This document shows positions 1-64,000 of a stretch of DNA of 64,000 bases, in pieces. A program made the translations under genes and the position numbers. Below the pieces are notes generated by a model, which saw nothing but the letters and a program-made list of their open reading frames with translations, searched no databases and was not told where the DNA came from. The stretch covers positions 47,487,169 through 47,551,168 of the forward strand of contig OX485806.1 of NCBI GenBank assembly GCA_950295325.1, written 5' to 3'. The first letter of the stretch is position 1, and every line of letters starts with the position of its first letter. Source of the stretch: Polytrichum commune (Eukaryota > Streptophyta > Polytrichopsida > Polytrichales > Polytrichaceae).

Positions 1-1534
1 TAAGAGGGGGAGCAGGGCAGGCTTGGGAGGAAGACCGTTATCGTTGCTGGATTTCCAGCCAAAGGGAAGGGGGTTTGGAAGGAAGTTGGAATCGACCTCA
101 TTCTCTCTTTCTCTCGCCAACCGAACTCCAGGAGGGAGTTGCAGTCGCAGTGGGTCGGGGCCCTGAGAAATGTCGTAATTTTGAAGTTGCCTTAGCTGCC
201 CTGGCCAGCAAGATGCTAGGGGGCTTGGCGACAAGAGACGACAATGTTAATCCTTGGCTGAGTGGACAAGGGATTTAGACATAGGAAGTGAGCACAAAAG
301 GAGATTTGGATCTGAAGGGCATTGCCACAGGTTGTGGAAGCTTGGCTTGAGGAGCTTACTCGGTGTGTAAATCACTCATGAAGCAGGGGAACGAGCCGGC
401 GTATCTATGGGGGCGCTGGGTCCTAGAATGATAATGAGAGCTCTCAATGGGGAGATGAGTCGAGCAACTGCACAAGGCAGGTGAATCTCGGAGAAGAGTA
501 TTCGAGCTTGCGGAAAACGAGGAAGAATTTGCACTTGAACTACGACCCAGGGACCTGCAAAGGGAGATTTAGTGCCAACAATCGAGCAAGGTAAGCTGTT
601 TGCATTACTGGGAAGGGAATGTGTGTATGAGCTCCAGCACATTCTGCAACAGAAAGAAGGTGGAGGTTTACTGTTCCAAGGGACACGAGATAGAAAAGTG
701 GAGCTGCAACATTGATAATGTTATTCCGATTGGGAGTAGTCAGAGGAAGAAGAATCCAGAGGGCATTTATGCACTAGCCATTCAATTCTATTTGAATTTT
801 GCTGACCCAGTTGACTTAGTAGCGATGAAATTGGAGTTGCCATTGTCATGAGGTGGCCAACTGTAGCCGCAGCTAGTTATGGAAGGCCGGAGTTTACCGA
901 GTGGCGCAGCAGAGTAGCTGCATTAGCATGAAGGGGAAATTGTAGTTGCTTGTTGAAGGAGCGTTCTGCCATAGGCAAGAGGCTTAATGCGGGGATGATG
1001 TTGGTTTACGGTGGTCGAAGGGCCTGAGAGGCAGCCGGAACAGGGTGCAGCTACTGCCAAAGTTATGGGAGCAGCTCATCCAAGCTGGAACAGGGGACGG
1101 TGGTGAACTGATGGCGCCAAGGGATAGGCATTAGTGGACTTGGGAATTAGGATCAGTGAGGTTGGAGAATTAGTGAAGAGGGTTGGGTGTAACCCAATTA
1201 GTAATTAGTAAGAAGGGTAGCTTGGGCGACCGTGTAATTAGGCGTTGGCCTTAACTCAAACTCAACATTATTCAATGTAGTAGGGTTTAGGGTTTTAAGT
1301 GTGGTGTGTAGAAGACATGATAGATGATTGTGTGTATGGCAATGATCACAAGGGCATAGAGTATTTCTCAATACTTGAACATGTGTTATTTGAATAAAAG
1401 TTGTGTGTTTGATATTTACATTATTGGAGTATTGGAAGCGGAGTGGCAAAGCTAAGTAAGGTCAAGCGATCACATGTGAGCCTTAGGCTCTCACCCAGAC
1501 TATGACGCACAAGGGTGGGAGTTTAGGGCTAACA
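1..1534 (+). mobile_element. LTR-like repeat, cut by the window start (copy 1)
   Basis: The last ~65 bases (about 1470-1534) are the reverse complement of the start of the solo LTR at 47473-49220. They share the 'ctcccaccctt..gcgtc.tagtc' block and the 'ctcacatg' block. The repeat ends in CA at 1534, as an LTR should. The other two copies are 1.75 and 1.86 kb, so the left end probably lies a few hundred bases outside the window. No primer-binding site follows 1534, which fits a solo LTR, but the left flank cannot be inspected. Short open frames inside show no recognisable protein. Strand is only relative to the other two copies. Confidence 0.6.
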
Positions 1535-1699
1535 CAAGCACCTCACTCGAGAGGTGGATTTTCTCCTATTTCTCATGTAAATCTTCTTGAAGCACTTTTA
1601 TGACGCCATCTTCACCATGGACAGGTTTTGAAGAGGCCGCCCGAGCAAAAAATTGTTTGTCTGCCCGCTAAACTACCCATGGTTTATCAAACCACACCT

Positions 1700-4600
1700 T
1701 AAGTTTTCATGCAGCTTGTGGATTTGATGCCATGTTCAAAGTAGTAAGCATCTTTAGTCTTTTCTTTAAGGCTTCCACAATGTCCCCATTAGTTGACACA
1801 AAAATATAGTCTACAAGGTTAGGTTTCCTATCCTCTTCCCCCAATTTATGCAACTTTGCCCAAATGTTGTTCAATTTGTTGTGTGCCCTCGCAAACTTAA
1901 TCCCATTCTCTCCATATTCAATGTTCAGTAAGTTATTAATAATATTTGTACAACCCACCAATTTATGACAATCATATGCCTTCTCCATGCCTACCATACC
2001 CCCAACCTTTGAGAAAAATATCTCGCACGAGTCACTACCAGTCAAGTGAAATGGCACACTCAAGTGAGGATATTTGTCACAAAAATGGCAAACAAACATA
2101 ACAATGAAATGACACAACATTTGTATATCCCAAAAACATTGTTGACTAATAAAGTTCATTTCTGGATCCACATAATTAGTATTCAATAAAACCCCATGGT
2201 TGTCGTGCCTCATTTGTAATTTCTAGTTTCCAAAACAAATGAGACCTTGCCTCCTTTGACAATTTGAACGCGAAGGTCGTGATCGGGGGAAAAAAATATC
2301 AATATAATCAGCACATATCTCTAGGTACATCTCAATTCCAAGTGTGTTTCATGGTGCAAATCAATAGACACACGAAGGGACCGCAAGCAATCTCAATTTT
2401 TTTGCAAGCATAACCTTTGTGCACTAGCCCAATTCTACCAATCTTTTTTTATCATAATCCTCTTGTAATAAGCTATGTTGATCCACTATGAAGTGCCTGA
2501 ACACTTGGCAAATCTATTGGTGAAGGGCCACATCACCCCCTAATCTCAAAGTACGGACATTGCTATCGATGGGATTCAGCAATTTCTTATCATTTTGTAT
2601 ATAGACATGGTCATTCATTGATGAAATGAAAACCCAACCCTCCCAATATACACTTAACATTGCCCCCTAGAAACCTCTATAATCTAAAAACATTCATTGC
2701 CTTCTATGGGAGTCTCTATCACTAGCATGTCCTATAATCGGATCCATAGCCACATAGCAATGTTTTATCTACAACCCATCCATTCTATCCCATTGTTGTC
2801 TAACCCAACTCCATCAAAACAACCGCAAGTATAACAAACAACCAACATTAATCGAGGGAGTTTATCATGCATGGGGTCTACAAAAATTACTCTCGCAAAC
2901 CCCCTAACCTTGTCCAGCCTAAACAAATCTACCATTTTGTTGTAACCTACTTCACCAACTCTAATAGTGGGTTTATAATGAGGTATACAACTATATCCCC
3001 TTTTTAGCCCTTAAAAACCCACCATAGTATCCCACCTTGCCTCCCAAGAAACCCTCCTTCTCACCTAGGTTTTGTCCTCAACAAGTATAACCATGATGGG
3101 GCCACTTCTTCCATGCACAATTTTAGCATCCCATATTGGCAATTGATTTAAAGATTTCCGCATGTGAACCCGATATGAACTGTAGATTTTTTCTACACTC
3201 CTTTTCAAATTTTGTAGTTAATGTCATAACTAGGTCCAGCAAAATTGAGGGCAAATAAACATAAAGATGTCAGCCCCCATAGATCCTCGTCACTTGTGAA
3301 AAACATTTTGTATATTTCCTGAAGCAATTCCCAAGACCCTTCATATTCAAGTTCCTTGCCACATCCTTCATGAAGTCCCACAGTCCTGCTTTGCCCCCAA
3401 ATATTCCTATCATATGGGAATTATTTATAGTGTCATAGAATTAAATCATAATATTATCTGATGACGCGCACTCTCATGCATCGTTGGTCTTCTAGCCTTA
3501 AATTGCACAATTCTTGTTCTAGCATGCCAAAAGTGTAGTTTTTCTAAATGATATTGTCTAGACAATTTTTTTTAATGTTTGGACACTTCATATATAGACA
3601 AATATCCTAATCAAATCCCTCTTGCAGTGGTTGTGTGGTCTTTCTTAACCAATGCATGGTCCTCTCTTCTAATTGCCATTTTGAAACCATTTTCAAGTGG
3701 GATCTGGGCACAAATAGGGGCAATCAAGTTTGGGAAAGCCTCAAAGGACACGGCCATGTGATTACACGTTCTAAGCCAAAATGTACCACTCACATGCACA
3801 ACAACACTATGGACTTCTACAACTACACAAAAATATGATTTTGAGTACCATTCAACACCAAATTGGGGGTCGTTAAGTAAAACGTTCACAACATAGGATT
3901 TACCCATGTATTCAATAGTTGGACCATGAAATCCGTAGCACATCAAACTAAACAATATGTTCCCATCAATTATTTGAGATGTACGTTCCAAGTTGTTTGA
4001 TAAAACTAACCTAAACCATGTGTGAAGGTCACCTTGATTAGAGTGAAAACTTGTTGTGGTGGACCTCTTTGGGTGTCTTAGGCGACCCGTCCTTGTTGGT
4101 TCCTTGAATAGTTGCTCTATTACCTCGACAATTTTTATGTGTTTTGGACCTTCGAGACAATTTCTAAGATTCACCTCAAGTGTCTTCCTTGGTGGGCAGA
4201 GGACCATCATGTCCCTACAATATTGGCATTTCACTTTAAACCAAATACACTCGGTATCCTATGCTACTAAATTTCCCAACACTATGAAGTTTTTATGCCA
4301 ATCTAAAAGAGCAATGCTCACCCCTTCTAGAATCTCTACACGCTCATTAATCAACCATTTATGATCTTTGGAGTTAGGGTAATTGGCCTTTCATTCTTGG
4401 CCTCAGACTAGGGATGGTCATCAAAATCAATGTTTTTGGCAGCACAAAAAATCCAAACATGAGTAGTGTTAAGAGTGTGAAATCTCCTTAAATTGTTGAA
4501 CAAATTGTCTATATGTGCTTTGGTGTGATTGTTGTTGCCACCCCTGCAATCTTTTTTGCATTCACTGCATCATAGTTTCACCACTACGTTGCCATTCGTG

Positions 4601-5180
4601 TTAAACATCTTCAACCACTACTCATGGTCAGACATGGCTACCTTCTTCGATTTTTCCCTTAATTTCTTTGCCCTCTCTAAATACTGATCCATGACATCAT
4701 TCAATATTAATATGGATCTGAGAGGGCTGTCAATAAAGTCGGCGAAGTCTGCATTTCCATTAACCCTAGACAATCTCTCAGGCAATAGTGTTAGATCCAT
4801 TTTTTTGCCTCCAACTTTGCTTGCTATGGCGTCTTCGGTTACCATAACAGGGGCGGCCTTGATAGTGGTGGCAGTGAATGACCCATTTCCCAATCGACGA
4901 CATTTGTTTCCATCATTTTCTCCTTCTCCAACCCGAATAATGTGCATTTTTTTAGAAAACCCATTTAGGTGCTCCAACTTCTTAAACACGCACCGTTTTT
5001 TTTTTGGCGTCCCAAAAATCAAAAAGCCATTTCAATGCATTATTGGTTTTCAATGCAATCCAAAGTGCATGTAGCGTCAATGCGCCTCCAATGTCCACCT
5101 TTTCAAAACACTTCAGATTTGCTCCCTCCCCCTCCAACGAATACAACATGATCGTATCAGGCAAAATCACAACCATACCT
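1700..5180 (-). pseudogene. Decayed transposon-like coding region, family not identified
   Basis: Several minus-strand open stretches follow one another in different frames (about 5176-4618, 4234-3611 and 2213-1707), separated by stops and shifts. This is what a long intronless protein looks like after decay. The 4234-3611 stretch has a cysteine pair motif (CQYCRDMMVLCPP). The 2213-1707 stretch has HLTGSDSCEIFFSKVGGM, a type of sequence seen in plant transposon-derived hypothetical proteins. Further plausible coding lies between them, for example minus-strand frames around 2400-2620. I cannot name the superfamily, and no terminal repeats were found. Confidence 0.4.
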
Positions 5181-5284
5181 GAACCCTAAATTGCAAACTT
5201 TGCTTGCTTTTAAAATATAAGAGAGGCTATAACCAAACCATAAGAAAATTTGCAAAGGCCCACCTAACCACAAACATTCGAAAA

Positions 5285-5812
5285 AAACTAGAATCCTCAA
5301 ATGTTGTTGAAAACACGTAATTCTACATACACACTCGAGTGTGCATTAACATGGACAAGATTGTTAGCAAGGTTGGTTTGAAAAACACATAGAACTTTAC
5401 ACCCAAACCCTAGGACAATTTTCAATAGCCCACCTAAACAAAAAAATTGAAAAAAAAAAAAACCCCAACTGTTGTTGAAAACATTAAACTCTACATCCAA
5501 ATTCCAAAACAATTTGCAACAGCCCACCCACACAATAACATTGGAAAGGAACTAAGCCCTAACCCCATGTGTTGTTGACAACACAAAACTTTACACCCAA
5601 ACCCCCAAAATAATTTGCAATGGCCCACCCAAACAATAACACCGGTAAGGAACTAAATTTTAAACCCAACTATTGTTGAAATCATTGAACTATGCACCCA
5701 AAGCCCATGATGATTTGCAATGGCCCACCCAAATAATAACATTGGAAACAAACTAGAAACCCTAGGTGTTGTTGAAAACACTGAACTCTACACCCAAATC
5801 CCACGACGTTAT
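5285..5812. repeat. Tandem array of ~100-bp units
   Basis: A phrase containing 'gttgttgaaaaca' followed by 'ctctacacccaaa' and 'tttgcaatggcccaccca' recurs near 5300, 5471, 5571, 5671 and 5768. Spacing is ~100 bp except for the first interval (~170 bp). Units are diverged but colinear. It abuts the decayed transposon-like region and may be part of it. Confidence 0.75.
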
Positions 5813-8600
5813 AAGTTTAGCTTGTGGTGACCCTTGTGCATGTTGGTCCTTGAGCACCTATCATGTTGCTCATTTTTCATCCTCTGTATAGAATTATAGT
5901 GCATGTTGCAAGAATTTAGGGTGTTTGCCTTAAGTGTTTCTCTCACCTTTCTTACATTAAATTAAATTAAATTAAAACTTTATAACTTATACTTATACAA
6001 AAGCTTGGACCTCTAATGTTAATGTTAAGCCTTTCCAAATTATAGATAAAAATAAGAGGCATGAACCACCCAACCTTGAGCCTCTTATACTTATAGGTAC
6101 TAGAAATTGAAGCTCCCCTTAACCACTCCTCAAGCATACAAACAACCAATTTTCCCTCCATGCCTTTGGGGTGGGTGAAATGTTCTTAACTAATGGTCAT
6201 TATTACGAGGTGAAAACATCGTGTAACATCATAATCCCAATTAATGAGTAATTTCCCTTGCCTTTTGGAACCGTTTGATTTCCCATAATGAAGTCCTTTA
6301 ATCTTGAAAATCATCGAGTTTGGTTGGAATTAATGATAGCAAAGGTAATTAATAAACAAATATGTGTTTCACACATCTTTGGCAATGCACAATACATGCG
6401 TGTTGGGATGTGGGTAGGGCGATGGGACTCATGGCCTCAACCAACAATGTCACGAGAACCAACTTATTACCCCCTATGTCCTACACAAGACCCGCCGGTT
6501 GCATGAGTTGGCAACGGTTGGTTTACCACAACACAATTAACACTTGTGGTTCATATAATGTAAGGAAGGCCATTCAATGTAATTTTTTGTTGTAAGCACT
6601 TGACATTCCTGTGATAGGTAATTGTTTTGGTTACATGTCATGTTATGGATAAATTTTTGCCATTCTTTTGATGCATTCAATTAAAAATTGATGCATTTAT
6701 TTTTTCTAGTATAATTATATAAAAATAAATCGTAAAAATTATGAAACAAATCTGAAAATGATAAAATTTCACAAACTAAGTAAGATATGTGTAGAAAAAT
6801 ATTTTGGAAAGGCCAAATTTTTGTATAGTATTTAAATATAAAATCTGCTATAGTTGTAATCTTAGACCTATAGAGCTTGTACACGCAATCAAAAACTTCA
6901 GATAATGCAAATTTTTTTCTCCTGAAATGAAATAGAAAGAAACTTCTAAAATTTCCATTGCATTTGCAGATCTCATAAATACTACAAAATGTTTGCAAGC
7001 TGGAATTTAATTCTAACAAATCAAAAGCCTCAAAAAGGTTTATTAGTTAATTAATAATAAACCTCTTTCAAGAAAAAACTTTACATGGAAGATGCATTTT
7101 TTGAGGGTTCAACAATTAATTTAAGACATAGACAATCCTTAATAAATTATAGTGAATGATAAATATCTCACCCTTAATTGACAAATTCAAAAGTCATATT
7201 AACGTAGATGGTGCTAAAACATGATTTTGATTCTTGGGCATAGATATCATTATTGATCTTAAATTTTTTAAGTGATCATCATTAGTTGACAATATATTCC
7301 AACACATTTTACCATGTCTTAAGGTGGATGTGCCTGATTTGAGTATTTCCACTAAGATATGAAACACGCAACAAGTGCAAGATGATTATCACATCTAAAT
7401 AGTGCATGTGGCCATTTGCCTCATGATTTTTGGACCTCATATGAATATCTTATTTATTTTCATTGTGAAGATGTTTGTGTTCATTTAAGTGGTTATAGGT
7501 CCCCCCAATTACATTGAATATTGAACCTATAGCGGTTATCATATTTTGAGCATGTAATCCAATATTTTTTAAACACATGTGTTTTTGGTGTTTGTTCCTT
7601 GATCCACACCTAACCACATATCATTCAAATATGGGTGTCATGATGGATTCTATTTTGGAATATCAAACATGTTTAGCTTATGTGAATCTTGAATGCAAAT
7701 GTTGAAGATCTCAATGTTTATTCATAGATGACCCATAACCATCATGGAAACCTGATATCAAGGTGGCAAATATTTTCATGTTCATACTTATAACTTGTTT
7801 GCACAAGATTTTGGGGTGTTGATTAAGGATGGAATCTCATCTTCTACCTTAATTCATGTGAAATGTAATTTATGTCCATCTTATTATTTAGATGAATGCA
7901 TGAATCATATATAAAATGAATTGTTTTCAAGTACATTCTAGACATTTGATGGTTTAAAATGTTTCCCTATTAATTTGAAATCAAATGTGACATGTATATA
8001 TATTTCATTAATGGTATTTTTTACATGCATCTTCATGATTACATGTCCATGACGGGTGGAAAAATTTCTTGCATTCCGTGCAGTGGATTCACGAATATTT
8101 TGATGGAAATTTGACATGTGACGGGTTAAAACGGGCACAAAAATCCCTAAGCTCATCTATTGGTGGCTAATGTTTGGATATTGAACTTATAAAATCCATT
8201 TTAGTCATGGGCCGGATTGAGGGCCGGTTTGAACTTTAAAAATTTGGTCCAACAAAATCACTCAGTTTCATCAAATCTATTCCAAGGGCTTCAATACCAG
8301 GGTTTGGTCCAAAACTTACTCATCCCATGTGGCATCTTAGTGGCACAATTTTGGCGCCAACTTGCGGACTTGTTTGAAGATACTAAAATGAGTATTTCTT
8401 TAGCCTAAACTCTAAACGTGTGTCGGATTGGGCTCATCATTGGATAATGAACATCTCTACTATTGATCCATGGAAGGTCGATTCTCTTCACTATCTTTTC
8501 CCCTCGAAAACATGACGAACTAAAAGCGGACCCCATCAAGTTTGGGCCTGCAAAAAGTTGATAAAGTTTGGCCGGTTGAGGATCGATAATGTACATAATC
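5813..8600. other. AT-rich intergenic DNA, no gene recognised
   Basis: About 2.8 kb with only short open frames in all six frames and no recognisable protein, RNA or terminal repeat. It separates the transposon remnant from the RNase E/G-like gene. The last few hundred bases presumably hold that gene's promoter. Confidence 0.5.
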
Positions 8601-8631
8601 GGGCTGGTGCTCCAGCAGGACCCAAGCCGTG

Positions 8632-8637
8632 TATAAA
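8632..8637 (+). promoter_or_regulatory. Possible TATA box of the RNase E/G-like gene
   Basis: TATAAA lies ~145 bases before the first in-frame ATG (8781). That spacing fits a TATA box with a start site near 8660 and a leader of ~120 bases. The motif is short, so this rests on position only. Confidence 0.4.
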
Positions 8638-8780
8638 CTGGGTGAAGAAGCAAGTAGGAGAAAGTGCTTGTCTATTCGTTACTTCTTCTCGTCGCTGGGG
8701 TTGGTAGTGGAGGAGTTAGGGTGTGGAAGGAGAGGCTCTCGAGGGCATGGCAGGTATCTGTTGCTACATTTTCTCATTCT

Positions 8781-11700
8781 ATGGCCTCAGCTCTTTCAAC
8801 AGGTGTGGCCATATCCCCTCCTGTATCTTGCTACGCCAGATTCCTCTACACTTCACCGTATCATTGTGTTTCTTGTTCGAGTGTCCGGTCATTTGTCAGG
8901 TGCAAACAGCATGGGATTGGAGTCTCCGGCAATAGACCTCACCATTGGACCATCCTGGCGAAGGTTGGAATAAGTGGAGGTGGTGGTACCAGGAACACGG
9001 AGCGTTGCCTGCATAAGTCTGCGAGGAAGCCGAAGAAGCTGGTGAGAAGGGTGGAGGTTGTGAGTGGCTCGTTATTATCTGGGAGCTTCTCTAAGGAAGC
9101 GAAAAACGATGAAAAATCTGGGAACGACAAACCCGAACGTCTTTCTGATGAAAGGACTGTGAATGATCAAACTCGAGCGCCGAGGAAGAAGTGGATTGGC
9201 AGGGCAGTTCAAGGGTTGGAGCCAGGGCCAAATTGTGTTATGGGTCCCTACGAGAGAGTAAAGACAGCTGAAGTGTACTTAAATTGCGAAATTAGCAACG
9301 ATGTGGAGGTAGAACTGAATCATAAAGAGAAAAACAACGTAATCATTAGTTTGTTGGAAGAACCAGTCAAGTATCGAAGTATGGGGCGTAGGGTTTCGTC
9401 TGCAAGGTCTGGAAGATCCTCCTTCGAAATAATTAGAAGATCGTTCAACAGCAGCAGCGACACGGAGTCTCCTACAATAACATACAATGTTAGCGAGTCA
9501 GAAGGAACCAAACCTAGTTCGACAATTGAAACTAATGACGAGGGGAGAGGTGAGGAGAAATCTCAGGTAATTCTGGAATCGGTTACCAATATAGAGAGAC
9601 ACACGAAAGAATTGCTGGTTTCCTCGCATATTCAAACGAATAAAATGAGTCACCATCTCAATGGTCAACAGGCAGTGACATCTACCTTTGTTACAGGTCT
9701 GGAGTCCAATTCTTTTGCCAAGGAGACCTTGGTGGATTCGAAAGTACATGACATCCTATCAAAATTGCGTTCAGAGAATAGTTTCATGGGGATTGGGCGG
9801 GACATGGCATGGAATCTACAACGGCCAATTGATTCCTGTGATTCTTTGTTTGGGAAATCGAGAAGAAGGCACACAGAGGTTAAGTGTGTCTCTTTGAAGA
9901 GCAAAAGAAGGAAGGAGTTCGGTGGGAGGAAAGTCGTTGGAGATGGAAAGGTGAAGAGAAGATTGCAGGACACTGAGGTATTGGGCCATCAAATGTTCAG
10001 GGGTGGTGTAGTTGAGAACAAGATCTCAGGTTGCTCTTTAACGTACGCAAGTAGTGCTAGGGGTGGACCTCTGGAGGGTTATATGTTTCGTGAAGGGAGT
10101 GGATCTTTGGGTTTAGATGAATGGGTGGAGGACGAGGATCAAGCGGACATCGAGGCAAGAGGCATAAGTCATGGAGGTGGTTCTACCAAGGACTCATATG
10201 AAAAATTTGGTGCTGAGGTGAAGAAGAGGGTGACAAGAACAAGGATAACGTCTGTAGATTCCGGGGCTATGGAGCAAAGTGCTACAAAAGACATCAAGGA
10301 CTCGAATCAAGCTGTCATGCCAATTGGACATATAAGTCTTAAGACTGAAACGGAAAGGTGGTATGAAGACGTTCTTTTGTTCGATTCCAAATTAGGCGTT
10401 AGACTGCACGTTAAAGATGAAGCTGGTTGGAGTGGTTCACGATTTCCTGCACCGTTGGAAAATGAAACTTCTGATAGTGCAGATGGGAGTGTGTTTCTAG
10501 CAAGAACAACAATCCAGAGTATTACAGATGACAGGGCATTAGTTCCTGCAGTAGACTGTGTAGGAGTCGATAGCCATGAACTCATTGGACTCAAAAAATG
10601 GTCAACGAATGGTGATGTACTTTTCATGTTGAAGAATGATGGTGTTGTCTTCAATTCTGAAGCTATTTGTAACGAGGCAAAGATACCTGAAGGGAAAGAT
10701 GTCGGGACTTTCTTGGGCAGCAGATTGGAGGAGGTGAAGACCACCGTGAAACTCCAGTTTCCTGCTCCTAATTGGGGCCCTCAGTGGTGGGAGACGATTC
10801 AATTGAGGTCACAAGTAACCATCTCCTTTCAGGACGTGGCCTGGAAGAACGAAGGCAGTGACACCCAAACACCAGGTTTGGAACCATCCTCTACTTTAGT
10901 ATCCTAGTCAAGTGAAGGTGGACTGTTGTGCAGTTTTCATTTCTGCACGTCTTTAGCATGAATGAAGTAATGAAGTTGTAGCAACTTGTCATTGCACTCT
11001 CTTGTCTTCATGCAATCTTGAAATTGGTAGTCAACTGGTTGCAGAAAGGATACTTATTTTCATTTCTATTGATGAACATACTGCCTCATAAGTTACACCT
11101 AAGACCTCAGATGGACATTTAAATGACGGTACAACATCACACACCTTTATGTTACTTGTGCTATATGTGCTTCCTGAGAGTGCTGGATAAGATCTCTTGA
11201 CTAGATATTTCACTCATGCTTCACCTCTATATGTGAGTGTTATCTGATACACGATGCTTACAAGGATATTCCTGAGAGTGCTGGCCTCAGCATGGCTGAC
11301 TTTCCAACCATTTTGTAGATGCCACACATTAGTTGAGTATGGAGGCTCTGCTACAATGTGTTAATATAATGTAGGTATGCCAGTAGGAGGAATACTTTGA
11401 GGTCAAGGTTATTGTTTGTGGTAACGTCTTTCAATTACTTTTGCAGTTTGATACAAAGTCTTTATGCGAACTGTAATATCTTTTGGCTTCAATCAGTGCT
11501 TATGAAACTTAATCTCTTTCTTTCAAATTTTAACCTCAGTAGCATAGAGCTTGTTAAGCAATATTCTGAAAGGGGCAACTTTGAGATAGGTAGGTAGGTA
11601 CAGTTGTTATGTGGTCAGTAGGTACAACTTTTCCATGCAATTTGTGTGGGATATTATTTGGAGTCTTTCCATGCTGTGTTATGTTCTTTTGAAGAACACA

Positions 11701-14700
11701 CCAATTTTATGAATTACTCTTTATGTTCTATTCTGTGCATACTACCTATTTGCTATGTTTGTGAAATACGGATTTTGTAGTAAATATTCATAGCACCCTG
11801 TAACTTTGATGTGTAATCCACATGCAGAAATAGATTGTAGTTAGGTAAGAGGTGCTAAGGGAAGGAGGCTTATTGCAGAGTACATAACGTAAGGCACACA
11901 AGTTCTTCCAAACTGGAGGTTCTTTGTATTTATACATCCAGTGGGACATCATGCAAACCTGTGATCGCATAGTTATGGAGGTGTTTTGACACCTCATGAC
12001 CAATTGTCACTTTGTTTTGGTGGAATTTGTAAGAAGTTATGGTAGTCCAGGTTTACTCTAAGATGATGTCCCTGTGTTTACATAGGTTTACATGGGTCTT
12101 TGCCACTGCCTCACTGATGTATACAGATTTTTAAAGTTATAGACCTCTTTGGATTTCTGTTCCCAATTCTGTGAGATTATATGTGATTATTTATTTATTT
12201 ATTTTTAAATAATTTTTTAATTTTCAAGGTAGATAGCATAATGCAAAAACAAAGACGTAGAGAGTGCACTTGAATTGCACACCTGTCCCAATCTGTTGTT
12301 TGTGATGACACGTGTATAATTGCAGCAGAACTAATGAACCCAGGAGGGGTATCTAGCGAGAATCCTGCAAAACAGAAAGAAACAAGGAGGAGTCATCAAG
12401 ATGATGCAGGTTCACTCCTAAACACCCCACATGAAGGAGGTATTGGAAGCTATTGGCATGGGACACCTGACAAATCTGGAAAACGTGGTGTTCAGGTGCA
12501 TGTTTGCAATTATGTCTAACTACTTTGTGAGTATGATCTTTGCAAGTCTGGTATCATTTATGTCTTGGATGGCCAAAATAATTGAAAATCGGGAGATATG
12601 AGGGCCAAAGGATGTGATTGTACCTCTTTGAAACATCTTTTTGCGAGGGATGATCTACATACATACTAATTAGTGTTGATAATCAGAATGAGGGAACATT
12701 CATATTTTTGACATACTCCTTAGTTCTGGTGATTAGGTGAATAGTTTTTCTTTCATTAATGAGAATTTCACGGCTGCTTGTGGTCATTTTTCTTCTTTCT
12801 ATGGTTAATCATTTTAGATACTTTTTGTCTTGGATACGCAATTTAGTCTACATTACAGTATCTTCAGCTAATTTAGTTGATGTCTGTACAACAGCCATGT
12901 GTAACTCAAAGTTCAAAAACAGAGTGCCATGAGGAATGGCTGAATGAAAAGCTGCGGCAGACACTCAATCTTACAGAGGAACCATGGATCCTGGAGGCCA
13001 TGCTCTCAGCACAACCAAGGCAGGTCCAATGTTTACACAAACAGAAAGGGTTTGAAGGGCCAGGAGTTCTGGAATCATCAATGGAGGGTTGTAGCAGAAT
13101 AGATTCCCCTGGCATGGGCTTTAAGGGAACAAAGAAAGAACCTGACATGGAGGTTGAGATATTGATTAACTCCTCTGAGTGTACAATGCAACGGATGGCT
13201 ATTCTTGAGGATAAAAAACTTGTGGAGTTCTCTATTGAACCTGTCAATACCAAAGTTCAAGTTGGTAATGTGTATTTAGGACGGGTGAAGCAGCTCCTAC
13301 CTGGTATGTCCGGGTTGTTTGTTGACATTGGGGGACCACGTCTAGCACTTCTCGACATTGCCCGGAATCAATATCCTTACACCTTTCCTCCTGTCTGGGT
13401 ATCTGAGAAGCAGTTGGATAGCTCAAATTATGATTTGTTTCCTCAGGGAGGTGATCTTGATCTGCATGAAGGAAAAGAAGAAACAGAATTATTTAACAAG
13501 GAAACCTCCCACAGGAATGAAACCAATGGGGATGTTCAAGACCATAAGCAATGGGAAAGTTCAGAAGATGGTCGTCAGAGAAATCTACCAACCTCCTGGA
13601 GCCCACTGGAGCAGCGTAATCCAATTACAGTGAATTTTGGGCGCAAATTCAGTAAATGGCGAAAAGTGGAAGAAGGAATGCCTATGATAGTACAAGTGAA
13701 GAAGGAGTCAATGGGGAAGAAAGGCCCTAGATTAACAGCTTTCCCTACTCTTGCAGGGAGATTTTGGGTTCTTGTACCTCGAGGAAGTACAGTAGGAGTC
13801 TCTGCTCGTATTACAGGTATGCGCATATTCTAACTACAATGGGATAAGATGTTTCACAAACTGTTGCAGTTGTCTACAGGTCCTGTGCCTTTGGGATGTG
13901 GCTACTTTTAGCTTTGTTAATTTTAGATTTTCAAGTTTTTCTGTAGGTGATTTAGAAATCTAGGAGTCCATAATGTCTTATCTGTTTTTCTTAGAAAATG
14001 CAGTCTGAAAGACATCTAGATGCTTTTGTCACGTGCTACTTGAAGAGTTTGATGTTGCCTTGGCAAGTTATTCTTGTGACCTTATTGTGGTGTGGCACAT
14101 GCTGATACTAATTTTGCAACCACATCAAAGATCATAATCAGTGTAGTTCTTTGACAGCCTGTGTATATTAGCATCCCCCCGTGTTTGCACAAGCAAGTCC
14201 TGTCCTCGGTGTAATAAAATGTTCATTTTGTTCACAGAAACTTTTCCTGGAATGTGACTGGAAGGGCTAAATGATGCTTATGTGTAGGTTCTCTCTTTCA
14301 CAAAGATAATTTGTATGATTCTATTCTGCAGCAACTTTCTTGTGAAAGCTGAAGTATTGATTGCAGGACCTGAGAGACGAAGGTTGAAGCTTATAGCTCA
14401 AGCATTGCAACCTCAAGAGTTAGGAATCACTGTGAGAACTGAGGCAGTTGGTCATGCGCAAGAAGAGTTAGAAAAGGACCTCAATCGACTGATGGAAACT
14501 TGGAAAGAAATCATGGAAAAAGCTGCTGCAGCTGCATTGGCTGTAAACAAGGGAGAGGAAGCTGCAGTGCCTGTTCTTTTGCACCGAGAGATGGGTCAGA
14601 CGTTGACAATCATACGTGATTTCTTTACAGAGAAGGTTTCTAGGTTAGTTGTTGACTCATCTCAAAGTTATCAGGAGGTCATTAGCTATCTCCAAGAAGT

Positions 14701-15595
14701 GGCGCCACATTTGATAAGCCGGGTGGTGCTTTATAGCGGCAAAGTTCCCATCTTTGACATGTTTAATGTGGAGGAAGGCCTAGAAAGATTGTCCAACGAA
14801 CGTGTGAAACTTCCCAATGGTGGTTACCTTGTTATGCAGGAGACTGAAGCACTTGTGTCCATTGATGTCAATGGTGGCATGGGTATGCTTGGGCATTCAA
14901 CCAAACAGCGGAAGGCAATTTTGGAGGTGAACTTAGCAGCAGCTAGGCAAATTGCCAGTGAAATCAGGCTGCGTGATATAGGGGGCATAATTGTTGTGGA
15001 CTTCATTGATATGGATAATGCCATTGATGAAAAGTTGGTGCATGAGGAAATGCGGAAAGCCATACAAAGAGATCGCTCTAAAGTTACCATATCTGAAATT
15101 TCAGAGTTTGGATTGATGGAAATGACTAGAAAGCGAGTGCGGCCAAGTGTGACATGGACGATAAACGATTCATGTTCCACTTGTAAAGGGACTGGGCGTG
15201 TTGAAGCTCTGGAAACGACGCTTTCAAAAATTGAGCGAGCAATACGACGTTTCCTTGCTGTTTGCCCAGAGAGAGAAAGAGTGAACTTTGGTGCAAATAA
15301 GTGGCCACAGGTTCTTCTTTGCATTGAACCAACCATGCTAGATTACCTCAAATCTTGGAAGAAGAAGCGAATTATCCAACTTAGCAATTCTCTCAAGGTT
15401 TGGATATCACTGAAGGTGGGGATGGACCTATCCCCGGGCCAGTTTAAAGTGCTGGAGGTAATCAAAGCAGTTCCTGAGAAGGACATTGTTGGTGCTCCCA
15501 GTGGGTCTCAATCAAATTTGCAGCAACAGCAACAGCAACTTTCCAGTGTTAGCTCTCTTGATAAGCAGGGCTCAGCCAGACCCCATCTGTTTTGA
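8781..15595 (+). CDS. RNE: Chloroplast RNase E/G-like endoribonuclease, four exons
   Basis: Model exons are 8781-10875, 12326-12495, 12895-13816 and 14367-15595. The intron edges are GT/AG, the phases fit, and the sum is 1471 codons plus stop. Exon 1 starts at the first in-frame ATG with an Ser/Ala/Arg-rich, acid-poor leader typical of a plastid transit peptide. The S1-like RNA-binding part begins near residue 840 (EVEILINSSECTMQRMAIL, VGNVYLGRVKQLLPGMSG). The catalytic part shows SIDVNGG (Asp ~1229), VVDFIDM (Asp ~1274) and the zinc-link pair CSTC (Cys ~1332 and 1335) followed by KGTGR. These match the metal-binding Asp residues and zinc link of bacterial RNase E. The plant family processes polycistronic chloroplast transcripts. 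Exons 3-4 are certain. Joining exon 1 rests on a matching phase (CCA-G|CA) and the need for a transit peptide. The model is far longer than Arabidopsis RNE (~1000 aa) and I see no clear CBM20 starch-binding domain. A six-Gln run lies near the C-terminus. If exon 1 is not joined it would be a separate 708-aa ORF ending at 10907. Confidence 0.8.
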
Positions 15596-16425
15596 AGGAG
15601 TTAATAAGATAGAATTAGGGCTACTTGAGATAGCATTTCTTCTAATATTATGTTCTGAGTCCATGATGACATTAAACAGAAATATTAACTAGCCCCAAAC
15701 CTACTCAAGTGATTTAGATTGATTGCATACTCTTGAGTTTCATTCAGATGTTTGAGCCACTTCAATCAAGCCACTCACTGTTGGAGTTATATTTTCCAAT
15801 CAGTTCGCATGGCTCCACAAAATGCACATAGTTAGCTCTAAATGTCTAGAATAATGTTTAGTTGCAAGCATGTGTTAATATCCAAGGCCAGAGAGCTCTA
15901 GAACTTATGGTGTAGTTCTTAATATTTTCTTCTTTGGTGGAAGGAAAAAAACAATGTTGTCAGTATTAGGGTCTTAATAGAAAAAGTTCAATGTATGTCT
16001 GTTCTTAAGTCTTTACAGGGAGCAATATGTTCTGTGGAAAAGCCACACCACTCTTGTGTGTATTACAATATTTTTAGTAACTCGACCCCGGTGATGGCAA
16101 TATGTGTGCAAAATATAATGCATGTTACCCCGCAAAGTGTAAGAACCTCCAACATGGGCCCCTCCTGTCCCACTTGCCATACTAAGTAATGGATCAACTC
16201 TTGTCTCAACAAGCTCAGGGTGGTGTGAGCTAAATGGGGAGGTTGGCATGCTTATATGGCATCTCTCATAAATCATTTCAACAAATGACTTAATTGGCGT
16301 CCCCATCCACCCTTTGCAAATTCCTCATTTGGATTCAAATTTTCTTGTGGGACATTAGGGGTTAAGGAACTGGGTGGTGGCTTAGACTTAGGTTAAGAGT
16401 TAACATAGGTTTCCACTTACTTCTT
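15596..16425. other. Downstream flank of the RNase E/G-like gene, no gene seen
   Basis: About 830 bases between the stop codon and the left inverted-repeat arm. It presumably includes the 3' untranslated region of the ribonuclease gene. No coding frame, RNA gene or repeat end was recognised here. Confidence 0.5.
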
Positions 16426-16427
16426 TG

Positions 16428-17000
16428 GTAAGATGAATTCACAAAAGTGCAAACTCAATTCCATGAATGTACTAACCAATTTAGTAGTAGGGTCCATCAA
16501 TTTCATTTGGAATCATGAACCAAGTTCACTATATAGACAACCAACTTAACTTGAACTTTCAGCCAAATTTATTACATGTTGTGAACAATTTCATGATTTG
16601 GCACCCATATTCACAACTTTACAAAATCAATTTCATGAATTATTTCACAAAGAACGGTACATTATGTATAAGATTCTCCTCATTGTTCCCCCCGACTACC
16701 TCTACCACAATTTTGATTGACCTCTCTTATCCAACCTTGGACCATGTTTGGAGTGATTGCTTGTAAGGCTTCCATAGTTGACCAGTTCCACTTAACCGCT
16801 TACTTGAGTTATGTAATGCCGACATAGACGAGATCTATAATGTTTTGGCGAACAATGCAAAGTTTATGTGGTGGTGACTTGTGATTGATTACCTTCATAG
16901 GATTTTTGATAATTGTCACAGCCAAGGAGTAGCATAGAGATGAGCAGTTATGGGTTAACCTACAAATCGACTTGCTAGAAGGAATCGTGTCCAAATCAAC
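16428..17000 (+). repeat. Left arm of a long-range inverted repeat
   Basis: Bases 16428-16745 match the reverse complement of 38515-38170 over more than 300 bases with small indels. An example is the shared run 'ttcactatatagacaacca', and the match ends at 'ccaaccttggac'. A second shared block, 16965-17000, matches the reverse complement of 37375-37325 (shared run 'gtccaaatcaaccct'). Both blocks are in the same order in the two arms. The spacer inside the arm is ~220 bases here and ~800 bases on the right. No exact terminus or target-site duplication could be fixed. Confidence 0.8.
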
Positions 17001-18200
17001 CCTCCTCTGCGGTGATGGCAGGGTCTGTGTCCACTGCCATTCTGACTGTAACCCGCTGTCTGACTGCCGCCGCGACTGTAGTTTGGGTATATGGCAACAA
17101 AAGTTGGGTGTAACTTGGTTTACTTGGGTGACGGTTGCCATGTCATCCCGTTCGGATGACCGCCACCGTTTTGGTAGCCTTTGGGTGGCGTTTTTCGGGT
17201 GTCGGGTTTGGGTTTTGGGCATACGGTTGCAAGCGGGTTGGCGTTCATGGGTTGAACAATACACTGCCGAGGGTGGCCACCATATGTGGGTGGCTTGGCA
17301 CCCGTCTTGGATGGCTTGGCACCCATGTTGGGTGTCATTGGCGCCCCCGGGGCACTATTATTTTGGTCTTTTCCTCTCTTTTCCTTTGATGGGTTTGTAC
17401 TCTCCCAGGGTGTCTGCTACCCAAGCATAACCCGATTTTCCCAGATGAACGGGTTTCTGCACAGACAAGAAGTATTGTTCCATACGAAACCCTAGGGTGG
17501 GAGGGAACAACATTTGCCTTAATTTACACGCAGAAGCTTTATTTGTGACTAGATTTGCCTCATATTTGTGGGTCTAGACCACAATGGGAGATGGCAACCG
17601 TAAGCCTCCCGGTAACCGCAATTGCCATGAACATGCGGTGGACTCACATCCGCAATCCACCTCCTCAACATTGACAGCCAGGCTCCATGGGCGTGTCCGC
17701 GGTTTGGGGGCGTTCCCTGCACACACAATGGTCGCCTGCACAATTGCTTCCCTCAGCGACGCGTGTGGAATCGAGCCACCAGGATGTGCAATTGCTGCAA
17801 GTGAAGATGAGGTTTTTCATCAACAACAGCACGGGCCTCATCCAAGGGCAATCAATCCAGTGGGTTCATTTTCCACCTGATACAGGAGCCGAGCTTATGG
17901 TAGACTTGTGATGCTCGTTTCGGAATTACGTACAGAATTACAGTACTATTTACAATATGGAGCAACATCATATTTCACGCAGGTGATTTCGTGGGACTCA
18001 TCTCCTCTTCTAGGTAGGGCATCATCGAGTCCTGTTTTGAAAGGGTAGGCCAGGAGACAGGCGATGCATTGTTTATCAAATTAGTGACGTCTTGCAAATT
18101 CGTGATTGTCGAGAGAAAATCATTGCAATGAATCTGAAATGTAGATTTAAATTTTACACAACTTCATGGATTATGTTGAACTGGCTCCTGTCTAGGTTAC
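17001..18200. other. GC-rich sub-terminal region without a recognised gene
   Basis: Rich in 'gggtg' and 'cacccg' type sequence between about 17000 and 17400, resembling in composition the reverse complement of 36.7-37.3 kb on the other side. Bases 17960-18016 resemble 22510-22566 ('gcaac.ccatatttcac' followed by 'tcatctcc'). No protein was recognised. Confidence 0.45.
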
Positions 18201-18211
18201 AAATTGCTGAC

Positions 18212-19860
18212 CTGCAAGTAGGGGCCCTTGGCAGCCTAATCTCGGGAACTTCCGCTTCCATACTCTGCCCCTGCCAGTATAATGGTATCTTGAACAACAT
18301 CCTTGTATTTTTGCAAAGAAAATTGCAGAGCTACAGTTGTTACAAACAGTAGAGCGGACTAGATGTCTGCTGCTTGATAAGACCAAAGAGAAGAAAGTGC
18401 AGGTCACAGGAAACTCTGTTCATGGCCAAAATGCCTAAAAAACGTTACAAGCACATACCTTACCTGCGTCATATATGAAAAGCTTTTCTTTCGAAGGAAC
18501 GTGTATTGTTTAGGACCAACTTCTCCCTCCAGAAACATGTTCACAATCCGAATGTCTGCAAATGTCCCTCTTGCCATAATTTCATCGTTGCCACGGCGAC
18601 TTCCATATGAATTGAAATCCTTCCGTTGCACTCCCCGCTCCATAAGAAACTTCGCAGCTGCACTGCCTTTGTTGATATTACCAGCTGGAGAGATGTGGTC
18701 TGTTGTGGTGCTGTCTCTAAAATTGGGAAGACAATATGCATCCTTCACAGGCTTTGCGCCAGGAGGAGTTTTTGTCACGCTTTGAAATAAGGGTGGCTCA
18801 TGGACATAGGTTGATTTTTGGTCCCAAGCATATTGAGAACCTTTTGGTGTTGGTGGATTATTCCACATCTGATTGCCACTCGTGGTGGTTTTGTATGTAC
18901 TTTTGAACATCTCTGGAGTCACTGAGGATTGTACAACCTACACAAGGCACTCTTAACTCAAATCAGGGGTCACAACCTGGTTTGAACAAATTGGATGAAT
19001 AGCACCACAACGAATTTTGAAATTTATGTTTAGAATTTTGACTGCATTGTGTGAAAACTTAGCAGGGAAGGCTTGTATACGAGTTTTTGGGCACTTAATA
19101 GTCTTGGATTATGCACCTTTGCAATCCCCTCAGTTGAAGGCCAGATGTCATTCAGAAACACATCCTTCCCACCTTTACCCTTCCCAATAGGTTCCTTAGC
19201 AAAGTCAATATCGACCTGCTTGGGCAAGTCAAGGCGTCGACCAGAACAATTATGATATATATAAATTCTGCTCATGAACAGAGGGTCATAGAAATAATGC
19301 CCTCTGCAAGTCTGTGGATTTCAACCTTTCGTCAACCACGTCTAGAGGACTGGACAAGAAGATGATGTGATTTGCAGTCACCTACCGTCCCAGTGGACGT
19401 GTATGCAACTACCAGAGCAGGGGACGCCAGACAGTTTGCACGTATTAATGGATGCCCTCGACCTTCGAAATTCCGATTTCCTGTGAGAACTGCTGCTGCC
19501 ACGATATCTACAAGCAACACACTTTCCAGCAAATGTTCACTACACTTTCCAAACTTTCACAATGTTTTTGAATCAATCTAAACAGTCTGGTAGAATGTAT
19601 ACTGTAGAACTAGGAAGTCACCAAATTTCCTGATTGCCAGGAAACGATGTCTGCCTATTTGTGCCACTATCTCTTTAAAGACAAAGATTACTTAGAACCC
19701 CAAGTATCGTTCTTCGGTAAAAAAACATATTGTTGCAGTATGTACCATTGGCCACAATTGCTTTGGAAACATCTTCGTGAAGCTCCCCATAATTTCCAAT
19801 ACACGTCGTCCAGCCATAGCCCACAACACTGAACCTTTGTTTCATGTTGAACTTTTGTTT
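18212..19860 (-). pseudogene. Aconitase (aconitate hydratase) fragment, disrupted
   Basis: Five minus-strand exon remnants in the right order: ~19860-19746 (VVGYGWTTCIGN), 19507-19386 ([22 protein letters not shown]), 19215-19117 ([11 protein letters not shown]), 18937-18464 ([26 protein letters not shown]) and ~18312-18212 ([13 protein letters not shown]). They correspond to the middle and C-terminal part of plant cytosolic/mitochondrial aconitase, which isomerises citrate to isocitrate. Damage: the first Cys of the GYGCTTC iron-sulfur ligand motif is Trp; a one-base loss after 'EGEVGP' throws the end of the fourth exon out of frame; and the Trp after SSRD is TAG (18236-18238). The N-terminal half and the C-terminal end are absent. 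Introns are kept, so it is a DNA-level copy, not a retrocopy. It is the only captured fragment on the minus strand. Confidence 0.9.
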
Positions 19861-22050
19861 CTAATATGTCCTACCAAACATGGACTCCAACTCAATTATA
19901 CGTCCATTTTGGGGTTTTTCTTCTTTAGCCATTGCATATGCGTATCACCCCCCCACTTACGGCTCACATGTACATGTATCCATTACATTCAATTGTCGTT
20001 TTGAATATGTATTGATGTAGGGAGCATACACAACTTACAAGGTTCCTAAACTCCCAAAATTGGGCACTAAAACCCTATTTGTGTCTCTTCTAACCACTGT
20101 TTTTGCTCCATGGACTACATGGTTCTGACCATATGGGGTTCAACACAATCTGCATGCCAAAGTGTGCGTTTAGTATTATGCATGTGCAGGAACCTTTGTC
20201 CCGTGTTGACCTACTCTAGGCATGTTTGAATGGGCATGCTGGATAATTCCATGGCTTGATCAAGTTCTATGTGGCTTTTGACACCGATTCGTATGAAAAC
20301 CCAGCCATACCATAAACATCGAGGCTGGCTATTGGCATAAATTTTGAGATTGCAGGAAACATGTTTCCATGCAGGTTGTCGCTCGCCAAAATTCCAAATG
20401 GGATGGACCAAGAACATGCACGTGCATTTGCTTTTCCGCTCTCCCTTTTGTTTTTACATGCACACTGGTTGTTTGTGAATATTATTAAGTACAAGAACAT
20501 GTAGTCTACCTACTTCAGCCACAAATATTTGTGGCTGCTAATAAGTCCATATATGCTCAATTGACGAAATTGTGACTAATGCGGGCAAAATCACTTTGAA
20601 CGCACAAAATGTGCCATTGTGTAAATTACACAATAATGTCCAATCATCATTGGGTTCTTAGCAAAGAAATATGAACATGATCAGGTGCCTCGCGGGCTGC
20701 AAGTACTTCTGATGTGTTGTCCGCCCACACGGTTGCCCATGTGGGTGACAGTCACCAAACATGGTGAATGTGGCACCCACCTCAGCCATGTCCTCAGCTA
20801 GGGTATTGTATGTGCCTAGGTTAATGAGTTATATGCGTATAATCCTTCCCTCGCATGAAGAAGTCCTCCACGGCTGCCTGCCTGGGATTCTTTGGGCGTG
20901 CCAAATTATTGCGGCACGCTAACATTGGAGTTGTCCAGGTGAGTAGAGAGGTCGAGTTTCTTGGTGCTGGCTTCTTCCAACCTATATTCCAATGCATTGA
21001 ATGGAGAGGGCAATGCGAATTGAGGCATGCAGATGAGGGAAGAGGAGAGGTGGGAGGGAGCAATTGCGACCAGGGGATAGGGGGATTGGGGGGCCAACTT
21101 AAACGACCAGGGGCAAGAGGATGCGGAAGGCAAAGCGCATGCGAGTGTTTGTGGAAGGAAGGGAGGACATAGAGTGCATCAGGGATTGTGGAGGTAGCGC
21201 GCATGACGGAGGAAACGTAGAGGAGGAAGGGAGTGTGGAAGAGGGAGGGGGCATTCTGGAGGAAGGCTTTGTTGTGCAACAACCAAGCACCTACGAGGCC
21301 GACGCAACAAACGTGTGGCAAAGGTTCAGGAACGACTCCAACTATTATTGAGTGCAAAATCCAGCATGTGGATTGGATCAATTTCTTGGGTTTTGTTATT
21401 CTTGGGTTGTGGGTGTTCTCTCTTTCCGTCCGCCCGAACTGGAACCATGGAATGTGGTAAATGGTCACCCGCACAGTCACACCTGCCTGTTCTCCTCCAA
21501 ACCCTAGACCTAAAAACCTAATTCTCCTTTATGCAACTTGTTTTGACGCCATGTTTTGGAGGAATAGCAGGTTGGGAGCCCCCATTCCACTATTTTGTGT
21601 GCGGTGCAACCGATGCTTGCATTGTTGTATGTGTGTCAAGTTAGAATTTGCTTGTTGGAGGAAATTGTGGGTTCTTCGGGTACAAACCCAGACAACCTCC
21701 TCAAACCCTTATTTGTTGTCCACCTTTCGTGATGTCTGGCTCTGAGGGTGACAAGATTGAGCATGAGATTGTGGTTGGAGGGGGAGGGTTTGAAGGTGGT
21801 GGAGGTGGAGAATGAAGGAGATGTTGGTGTCCCAGTCAATGGTCCACATTATCACTCTGTAGAGTAGTTTTGAGAGGAAGATTCGAGGCTTTGTGTTCCT
21901 TTCGAGCAATTATCAGAGTGCATGATTATCATGTGGATGAGGGAGTGACCGTTCTGGAGGAGAGAATGCAAATTGGAGGAGGAGGAGGAGTTGGCTTATG
22001 GTGGACAAAATTGCAGAGTAGAGCACCAGGAGAAGGAGGTGGAATTTTCT
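19861..22050. other. Spacer between aconitase and MetAP fragments
   Basis: No recognised gene. Between about 20990 and 21260 the plus strand is rich in G and A. Bases 21775-21835 are a near copy of 27325-27391. A 219-aa minus-strand frame (21480-20821) is proline- and leucine-rich with no recognisable domain, and I judge it a chance frame. Confidence 0.4.
21775..21835 (+). repeat. Short dispersed repeat, copy A
   Basis: A ~60-base purine-rich module ('ttggaggggga.ggtttg.aggtggtggaggtggag', then 'aatgaaggagatg.tggtgtcc') that recurs at 27325-27391 with few differences. Here it lies ~220 bases before the first MetAP exon. The other copy lies ~70 bases before the coiled-coil fragment. Confidence 0.75.
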
Positions 22051-22055
22051 TGGCG

Positions 22056-23704
22056 ACCTAGGTTAGCGCAGGGCAAAGTGTCCCCTCGCTTAGCAGTTCC
22101 TAAGGAAATTGCTCGTCCTCCTTATGTTAATTTCAAGAAAGCACATGCGTTCCTTGATGATTATCAAATACAAAATACTGAGGGAATAGAGCGCATGAGG
22201 GCCTCTGGCCGCCTGCCGAAGGCCGCATAGCGCTTGGATAGGTGACATTCCTAGCAATTGATTCCCACCACTATGGTCCACTGAATTATAGTGAGAGTAT
22301 CCTAGTGAAACACATATTTTCAACCAACCATGTGGGAACCTGGGGGATTGCGCCTTATTGAGGGAGATTAGGGAGATTAGGCCTGGGTCGGCTTGTCCAT
22401 GCCCGTTCAAGGCGTTTACCCTTAAAAAGAGGCAGGAGTCTTCAAGGTCCCTCTCATCCTCGTGATGTCCAATTTGGAATGATATGTACAATTAGACTAA
22501 TCTGAAGATGAAGCAACACCATATTTCACACTGTCATCGGAGTCATCTCCCTCTCTACGTCTACTTCCAAGTTGTGAGTTTTCCACTCACCCATTTCTGA
22601 TGTCAAATTCTTTAGCATTTTGCATATCCCCTGTAACACCTTTAAGTCTGATGCGGTGGTTGCAGCCAGGTGTGACAACGGACGAGATCGATAAGGTTGT
22701 TCATCAGATGATCATTGATGCTGGTTCTTACCCTTCTCCTCTCGGCTACGGTGGCTTTCCCGAGAGCGTATGCACTTCTGTGAATGAGTGCATCTGTCAT
22801 GGCATTCCGGACTCTCGTCCTCTCCAGGTTTGTTCCCCTTTGGACCTGCACATGAACTTCAAAATAGTTAAAAGGAGCTAACAAGTTTACCTAGCCATCT
22901 CAAATTCAAATGCAGAAGTACACGATGGCCTTGATACTAGAACATTGGTAGGGATGGATGCTTTCCTTAGTAAAGGGAGGAGACCATGGAAGTGTATGTG
23001 TTTAAGGACGCATGACCTTACTGCACATGTTTTATTACGCGTGAAGCCTATGCAAAGGGCTTGTCTTTAACCTTCTTATCAAACATGAAGGTTATCACAT
23101 GTTTGATAGCTTTTAGTTCTGTTTTTCTTGTTAATAATGGGGAGGTCTGTGCAGGATGGAGATATTGTCAACATTGATGTAACAATGTATTTAAATGTAA
23201 GCTTTCTTTTCTTGTAATCTTCGTATGAACTGTAAACCTCAACTTGAATTTTCCTCTCCAGCAACATTTGTCTCCCAGTTTTTCTCATAAACCTTAATAC
23301 TACACTTCTGTTGAATAGAAGGATGTCAGACAGTTATGTGGAGCTGGAGAATAGTTTGTTGTTGTCATTCTTTGCAACAAAGTCATTTAACAAGGTCATG
23401 CTGATTGTAATGGCATAGCAGCGACTTTCTTGTGACTGGTTGTTTGTAAGTATGAGTGTGCTTTTACATTGAAGTGATTTTGTAAAGACTATTTTGAGTT
23501 TTCTATACTGTGAAATATGTTGGTAAATTAAGTTCTCTGGCCTGCTCTCCAGCTTGCACGACATATCTTGCTCATGTGAACGGTGTTGTGAAGTTTTAAA
23601 TGACCTCAATTTTGTGACATGATGAATGGCAGGGCTAGCATGGAGACACTTCAAAGACTTTCTATTGTGGGATTGTGGATGATGATGCCAAACAATTAGT
23701 TGAG
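22056..23704 (+). pseudogene. Methionine aminopeptidase 1 fragment, disrupted
   Basis: Four exon remnants are recognisable: ~22056-22206 (GKVSPRLAVP, YQIQNTEGIERMRASG), 22666-22827 ([42 protein letters not shown]), 23155-23196 (DGDIVNIDVTMYLN) and 23633-23704 (HGDTSKTFYCG). They match organellar-type plant MAP1, which removes initiator Met. The metal ligands in NIDVT and HGDTS are present. The Tyr expected before HGDTS is TAG (23636-23638), and the first exon runs into TAG at 22228-22230 before its expected end. The C-terminal third, with the remaining metal ligands, is missing. It is the first of eight plus-strand gene fragments. Confidence 0.9.
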
Positions 23705-24794
23705 GTGGATAACTGTTTTTATGACCTCTTTAAACTCTTCCCTTGGATTATTTTCATACATCTGCTTTTACTTGCTTTGTTTTGATGCCTTTTGGAAGGT
23801 TTGTCACTCCACACTTTTTTTTGATCTGGAGAGCAGATTCTAGTTCCTAATACAAATTTAAGGTGAGTGCAATTAATTGTTCTACCTTTTTTCCTTTTGG
23901 GGGTTGGAGGTGGGCATTAAGTGACTATTACAAGGTTTGTAGGATTGTCAAAGTCTCAACAAGTGGATGTAATGATGTAACTTCCATTCCAATTATATTT
24001 ATTTTCTCAGGGATATATATGCAACTCTGATCCTCGTAGCTGCATTGGTGTAATGTTTGCAGGAAGAGTATTGTCGAGAAGAAGTCTATAGGCGATGAAA
24101 GCAACTTCTGGCTTCTGGTGAGGCCACGTTGCCTGTGCTTTCTTGACCATCGGATTTGACCGATGTAAGCCTCCTCCCCTGATCTCCTCTGTTCCTGCCA
24201 CCACTCATCCACTGCGTGTGCAGACAGATAGACAAAGAAGACAGACAGACACTCACTCTCTTCACCTTCCCGATTACGATTTCTTTGCCGATTCTCTTCG
24301 CCAGAGGTCATACTTATTAGAGACACAAACTGTAATCAAGCTGGAGAAGATGTCCAACATGTGGATTTCTTTGCAATGGACTATGGAAATCGATGTATGT
24401 AGGTGATTTTGAGATGTATCGAAGGATTGCACATAAGAGTGGCCTGTTGAATTATTTGCGTGATGTGATGGTCCTCCAGCTTAGTTTCCTCTTAAACCCT
24501 AAACCTTTCTGCACCTGAAACCCTCAATCTAGAATTTGGCAGTGGATTCGGCCTTTTAGATCCTTCTTACAGAGACCGGGAGCTAAGAATCGTGGGTTTT
24601 CCCTCTACTTTGGTTGCAAAGTGATTACCAATTAGTCAATTTTAGCAGGTTCATGTGGCTTTTCAGTTGCTTTGAAAGTAGAAGGTTGTGCTGAAGGCAC
24701 GAAGGGTTGCATTATCGTGGAATTACAGGAGACGCTTGGGTGATACAGAAGTCACAAAATGTACTGGATGTTGTTGTTGTGGTGGTGGTGGCAG
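23705..24794. other. Spacer with possible unidentified exon remnants
   Basis: No gene was firmly recognised. A stretch near 24405-24480 reads DFEMYRRIAHKSGLLNYLRD and looks protein-like. Bases 24260-24305 also give a short plausible frame. Either could belong to a further captured fragment, but I could not name one. Confidence 0.3.
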
Positions 24795-25218
24795 GGTTCC
24801 AACTTCTGCAACGGCATCGGATATCAAGGAGGCCTATTACAAATGATCGCTTAAACAGTATGTGATATTGTGCAGCACAGTGCATTTGACCTTTTACACG
24901 CCAATTTTACATCATAGATTGATAAGTGGCATTTGTACTTACACGTTGTATTGCAGCCATCCAGATGAAAATTCTGATCCAGAGACCAAGGAGAACTTTC
25001 AAAAAATTGCTACTGTTATTGAGGTACTCAAGCGGAATTGTCATCCTTCTTCCTGGATTCTGCATTTGTGCTCCAAATTGGCATCATTGAAGGCTTATGC
25101 TGGGCAGCTTGCTCCAAGCATAAATTCTGAATATGGTTGTTTTTTGGTGTTTGGCTAGATCTTGAAAGATGAAGTGAAGCGGGAACAATATGACTATGAG
25201 ATTGCTCATCCAGAGGAG
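24795..25218 (+). pseudogene. DNAJC25-like J-domain protein fragment, disrupted
   Basis: Three exons: 24795-24856 (VPTSATASDIKEAYYK), 24957-25023 (HPDENSDPETKENFQKIATV) and 25159-25218 (ILKDEVKREQYDYEIAHPEE). Together they give a J domain with the HPD motif that stimulates Hsp70. The ending QYDYEIAHPEE is typical of the DNAJC25 family, which are ER-membrane J proteins. Exon 1 contains a TGA (24844-24846) where a basic residue would be expected. The first exon donor GTATGT and the following exon join in phase across the HPD motif. The signal peptide, membrane segments and C-terminal part are missing on both sides. Confidence 0.85.
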
Positions 25219-26150
25219 GTTAGCCACGTCTTTTCCTCAGGGCCATCTTCAGATTGAATGTGTATATGTGCACGCTAGTCTAGTACATTTGAGGTACATT
25301 TGAATACTAAAATTTTTGTAGGTCCATCAATCAGATAGGGCCAGAGTATTTGGGCTGCTCAATCCTTTGATGTAGGTTCCAATTAGAGATAGTTACGGTG
25401 AAGTCCTTGGCATTCCGGAATCTAAGGCCTCATGACCTTTATACTCTGGTCCAAATTCATCAATTGGGTTTTGAGACTTGTTTTTGCAAAACAAATAGTT
25501 GTGGTTTGGTGCAGTTCTTGTGCCAAACTGCTAGTACTATCAAGCTTACAGTCCCCAAGCAGTATGTGCATTTCTCATGTTACCACCCAGTTTTGGATAC
25601 CGAAGTTGGAGTTTATGAAATTCTTGCTTCAGAATCGTTAGTTGCCTCCAAATGCTATCTTTTCGTTGTGATCCCTGCAAGAATTAGTAGGTGATGCTGT
25701 GTCGATTTTTGAGTTCGTCAGAGTAGTACTTCTTCGATTTCTGTCACTTGTATTATTGGATTGACGGTGCATAAATTCATCACAAGAGGAAGCTCTCACT
25801 CATCGTCATATCATCACACACTTATTTGTCACTCCAATCCATCAGGTTTAGGGTTTAGCATCCGCTAGATTTTGCACTCTACAGCGTCTTGCATAATTCA
25901 AGTGTAATTCTGTAACATGAATGTGTTGTGTTGAAAAAAATTCATTGAATTTGTTGGTTCCTCGTTCCAGGAATCGCCACTGCTAAATTGTCAGTGAAGC
26001 ATCATGCAGGTATTAATTCCTCTTTATCATCTTTCAACTCTATGAATTACCTCCCAGCATTGTCCTTAAGAGTTCTTTCACCTTAGTGTAAAGCAGGAGA
26101 CAAACACACTCTGAGCGAGAGGACCAGATTTTCTAATCCACACATGGAAT
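25219..26150. other. Spacer, no gene recognised
   Basis: Contains a 98-codon plus-strand frame (25398-25694) with no recognisable domain and a short exon-like piece near 25972-26010 flanked by 'cag' and 'gta'. I cannot assign either. Confidence 0.35.
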
Positions 26151-26157
26151 TGTGCTC

Positions 26158-26247
26158 TCACATGGCAAGCCAGTAAACATCAACAGTCAACTTGAGCATC
26201 TACAGGCGAAGTATGTTGGAACTGGGCATGCTGATGTCAATCACTTG
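26158..26247 (+). pseudogene. SF3B5 (SF3b10) splicing-factor fragment
   Basis: About 30 codons, including QLEHLQAKYVGTGHAD, which is the hallmark N-terminal sequence of SF3B5. That protein is a small (~85 aa) subunit of the U2 snRNP SF3b complex. It is preceded by VNINS, as in the family. The frame reaches a TAA within 'cttgtaagtg', exactly where the family continues with a few residues and then FEW. The remaining ~60 residues are absent downstream. Only the first third of the gene is present. Confidence 0.85.
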
Positions 26248-26249
26248 TA

Positions 26250-27440
26250 AGTGTACACATCTCCTTGGACTAGACATTCCTGTTGTCATTGTGCAGGACT
26301 TATATACTTATGGATGAAGACAATCGGAATGTGTACTTGTGCATGTATATTGCACACAGTGCATGCATGTCCATATCAACAAAGTAGCTTGTGCTACAGT
26401 ATTCGTATTAGGCCGCACATGTAACATTCAGGTCCCTTAAGTGGAGAATTCTGAAGTTTTTTGCACATTTGATTTGAAAGCTGGTTCAAATCTATAAGTA
26501 TTTATTATTTCTTTTTCATTGTTGCAATTCTTCTGTATGATTCTTTGGTGGGGAAACTTGCACATATGATTATGAGATGGACTTCTTAGGATGATGAGAA
26601 GACAACCCACTGTGTAATTCTTCACCCATTTTTCTTGCCTCATTCTTGTGCAATTCTATTGGGCATAATCATTTTCCATTATTGACATCATTGTCCATAT
26701 TGACATTTTCCAGTTTTTCCGCCATATGTTTGATTTTTTTGCGAGTCCTCCTCATATTGTAGTCTTCTATATGAACCTATGGTTGATATCACATGCAGTC
26801 ATGGAATTCTTTACAATATGCGGCACATAGTTATGCTGTGGTTTTGGTGTGGTGGTGTCTTGGTGAGTCTTGTGAGAATGTAAAATGGTCGTTTACGCCG
26901 TCCAAGAGGTTGTCCAGATCTATATGCCAGTCCGAATTTGGTATGGACAGAGAGAGCGCGCGAGCGAGCGAGAGAGAGATTCAGGGGGGGGGGGGTTATT
27001 GTGCCTGACTACCACAAGTTTTGATCTTGAATGCCATAGTAATGGCAATCACGGGTCTGCTTGCAAATGGTCTGTGGGGACTCTATTCCTCTGCAGTTTC
27101 TTGAAAGGAAACATCACTTGAAAAAAAGGACTTGCTATGTCAGCCTTTCAGCATCTTCGGGGTTGTTTATGAAGTCTGCAACAAAGTCAATAGTTTTAGA
27201 GCGAGCATCATTAAGCTCGGAAGACAAAAGTGCACTACAAAGAATTCGCGTGTGTCGGAATGGGGCTTTGCGTGTGGGAGGGGTCAGGTTAGGGTTCCGT
27301 GGAGGGTTCTGTGGTCGGACGAAGTTGGAGGGGGAAGGTTTGGAGGTGGTGGAGGTGGAGGTGCAGAATGAAGGAGATGCTGGTGTCCTAGCACCTAGAG
27401 TAGGTTGAAGATTTGAGAGAGAGAAAGAGAGAAGGCCGAT
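26250..27440. other. Spacer with simple repeats, no gene recognised
   Basis: Holds a purine stretch with alternating GA and GCGA at 26950-26980, directly followed by a run of 12 G (26984-26995). It also holds copy B of the short dispersed repeat at 27325-27391. The minus strand from ~27400 to 27135 is open for over 80 codons, but the protein is not recognisable. Confidence 0.4.
27325..27391 (+). repeat. Short dispersed repeat, copy B
   Basis: Second copy of the module at 21775-21835, in the same orientation. It differs by a 4-base insertion and a few substitutions. It lies just before the first exon of the coiled-coil fragment. Confidence 0.75.
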
Positions 27441-27457
27441 TGTAGGCATCAATATGT

Positions 27458-29234
27458 GTGCGAGCTCAAGGGGTAGATGGTGAGGCGTTGAGACAGCTTC
27501 AAGAGATTCTTCGTAAAACAGTGGATTCACTGATGGCTCCTCTTGATGGAAGACGAGCTGATGAAAACTATCACAGTCCAATAGCTAAATGACGGGTGTC
27601 AGCCCTCTCCGAAGATGCACCTGAGTTTCTAGCTCAACAGTTGCTTGGAGAACTTGAGAAAGCAGCTGCAAAGGTAGTCGAGCGTTTTAATGAAAGAATG
27701 TACCTTTCTCTTGCTCTGTTTGGGAGAAGAAATGTCTACGTTCCAATTTAGATCGAAGCCCTTGCTGCAGCTTCCTTTTCCATCTCCATGCTGCTTTCTG
27801 ATCTATTAAACAACATATCCAGAGGGTGCACCTGTACTAGTACTGATGTGAACCCTCTCTCGTTTGTAAAGGTTGCAGGCATGGAGAGCCAGATGATCAG
27901 CTTGAAGCAGTATGTGCGCGAGACTGATGCCCAACGTGAGAAAGTTGAGCTCAAGCTTGCAGAGGCCATAGCTCGTGATCACCAAAACCAAGTGATTCGA
28001 GAAAGCTCGTCCTTTGGAAATAATTGTCGATCCCTCAATTTTGTTCATGTGGTGATCTAACTTGTCATTGTTTACTAAGTTTCATTCTCTCGATTGCAGG
28101 AAAAATTTGAGCGTGAAATCAATGAGCTAACGAGGCAGCTTCAAGAGAAGGAGACAGCTTACGATGACTTGGTGCGCAGTCAGAAGGTTGGATGCTCTAG
28201 AATATCTTTTACTTCCACACAATGTAGAGACAGAATCTTCCAATGTCTTCAATACTCTCTACGTCCCACGGTTTTGATCTGCTGGCCTTGAAGCAAAGTG
28301 TCAGAAATGTTTTATGGGGGAAGATAGACCACGGTCCCTTCTTTGTAATTATAAAGGGGCTAGAACAAGTATTTCTTACAAGCATTACAAGCATAAGGAG
28401 AGCCGATTACAGGAGCGCATGTGGACTATAGGATTTATATTTTGCTGGTTGTAGCAGAAAATGAAAGTTACCGTTAGCAAGTTTGACAATCAAGGCATAG
28501 TCTTGAGTTTCACGAAGGGAGACTTCTTAGGTTGCAAGGTGCGCACAGAGATCTGAAATTATCTTGGTCTGGCAGGTGATGTTCCAAGTTAAGTCAAAAG
28601 AGATAGCTGAATTAAAAGAAGATTGCCAGAGGCGTGATGCAGCCCTTGATGACATTACGGCTGCTGCCCAAGCAACCCAAGAAGCAAGTGATCAAGTAGT
28701 TTCCCAACTTTCACACTCAATTTATCCACCCCCTTGACGTGCAATATGGATTTAATTTTCTTGCTTCAAGTGAATTTTTTAGGGATCATCTTACACCTCG
28801 TTATGGCTGACTCTTGTGGTGGCTCTGCTTCTGTAGAGATTGGCAGTACTGGAGGATATTTGTAAACGCAAGGACTCAGCAATATATGAGCTAAAACAAG
28901 AAATTATCGCTCTGGAGAGCAAGGTCTGCTTCTCATCTCAAGTTGGAAATCTTTTCTGCTTTTGCTACACTGCAAAATATTTAAGGGATGCAAATGAACT
29001 GTTTGTTGTCATCGCAATCATGTTTTTATCACGAATCTCACACAACCATCTCTTCTGATTCTTTTGCTGTTCCAGGTTCATGACCCCAACATCCGATCTC
29101 CTCTCTATTGCGGTGACAGGAGGCGAAACTTTAAAGCAGTCCCATCTTCCACTGAAGAAGTCCTAGCCCTTAGAACATACATTCAACGAAATCTCGCAAG
29201 AACATACTTGGACCCGGCCATCGTCACCCATTGA
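27458..29234 (+). pseudogene. Coiled-coil protein fragment, C-terminal part, unidentified
   Basis: A series of phase-compatible exon-like stretches: 27458-27673, 27752 onward, ~27878-27983, 28100-28186, ~28576-28700, 28839-28923 and 29077-29234. They encode a charged, heptad-like helical protein (for example REINELTRQLQEKETAYDDL and ICKRKDSAIYELKQEI) that ends in a natural-looking C-terminus, YIQRNLARTYLDPAIVTH then TGA. I do not recognise the family. An in-frame TGA at 27590-27592 interrupts the first exon, after which the frame continues coherently (SEDAPEFLAQQLLGELEKAA). It could be a cytoskeletal or trafficking coiled-coil protein, but nothing in it decides this. Confidence 0.65.
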
Positions 29235-29589
29235 TGGATTTGCTCTGGCAGTTTAGTGTAGCTGGTTAGTGCATTGCCAAGTTTGGTGAAAGCCACAATG
29301 GCTTGTGTGCCAGGAATATGTGCGAATCGAGCTAACATTGAGGTTAATCCTGCTATCTTTTAGTGGCACGCGTGTACAGACAACTGCCGATTGCTTTTGG
29401 GGGGAATAAGGCTATGTATGGGGAATTTGTGTTTGGCATTATTGACATTCAGGTTGATCCTGCTAGCTTTTAGTGGTTCTCGTGTGGATGCACTGGCCGA
29501 TTGCATATTGGGGGAGTAAGGCTCTGTATGGATGATTTATGAAGGGTATTTTTGACTGCCTATGCAATGCATCTTGCGGGGGTGACACT

Positions 29590-29710
29590 ACATTTGCAGT
29601 GTTTCAACAGTTGGTAATTGACTACGTTGTTGGTGAAATCCACAAGGACCCATGCCCTTACAGGAGTGGACCTGCTGCAGTGCTGCGAATGTTCGGAGTC
29701 ACCCAAGAAG
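29590..29710 (+). pseudogene. DNA polymerase delta catalytic subunit fragment, one exon
   Basis: One exon between 'ttgcag' and 'gtgaca' encodes VFQQLVIDYVVGEIHKD followed by SGPAAVLRMFGVTQEG. This matches the N-terminal region of plant POLD1, just before the conserved HSVCC..HGFEPYFY segment. That segment does not follow here. The protein is the replicative B-family polymerase; only ~40 of ~1100 residues are present, with no exonuclease or polymerase motif. It lies ~360 bases after the coiled-coil fragment, in the same orientation. Confidence 0.8.
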
Positions 29711-29719
29711 GTGACACTT

Positions 29720-30630
29720 GCCTCCTCCTCGATTCTTGGTTTCCGATGATTCTGTTAGCTGAGTTCCGGTTGTTTCTTGATTGGCCAGGTTTTTCTTCCA
29801 AAAAATTGAACTCTATGAACATGCAATTTGATGTGCAATATTGCAGAGTTTAGATTCTGGTTTTACCCCACCAAAATGTCATTGTCAATACGGTATTTGT
29901 TCAAATTTCAGGTGCAGGGTTTAAGGATGAAATGGCACCCAAGTCTCCACACATAAGGAGTTCGAGGCCCATACTATTCACTTTTTCCTTAGTTTCCTAA
30001 AGACCTAGCTTATGCTCTGTTGCATGATTGTGATACACTGAAGTCACACAAGCACCATGACACATTTCTGGAGCCATTGAAGATTCAATGAAAGATATTC
30101 TATTATAAGCTTAAAAGAGATTAGCCTTCAAAGGCAGACTGGACATATTCTCAACCTCTCGCATATATTTATGCGAGAGAAGGATTATCACACATGAAGA
30201 AACAAGAGCTAAGCATGTTGATATCTGATATTTGAGACAATTTCCATAGTAAAGTTATACTCCATGTGTCGGAGCCACTCCATGGCGAGCCCCGGGAATT
30301 TTAGGGGATGCTTCATGTGGATATTCTCGGCTTGTCTACAGTTGGAGCTACTGCATGACTTGATATGAGATCTTGAGTGGGATCATTACGTTTGGAGGAT
30401 TGACTAAAATGTATTGCCTATTGTACGATTGAAGAAGAGGGACGTGTGTCGGCTCCACTCACTTCGTTACTATACTTTTATTCCCCATATTACAATTTAG
30501 ACAAAACAATATGTACCTTAGCATTCCGGTCACAGTTATCGCTCCAGTTTGTTGAATAACCTTAAACAGCCTCGAGTTCATAGGGTTTGGTAAGATTCTG
30601 ATATTTCATACTATTTGGTGATATGGGTAC
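29720..30630. other. Spacer, no gene recognised
   Basis: About 900 bases between the POLD1 and ATG10 fragments with no coherent coding frame and no recognised repeat end. Confidence 0.4.
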
Positions 30631-30633
30631 CAG

Positions 30634-30792
30634 GGAATATGATGCGTGCCTGGGATGGAACTCTCTCAGCTGCGGAATTTAAGAAGGCGGCAGTGCATCT
30701 TGTGAAGGTATGGGAGCGGCACTGCCCTAATTCTCCACCTTGGACCTGGCAGCGGAGGCAGCAGAACCCTGTGATTTCCCCACTTGCACACG
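30634..30792 (+). pseudogene. ATG10-like (autophagy E2 enzyme) N-terminal fragment
   Basis: Bases after 'taccag' encode WDGTLSAAEFKKAAVHLV, then a Trp/Pro-rich segment (VWERHCPNSPPWTWQ). This resembles the N-terminal part of plant ATG10, the E2-like enzyme that conjugates ATG12 to ATG5. A GT donor-like site follows ('cacacgtgagt'). The catalytic Cys region is absent and the next recognisable sequence, ~200 bases on, belongs to UTP20. The similarity is short, so the family call is less sure than for its neighbours. Confidence 0.65.
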
Positions 30793-31039
30793 TGAGTACC
30801 GAGATGGGAATCCCCGAGGAATGAACTCTTTAATGCCACATACAATTTTCTTCGATATAATGTTGTTTCATTCAGCTTTCTCTGGTGAGGTGAGATGAAC
30901 AATTTGTGATACGGTCTTGGCAGCCCTGTTGCTGCAATTGTGGAACTGTGACCTTACAGCCAAGGACTTCAAAGACTAGACAATGATGATGAAGGTAGTG
31001 CAGGTTGGGTGCAGGTTGTGGGATACTTGGAGCTTCAAG

Positions 31040-32490
31040 ATGTTCAGGTGAGAGGATACTGAGAGGTGTTAACCAGGTGTTTGTGGTAGAGAGTGAGGTG
31101 GCAACAGGTAATGCTTTATATGAAACTGTGGAGGAGGGCCTGGATGTGCTTGAGAAACATCCTAAGGGAGAAGCAGGGTCTGTCAGGTCGTTGGTGGAAA
31201 GGTTTCTACTCCCACATGTTCGCAATGGAATGGCCTCAGAACTGCTTGTTGTGAGAAGGGTAAAACACCAAACACATCACTCAATTTGCATAGTTGTCAA
31301 GGACTGCAGGGTGCTGATGATCAATTGACGATGTGATATTTCTCGTTGTATGAAGTTGACTTCAATTTTGACTTCAGATATATGTATATATCTATCTATC
31401 TATCTATCTATCATTTGATCAGTGTTAGGATCTCTGGATCAAGTCTATTTTGACAATCATCTCAGTAACACAAGGGCTAGAATGGCCCTAAGGAGTATTT
31501 ATGGTGTGCAACTTATAAGTGCAAAAGCAGACTTCTGGAATGATGTATGAAGTTGAGTTCAGATCCTAACAAATCAACAGGTTCAATGTGGTCATGCAAC
31601 CAGGATGAATATTTTATGCATAGCATTGTCTTACAAAGTTTAATACTGCAGGAGTGGGTTGCCTTACTACGCGAGATGGCGTTGCATTTTACAACCATTC
31701 CAGCCTTGAATGAGTACCAATGCCTCCTGAATTCATATCTAGAAGTTGACTTCTTCAACAATGTTGTGCACCTTCAGGTTAGCTTACGGAATTTATACCC
31801 TTCATGCAAGTGTGAAGTATCTCCTGGTCTAATGTTCAATACATTCATTGTGAGGGCATTTCAATGTGTGAATTCTACTAATCATCTGGTGCGGTGGCAA
31901 GTTGGCTGCTTCCAGTTGGAGTGGTAAATAGGTTGCATGGACTTTCATGCCTGCAGTCATTTAGCAATACAATCTAATGAATATTTATTTACTTGAGGAC
32001 GACAATGCTGACAAATGCTCAATTGTATGCAGATCCATAGAAGAATCAAGGCTATGACAAAGTTCAGGACTTTGTGCTCCTCTGGACATTTCTCTCAGGT
32101 AAACTGCTGGGATTTTCTGGAGGATAATATTCTGAAGTCCTTGGAACAATTTTGTTGCCATTTTTCGTCCATGTGATGTCATTTCTAAGTTGTGTATTCT
32201 ACGTTCCTTTTTTGTCCAATTTTTTGAATTATTCGATTTTGGTCGTAAAACATGCACTCTTCAACAGTATCAATAAGAGTGTGGCCTTTGATTTGGGAGT
32301 GAATGATTGCAATCCTGTTAAGATTGCTTACTGCTTATGTGGCCTTGTCCAGGGGGCACTCTTGAGGATTTTTGTGCCCCTGTTCATGAACCCCATCGTC
32401 GAAGCAACTGGTGACAAAGAAGGAAATCTTGTGGGGTCTGCTATAGAGACCATCGCCTGTGTTGCTAAGCAGTTGCAGTGGGAGGAACTA
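31040..32490 (+). pseudogene. UTP20 (U3 snoRNP HEAT-repeat protein) internal fragment
   Basis: Exons: ~31040-31259 (SLVERFLLPHVRNGMAS, ending VVRR), 31652-31777 (EWVALLREM, DFFNNVVHLQ), 32033-32098 (IHRRIKAMTKFR) and ~32353-32490 (FVPLFMNPIVEATGDKEGN, AIETIACVAKQLQWE). Spliced, this reads as a stretch of the large HEAT-repeat nucleolar protein UTP20/DRIM, needed for 18S rRNA maturation. In the family, 'VVRREWVALLREM' and 'FFNNI.HLQ.HRR.RAL' are contiguous, as here. Only ~180 residues of a ~2500-residue protein are present. All frames are open. The homology stops about 100 bases before FtsHi sequence begins, so this is a chimeric junction. Confidence 0.8.
31381..31413. repeat. (TATC)n microsatellite
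   Basis: Six perfect TATC units preceded by TATA-type repeats, within the first intron of the UTP20 fragment. Confidence 0.85.
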
Positions 32491-32591
32491 AGGGTCCCTA
32501 GCTCCTGACTTGTAGCTCTTGGAACATATTCTTGGTTCCTCTTCCAACATTAAGTGTTGACTACTTTGTGACTTGATAAATATTGGGACAG

Positions 32592-35500
32592 GTACATGGA
32601 CGGAACAAACCTACGGCAGAAGAGGTGGACTATGATGCTGTAGCAGAGATGACAGATGGTATGGTGGGAGCCCAACTTGCGAATATTTTGGATGTAGCAG
32701 CCCTTGCTGTACTGAGGGATCGACGCCCTGAGGTTGGTCGCAAATTCCTGAGTTGAAGTCTTTGTGAGTTTGGTGAGCCTTGTTCAAAGGTTTAAAATAT
32801 GATGTGCAAGCTGTAATTTATTTGAGCTTTTGAGATACCGTCATATATTGAGGGAGGTTTGACTCTCCTTTCCTGTAAATACAATAAGTTGGGCACTCTG
32901 AGGAGTTGTTTCTAGGTATTCTTCATATGTAATGTTCTATCACAGCTTAACTATAAGTGCCTAAGAGGCCCAATCCAGGTCTCTTTGTCCATGTATACGT
33001 GTGTTTGAGCTATATACTTCCAATTTTAGCCAATTGTGTCAAAATGACCCTGTCTAAAATTAACTCATTCTTCAAGTACACTTTTTAAATTGGTTGAATA
33101 CCTTAATGTTATTGAAGATTTGGGTTCAAATACACAGCCTGGGTGGCATTGGATGCAAGTATATACTCAGTATATTCATTGTTAAATTCACATTTGAGTA
33201 TATTTCGATTTTCTCCTTGACATGAGATGATTTATAAAATAAGTTCAAAACTCATAAATATAAAATGTATGATTTCTAGACTTGACGAAGGCTTGCAGAA
33301 ATTGTGTATATGGCTGTACATTGAGCCATTTGGTCCTTCAAGGGTTAAGCTACGAGTCATAATGTGACCCAACTTGATCTCTCTAATCTTGTTTTGATTC
33401 TGTGAGTATCATTTGTACTGTTCTTACATGTGATTTGTTTGTTGGTGTCATAGATTACCACAGATGACTTGCTGGAGGCTGCCCAGCTGCAGGAAGGAGG
33501 TCACCGTGATCCCCGTCCTCGAAGTGACTATCTATTGTGGATGCTTGCTTTAAATGAGGCTTCAATGGCAGCCTTCGCTGCAAACTGCCCAGACTTGAAG
33601 CAGATTCAACTGGTTTGTTTCTCGAGTTCTTAACTCAGCACTTTTTTTTGGGATATGTTTTGACACAGAGAGTTATCCTTTAACTCCATGGGACTTTCCG
33701 TCGGGAGTGGGTCCCCTCTGATATTTCATTGGCGGTTTTGCACACAATATCCATAATTTCTTTCCACTTTTGGTGCATGCTCAGAGGTAATGTTTGAATT
33801 TGAATGAAGAGCAAGCTGTTTCAGTTCATTGAGGGCCAAACTCATTTTAGCATCTCTTGGCATGCCATATTGAGTTTGACCCTTAATGAATCAATATAGA
33901 ATGTTCAAACCTCCCACACTAACTCCAAGCATGCACTGAATACTTACCGAACATGGAAAGTGTTGTATGCAAGACAACGAAGTCCTGACCAGAAGTCCCT
34001 TGGAGAAAGGATAGTTATAATGCATCCCTGTAAAGCTTTGTGAAATTCTTCAAACCTCCCTTTGTTTTCTCCTTCCTTTTAGTTGTTATCTGCATTATTA
34101 GGGTTGCAATTTATAATATCTATCTATTTTATTAGCATCCTGCTGACTGCACTGGGTATGCCAGGGATTCTAACACCAAAATACTTTTTGCAGGTCACAA
34201 TTGTGCCCAGGATAGGAGAGGAGAAAGGTGCAGTCAGATTCAGGACTGACCACACCAAATTTGAACTTCAATCTATCAGGTATTTGCAACCTGCTCGGGA
34301 ACACAGATATATAGAAACAATGTGTTTAGACTGGATCCTAGTTGAGGGGTATAGGATGGCGGAAGTGAAGCATATTTGAATCTTAATTATATCTTATCAG
34401 TGAAATCTATCAGGGTTGGGAATAACCAATGCTTGCAGCCATAGGTTCAGTGATGAACACATATATATGTCTTCGCATTCTTGGGACAGATCTAAAGATA
34501 TATCTGCAGGTTATTGATATTAGAAGAAAGACCGCTTTGAAATGATAAATATAGTGTTGCTTGGCAGAGGAACCAAATCATTAAGTATTTGCATGTACTG
34601 AAACTTGACTTCAGTCTGAAACAATAGTGTGCTGGAGGTCTTGGCAATGTTTCTACCCAACTTTAAATTGTGTTGTTATACAGTCGACAGGGAATGCTTG
34701 ATTACATCACAGTTCAGCTTGCACCTCGAGCAGCGGATGAAATCTGGAATAGTGTTGAAAATGTAATCTTCATTCCATTTTTGTATTCCATAATTTTAAT
34801 TTGACACTGAAAGGCTGCTTTTGTAGTACAAATAGGACTTATGAGTAGGATTAGCTGACCTTTACCTTTCCAATCCCAGATTGCATTTACTGCTAGAACA
34901 TTTTAATTGCCGTACATATTCTTCAATTTTCCAATTTCTCAATTCTAAAATCTGATCAAATATGCTGTGATGATCTCACATTCTGAAAGTTTATGTTTGC
35001 AGATGAGCACAATATGGGCCGATACAGTTGATCAAGCCCGTGCTACCGCTCGTGACTTTGTGTTTGCAGGACTTTCCGAAAAAGGAGATCTGTATGGTCT
35101 ACACAATTGTGTGTACAACTATGAATCTGTCATGGTATGTTCCTCTATTTTTCATGAATCCAAAGCTAGAAAACGTTGTGATGAATTATGTAGAAGTTGT
35201 CTGACAAAACCTGGAAGCCTTTGAAGGTAGGGGTGGAAATTGTTGAAAAACCTTATTGCCTTATATTGGAGAACACCCACTTTTGGCCTATTCCTGAATA
35301 ATTAATCTTTCTTTTTCACCATCTAACCCTAAGTGTGTGCTCCTGGTTATGTGCAGTCAGTGGACATTGAGGCATTGAAGGTGATAAAGCAGTGCTATGA
35401 CCGTGCTATTGAGGTATAGATTTTTTTTTCCTGGCCTTTTTATCTGAATTTCTTAATTGTGAAAGATTCAAGAATCTGTGATTTATAGGATCATTGTGGA

Positions 35501-35736
35501 TAACATGATTTGTTGGATGTGTTTGGCAGTACTTGAAGCGGAACGAGAAGTTAGTGAACAAGATAGTTGAGGTGTTGGTAAAAGAAAGAGTTATTTGACA
35601 GGCCGAATTTGCAGAGCTTGTGGCAACATATGGGAACCTTGACACACCTCAGCCTACACCACTGGAAGTGAAGAATCGTAACCTTGCATCTTTTCAGGAA
35701 GGCATGATTGCTGAGAAGCGAGCCCTCCGAAAGTGA
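32592..35736 (+). pseudogene. FtsHi-type inactive protease C-terminal half, one stop
   Basis: Seven exons: 32592-32732, 33454-33612, 34194-34279, 34684-34762, 35003-35134, 35357-35413 and 35530-35736. They begin in the AAA lid (EVDYDAVAEMTDGMVGAQLA), pass through the M41 peptidase-like domain (ITVQLAPRAADEIW, MSTIWADTVDQARATARDF) and end at a natural stop (AEKRALRK). The zinc site HEAGH is replaced by NEASM (LALNEASMAAFA). This is typical of plant FtsHi proteins, protease-dead members of the FtsH family of the chloroplast envelope import motor. An in-frame TGA at 35596-35598 interrupts the last exon. The N-terminal membrane region and most of the ATPase domain are missing, because UTP20 sequence lies directly upstream. 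It is the largest fragment of the array. Confidence 0.85.
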
Positions 35737-36340
35737 AGGAAACTCATTTTCCAGAAACCAGTTGCTTTACAACTTGTATCAAGTGACCCAACTTGTATTA
35801 AGATCATCCACAGTATTTTTTCACATGGAATTGATTGATAGGGATGCCTTTACTTCCAGCCAAGGTAGTAGTTGCAGAGAGAGGTATTAGTGTGTTGGAA
35901 TACTCCGGCAGTTGTTTTGTTCCATGCAGGACTTGAAAATTTAGGTGAGCATACGGTAGTCATAGCATGCACCAACACTGAAACATGTTGGTTTCCCCTG
36001 ATCCAACTGCAATATCTGTAGAATTAATAGAGCCATTTGGAATTTTGACAAGACTATTCTTCTTGGACACATTTTTTCCTTGGAAGAGAGGTGGTGGCAA
36101 TCTTTTAGATTGCTGTTGTTAATTTTGAAAAAGCAGTGTGAAGTAACTGTATAGCACTTGGTGTTCCTGTGATTTTTGATTCTGGCAATTAGGATGTTCT
36201 TTCTGATGGAAGTGTAGTATAGAAAATGATGTTGGGTTGACAGCATTGAAATAGACTTTGAGATGGAAGTGGAGCAAAAGCACCGACAGTGGAATTGTTC
36301 TGGTAATGTGAGCCAATAGTTATCATCTCAAAATAGTGAA
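35737..36340. other. Spacer, no gene recognised
   Basis: About 600 bases after the FtsHi stop codon; probably begins with its 3' untranslated region. No further coding frame recognised. Confidence 0.4.
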
Positions 36341-36344
36341 CCAC

Positions 36345-36605
36345 CCAACACCACCCGACATCCACCCGGCCCCCACCCTGCCACCCACGACGCCCACCTG
36401 ACACCCACCGACCCCCACCCTGTCACTGAGGACGCCCACCCGACTCCCACCTGACACCCACCATGTCACCGAGGACGCCCACCCGACCCCCACCCGACCC
36501 CCACCCTCTCACCAAGGATGCCCACCGACACCCACCCGACCCCCACCCTGTCACCGAGGATGCCCACCCGACCCCCACCGACACCCACCCGACCCCCACC
36601 CTACA
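36345..36605. repeat. C-rich minisatellite
   Basis: Irregular tandem repeats of 'cacccgacccccaccctgtcaccgaggacgcc' type units, about 30-55 bases long, with 'gacacccaccgaccc' variants. Strongly strand-biased: almost no G-runs on the plus strand. Lies just inside the right sub-terminal region of the block. Confidence 0.8.
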
Positions 36606-37324
36606 CTAACACGTCAACACCCATGCCCGAGTGAACACTGGGCCACCCACACACACCGAACAACCCTAAACCCATTGAACGCCACCCACTGACGGGTAAC
36701 GAATTTCACCTATTTGGTCACTTGCAAGCCGACGTGGCATGCTTGGATAGGACAATCAGAAGCGAAACCAGCAGTGGTGTCCATGGGGGTGAGTATCCAC
36801 CCGAATGTCACCTCCGTGGGTAGCCTATACCCGACCCGACACCCAACCCGGTTTATGGTAGTGCAATATGCCACCCAATATGTCCACCCTCGGCCGGTTA
36901 GTTCGGTGACCGGTATGCGAAACCCGTGAACGGGTAACTTGTCATACCCTCCATGTACTCTAATGTACAACGTGTCAACACATGATAGGTGGATGGCATG
37001 TGTGCACCCACAACGGTGGCCCTCTTGGTATGTCCACCGATTCGGGTAGATGATGCGCACCACAAAGCACCCAATTCCGGCGCACGTCACCAAGAGGGCA
37101 CCTACCCAATGTCACCCTAAACCCAATCCACCCCACCCATTGTGGTAGAATGGGCAAAGGGTATGCATCACCCTTGGGATGGGGACCGTCACCCACAGAA
37201 GCCCCAAAGGTGTGAACAGAGGCATTTTGGGTCCGTCACCCTGCTTTTAACTAGGCCATCAAGATTGCACCGACAAACCACTACCCACCCATACCGGTGG
37301 CCTTTTACAGTGAAATTCCTGCTA
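36606..37324. other. GC-rich sub-terminal region, right side
   Basis: Rich in 'cacccg' and 'gacccg'; resembles in composition the reverse complement of 17.0-17.4 kb, but I could not align it base by base. No protein recognised. Confidence 0.4.
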
Positions 37325-38515
37325 CCCTGCAGGGTTGATTTGGACAGGATTTCTTCTAGTGACTATGTGTAACCCCAAATTTTATGCATTGAAATTTGTA
37401 GCAATTTTCCATATGCACTTCTTTTTTTTTATAATAATTGCATTCTAAAAATTATTTCCCACTGTTACTCCTCCCAAACAAATGCAAACTCTCTTATTTT
37501 ATCAGTTATAGATGCCTCTACCTCACATCATCATTGATGTGACACAACTAGACAAGGTACTCTAAACATGCTATGTCCTTTGCTCACATGGCCACAATGA
37601 AATTCACAATCACACTACACTCTCAAATCTACAAGATTGTGCACTCCAACTACATTGAGTTTGTGTTGCTTGCTTCAATGTATAGTGTTCAAAGACCAAA
37701 GAAGAAACCGCACTACTTGCTTCCAACTTTGAGGTACTATAATGAAAGACCAAAGAAAAACCAATGTCAAGGCTATAGCCTTCAATGTAAACACAAGAAT
37801 AAAGAGGAACCAATGAACAACGAGAAGGCCAAGAATGTGAAAGGAGGGTGCAAGAATTGAGAAGTTGAGAATATGAAAACTACATAGTGCAAAAAGATTT
37901 ATGAAATTGGTTTGGAAGATTCATGAAGTTGCTAGAGGTAAATGTCCACTATCATGAAATTGAGGTGTGCCACATGTCATGTCGGTTTGGAAGAATCATG
38001 AACCAATTTAGAACATTCATGAAATTGGTAGAACATTCTCATAACATTGGCTAAACGTTTCATGAACTAGCTTGGAATTTTCATCAAATTAAGTTTGCAC
38101 TTTTGTGAAGTCATCTTACCAAAGGAGTATTAGGTCACATTAATGATGATGTACACATAGTCAGTGTAGACATGGGTCCAAGGTTGAATAAGGGAGGTCA
38201 ATCAAAATTTGGGTAGAGCTACTAGTGGGGAGCTAAGAATGTGGAGCAATTAGGAGAATCTTAGACATGATGTATTGTTCTTTGTGAAATACAATTATAC
38301 AATTCATGAAATTAATTTTGTGAAGTTGTGAATATGGGTACCAAATCATGAAATTGTCACAACATGTAGTGAAATTGGCTGAAGGTTCATGTAAAGTTGG
38401 TTGTCTATATAGTGAACTTGGTTCATGACTCCAATGCAATTGATAGAACTTATTGCTAAATTGGTTTGTACAATCATAAAGTTGAGTTTCCTTTCATCTT
38501 ACGAGATTAATTACA
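37325..38515 (-). repeat. Right arm of the long-range inverted repeat
   Basis: Blocks 37325-37375 and 38170-38515 match the left arm in inverted orientation and in the same order. Between them are ~800 bases not found in the left arm, rich in 'ttcatgaa' and 'aaattggt' phrases (about 37860-38100). Bases 38094-38122 are an extra copy of the 'tttggtaagatga.ttcacaaaagtgcaaac' piece found once in the left arm, so this arm has been internally rearranged or duplicated. Confidence 0.75.
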
Positions 38516-41500
38516 ATGTTTACATGGACTTTATTACAGTACAACTACATCATTTATGGTAAGTATTGTCATGTGCACTATTTGCGAAGGGCCTAAACTA
38601 GATGCCTAGAGGTCTCAAAGTGTCCACCCGCTAATTGCCAATATGAATCCATTCATCAACATAAGTAATTTCTTTTAAGTGAAAAAATATGTACATTATG
38701 ACATTTAAAGTAGCACATTGGGATACTTTAGATGATAGTCTTGCATTTTAATATGAAAAGGGAAAATATTTCTACACATTCTAATGACAAGTGTCATGTG
38801 TTTACAATTTAATATGCAAGAGGAAGACATTCTTGACAATACTAATGACAAGTGTCATTTGTGTATACTTCAGTCAACTTGTACACCATTGTGTAACATA
38901 GGTGTGCTTCTCATAACACTATTGAACATACTCATGCCAAGCTAGTAGTAAGTGCACCTGAATACCAAGTATCATGAGTGACACTTATGGTGAAATTGTT
39001 AATCATCAGTGTAACCTAGCATATGCCTCAAATAGGGGTAGTAACACTATTCGCATGTGACACAAAACGGTGTAGTGGGGATGGCATCGAGCAGCAAAGA
39101 TCCTCCAGAGTGGCCACATTAAGGGTGATGAAGGCAAGTAAGGGGTGCAGATCTGTTTCCAAACATCAACGACAAGATGAAGAACAAGTTTGAGACGTGC
39201 AAGATTAATGGCTGCACTATTCCATAGGCAAGAAAACCTTTCAAGTTCGTAAGCTCTCTTTTCTTGCTTAGGACCAGTCCCATTACTGTCACGTGCACAT
39301 TCAGGACACACTGAATGGGGAACTTGTTGATTGGCCTGCTTTGTTCCATTTCTACATTAGAGCCGAACTGGTCACTCTGAAGGAAGTACATTACAAAGTC
39401 AAAACCACCACATTAAAACCATGGTTGGTCCGCCATCAACCATGCTTATGATCAGCGAAGGTGGCAAACAACAGTACAATAATTAAATGTAGGGATACTT
39501 ATTCTGTCAGGCTTTAGAAGATGAGCCAAACAACAACATGCGTAAATGCATTACAAGGGAAATCATACCAAAAAGAGGAGAATGTCAATTGAAACAACTG
39601 TAACCCATACACTTATGGTTAAACCTGTCCACAACAAAGAGATATCAATAATGGAGAATTCCAAGCTCAAAGAAAAGGAGAATCCAAATCAAGAAGCATA
39701 ACTAATGGAGAAACCTGAAGGAGGTAATAGTTTGGAATCAGGTGAGGTTCCGAGTTTCCTGAAGTAGTTTAGCTCCACAAATCAGAAGATGGATGATTTG
39801 TTCAGACACCTTCCCCAATTAGCACCACCGGATCTGCTTGAAGGCTTGGAAAGCCAGCTTAATGGGCACAAGGAAGGGAAGGTTCTAATAGAACTAGATC
39901 CATTAGAGATGAACAAGGAGATGGCGACCTCGAAATTGACAATTTAGCAGCTAGAAAGACAGCTTACCAAAACATAGAGACAACTAAAACAAACTGAGGA
40001 AGAGAGTTCGAAATAGAAACTCGGCACAAGTGGAGATCGAAGAATTGAGGAGATCAGTGAAATGTCAAGGGCAGTAGGCAGCGGAAATTTACCAAAAAAA
40101 CCAGTGCCTAGAGAATTTGTTAATCATGTCAAGGAGGAGGCCAAAAATCGAATTGATAGCATGAGAAACAAGATGGAAAGCTATAAGGTCTGAGTTTCAG
40201 GATTCGATTTCAAGGACCAGGTGGCAAAAACCATCAACCTATAGTTGATCAAACCAGGATTGAGGAATTCGATTATGGTTGAATAACGAGCCAGGCATGG
40301 GGGAGAGACTCACAGTGCAAAGGGTATCCATTAACATAAACAATACTTTGAAGGCTTCAAAAGCATAGCTTAACCAAGCACCAAGGAGTGTGATGAGCTG
40401 CAAGGAAGATTAGAGTAGCAAAGAGAGGAATTGCATCGGTCTTAACAGCTGGAGAGAATATTGGGGTTCAATCGGTTGGAGCCAAGAAATTTGATCACAA
40501 TCACTAAAAAAAATTTGGCACCACCACTCACCATTTACCAATATTATCAGGCTTATAAGCCGATATACTTAACGTGCAACAAATTATCAAATCTCAAATA
40601 TAAAAACTCGATTCCAAAACCCGAGTTTCAAGCCATATAGGTTTGGGCAATTTTTGTGGCAAGGGATCTGTTGTGCTTTACGTGAATCCTCAAGGACTTT
40701 GATTGCACTTGAGCACTAATTGAAATCAGAATAGCACAACCTACCTTCTACATCACCAGATTTTGCATCAGGGCCTTTACTCACATCCACATGCATCACG
40801 AGCGGTAATTCTCCAATGGAAACCTCCGGAATCCAAGGAGATCCAGAAAATGGCAAACACCCAATTGGCAGGAAAAAAATTTATGCATTAGACGAACTAG
40901 CAGGAGAAGATACAATTCATTGTTGAATAAGGCAGATCAACAACACCATAACTTAATCAAGGAATTTCTTGACTCTTTTCCTCAATCTTTTCACAGAATC
41001 CAATTACATGGGTACATTACTAGAGCACTGGAGGATAGGAAGCCAACACTAGAGCAAAGACAATTTTTTAGGCCGCATGCATGGGCATTACTCTACGTTC
41101 CACAATATGATCTAGGAAGTATGAGGGTCTACAAGAAATCATTAGGGCAAGATCTCAATCAGGGGAGGGTAAACTGTTAAACAAGAACTGGAGACGAGTC
41201 GGGATCAAGGCAGCCACTACAAGGAGATTCACATGAGGGAGCGCCAAACATCGACAACTAGCTAAAGAGAGGGATCACTCAGTGTCGCAAGCAACCAACA
41301 ACCAAACAGCCATCGCCATATAACCAAAGAACAAGAGGAAGATGAAGTTCCCGGGGGTGGCGGCCGGGAACAATGGGAACATGGATAACTTAGGGAACAT
41401 GCTGATAATGTAGGGAACGCACGAAGAACGTAGGAACGTGCCAATAACATCATGATTGCAATGGGAACCACAACCACATAATTACAAAGAAGACACGTTG

Positions 41501-42200
41501 TTTTAAGGGTTGCCCGCACTATTGTAAGATAAACATAATGTTTTGATGTATTAATGAGAATATCTCAATGTAGAAGAAGATAATGATCAATATTACCAAA
41601 AAACTCAAGAATAACATTATTAGGATATAATAATATAATATAATTGTTAGTATTTATCATACATTGAGAAGAAATATTGCCAACTCGAGCATTTTAAAGC
41701 CACCTCACATGTACCTTAAGGATTGGGTATTGCCAATTATGTGTTTGTATAGAGCATTAGTGTTTTTGTATTTATACAAATGTTGGCATATGCAATCATC
41801 ATATAGATAATTAAATTTGAGGTTTATGAACATCCAAGAGACTTATCGGTTGTAACTATTTGAACCAAGCCTTTATTATGTGATCGATAGGTTAAGATCT
41901 ACATCAAAGAAGACATGTATTACATGAAATATAGAATTAGCCTAGTAGAAAGAGACTATTAAATTATTATTTTTAGAGATTTACCTCTTTTCATTGCAAG
42001 ACTTAAGTTTAATTATATCTTGCATCTTTTGCTCATGCATACAATTGCCTTATACGCAAGATTGTTATTTTTCCTCTCTCAACCCTTTGTAAATTGTTGG
42101 ATGTTATAATACTTGAGCAATTATCAATTATGAGGAAAACAACCTCTGTGAGCCAAATTTTTGGTCATTTAGTTTAACTCTTAGCAAATAGTGAGCAACT
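38516..42200. other. Repeat-derived or intergenic DNA, decayed coding traces
   Basis: Minus-strand frames around 39391-39006 and plus-strand frames from about 39700 to 41180 look protein-like but are full of stops. The latter has a lysine- and glutamate-rich section near 39880-40190 and an open end at 40920-41180. I read these as remains of transposon proteins. No family was recognised. Confidence 0.35.
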
Positions 42201-45200
42201 GAATGAAGTTCATCCAGTTAGATGAAAATAATTAAACTATAGGCTAGGAAGTAGTTATAACTATTAGCGTGGCCTTAGGAGGCCCTAGGCGGTTACTGTA
42301 ACTATCATCTTCCTTCCCTCCCCGCCAAGCTAAGAGGGCTGGTGAAGAGGGAGAATGTAGGCATTCACGGATACGTTTGAGCGAATAGTTAAACTATAGG
42401 CTTGTCTCCCTCATCACAGCATTGTGTGAGGTTTATTGTGAAACTATCTTCTACGTAAATTCAGTGATCATCGCAGTGATTGCGGGCACAGATCTCTATT
42501 GAAGTATATTGTTAATTGAGTTTTGAGTTTATTGAAGGACCGAAGTGAGTCGAATTGCTTTATGATCTGGATGAGTTGAATTCTGAACTATCACACATTG
42601 TTGAGGTCGCTACGGAATAACAATGAGTGTAGATAGTTGTTGGTTGAGTGAGTTAGAGCAAGAATGTAAGCACAACTGAATAAAGCGATGATGTTAAGTT
42701 GAATTGCTGAGAGTGATGTGATAAATGATTGTCTGTGTCGAGAACGTAGTTAATAGAGAGAGAAGTTGCGAATATAGTTGAATGAGTGAGAATTGAGAAC
42801 TCGAAGTATGAAGATTGAGGGGTAAGAGAAAGAATGTATGAGTGAACGATTTATTTCATCAGAGAGACAAGGATTGAAGAATAAAAATAGTGAGAATGAG
42901 AACGTGGAATGATTAATGAGAAAGCGAGTGATATTTGAGAAAACAGAGAGAGAGGGGGATCCAAAGTGAAACTATTGGCGACCAAAGCAAACCTCTCGTG
43001 ACTATTGCCTAAGCGTGGATTCTAGAATATAGTTGAGCCTACCAGAATGGCAAACCAGAAATGAAAAGAAGTGGATAACAATGAGCGCAAAAACTGAAAG
43101 ACCTTAGTTAACTATTGTCGAGCTGTGTGAGGAAAAGTATTGTAAGAGGCTGTGTCTAAGCGACTTGGGAGTAGAGAGTGGAAGGGTTGAGAGATAGAGA
43201 GAATCTCCTTCAGAAAGAAAGGCCAGACGAAGGTAGGAGTTGGAAGGTCGAGAGTTAGCCTGAAGGCCAAGTGGCGGGCCGATAGTATAACTATTGGCTA
43301 TAGTTGAGACCTAAAGATAGGTACTGAGAGGAAGGGTAAGGCCAGAGGCCAGCCCATAAGAAAAAATGATTATTGTTAACCTGAAGCGAAACAGAAAGGA
43401 GTGATGTGATAATAGTGCAGCCGAAAAGAGATCATAGTTGAACCTGAGATTTAGGCTGATAGAATTATCATTTGAGGAGTGAGGAGAGATTCTCAATCAA
43501 TTGAAGTGATGAGAAATCACTTCTGATCAATTGATTAGGGAAGAAATCGAGGGATGTGAGAGAGATTAAAGGAATGTAAGATATCATTAACTTTGGATTA
43601 TCAAGAGGACCTAGGCATAAGTTAATTGGATCTTTATTAAGTTTTGATTGTTAAGTAGTCAAGAGATAAGATCTTTGAGTATGAAATGTGAATTAACCCA
43701 ATCAACTATTAGCTTGTGTGTTACCCTGGTTGTTGTTGTTGCAGGTTGTGCAGGGCGACCAAGATTATAGCTTGACTGATAATGGTTAATTGCATAAGTT
43801 GTGAGTAATGATTAAATCCGGAGATAAGGAATGAACAATTGTTTTGTATTGGAATTAACATTGACCAAATAATGAAGGAGTTGTTTTGAATTGAAGATGC
43901 ATTGGCCAATGGTTACCAAAGACAATTGTGATACTCAAACACTATTGTTCTCGAAAAACTATTGTTATACAAAATCTCATGGCGAGATGGTTACTACTGA
44001 GACTGACACACATACCCCACTGAATGAGACACAATGAGAGGAATTATAGGAGAGAAAAGGAGAGCAAAGTGTATATTTAACCTATTTTGGAGTGAAGATA
44101 GCAACCCTTTGGTCTAATTAATGAACTATGAAGTGACAAATGCCTGTAATAGACACCAGTTAAGTCTTCCTTGAGAGTCTGTACCATGGGTTTTGGTTAT
44201 TTTAGTGAGAGCAAAAACCTACTACAACTTCTTTTAAGAAAATTTAAGTGAGACATTCATGGTGATATTTGATAGAGTATGTGGAGGAATATATTGATAA
44301 TTATGTCAATATAGTTAAACTTCTCTCAATCCTTATCATTATAATTATACATCAAGTGGCTAAAAGGAAGAGAGATACGAAAATACATATCTTCTATCAC
44401 TTCAAATATTAATATTTAATTATCACTAATAATTTAATTATTGAGGAAGTGATGTGATATTACATAAGCTAACATAGTCCTAAAAATACGTGAAAACATT
44501 ACTTATGTGAATAGATGCAAGTACTAATATGAATGGTTTGACGTAATAACAAAGACTTAAGTTATCACATAAATTCTTTAAATTAAAATTAAGAATTCAA
44601 CCTTCTTTGAAAAACTCACTTTAAATCTCAAACGGTTATTTTGTCATCAACAATTAAGAATTTTGTTTAATTTAATGTAGTTTAATATAACATGGATGGA
44701 ACTTTAGAATATTTACACACCTCCAAATACTCACTCCATCTTAGTTGTTCTCACAATCAATGAGCCTCAAATTGAGAATGAGATAATTAGGATCGAGGTT
44801 TCTTATCTCGAGGCATGCATATTCAAAATCTAAAAATATTAGTAATAAGGGTTTAAGTGAACAAGTTAATTAAACATGGTATTTTTTTGAAGCAATTACA
44901 AATTAACATGATGATCTATATTTAAAAATCATGAAACCCAAAATCCATTACAAAATTACGTACCTCTTGGTATCCTTTCCCATTGGTTGTTTGACAATCA
45001 CTTATTCCATTATCCTAAGGAGTTTTAACTCATGTCATCCACTAGGATCTTATGATATCCATCCTTTATTTCATCCACATAAACTCATATAAAACACTCT
45101 CGGCCTTCCATACTTATTCATCCTTTACTCCGTTCCTGATAATCTTTGTTCCCACGGCTCCTATCCCCATTCCCGGGCACCCATGCTGCGTTCTAAGCTC

Positions 45201-45670
45201 CCTTAGTGTTTCCAATGTATTTCATTGTTCCCGAGGTTCCCATAACATTTCCCAAATGTTGGTAACTACGTCATTATCCTATGGCTTCTTGGTAGCTTCT
45301 TGCTTCTCTTTAGCTCATCCGCACATCTCGCAATTTTTGGTTCCTTTTGTGGCTTCTACACCATCCAATTACCATCCTCTATAACAACATCCTCCACGTT
45401 GGGTTTGTCTACAATATCTTCATGCCCTCCATGTTTAAGTTTGACATGCACATTGGATATGGCCATTGTTGGCACAATAGGTATTGCCCTTGTTGGTGTA
45501 ATGGGACACATTCACATTTGGAAAAAACTCCTGATCGACAATGTTGGATTACAGGTGAAGCTCATCGTCATCTACGACATCATCATCATTAAATGCAAAC
45601 GGATCATTTGGGTTGTCAACGCCCAAATTCCTTTCATTGTGCATGTCATTTCTATCATTATTGCAAGGTG
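42201..45670. other. AT-rich DNA, no gene recognised
   Basis: Only short frames. Between 42230 and 43960 the phrase 'aactattg' or 'aactatag' recurs about ten times at irregular spacing. The left end of the LTR retrotransposon remnant probably lies in the right-hand part of this stretch but could not be fixed. Confidence 0.4.
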
Positions 45671-45734
45671 ACTAGAAATATTGATGGATGATTGAATATT
45701 CTAACCACATATGCCAGTGTGTAAGCAGAGGATG

Positions 45735-46110
45735 ATGAGAGCTAGACAACTCTAGATTGACAACATGTGCACTGGAGTTAGACATGTCTGCATTTAGTGC
45801 ATTGGAATTAGACCATTCCATATTGAAAACATGCGCACATGAGTTAGACAGCTCTCGATGAGGTGCATTGGAGTTAGACCACTCCAAATTTGGAAAGATG
45901 AATGCTATTCATTGGAGTTAGACAAATCTCAATGAATACAGAGATCTAGTTGGAATTAAACAATTTCAACTAGAAAAATGGTTGGATGAACCAAGTTGGA
46001 ATTAGACAGTTCCAACTATAATAAAGGATGGATGAATCAAGTGGAAATTAGACAGTTTCAATTAGAAGGAAGGATAGATGAATCTAGTTGGAATTAGACA
46101 GTTCTAACTG
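45735..46110. repeat. Array of small imperfect palindromes
   Basis: About ten units of the form arm-'ttagac'-arm, such as GGAGT..ACTCC, GGAAT..ATTCC, GAGTT..AACTC and GTTGGAA..TTCCAAC. They are spaced ~30-50 bases apart. Arms differ between units but mostly stay complementary within a unit. The array lies in what is probably the LTR of the retrotransposon whose primer-binding site follows at 46458. Confidence 0.75.
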
Positions 46111-46457
46111 GAATAATGAGATTGAGTTAAAAGACGGAAGAAGGTTCTAGAAGAACCAAAGATAGAAAATTCATAGTAGAACTTAAAGATAGAGCTATGA
46201 ATAGAACACTTATACTACATGTGAAATTAAAAAGTAAAAGTAGTCCTTTGGCATAAGAGGAAGCTTGGGGGAGGAGAGAGGATTTTTTTTGTCTATCTCC
46301 TATGGTCGGGTGGTTGAGCTTAAACCAAAACCTACTTGGTCTACAATTGTAATTTGATGTTACGAAGGAAATAAACTGAGTTCTTAAACTCATCGTTTTG
46401 ATTGATAATTGTTAGTGTGAAAATTGGTGAAAAACTTGTGAGAGGTTTGTTACAAAT

Positions 46458-46469
46458 TGGTATCAGAGC
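46458..46469 (+). other. Retrotransposon primer-binding site (initiator Met tRNA)
   Basis: TGGTATCAGAGC, the standard plant PBS complementary to the 3' end of initiator tRNA-Met. It lies a few bases after a likely LTR end ('ttgttaca', 46454). Confidence 0.85.
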
Positions 46470-46482
46470 AAGGATGGATCCC

Positions 46483-47147
46483 ATGGAGGGTTTTTAGGAA
46501 AGAATTGTTAGAGTCATCTTGACTGCACTGAGGGAAGGCCATTGTTTAGCACAACTTGGTATCCCACCTCTTCCTAGGGAGACTCCTCCTTACTCCCCAC
46601 CTCTCCCAAAAGAAAATCATGCAGTTACACCACCTGTCTCAAGGGAGGTGGATTCGAGTGCTACATCTTCTCCAAGGAGGTTTTCTCATGGAGAAGTTGA
46701 TATTCTGAACGACTTGAAAAAATGTCCAATCAAACCTAGTTTTGGAGGGCGAAATTGCAAACCAGAATAAGTCTTGTCTTTCATTTCGATAGTGGAGGAT
46801 TTTTCCCGTCAAAATACCAAGATGCAGATAAGATCAAGGTTGCGGTGATTTTTTTTCAAGACAAAACTCGGGTTTGGTTTGATACGTTGAAGACGGATCG
46901 CAAAAACCGTGGACTGGTACCTATTTCAACATGGAATACTTTCAAAGAATTGTTTTTTCATCAATTTTTCCCTGACAATTATGGAAAAGACATGCGACAA
47001 AGATTGTATGACAACTTATATCAATATCCATTGATGGCATTTTTTGATTTTCAATTTAATGTTCATTTGTTGAATATGATTCACATATACAAAAATGCCA
47101 TTAAGTATAGTTATATGTTGATGATTGTTTATGAGTTCCCACTATAA
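46483..47147 (+). pseudogene. LTR retrotransposon gag remnant
   Basis: Two overlapping plus-strand frames (about 46519-46770 and 46755-47147) read as one gag-like protein after a frameshift near 46760. A proline-rich start is followed by a retrotransposon gag-type domain (VWFDTL, WNTFKELFFHQFFPDNYGKD, MRQRLYDNLYQ), as in Ty3-type plant elements. No protease, reverse transcriptase or integrase follows, and a different repeat starts at 47473. The element is a truncated remnant, placed correctly just after its PBS. Confidence 0.75.
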
Positions 47148-47472
47148 TTAACGCGCTAATATCATACTCCCTATATCATTTCATTGTCGTTGATTCATTG
47201 ACAAACTATAAGCGAATAATCATTTGTTTCTAATCATTAATCCAACAACCATATCCAATTTCATTTGTAATTCCTCATCCATGCTTGTTTAAGTTGATTT
47301 CCAAAGAGTATCAAGGCATATTGGTTCCTCAATTCCATTTTGTCTCAAAACCATGTACATATTATCATATAGCAAGTTGATACATTCTATGCTAACATGC
47401 CAAAATTAAATGATATTAGTACATGTATGGCCAAATGTTTTTTCCTCTTTCACCATTCATTACTTATCGTTT

Positions 47473-49220
47473 TGTCAGCCATAAACTCCCACCCTTAAGC
47501 GTCGTAGTCCGAGTGAGAGTCCACGACTCACATGCACTTGTGTAATCCTACCCAGCCCTTGAACTTTAAGCGCTCATAATCACCAAAATAAACACTAAAC
47601 ACACAAATCCTTATTTCAAGAGCACAAGGTAATGAGTATTTAGAAAAAAATCCATTTCCTCTCACTCACTAATTAATTCATTCACAAGCCTCTACCCCAT
47701 AACTATGATGTGGTCCACTAATCCACCCCTTCCAGTGGCATCACGGCTTCACCCAGTCACACAATTGGCGGCCTATGCCTATTACCCTTATGTGCTAAGT
47801 ACCCAACCCTCAACGCACAAACTACCTACCAATACTCAAAACCACTACCCCTAATCTCTACCTTACTCGCTAATTTTCAGTGCCACTAATCCACCATCAA
47901 CTTCCCCAGTCCTCTGCTGCCCTTCTTCCAGTCCTTCCAGCAACCAACTCATTTAGCAGCTATGCCGATTCCTTCCCTGACCTCCCCCCTTAGGTGGAGA
48001 ATGCTCTCCCTGAGACATTTGAGCCTTTCTCCGCATTCCCCGAGGGCGAGATTGACCTTGCTGCCTAATTGCCTCAAGTCGGCCCAGCAGTTGAGTTGCC
48101 GCTGGTGCAGCACTAATCGGTGGATTTCCACCCAGCAGCGGGCTGCAACCCAGCACTGAACGCCGAATGGAGACCATGAGCGCGAGGCTAGTCAGCTGCC
48201 CATCCAGGTGAGTGGCAGTTCAGGTGGCTCGACATTTCTCCTGGAAGCCGCTCCAGAAGCTTACCTTCGGTTGCCGTAGCCAATTCAACCCTTGCTAGGC
48301 TCTCTGCCACCACCCGACCTTTGATTCTTCCGCACGCTGGAGCAGATGCTTGGCATCTGCATTCCTTCCACATGTGGCTCACCTGGCTTTGCTTCTCCCA
48401 ATTACTCACTCGCCGAGGACGAGATTGAGCCTGGACCCTTCCCATTCAATTAGCCACATCCTCTAATCTACGCCACTCCCTCATATCAACTGCCGCTGCC
48501 ATTGCTTCTGGTTGTAACCTGCCTGTCCATTGTCCTTGCTACCGCGTTGCTATGTGCCCCGTCCCTGGAACAGGCTTAACTGAAAACCAGGAAGAAGGAG
48601 TTTGAGCTCCTGCAGAGAATCCTTGATTTCTTCGGTACTGATAGCTGGCATCAGCTATTTGCCTCCTCTTCCCAGATTATCAAAATCTGAGATCCCACCT
48701 GGTTTGGCCCAGCAGGCATGTCTTCATCGCTATTCTCCCTACCTCCAAATTTTGCCTTCAACCATTTTGTGACTAATTGATCCCTCTTCCTTCAATGTTG
48801 GTGTTGCCATTGCATCAGATTCTCTCCTCCTCACCCGCAACAGGGCTTCACCGAGTTTTGCTCCCTGTGTCCGTCTCCAAGAGGCCCGAGTGCGGCTACC
48901 CAACTGCCTCCAGTCCCGCACTCCGGAAAATCCTAGGGCAGAGTGACCCTTCCCGAAAACAAACACTAACCATTCCTAATTCCGCTAAATCAAACCCAAC
49001 TTCCTAACTTAGGATAAAAATCCTACAACCCCATTAACTAATTAATTCCTTTCCCCCTTCTAACTAAGAAGAACTAACACACTAGCCTAAGGTCTAAATC
49101 ACAATCCAACCCAAGACTCCACTATTTTTATGTTTTAAAATAATTAATGAAAAATCCAATTCAAAGCTTTAATAGTTTCTAAGCTTAAAAACACTTGTGG
49201 GCACATAATTTGGGCTCACA
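47473..49220 (-). mobile_element. Solo LTR with 5-bp target-site duplication (copy 2)
   Basis: A 1748-base repeat starting TGTCAGCC and ending GGGCTCACA, so TG..CA at both ends. It is flanked by CGTTT on each side (47468-47472 and 49221-49225). It shares both ends and internal blocks with copy 3 (62113-63971) and its end with copy 1. The flanking duplication shows that this single LTR occupies the whole insertion site: it was left after recombination between the two LTRs of a full element. No coding capacity was recognised. Strand is relative to copy 1. Confidence 0.85.
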
Positions 49221-49225
49221 CGTTT

Positions 49226-51570
49226 GGTGCTAGTTGCTCATTGCTCACATGATAGCATTCCCCATATGTAGATAGATCAATGGAAATACAAATTTTACAG
49301 GGAAGCATATGTGTGAACAAATATGCTTCCCTATAAAATTCATATTTACTTGTGGATTGTTGTTGTCTTCTAATGGAGGGTTTGTTATTGGTATATACAT
49401 AGTATTGGTATACGTGACGATCTTTGTGTGTGAAAGGCAATTAAATATTTCCTTTGTTGGAGGAAATGGGAGAATATTTATAGAAAGACAATGGAAAGAC
49501 AATTGTTGAGGGTATCTTTGTGTGTGAAAATATTAAATTAACATGTGTGTAAGGATTATGTGAGAGGTAAAGTGAGATTTTGCATGATGGAGAAATAGGA
49601 GGGTTTTTGTGAGGATAAGAGAAAATAGGCTTGTAGAGTGAGTTGTGTTTTTCATTTAGGTCAAACAATGTAATTTGAAGGAGTTCCATTGAGGCCACCA
49701 ACCCCACACACCCTCAACAATAACCTCCTCGATTACTAACCCAAATTCTCAAGCCTACAAAAGTAGACTAAAAACCAAATTCCAATGTAATCACTAACTT
49801 CAAACACATGGGAATTTGAATTGTTTTTAAAGAACAAAACCTCTTATGGGCACACGTAAGGATTGCGGCTCCACATGAAATGCACTCAACCTCACCAAAC
49901 ACTCCACCAAAACCACACATGAACACCTCCAATAACATTTACCATAAGTAGTACAATAATCTCCCGCTTAAGTATGCATCCGTTTAAGTATGCATCCCAG
50001 CTAAGAACACAATCTTTTTGACAAAAATCAGGGTTCATACTTTATTGTTTGAACATGTCATGCAAAGTCATTTGCTGTGAATGCATGGATTTTTTACACT
50101 TGACATATAATGTTACTTTATTAATGGTTTTGTTGAAACATCTCAAACAATGGGCGTACTTCATCATAAATTTGTCCAACTTCCGTTTGAACAATTGGAG
50201 CAAAGCAATTGGTCATCAATGTCAAAGACAATGTTGTGTAGAGCTTCAAAGCCTTTGAAGTTGGTAACATTTTTAGATTTAACAAATGTCTCGATAGGCT
50301 GGATTTCGTCATTGATAGGTGGTTCTGCTTCAATTCGCATCATTTCCAAAACTTTCAGGATGGCGCCTTCACTAACTTCATACTCCCACCCCAATGCCCA
50401 CTTGCTCGGCATGTTTGGCTTGCTCAACTTTCCAATGATTTCACAACGATGGGCTTTGGTCAAGCGGGTTGCCTTAGTTTTCATCCATTTCCCATTGCGA
50501 TTCATCGAATTAGAGTGTCTAGAAAGTGATATGAATAAAGTACACACCTACCAACTAAGTGCATACTTAAGCAAGAGATTACCATACCCTTAACCGCACA
50601 AAACAGTCTTTGATAATGATAAGGAGTAGTATTTGAATAAATCATTGAACCAATATATGGTAGCAAGAAAAACATTGGGATTTGGGGTTGTAATAATCAT
50701 AAGCAAAGTCCAAATTAAAATAGCTATAAAGGTTAGCACTTTGAGTTGCTATGTCTATGGTGGAATAATGGTATTTAGCATGGTAGTAAAAGTTGGTTAA
50801 GGGCTTAGGATTACCAAAGAGTTGTTTTAAGAGGGTAGTTTGGTATCATTGAGAAATATAGGTATGCTAAGGAGATTGAGGCTACAATATTGGTAACATA
50901 GTCCATCTACCTTATTAACAATCACCTTTGCCCCTCCTATACATGACCGAGGAGAGCTAGAGGAAGAACCAACGGGAAAAAAAAGGTCAACGGATAGAAG
51001 CTGTGAACAAGCAGGGAGCGAAGCTGACCCACGAGGACGAGTGCTAGCAAAGGAGGTTGCGGGGCCGAGAGGCGGGGAGCTGGTTTGCAAAAAACTAGGA
51101 GACAACTTCGATAAGATGGGTAGTTGTTAGGGTAGGACTGTGGGAACGCAACTAGGAACAGAGCGAGCGTGGAAACATGTACGGCCACACAAACATGTTA
51201 GGAATAGTTGGAAACTAAGTGTGAACATCTAGTTAATAGGATTATTTTATGGAATGAAGATGAGTAGATGAAAGAACACGCCCAAAAGGATGACAATTGT
51301 TTTGGATGGACATAACTATTTCAGCCGCTTTAAATGAATTAACCAATTTTAGATGGATGGGATAATACGAGATGCAACCAAATCCCATGGCACATCTAGG
51401 CAAATCGTTAAATGCACCAAATGTATTCCACAAGCACATCTATTATTATAGCACATGGATATTATTGTAAATAGATATGTCTAGACCAAAATTAAACATT
51501 AGTTATATACATTGCTCAAAATAGAAAAATCACACATTTGGTAAAAGGGAAAAAAGACATAACCGCCACA
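49226..51570. other. Intergenic DNA, no gene recognised
   Basis: AT-rich with scattered short frames on both strands (for example 50164-50547 minus and 50150-50593 plus overlap each other). None shows a known domain. 49260-49350 contains a short imperfect palindrome around 'gggaagcatatgtgtgaac'. Confidence 0.35.
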
Positions 51571-51634
51571 TCAAACACATGCACACATTAAAGAGACACA
51601 AAGGGGGCCTAAAAAAACTCATTTTACGTCGACT

Positions 51635-52130
51635 ATCTCACATGAGTGCCGCGAAGCCTATCGGGAGCCCAAGACCTACCACAACGCCTATTGGAAGCAA
51701 AAGACTTGCCGCAAAGCCTATCGGGCGTGTGAGGCTTGAAGAACTTTTGAAAATAAAGACTTAGCCGAAATTCGAGAAGGCTTGAAGAACTTTTGAAGAA
51801 AAAGACTTAAAAAATTCCAACAAGGCGTAAAACCCTTGGATGGAAAAGAACCTTAGAGACTAAGGGATTTTGCAACCCTTAGAGACTAAGAAAATTCCCA
51901 ACCTTTCAAGACTAGGGAATTCAAGATCCTTGAAGAGACTAAGGGTTTTCAAAACCTTGAGAGATGAAGGGATTCAAGACCCTTGAGACTTAAGGACCTA
52001 AAGGACTTAGGCTCAGCCGACATGAAGACCCTTAGAGACGAAGAGATTAGAGACTTAGAAAGTTACTAGGGCATGAAAACTCCGAGACTAAGAAGATTTT
52101 CCGGAGCTTGAAGACCCCAAGGCTTGAGAG
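51635..52130. repeat. Degenerate tandem repeats of ~33-36 bp
   Basis: First part (51635-51740): 'gccgc.aagcctatcggg' units which, in the plus frame from 51579, give a repeated peptide AAKPIGS.RL. Second part (51780-52130): 'ccttagagactaaggga' and 'aagacttgaagaac' units, strongly purine-rich. No other coding evidence. Confidence 0.6.
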
Positions 52131-53790
52131 GGAAACCATCGGAGTTAGGAAACTTGAAGAAACTCACATGATTAAGACTCAAAAAGAAATTCTTGATTGA
52201 TTAATCAAAATATATGGTTGAACACCCAAAATTCGAAGGTTGAAGCTAAGGGCACTTACTTACCAAGACCCGTGAGCATCCTTGGGGTTAAAGTTTTGGG
52301 ATAGGTATCGAATGACGGGAGAGGCATAAATCGGCAGACACGGAATCATTAAGAGGAGGAAGACGAGGAAAGGGTTGCCAAGTGGACTACATCGACCATC
52401 ACCGTACAATCAAACACAAATTAAGATTTCACTTCATCATAACCCTCACATCAAGAAAAAATATTTTGGGGATAATTAAGAAAGATATGTAGAAAGTACG
52501 AGAACATTGACATGGATAATATTAGATTATACACATGAATGACTAAGAAAATTGATCAAATACTTTGGATATAATGATTTCATGAAATCATTATGAAAAT
52601 GTACTTGGTAAATGATGAAATAAATAAATTCCCATAATTAAGTGTCATTCATCAACTACGTAGATTTGCATTAGCGAGGGAGTATGCTTGAATTACAAAG
52701 GACTTTTGATACTCTTAACTACACACTCTCGGACTTTGGATGGCGTAAGAGTGATCACAAGTCATTCAAACCATGAAAGATATAGGAGTGATTATACATG
52801 ATGTTGGATATGGGAATAAATTCCATTTCAAAACACTTAACCTTGACATTAGGATTTAGGATAACATACACTTAGAAACCTAGGACACCTACTCCTTAAA
52901 GATTCATGAGAACTTACAAAGAGGAATATTACACAAAACTGGATACCAATAATAGTATGCATGTGACCACCTTCGTTGAAGTGGAAAGCAAGAACAATTT
53001 AATTTTGGTAGGAATGATGTTCGTGTAAACCGGTCAGCAACGGGTTACACCATCTAAGGCTAAGGGTTGAAGGTGACCTTGACACCTCCTTGCAACATAT
53101 CCTTCCCAACAATCTTGTCATACAAGCCAATATTTTCTAAAAACACTTCTTATTCAAAAACTATTACAATACTTTGCCTTCAATACCCTCCAAAAAATCC
53201 TTACCACCTTAAGAAATTTTGGTAAAGATGTCACCAATAAACTTGCCAAATTTGCCCTAGTATACATCCAAAGTGCAACACTCCACCAATGCATAAAACA
53301 CATATCATCATTTTTTGGCATTCCAAATTACTTACACATACCATCATACTACACCCATCATACACTTCAAAGCCTACATACAAAAACGATGTACACCCAC
53401 CAACTCACAACCGCAATCCTACCTCGATACACATTTGTAGAAAAATAACTCAAGATTCCACTAGTTCAATCGTCCATTTTGAAGTATTAATGGTCAAGAT
53501 TCCACCGCACATATGCACAAATCAAAAAGAAAAGAAATAGAACTCCAGTCTCCGTAGGAGGCCGGAGTGAATAAAATGTCCGTTTGTAGAACATCCTTGG
53601 CCACGCCCTAGGGCAATGGCGTTAGATGTAATACTACTTCACCCCTTGCAGGGAGTAGATACTATATTATTAACTAATAACCGATTAACCGGTAACTGGT
53701 AACCAGTAGCATGTGAACGTTGTTAGTGGGGTTTGTCCAGTATAATGGCATTGTTTTACAGGGTAAAGTGTACGGGGTTATAAGTGTGTT
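52131..53790. other. AT-rich DNA, no gene recognised
   Basis: No protein, RNA or repeat boundary recognised. A short palindrome-like pair 'actccagtctccg / ggaggccggagt' is at 53540-53570, close to the 3' side of the LINE remnant. Confidence 0.35.
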
Positions 53791-53799
53791 CATTTAGTT

Positions 53800-55992
53800 A
53801 TGCTAGGTCATGAAGGTCTGTGACAAATTATCGGTTCTCTAATCTTCGTTTATGAACTAATATTGAGTGTGCATATTGTGTGGCGATTATGTTAATTTGT
53901 TGGAATGTGTTTTTTATTTTTATGAAAGGGAGTTTGAATTTTGTTTCCAGGTTTTTCATTGATGGGATGTGTGTAGTGGCTCTTGCGCCTGCGACTAGTA
54001 CCATGAGTGGGGCTACATTCCATCCCCTTGTTATGATGTTACTGATGAGTGGTTGGTATTTTGTGATTTTCCTATCGAGGGTTTCTACGACAAATCCGTC
54101 ATTACAATATATAAAATCTATGAATTGTATGGTGATTCCTATTGTAGGGGCTTATGGTGGGGGTGGTTATAAGGATGTCCTATGACGCACAATATGTCCA
54201 ATTTGAACCTGGCGTTGCAGTGGCATCTCAGGGTACCACATGTGCATGGCAATAGCCATGTTGGCACGGTATTTTCTTAGGGTTGTTCATTATACGTTCC
54301 CGCACTCATAAGTGTATAGTGTCTAGATTATTTATTTGACATAATTACTTTACGTGCTTCCCATACATCTTTGTTATGTTGTTTTGTTATAAATGCATGA
54401 ATGTGTTGTTGTTTGCATTTGAGTAGTACATGTAATAATGGATCTGTGTTTGATGAGTTGCAGATGGGACACGTTTCTAATGGGTAAGCTTCTCTACCAA
54501 AGAAGAGTTGCTTCCGGGTGTCACCCATGTACTCTGCCATTTGGAATATGATTAGGCATGTTTTTTGTTTATCCGTAATATTTGGATTTTTCCAAAAATT
54601 GTTTGACAATGTCTTGACAATGTCTTGTCAATATCTTTGTTTTTGAGCCACTTGTGTAGTTGGTGTGTTTGGTTAGCTATGACTTCTAAATTATGTTTTT
54701 TATCATATTTAAGGACGTGTTTTCCAAGGTGTCATATGGGGCCTTTGTTTGGTGTTTCTTGTATTGAGTGCCACCAATTTTTTTGGAGGTAGTATGGTGT
54801 AGGGTGTGCATGTTCGTGTGGCATTGCGGCGTCTCTATGATCTAGTTTGCATCCTAATTTGGCTAATATGTTTGCTTGTTCATTGCCATTTATGTTAGCA
54901 TGGGCTTTGACTTTATGTAGTGTGGTGATTTGTGTGTGGGATTGTAGCATTGTGGTCATGGATTCAAGGATATTTTTGTCTAGGTGGTTATTATGTAGTG
55001 TGGGGTGTTTGATTTGAGTGTTTAATAAATATAGGACATTAAGGCAATCCGTGAAGATATGTGTTGGTTCGTCACGATATGTGGTGGTTAGGAGTTGGAG
55101 AGTGTGGTGTGTGGCCATCATTTTTGCTCTTAGTATGTTCTGTAGCCCTGGTAGTCTTACTGCAATTTTAGATTTTTTATAGAATTGTAGATACCATACC
55201 CTATTTTTTGCGTTTCCAGTGTCCTTTGGATGTTTCGTTAGGTGGTTTGAATGATCCATCTATGTAGTAGCATAATTGTGGTATGTATTTGAGGGGTAGA
55301 CATCTATCAATGTTAGTGATTAGTGGAATATTGGGGGTTTGGGTGGTTGGTGGATGAGGGGGGTATATAAATTTAGACCATTTTATACTACGATTTATTG
55401 GGGTGTCTCGCGGTGTAGGTGATGTGGGTTGAGTGAACATTGTGGATATTTGTAGGGTGTTAGCAATATTGTACATCTGTTGGGTATATCCTTCTGATCC
55501 AGTGGGTGTGCCTTTGTGGTGGACACATTGAGTGTGTATGGTGCGACTTTTCGTTCTAGGTTCAGTTCGTAGTTCTGGTGGAATTGTTGGTTCTTTGTAT
55601 GTGATGGTGTCAGCTTTGAACTGTGCAATAACATATGAGTCTAGAAAAGGTCCTTCGTGGGGGTTGAGGTTGTGATACCAGTTCTCGTTTGGTGTTATGA
55701 GGATTGTGACTGTGTTTGGGTTATTTTTGAATGCGAGACGTGCCCAATGAAGGGTTTGTTGGGCTTTTTTTTCCGTGTGTGGGTGTGCATATCCGTGTCC
55801 TTGCCATTTGTACTGGAACGATGTGCACAAATCACACAAAACCTCAAATTGTGATACATATGATACATGGACAGTTAGAAAATACACTCCTTCTGCCCCC
55901 ACCAAATTTCCCTCACCCTTCTCGAACCTTTTTCCACGACAAATGGTTGACATATGTCTCCACTTCCTCACCACGTGCACCAACCACACCAT
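53800..55992 (-). pseudogene. Non-LTR retrotransposon (LINE) 3' part with RNase H, decayed
   Basis: Minus-strand frames at 55992-55201, 55259-54732, 54609-54328 and about 54120-53810 follow each other with frameshifts. They contain an RNase H domain (YYIDGSFKPP at its start, HIFTDCLNVLYLLN, LHKVKAHANINGNEQAN), then a CPIC...HVLLKC zinc-knuckle-like C-terminus, then a further conserved tail. Two catalytic RNase H residues look lost: the Glu expected in 'RAELMA' is Lys, and the Asp expected in 'NEQAD' is Asn. Both fit G-to-A changes. The reverse transcriptase is not present upstream, so the copy is 5'-truncated as well as mutated. Confidence 0.75.
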
Positions 55993-56200
55993 TAAATTTT
56001 TTTGAACAACCTAACACAACAAATGAATATGGTATATACATAAATTGCTTTTCTTCCATTCCACATTTTGCAGCATTTCCCCAATGAACACATGCATGCT
56101 CACCATTCTCAACCATTTATCCACTACAAATGGTTGACACATGTCTCCACCTCCTCACCATGTGCACCAACCACACCATCAACAAAAGTCGAACAACCTA
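55930..56200. repeat. Direct duplication, ~187 bp apart
   Basis: 'acaaatggttgaca.atgtctccac.tcctcacca.gtgcaccaaccacacca' occurs at about 55939 and again at about 56126. It lies between the LINE remnant and the mariner element. Confidence 0.75.
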
Positions 56201-56537
56201 ACAAAACAAACTAGTCAAGCTCAATGAACACATGCACCCATCTTGCCCCCCCCCCTTGTCTCAATAATACATTTCTTATACTCATGCACTGCATAAATAA
56301 AATGCCAATGTTTTTTCATACTCAAATCTGACATATTAATCATCACCACCACCTTCCCACATAAAACCACACACTATACCACCAAAAATGTTATGTACAA
56401 TTTGTTGATTTTATTTTTTGCCTTGATTGCAACCTTACCACCCCAACCCAATAAAAAAAAACTTAGATACCAAACATTGGTGCACACTCTAGAAGACAAT
56501 GGATAATATATTCTATTCCTTAGCCTAAAAACATGTA

Positions 56538-58463
56538 CTCCCTCCGTTTCATATCAAAAGTTACGTTTCACTAAATATGTGGGATTAAGGTCATTTTTCG
56601 CATTTTTATCACGAAATTGTGTGCGTTGTATAGCTCTCACTAAGCACTTTCCGGTGAGCTAGGGGTGTCCAAAAAAAAATCAATTTTTTTTAACGCCAAT
56701 TTCATTGGAAGCCCGTCATTTTGGGCGGATGGCACCGAAGCTCATTTGCTAATGAGTAGTGAGGTTGAGACTTGTGCTCCTTAAGGTTTGTGTTTAGGGT
56801 TAGGGTTTTTGAGAAGAAACGGAATGGCGATGTCCATTTCTGATGAAATCGATGTTGACGGTGATGCTCACGGATTGGAGATGGAGCCCATTGTGAACAA
56901 CAAGAAAAGCCCAACCTGGGTAATGAGAACCGCCAGTTGATCTACCAGAAGTTGTTCGCCAAGAAGCGAGATGATGGATCGCTCCCGAAAGGTGTTCTAC
57001 TCAATGTTGGCAAGGAGTTCGGTGTCACACGTCAATCCATCTCGCGAATCTGGAATCGTGGAAAGCAATCACTTGCGGCTGGCGATCGGTTGGCCAACAT
57101 ATTGAATCGCAAGCAGAAGACAGGTCGCAAGAATAATCATCGACATGGATCGGATTAAGGCGGTTCCGCTAAGACAACGCGGAACTCTGCGGGCGTTAGC
57201 AGCTGCGCTTGGCGACGTGTCATCCACGACCATTCATCGTCGCATTAAGGACAAGAGTCTCAAATTCCATTCAAGTGCGGTTAAGCCCTTCCTCATCGAT
57301 GCGAACAAGTTGGAGCGGTTGAAGTTTTGCCTGTCCATGTTGACGTACGACACCTTGCAGCACCGGGATTACGAGTTCGACAGCATGATGTGGCGTATCC
57401 ATTTGGACGAAAAATGGTTCCAGGTGACGAGAACCCAGAGGATACATCCTTGCGCCAGACGAGACGGACGCTCATCGTACGTGCAAGAGCAAACGCATTA
57501 TTGACAAGATCATGTTCCTCTATGTTGTCGCGCGGCCTCGATGGGATACAGTTCGGAATCAATATTTCGACGGCAAGATCGGAATGTACCCATTCATTAG
57601 GGTTGAGAAGGCCAAGAGGGCTAGCCGCAATCGCCCAAGAGGGGCAGACGTGATCAAGCCGGTGGATGTCGATCGGGAAGTGTCACGTCGGATGCTGATC
57701 GACAAGGTGCTCCCAGACATTCGTGCGAATTTCCCGAAAGGATGGGACGGGATGGGCCTTGAACGGGAGATTGAGCTTCAGCAAGACAACGCGACACCCC
57801 ATGTTAATGGCGATGATGAAGAGCTCGCTCCTGAGCTCGTCAAGGACGGCATCAAGATTGTGCTCATCAATCAGCCGCCGAATTCGCCTGACATGAACGT
57901 TCTAGACTTGGGATTCTTCCGCACAATTCAATCGTTGCAACACACTCTGCCTCAAGAGGGGTACGCTGGGATCATCAGTGCAACAACAAAGGCCTTCGAA
58001 TTGATGTCGATGGACGCGTTGAACAATGTTTTTCTCACTTGGTAGTCGTGCATGATTGAGGCCATCATGACTGAGGGGTCGAACCACTATAAGATTCCAC
58101 ACATGGGAAAGGCAGCGTTGCAGCGCAGGGGCGAACTTCCTCACACTTTGCGTTGTTTGGCAGAAATCGTTAGGAATGCTCATGAATTTGTTGAAGGCAA
58201 CACGCCCGTTCATCACCATTGACGAATGATACACATAAAACCGTGTTGATGTTTGTGTTTAGGTTGAGTTCAAATATCAATTGTTAAATAAGTGTAAATT
58301 GTTAGTTGATTGACTTGGTAGTTCATCAGCAACAACATTTACATTGTTTATAGCAACATTCCAATTCGTTTGATGAAGTTTGAAAGAAATTTCACCAAAC
58401 GTATCTTTTGTTTTGTAACGCAAATTATGTCCAAACGTAACTTTTGATATGAAACGGAGGGAG
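56538..58463 (+). mobile_element. Mariner-like element with perfect terminal inverted repeats
   Basis: A 1926-base element starting CTCCCTCCGTTTC and ending with the reverse complement. The first and last 31 bases (56538-56568 and 58433-58463) are perfect inverted repeats. It is flanked by TA on both sides (56536-56537 and 58464-58465), the Tc1/mariner target. The termini are of the Stowaway type, and the interior encodes a plant mariner transposase. Confidence 0.95.
56824..58222 (+). pseudogene. Mariner transposase (plant DD39D type), broken
   Basis: Coding matches a plant mariner-like transposase from start to end but changes frame three times: near 56905, near 57138 and between ~57430 and 57505. 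An in-frame TAG (58043-58045) is followed by further family sequence (SCMIEAIM.., YKIPHMGKAAL). The helix-turn-helix part shows EFGVTRQSISRIWNRGK. The catalytic triad is visible: IHLDEKWF, QQDNATPHV and PNSPDMNVLDLGFF, the last typical of the plant DD39D clade. The protein would cut and paste the element at TA sites, but this copy cannot make it. Confidence 0.9.
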
Positions 58464-58465
58464 TA

Positions 58466-61400
58466 TCCAAAAAGGCATTCACACGCCCAATATCACCAGC
58501 TCATTTGATCAAAGGTACATCCCCTTAATGCCCATCCATGCATCATACATCAAATCCACTTAATTGCCATTATTTATCTCACATTTTCATGCTCAACAAT
58601 ATTTTTATTAAAATAATGTAATTTTCACCTAAGCAACCTCCAAAATTCCCCACACACACCAATACCTCAAGAATGAATTCTACAATAGGATGCCTATTTA
58701 ATTATCTTAAATAAAAAGATAAACAACCTTCCAAGGTTAGCACTAGGACTCCAACCCATTACATGCTACAACAAATTATCTAGGCTAATAGGAAGGTTAA
58801 TAACCATCCCTTGTAATTTTTTGAGAATGTTTTTTTTTTAAAAAATTAATTTTTTTAAATTTAAATAATAAAATTTGGGTAGGACTAATAGAGCATATGA
58901 AACACTAAAAATTATTTGGAAATAGGTGGGGGGGGGGGAGGAAGGGGAGTTATGGCATGTGGAGTATATGTATGTAGAAAAAAAATGTGAGTTATGGGAA
59001 TTGGGTGTGTTGGGTGGAGATTACAAATGATGGGTGATGTGTTGGCAACACATGATTATGTGGTTGTATTTAAGTTGCTTCATGGTGTAGTTATTGTGAA
59101 AAACTAGTGTGCAAAATAGAAACCATTAGGTTTGTTGAATAATTTGTTGTCATATGTGTGTGCGTGTTGAGTGGGTGATGTGTATGAAAGTGTGGTTGAT
59201 TGATGGTATTGAAGGATTTCATATTCCAATAATAAATAGGTTGTGTATGTGAATATGGTGGAAGTGTGTTTTGTGTGAAGGTTTGGAGGTTTGGAGGTGG
59301 TGGATGGGGGTGTGGTGGGAAGGTGGTTTGATGCAATTTTTGTCCTATTATATGATGCTTGTTGGAATAATGGTGTAGAAAGTGAAAGGGTTTGACTTGT
59401 TGAGATACTTTGTTTGAGGATGTGTATGTGGTATCGATTGTTGTTGTGGGTGGTAGTATGGGTTTTGTAGAACAACCTAGTTTGAACTTCAGGATAGTTT
59501 GAATTTTAGTTTGATTTTTACATGTAATTTGTGATCTCTATTTGATGGTTCCTTAAAAAAAATTTGGAAACCATATGTGGTGGTCAATTAACAACTGTGG
59601 CATTTGACCTTAAAATGATTACTTTATTCATTTTGGTAGCAACATGATAAACATTAATCTTACTCGCATTTTTGAAACTTGCTCTACAACCTGCATGGAG
59701 GGGGGAAAGAGAAAATGTGTCTTCACCGTGAGAGAAAGTGAGAATGAGCCCAACGCTAACCTTCGCGGATTACCTCTTCCAACCACAAAGGCTTATTGGC
59801 CATAGATTTAGCTTTTTCTAAATCTAACGGTTAGTATCTACTATTGATTTCACCTTACCTATCTTTTTTCTAAATTTTTCCACCTTCTTGATCCAATGAC
59901 CTACGCTTTCATCCACACACGTCTTTATTTGCTCGCTACCTTCATCCGCATACGCCATCATTGGCTCAATGTTTTTATCTACTTGATGTTGTGCCGAATC
60001 TTTGTGAATTGTTTAATTGTCTAACATTGCTAACTAATTGATACTAATCTAATTTCTAATAAGTAATTTCATTTCTTAATTAATCAATAAGCTTTAATTC
60101 AAACTGCAAGAAATTTGGATGGTTTACATCCTTATAGACACCAAGGTTGTAACGGAGGCATTTCTTAGGGGAATAACATTCACATGTTATTATTTCATCA
60201 CATTATCATTGAAGAAAAAATAATTATGCAATTCTATGACGTGCCCCCCCCCCTTTATAATGACAAGGTAACCCATCTATGAAAATGCCCATTATATTCA
60301 TAAACATGTATTTGTAATGGTTGCAACCACGTGATTGTATTTTCTAGGGCATTTTCTACCTTGATACCTGTAACCATCTTGAGCTTCCTAGGCTGAACAA
60401 TTTTGCAAGAAATGGCAAGTTGTGCCCTCGAAACACTTGAGAAACCTTAAACATTTTATAGCCTTTAAATATATATTGCAAATCATTTTTCCGTCTAGAT
60501 TCCGTTATACCCACCGGAGCACTCATGTTGTTGCATGCTTGTGTTATTTTTGTTCATTTACAATTTTATTATTGCTAAGATTGTATTTCTAAATCCACAT
60601 CTTTTATGTACAACGGTTTGTGAATGTTGTGCCCCATTGACTTTGGCCCTCATACATTCACAAGTGTTCATGAAAATTATGCCCACCTCTTGATTCTAAA
60701 ATTATGAAAACTCATACCTAAATAAACCCTTGCATTTGTCCTCAGATTAGACCCACATCACTTTATTCGTTAATTTGGGACTTTTTCGGCATTTTGAGAC
60801 AGTTACAAATATAAAAACATGGATAAAATCACACAGATATTGGAGAATGTTGTAAGATGAAAATACTTTGAAGCGGGTGTTCATATCAAGAACCCAATTA
60901 AGAACTCATATCAAGATGCTTTAGGTAGGACGACCCAAACATTAGACCATGTTGTTGTGGTCCATATATTAATTTGAGACAAGAGAAAGTCTCAAATTAA
61001 CGCATATAGTAATCCACCTATGTATCACTTGGCTCCACTGTTGCATTTCCTCGCATTCTATTGTTGTATATTATCTCTTGTTTTCCTAATGTAAATAATT
61101 GTTGTGTTTATAATTATATACATTTCATTCATGGTTTTTTCCTTGTTTTCAATCATTATATGTTGCAAGTTAAAATATCTACCATAGGGCCCTTAGAAAG
61201 ACACCAACACATGCTCCCTTGCATAAACCATTAATCATTTTCTACCTCAATGTTTTCCATGTCCATTTCCGTAGCCCCCAAAATATGGACTATGATGGGG
61301 AAATTGTCATTAACCATCAGGGTGTCCCAATACACCTTAGTATGTTGCGTTTCTTGCGGAAGGTCCAAGATTTTGATCATTTGATAATGAGTAGCTCCAT

Positions 61401-62107
61401 GATCTTGGGGAACATCAAGCCCATCAATGGCTTCTTATTTTGTGATCTTGATCCTTTTTTATTCACCCCCTTTGCTTGATCCTTGGAGAATTTTTTTTTG
61501 CGATGAACTCCATAATAATAGGTGTGGGAGCCCAATATTCTACGGAAATACGGAAATATGGAAATACGGATGCATTTTCCGTATTTTACCCTGCTCATAT
61601 AGGGATAATAGGGTCTCTTAGGTTAAAATTAAATATACTAGGAAATAAGGCATTCTAAATCCGCCTCGCACGATAAAAATGACAAAAAGGGGTATTATTA
61701 CCGGTCCGGCAAATTGGACTAGGTGTCGCAACCTTTGCTAGCCCCCCTTGACAATCTTGCCAATTTTCAATTCTAGCAAAGGTTACGAGCGCTAACCATT
61801 CGCATTCCGCCATGCTAATGATTAGCTCCTCGTACCCCGGACCTTATAGTTCATAGGAGGGAACCAACCCTCCTACTTTGCTTTCAGGACTCACCCCTTA
61901 ATCGGTAACCCATTCCTAGATGTGGACTTCCAATCCCATGTTGATCATCGCATTGCCAGAGCAACACTACAACAACCCGAACCATACTAGGCAACTATGG
62001 CCTCACAATGGGCCAATGCCCATGGAGGCCTTGCCGTTCGGCCTCGGGTGGGTGAGGCCACACCACCTCACCCATATAAGCCTCTAGGACTTTACACGGG
62101 GCCCCTA
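58466..62107. other. AT-rich DNA, no gene recognised
   Basis: No coherent coding frame. Contains a G-run near 58928-58938, a C-run near 60243, a minus-strand Thr/Pro/His-rich frame near 59100-59475 judged to be chance, and a short hairpin at 61562-61586 (AAATACGGA and TCCGTATTT) next to 'ggaaatac' direct repeats. Confidence 0.4.
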
Positions 62108-62112
62108 CCCCA

Positions 62113-63971
62113 TGTGAGGCCAAAACCATCCCCCTTAAGCGTCCTAGTCCGGGTGATGGCTTTGAGAATCACATGTGTTGCCTAGAAATTTGAAACAAGT
62201 GCGAAGTAACTCTCATGTTCAAGAGAGCGTGTATGGCTTTGAATCATTGTGCTTTATTAACATTAGCCTATTGGCTTGTGGTAGCGTTGGCTTTCTCAAG
62301 AGTCCAACCCGCGGCTTTGGCCACGCACGCCTTCAAGGATACTCCCCTTGTCCTCTTTACCTTAACCTCCGTCGTGGGTTGTGGACAAGGGTCCTTGACC
62401 TTCTCCATCACTTGTGTAATTGATTTAGTTGGTTAAAAGATGTGAGCGTTGAAAAACGCTATTCTCTGTAATAGCCTCTAAATACAACCGTCTGTCAACC
62501 ACACATGCCCCTACCTAGGCTAATGTGACTACCCCCCTATCTATGGGTTTATAATTTGGGCTAAATGCTAAGTGTCCTTAGCCTCATTAACTTCCAACAA
62601 TTTGTAGTTATAGCACCTAATTCAATTCCATCCCTTTCCTAATTAGCCAAACACCATGGTGGCTCCTTGATCCCAACTTAACCCCAGCTGGGCCATCTGC
62701 CTACTTATTTAACCCCTTCACTAATATCCCAGCCACCTTAGCTACCCTTCACCAGCTTCATAATTGAGAGCCCTTAACTGCCCAAGCAGCTGCAGTCCCA
62801 GCCGCTGGAGGTCCAGCAACTGTCTCCCAGCAAGCTGCGGCCCAGCACTGTATCCCAACAACCTTTAGCTCATAAATCTGTATTTCCAGCAGCTGCGGCC
62901 CAGCAACTGTATCCCAGCAACCTTTAGCTCAGAAATCTGTATTTCCAGTAGCTGCGGCCCAGCAACTGTATCCCAGCCACCTTAGCTCAGAAATATGTAT
63001 TTCCAGCAGCTGCGGCCCAGCAACTGTATCCCAGCAACCTTTAGCTCAGAAATCTGTATTTCCAGCAGCTGCGGCCCAGCAACTATATCCCAGCCACCTT
63101 AGCTCAGAAATCTGTATTTCCAGCAAGCTGCGGCCCAACAACTGTATCCCAGCAACTGTCTTCCGGCAGACTGTAATTCGGGAAACCCTTAGCTACTAGG
63201 CTGATGTCCCTTAATCATTGTAACCACAATCTTCTAACCTAGTATCTAGTCAAGCATTCCCCTAATCACCTAACTAATGACTAACATGTCCCACTAATTT
63301 AACCAACTAACAACCACCCATAGGTGTAGTCTAATGATTCTACACTTTCCCTCCTTATGATGGGGGTTAACTTCCTAACTTCACTAATAACTAGCTACTA
63401 CACACATAAAACCTCAAGCTCTAAGAGCTCGCTCCCTTGAGAGGACTTGAGAGAGAGCTTAACTAATTCACTTCACTAAAAACTAATAACCCACACACGT
63501 GGCTCAAGCTCTTAAGAGCTTGCTCCCTTGAGAGCGCTTGATGGAGAGAGAGGAAAATGAGAGAGAAACCACCTTAAGTAGCAAAGAGGGAGAGAGGGAG
63601 AGAGAGGTGAGCATAGGGTGAGAGGATTAGCACCTCCAATCACAATCCCTTAACCTTCACCTTCAAAGTAGGGACTAATCCCCTTCCACCAAGCTTCCTT
63701 CTTCCTAAACTAACAAAGTGGATCCAAAAGTGGGCATTTAACCCGCGGAGCTCACCTTGCCTCACCTTACCCCCTACTCACATAATCAAGGCATCCTCTT
63801 ATTGAAATCAAACCTTGAAATAACTACACAACACATTTTAATGCCTAAACTTAAATCCACACCACACTTCATTCTTTTTATGTTTTGTGAATAATCATAA
63901 CACCTCAAAGTCAAACTAAAATTGGTTTCGAAGAGTTAATCACCACATGTGGGCACCATTTTGGACTCACA
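62113..63971 (-). mobile_element. Solo LTR with 5-bp target-site duplication (copy 3)
   Basis: A 1859-base repeat starting TGTGAGGCC and ending GGACTCACA, flanked by CCCCA on each side (62108-62112 and 63972-63976). It shares its ends and scattered internal blocks with copy 2 (for example 'cttaagcgtc.tagtccg' and '.tgtgggcac.at..t..g.ctcaca'). The middle differs by tandem expansion. The private target-site duplication makes it an independent solo LTR, not the partner of copy 2. Confidence 0.85.
62824..63170. repeat. Tandem array of six ~58-bp units
   Basis: 'gctgcggccca' recurs at 62835, 62892, 62951, 63009, 63068 and 63127, each within a ~58-base unit ('cagcaactgtatcccagc' then 'ttagctcagaaatctgta'). 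It lies within LTR copy 3. Copy 2 has only one comparable unit (near 48110-48155), so the array expanded in this copy. Confidence 0.9.
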
Positions 63972-64000
63972 CCCCACCGTCAACCAACCTTTTGTCTCTC

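Follow-up and report, generated by a model that had tools for sequence, protein, structure and literature searches.

The window analyzed here is the whole stretch of 64,000 nucleotides at C4:47,487,169-47,551,168, and the genome in which its relatives were searched comprised 407.8 Mb in 64 contigs. The window carries pieces of nine host genes, eight on the plus strand and one on the minus strand, with a dispersed repeat beside one of them:

18000 (or further left)..19842, minus strand: aconitase fragment with its introns, reaching from mid-protein almost to the C-terminus (PDB 2b3x)
21837..24074, plus strand: MetAP1 fragment, 5'-proximal exons (M24 domain; source on C4)
24071..24311, no strand: dispersed repeat adjoining MetAP1 (90.8% in L043)
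24702..25694, plus strand: J-protein fragment, called DNAJC25-like in the first-pass annotation, three exons (DnaJ domain, 6.4e-19; left edge set by the query)
25696..26300, plus strand: SF3B5 fragment, of which 24 residues from the N-terminal part were recognised (SF3b10, 1.3e-7; right edge set by the query)
27509..29243, plus strand: coiled-coil protein fragment, six exons, cut within the last exon (C7:13485881-13487613, 98%)
29258..30401, plus strand: POLD1 fragment, one recognised exon at 29600-29710 (PDB, 0.016; copies on C6 and C5)
30398..31046, plus strand: ATG10 fragment, 5'-proximal (C3:28525570-28526218, minus strand, 98.8%)
31059..32484, plus strand: UTP20 fragment, four mid-protein exons (C7:37421341-37422757, 96.8%; PDB, 2.5e-7)
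32482..36334, plus strand: FTSHI2 fragment, last seven exons and 3' flank (C7:25387536-25391378, 98.7%)

All eight plus-strand pieces were indeed supported by Pfam, by PDB or by their source loci, POLD1 being the weakest, which bears out the first-pass annotation of eight intron-bearing gene fragments at about this place; the limits given there were roughly right, the mapped blocks (21,837-36,334, and for aconitase a stretch that ends at 19,842 and starts at 18,000 or to its left) differing from them. The ninth gene, aconitase, is likewise real and lies antisense, with a PDB match of 3.8e-84 to residues 497-780 of 2b3x and a source at C4:22045190-22047029 of 94% identity. The spliced MetAP1 exons matched Pfam M24 at 3.6e-19, and a PDB match of this fragment scored 2.2e-21; the closest copy, at C4:28969611-28972153 (90.5 and 93.7%), has about 299 bp that the window is without at 22210. 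The neighboring 24,074-24,217 matched C4:28988804 at 93%; an origin 16.6 kb downstream of MetAP1, considered at first, was abandoned because the stretch belongs to a dispersed repeat. The coiled-coil piece has protein relatives (P0122-P0127) without family names and gave no Pfam match near the curated cut-off; the C-terminal part of these relatives may resemble filament-like plant proteins. The window exon of ATG10 returned nothing in any search, and its identity comes from the C3 source locus, which contains the domain PF03987 (9.4e-15). Single-exon protein searches gave no match for either ATG10 or UTP20, and the PDB match of the latter, obtained with its four exons spliced, covers the first three of them. 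For POLD1, the PDB score is joined by a DNA_pol_B_exo1 match of 0.0059 at a related locus. Its closest copy, C6:11797775-11798253 and 11807141-11807818 (94 and 97.5%), is split: some 8.9 kb separate its two parts, which overlap by 4 bp. Since this interruption is missing from the window and from the C5 copy, it most likely entered the C6 copy later. The C6:11.8M locus was dropped as the POLD1 parent and is termed a closest copy, as F-box and FAD-binding matches nearby mark it as possibly another mosaic. Also dropped was the idea that a POLD1 piece at C4:20.783M shares the left breakpoint of the window, as that match starts at 29,258, where the POLD1 of the window itself begins.

The FTSHI2 piece matched PDB 8xku_F at 1.5e-77 (residues 591-857 of 876). 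Its source carries an upstream AAA domain that is absent from the window, and the window copy is thus a true fragment; the exons that are open in the source contain a premature stop here. One stop each was found in the DnaJ and coiled-coil pieces, and the last coiled-coil exon changes frame relative to P0127. The captured pieces look like pseudogenes. Among the 27 plus-strand exon pieces tabulated, an AG precedes 25 and a GT follows 25, a count that is partly circular, as the exon edges were placed by eye from these very signals.

The gene-fragment array is enclosed by a single element of 20,389 bp (16,973-37,361), with the following ends:

16970..16972, no strand: target-site duplication ACT, left (equal to the ACT at 37362-37364)
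16973..17003, plus strand: left terminal inverted repeat (begins with TG, not CA)
17004..17392, plus strand: left subterminal region with TGGGTG repeats (motif count; alignment to an end of the relative L048)
36335..37330, minus strand: right subterminal region (16 TGGGTG motifs, every one on the minus strand; 42-bp minisatellite)
37331..37361, minus strand: right terminal inverted repeat, CACTAGAAGAAATCCTGTCC... (the sole exact match to the terminus pattern in window and genome scans)
37362..37364, no strand: target-site duplication ACT, right (exact 3-bp copy of the left ACT)

In an ungapped search outward from the array, the inverted termini 16,975-17,003 and 37,331-37,359 agreed at 27 of 29 bases, whereas 60 dinucleotide shuffles never exceeded 23 and 30 comparisons with other chunks of the window never exceeded 22. 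The right end has an exact CACTA/G-type start, CACTAGAAGAAATC, and the left end reads TGCTAGAAGG; the available text of PMC7210773 gives a radish CACTA end as CACTACAAGAAAA. The motif TGGGTG[GT]C occurs 3/0 times (plus/minus strand) in the left end, 0/9 in the right end and 1/0 in the interior, and outside the element 2/1 on the left side and 0/0 on the right. Inward copies of TGGGTG number 5 at the left and 16 at the right, with one outward copy at the left, and the subterminal motif is therefore asymmetric between the two ends, as expected of a CACTA element. A gapped alignment of both whole arms scored 203.7 vs. a shuffle maximum of 205, i.e., without excess, and the 14-base terminus pattern, at up to three mismatches, was not enriched within the window (9 found vs. 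7.6 expected). Since these two tests gave nothing, the case for the termini is carried by the ungapped terminus test and by the relatives of the element.

Such relatives were found throughout the genome. At up to three mismatches, the terminus pattern occurs at 219 sites (112 forward, 107 reverse), vs. 0 + 0 for the reversed control, and a scan of viral contigs gave 0. When at most two mismatches are allowed, 85 sites remain, among which 17 neighboring pairs lie less than 60 kb apart, namely 13 inward, 1 outward and 3 same-strand. Eleven other termini, the best matches to the pattern, were fetched, and with nine of them the right arm aligned inward from the terminal base over 297-965 bp at 75-94%; L037 and L047 have just 31 and 53 bp in common with it. 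For the left arm (16975-17392), a 419-bp alignment of 87.6% identity was obtained with the opposite end of L048, a relative 7,633 bp long with CACTA at both ends and its own target duplication, AGA/AGA. Two terminus pairs also enclose pieces known from the window: C4:20.774-20.796M, which faces inward, contains a copy of 27,402-27,511 along with a POLD1 piece (29,258-29,507), and C4:42,055,437-42,103,528 spans a MetAP1-like piece at C4:42.09M. In view of the CACTA-like inverted termini, the ACT duplication, the inward TGGGTG repeats and the genome-wide family of termini, the element is very probably a non-autonomous, CACTA-like, gene-carrying transposon of the Pack-CACTA type, a known kind of transposon, which holds exon-intron pieces of nine host genes. 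In keeping with the Pack-TYPE definition, captured coding DNA lies between its ends and no transposase was found there in Pfam scans of both strands (on the minus strand, those outside 27,000-27,400).

Other observations count against the CACTA assignment. The left terminus begins with TG instead of CA, and the plus-strand frames of L048, the one relative examined for this, contain a DDE_1 domain rather than the expected Transposase_21/TNPD type. We take DDE_1 to be of the pogo/Tigger type and not the usual CACTA transposase; in L048, it may be a nested insertion or the mark of an unusual family.

The first-pass annotation had attributed the array to gene capture by a DNA transposon, which holds, and had named a Helitron or a Pack-MULE as the vehicle, which the CACTA-like ends, the 3-bp duplication and the terminus family do not favor. 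Same-strand fragments of multiple genes with their introns are typical of maize Helitrons, and the array is of this appearance; a hairpin-plus-CTRR scan also returned minus-strand sites at 17,549 and 19,610 inside the element, where the shuffle mean was 0.03. Both, however, are weak: their stems of 6 bp stand 13 bases from the end, and the one at 19,610 falls within the aconitase block. At the element's edges, the same crude scan for 3' ends found nothing on either strand at the right and, at the left, no plus-strand site. With CACTA-like ends, a 3-bp target duplication and a terminus family in place, capture of the fragments by a Helitron, a rolling-circle element, is very improbable. A Pack-MULE would need the outer inverted repeat (16,418-16,747 and 38,065-38,489) as its ends; this repeat flanks the array at 81% identity, and close to its edges are two one-mismatch direct repeats of 9 bases. 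But this repeat lies beyond the CACTA-like ends with its sub-blocks out of order and has no exact 9-11-bp direct repeat at its edges; as it also occurs near C4:28.966M, it is a dispersed repeat, and a Pack-MULE is even less probable than a Helitron.

The Pack-CACTA-type element has counterparts in soybean. Tgm-Express1, as described in the available text of PMC1947982, also belongs to the CACTA superfamily and also carries fragments of several unrelated host genes with exons and introns; it has five genes in 5.7 kb, whereas the window element, from a bryophyte-like plant, has nine in 20.4 kb, and chimeric transcripts were shown for Tgm-Express1 and may exist for the window element. Tgmt*, a soybean CACTA element, has in the sections of PMC2613891 at hand a length of 20.5 kb and a 3-bp target duplication, both like the window element, and subterminal repeats that are asymmetric in a similar manner (4 in the left 159 bp and 24 in the right 732 bp, compared with the 5 and 16 inward copies and the one outward copy counted here). 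The marks of the window element are thus those given for Tgmt* in that text, with the difference that Tgmt* encodes a transposase and none was found in the window element.

The closest copies of the captured pieces are scattered over C3, C4, C6 and C7: aconitase at C4:22.0M, MetAP1 at C4:29.0M, the coiled coil at C7:13.5M, POLD1 at C6:11.8M, ATG10 at C3:28.5M, UTP20 at C7:37.4M and FTSHI2 at C7:25.4M. The first-pass annotation had named two findings that would overturn it, namely parents that are adjacent in this order elsewhere and an assembly artefact. Two fragment pairs, described below, are indeed adjacent elsewhere, as a segmental duplication or an artefact might leave them, but an origin by duplication of a segment or by an assembly joint does not fit the scatter of all other copies, and the junctions are precise to the base and a target duplication stands at the element ends; such an origin is the least probable of all those considered. 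The proposed check for other loci with the same fragment order recovered the two pairs; among the best candidates scored in genome DNA searches, none carried the mosaic as a whole, and sharing was partial only. As to mobility of the assembled mosaic, the ACT duplication is present, yet the whole mosaic is known from a single copy among the candidates scored.

The first of these pairs is DnaJ+SF3B5. The stretch 24,702-26,300 occurs as one block at C3:50295372-50296972 (96%), and copies that are whole with a gap, or partial, occur at several other loci (94-97%), along with separate, more diverged halves at C2:27.49M (83%) and C1:47.62M (85%). Since this block is many-copied elsewhere, we think that it entered the element ready-made. 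The second pair, POLD1 joined to ATG10, was found at C5:44,419,127-44,424,229 with a junction identical to that of the window and 98.3% identity over 29258-31046. As the C5 copy has this same junction and reaches beyond the window block on both sides, POLD1+ATG10 in the window is, by the evidence of this alignment, a sub-piece of an older chimera that was joined before entry. In three-way comparisons, the window, C5 and C6 had 0, 6 and 17 unique differences over the first POLD1 part and 9, 4 and 7 over the second, and for ATG10 the window, C5 and C3 had 3, 5 and 5, so that a closer tie between the window and C5 is visible in the first POLD1 part only. The C5 chimera resides in an 18,466-bp unit with 3.6-kb inverted repeats of 99.9% identity. 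The 20 kb searched there gave no match to the termini of the window element, and the unit showed no clear target duplication.

The informative part of these results is that at least one donor, and probably two, was already chimeric. With POLD1+ATG10 joined before entry and DnaJ+SF3B5 joined elsewhere, the nine genes entered as at most eight units and probably as seven, and the eight donors of the first-pass annotation thus overstate the capture events. The same correction applies to the shared orientation noted there, which is true of the eight plus-strand pieces: it gives p = 0.039 for eight of nine genes, and p = 0.070 (seven of eight) or 0.125 (six of seven) when pre-joined pairs are counted once, so that orientation alone is not notable. 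It is possible, rather than probable, that the two chimeras belong to a shared circulating pool, built once, multiplied, and taken over by unrelated types of transposon; if so, exons would be shuffled between transposon families, and not just passed from gene to transposon.

The joints between the blocks bear on how the element was formed. POLD1/ATG10, ATG10/UTP20 and UTP20/FTSHI2 abut without element sequence between them, the first sharing the bases GATT, the last sharing GAG, and ATG10/UTP20 containing a 12-bp filler. It is to be noted that 3-4 shared bases could arise by chance, and that a test would need more than three joints. Elsewhere in the array, sequence shared with the family adjoins the captured blocks:

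19839..20217, no strand: family-shared sequence between captured blocks (six long matches, 78-87%)
27402..27511, no strand: family-shared sequence directly left of the coiled coil (three matches; left edge set by the query)

For four of the six matches of the former (C2:38333848, C2:40398672, C2:40352671 and C5:10543193), a listed terminus stands 2-4 kb further out. The latter matched C4:20778474 (92%), inside the terminus pair C4:20774303/20796020, C2:2702318 (97%), 1.3 kb inside a terminus, and C3:54610843 (99%), with no listed terminus nearby. A 68-bp stretch left of MetAP1 (21,774-21,835) also resembles 27,324-27,391, left of the coiled coil, at 85%, a likeness that hints at a repeated part of the element.

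One account of these joints is that the element was assembled solely by repeated fusion of neighboring Pack-CACTA elements, each with contiguous chromosomal DNA. It draws on the family sequence between blocks at both of these places, on the four family termini that lie inside 40 kb at C2:40.36-40.40M, and on the fusion model argued for Pack-TYPE elements in the available text of PMC8903248; the three abutting joints, which lack element sequence, speak against it, and we consider it unlikely as the sole route. The joints with shared bases or filler fit end-joining or template switching during repair, and where family sequence borders the aconitase and the coiled coil, fusion of neighboring family members fits. 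Within the very probable identity of the element, we lean, at somewhat below an even chance, to both routes having operated, repair copying having made the abutting blocks and fusion having joined the larger parts. By this combined route, a transposase acting in trans would bind the terminal and TGGGTG subterminal repeats and move the element; pieces would be added while broken or excised family members were repaired, being copied from other loci, at least one of them already a chimera, and joined via a few shared bases or a short filler; neighboring family members would then fuse, leaving family sequence between blocks. If the element is transcribed, the kept splice sites could give rise to chimeric mRNAs.

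Comparable events have been described in other systems. The animal Pack-TIRs of PMC8277862 have shared breakpoint bases as here, for which gap filling with template switching is proposed in the part of that paper available; they come from animal genomes, in contrast to the many donors within one plant element found here. The non-autonomous TIR elements covered in the accessible sections of the review PMC13317346 likewise hold captured coding DNA, sometimes from several loci; by contrast, the window element drew on at least one donor that was itself a chimera, and several of its blocks meet with no element sequence in between. No bryophyte Pack-CACTA was found among the matches listed in a search of open-licence PMC papers, which is no proof of absence in print. 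The locus presents CACTA-like gene packing in an apparent bryophyte. The closest copies, the breakpoints and the sibling elements are all legible in its genome, so that the order of events in gene capture, i.e., repair copying, element fusion and ready-made chimeras, is directly testable.

Lastly, the array is adjoined by an RNase E/G gene, from which the host was judged to be a bryophyte-like land plant. Its product is 77% identical, in the tree alignment, to a JGI protein with which it grouped in a tree of 22 chosen rows, and the next supported set in that tree includes liverworts, Selaginella and one further row.

Some of the fragments carried by the element recur in joined form elsewhere in the Polytrichum commune genome. 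The block that unites the DnaJ and SF3B5 fragments (24702-26300) was found as whole or partial copies (94-97%) on contigs C1, C2, C3 and C6, and the order was rearranged in some of the copies. The joined POLD1 and ATG10 fragments, a further POLD1 copy, and members of the family, i.e., the genome-wide set of elements with similar termini, were located as follows (L-numbers designate loci outside the window).

C5:44415522-44433987 (L020-L022), 18.5-kb unit with inverted repeats, enclosing the POLD1+ATG10 chimera
C6:11798253-11807141 (L028-L029), insertion of ~8.9 kb in a POLD1 copy, with a 4-bp overlap
C1:77356608-77364241 (L048), family member of 7.6 kb that carries a DDE_1 transposase domain
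C2:40356613-40395111, four family termini in a 40-kb stretch, of which three share a strand

The inverted repeats of the C5 unit are 3,611 bp each and 99.9% identical, and the ATG10 similarity stops no more than 4 bp from the inner edge of one of them. At the C6 locus, F-box and FAD-binding matches lie directly downstream of the POLD1 exons, and this locus may therefore be another mosaic. The transposase domain of the C1 member is DDE_1 and not a CACTA transposase; it could have come with a nested insertion or a captured gene, or it could belong to the enzyme of the family itself. The C2 locus is possibly a tandem cluster such as has been proposed to give rise to fused elements.

Within the window, the following features lie in or beside the element.

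8658-15592, RNase E/G-like gene, apparently intact, 1.4 kb to the left of the element
16418-16747 / 38065-38489, inverted repeat (81%), one arm just outside each end of the element
22213-22555, interspersed repeat inside the MetAP1 piece, many genome copies (~69-74% among the best 40 candidates scored)
33669-33997, interspersed repeat inside the FTSHI2 piece, many genome copies (~79-83% among the best 40 candidates scored)
36351-36621, minisatellite in the right subterminal region, period 42-43 bp

The two arms of the flanking inverted repeat differ in the order of their sub-blocks. Since the same sequence is also found near C4:28.966M, insertion of the element may have taken place within a dispersed repeat or next to one. 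Two hairpin-plus-CTRR sites occur on the minus strand (17549 and 19610), which is above the number in shuffles. Outside the element, the window contains pieces of Tc1/mariner-type transposase (HTH_Tnp_Tc3_2, DUF7769) together with the gag domain of a retrotransposon, at 56865-58042 and 46740-47144.
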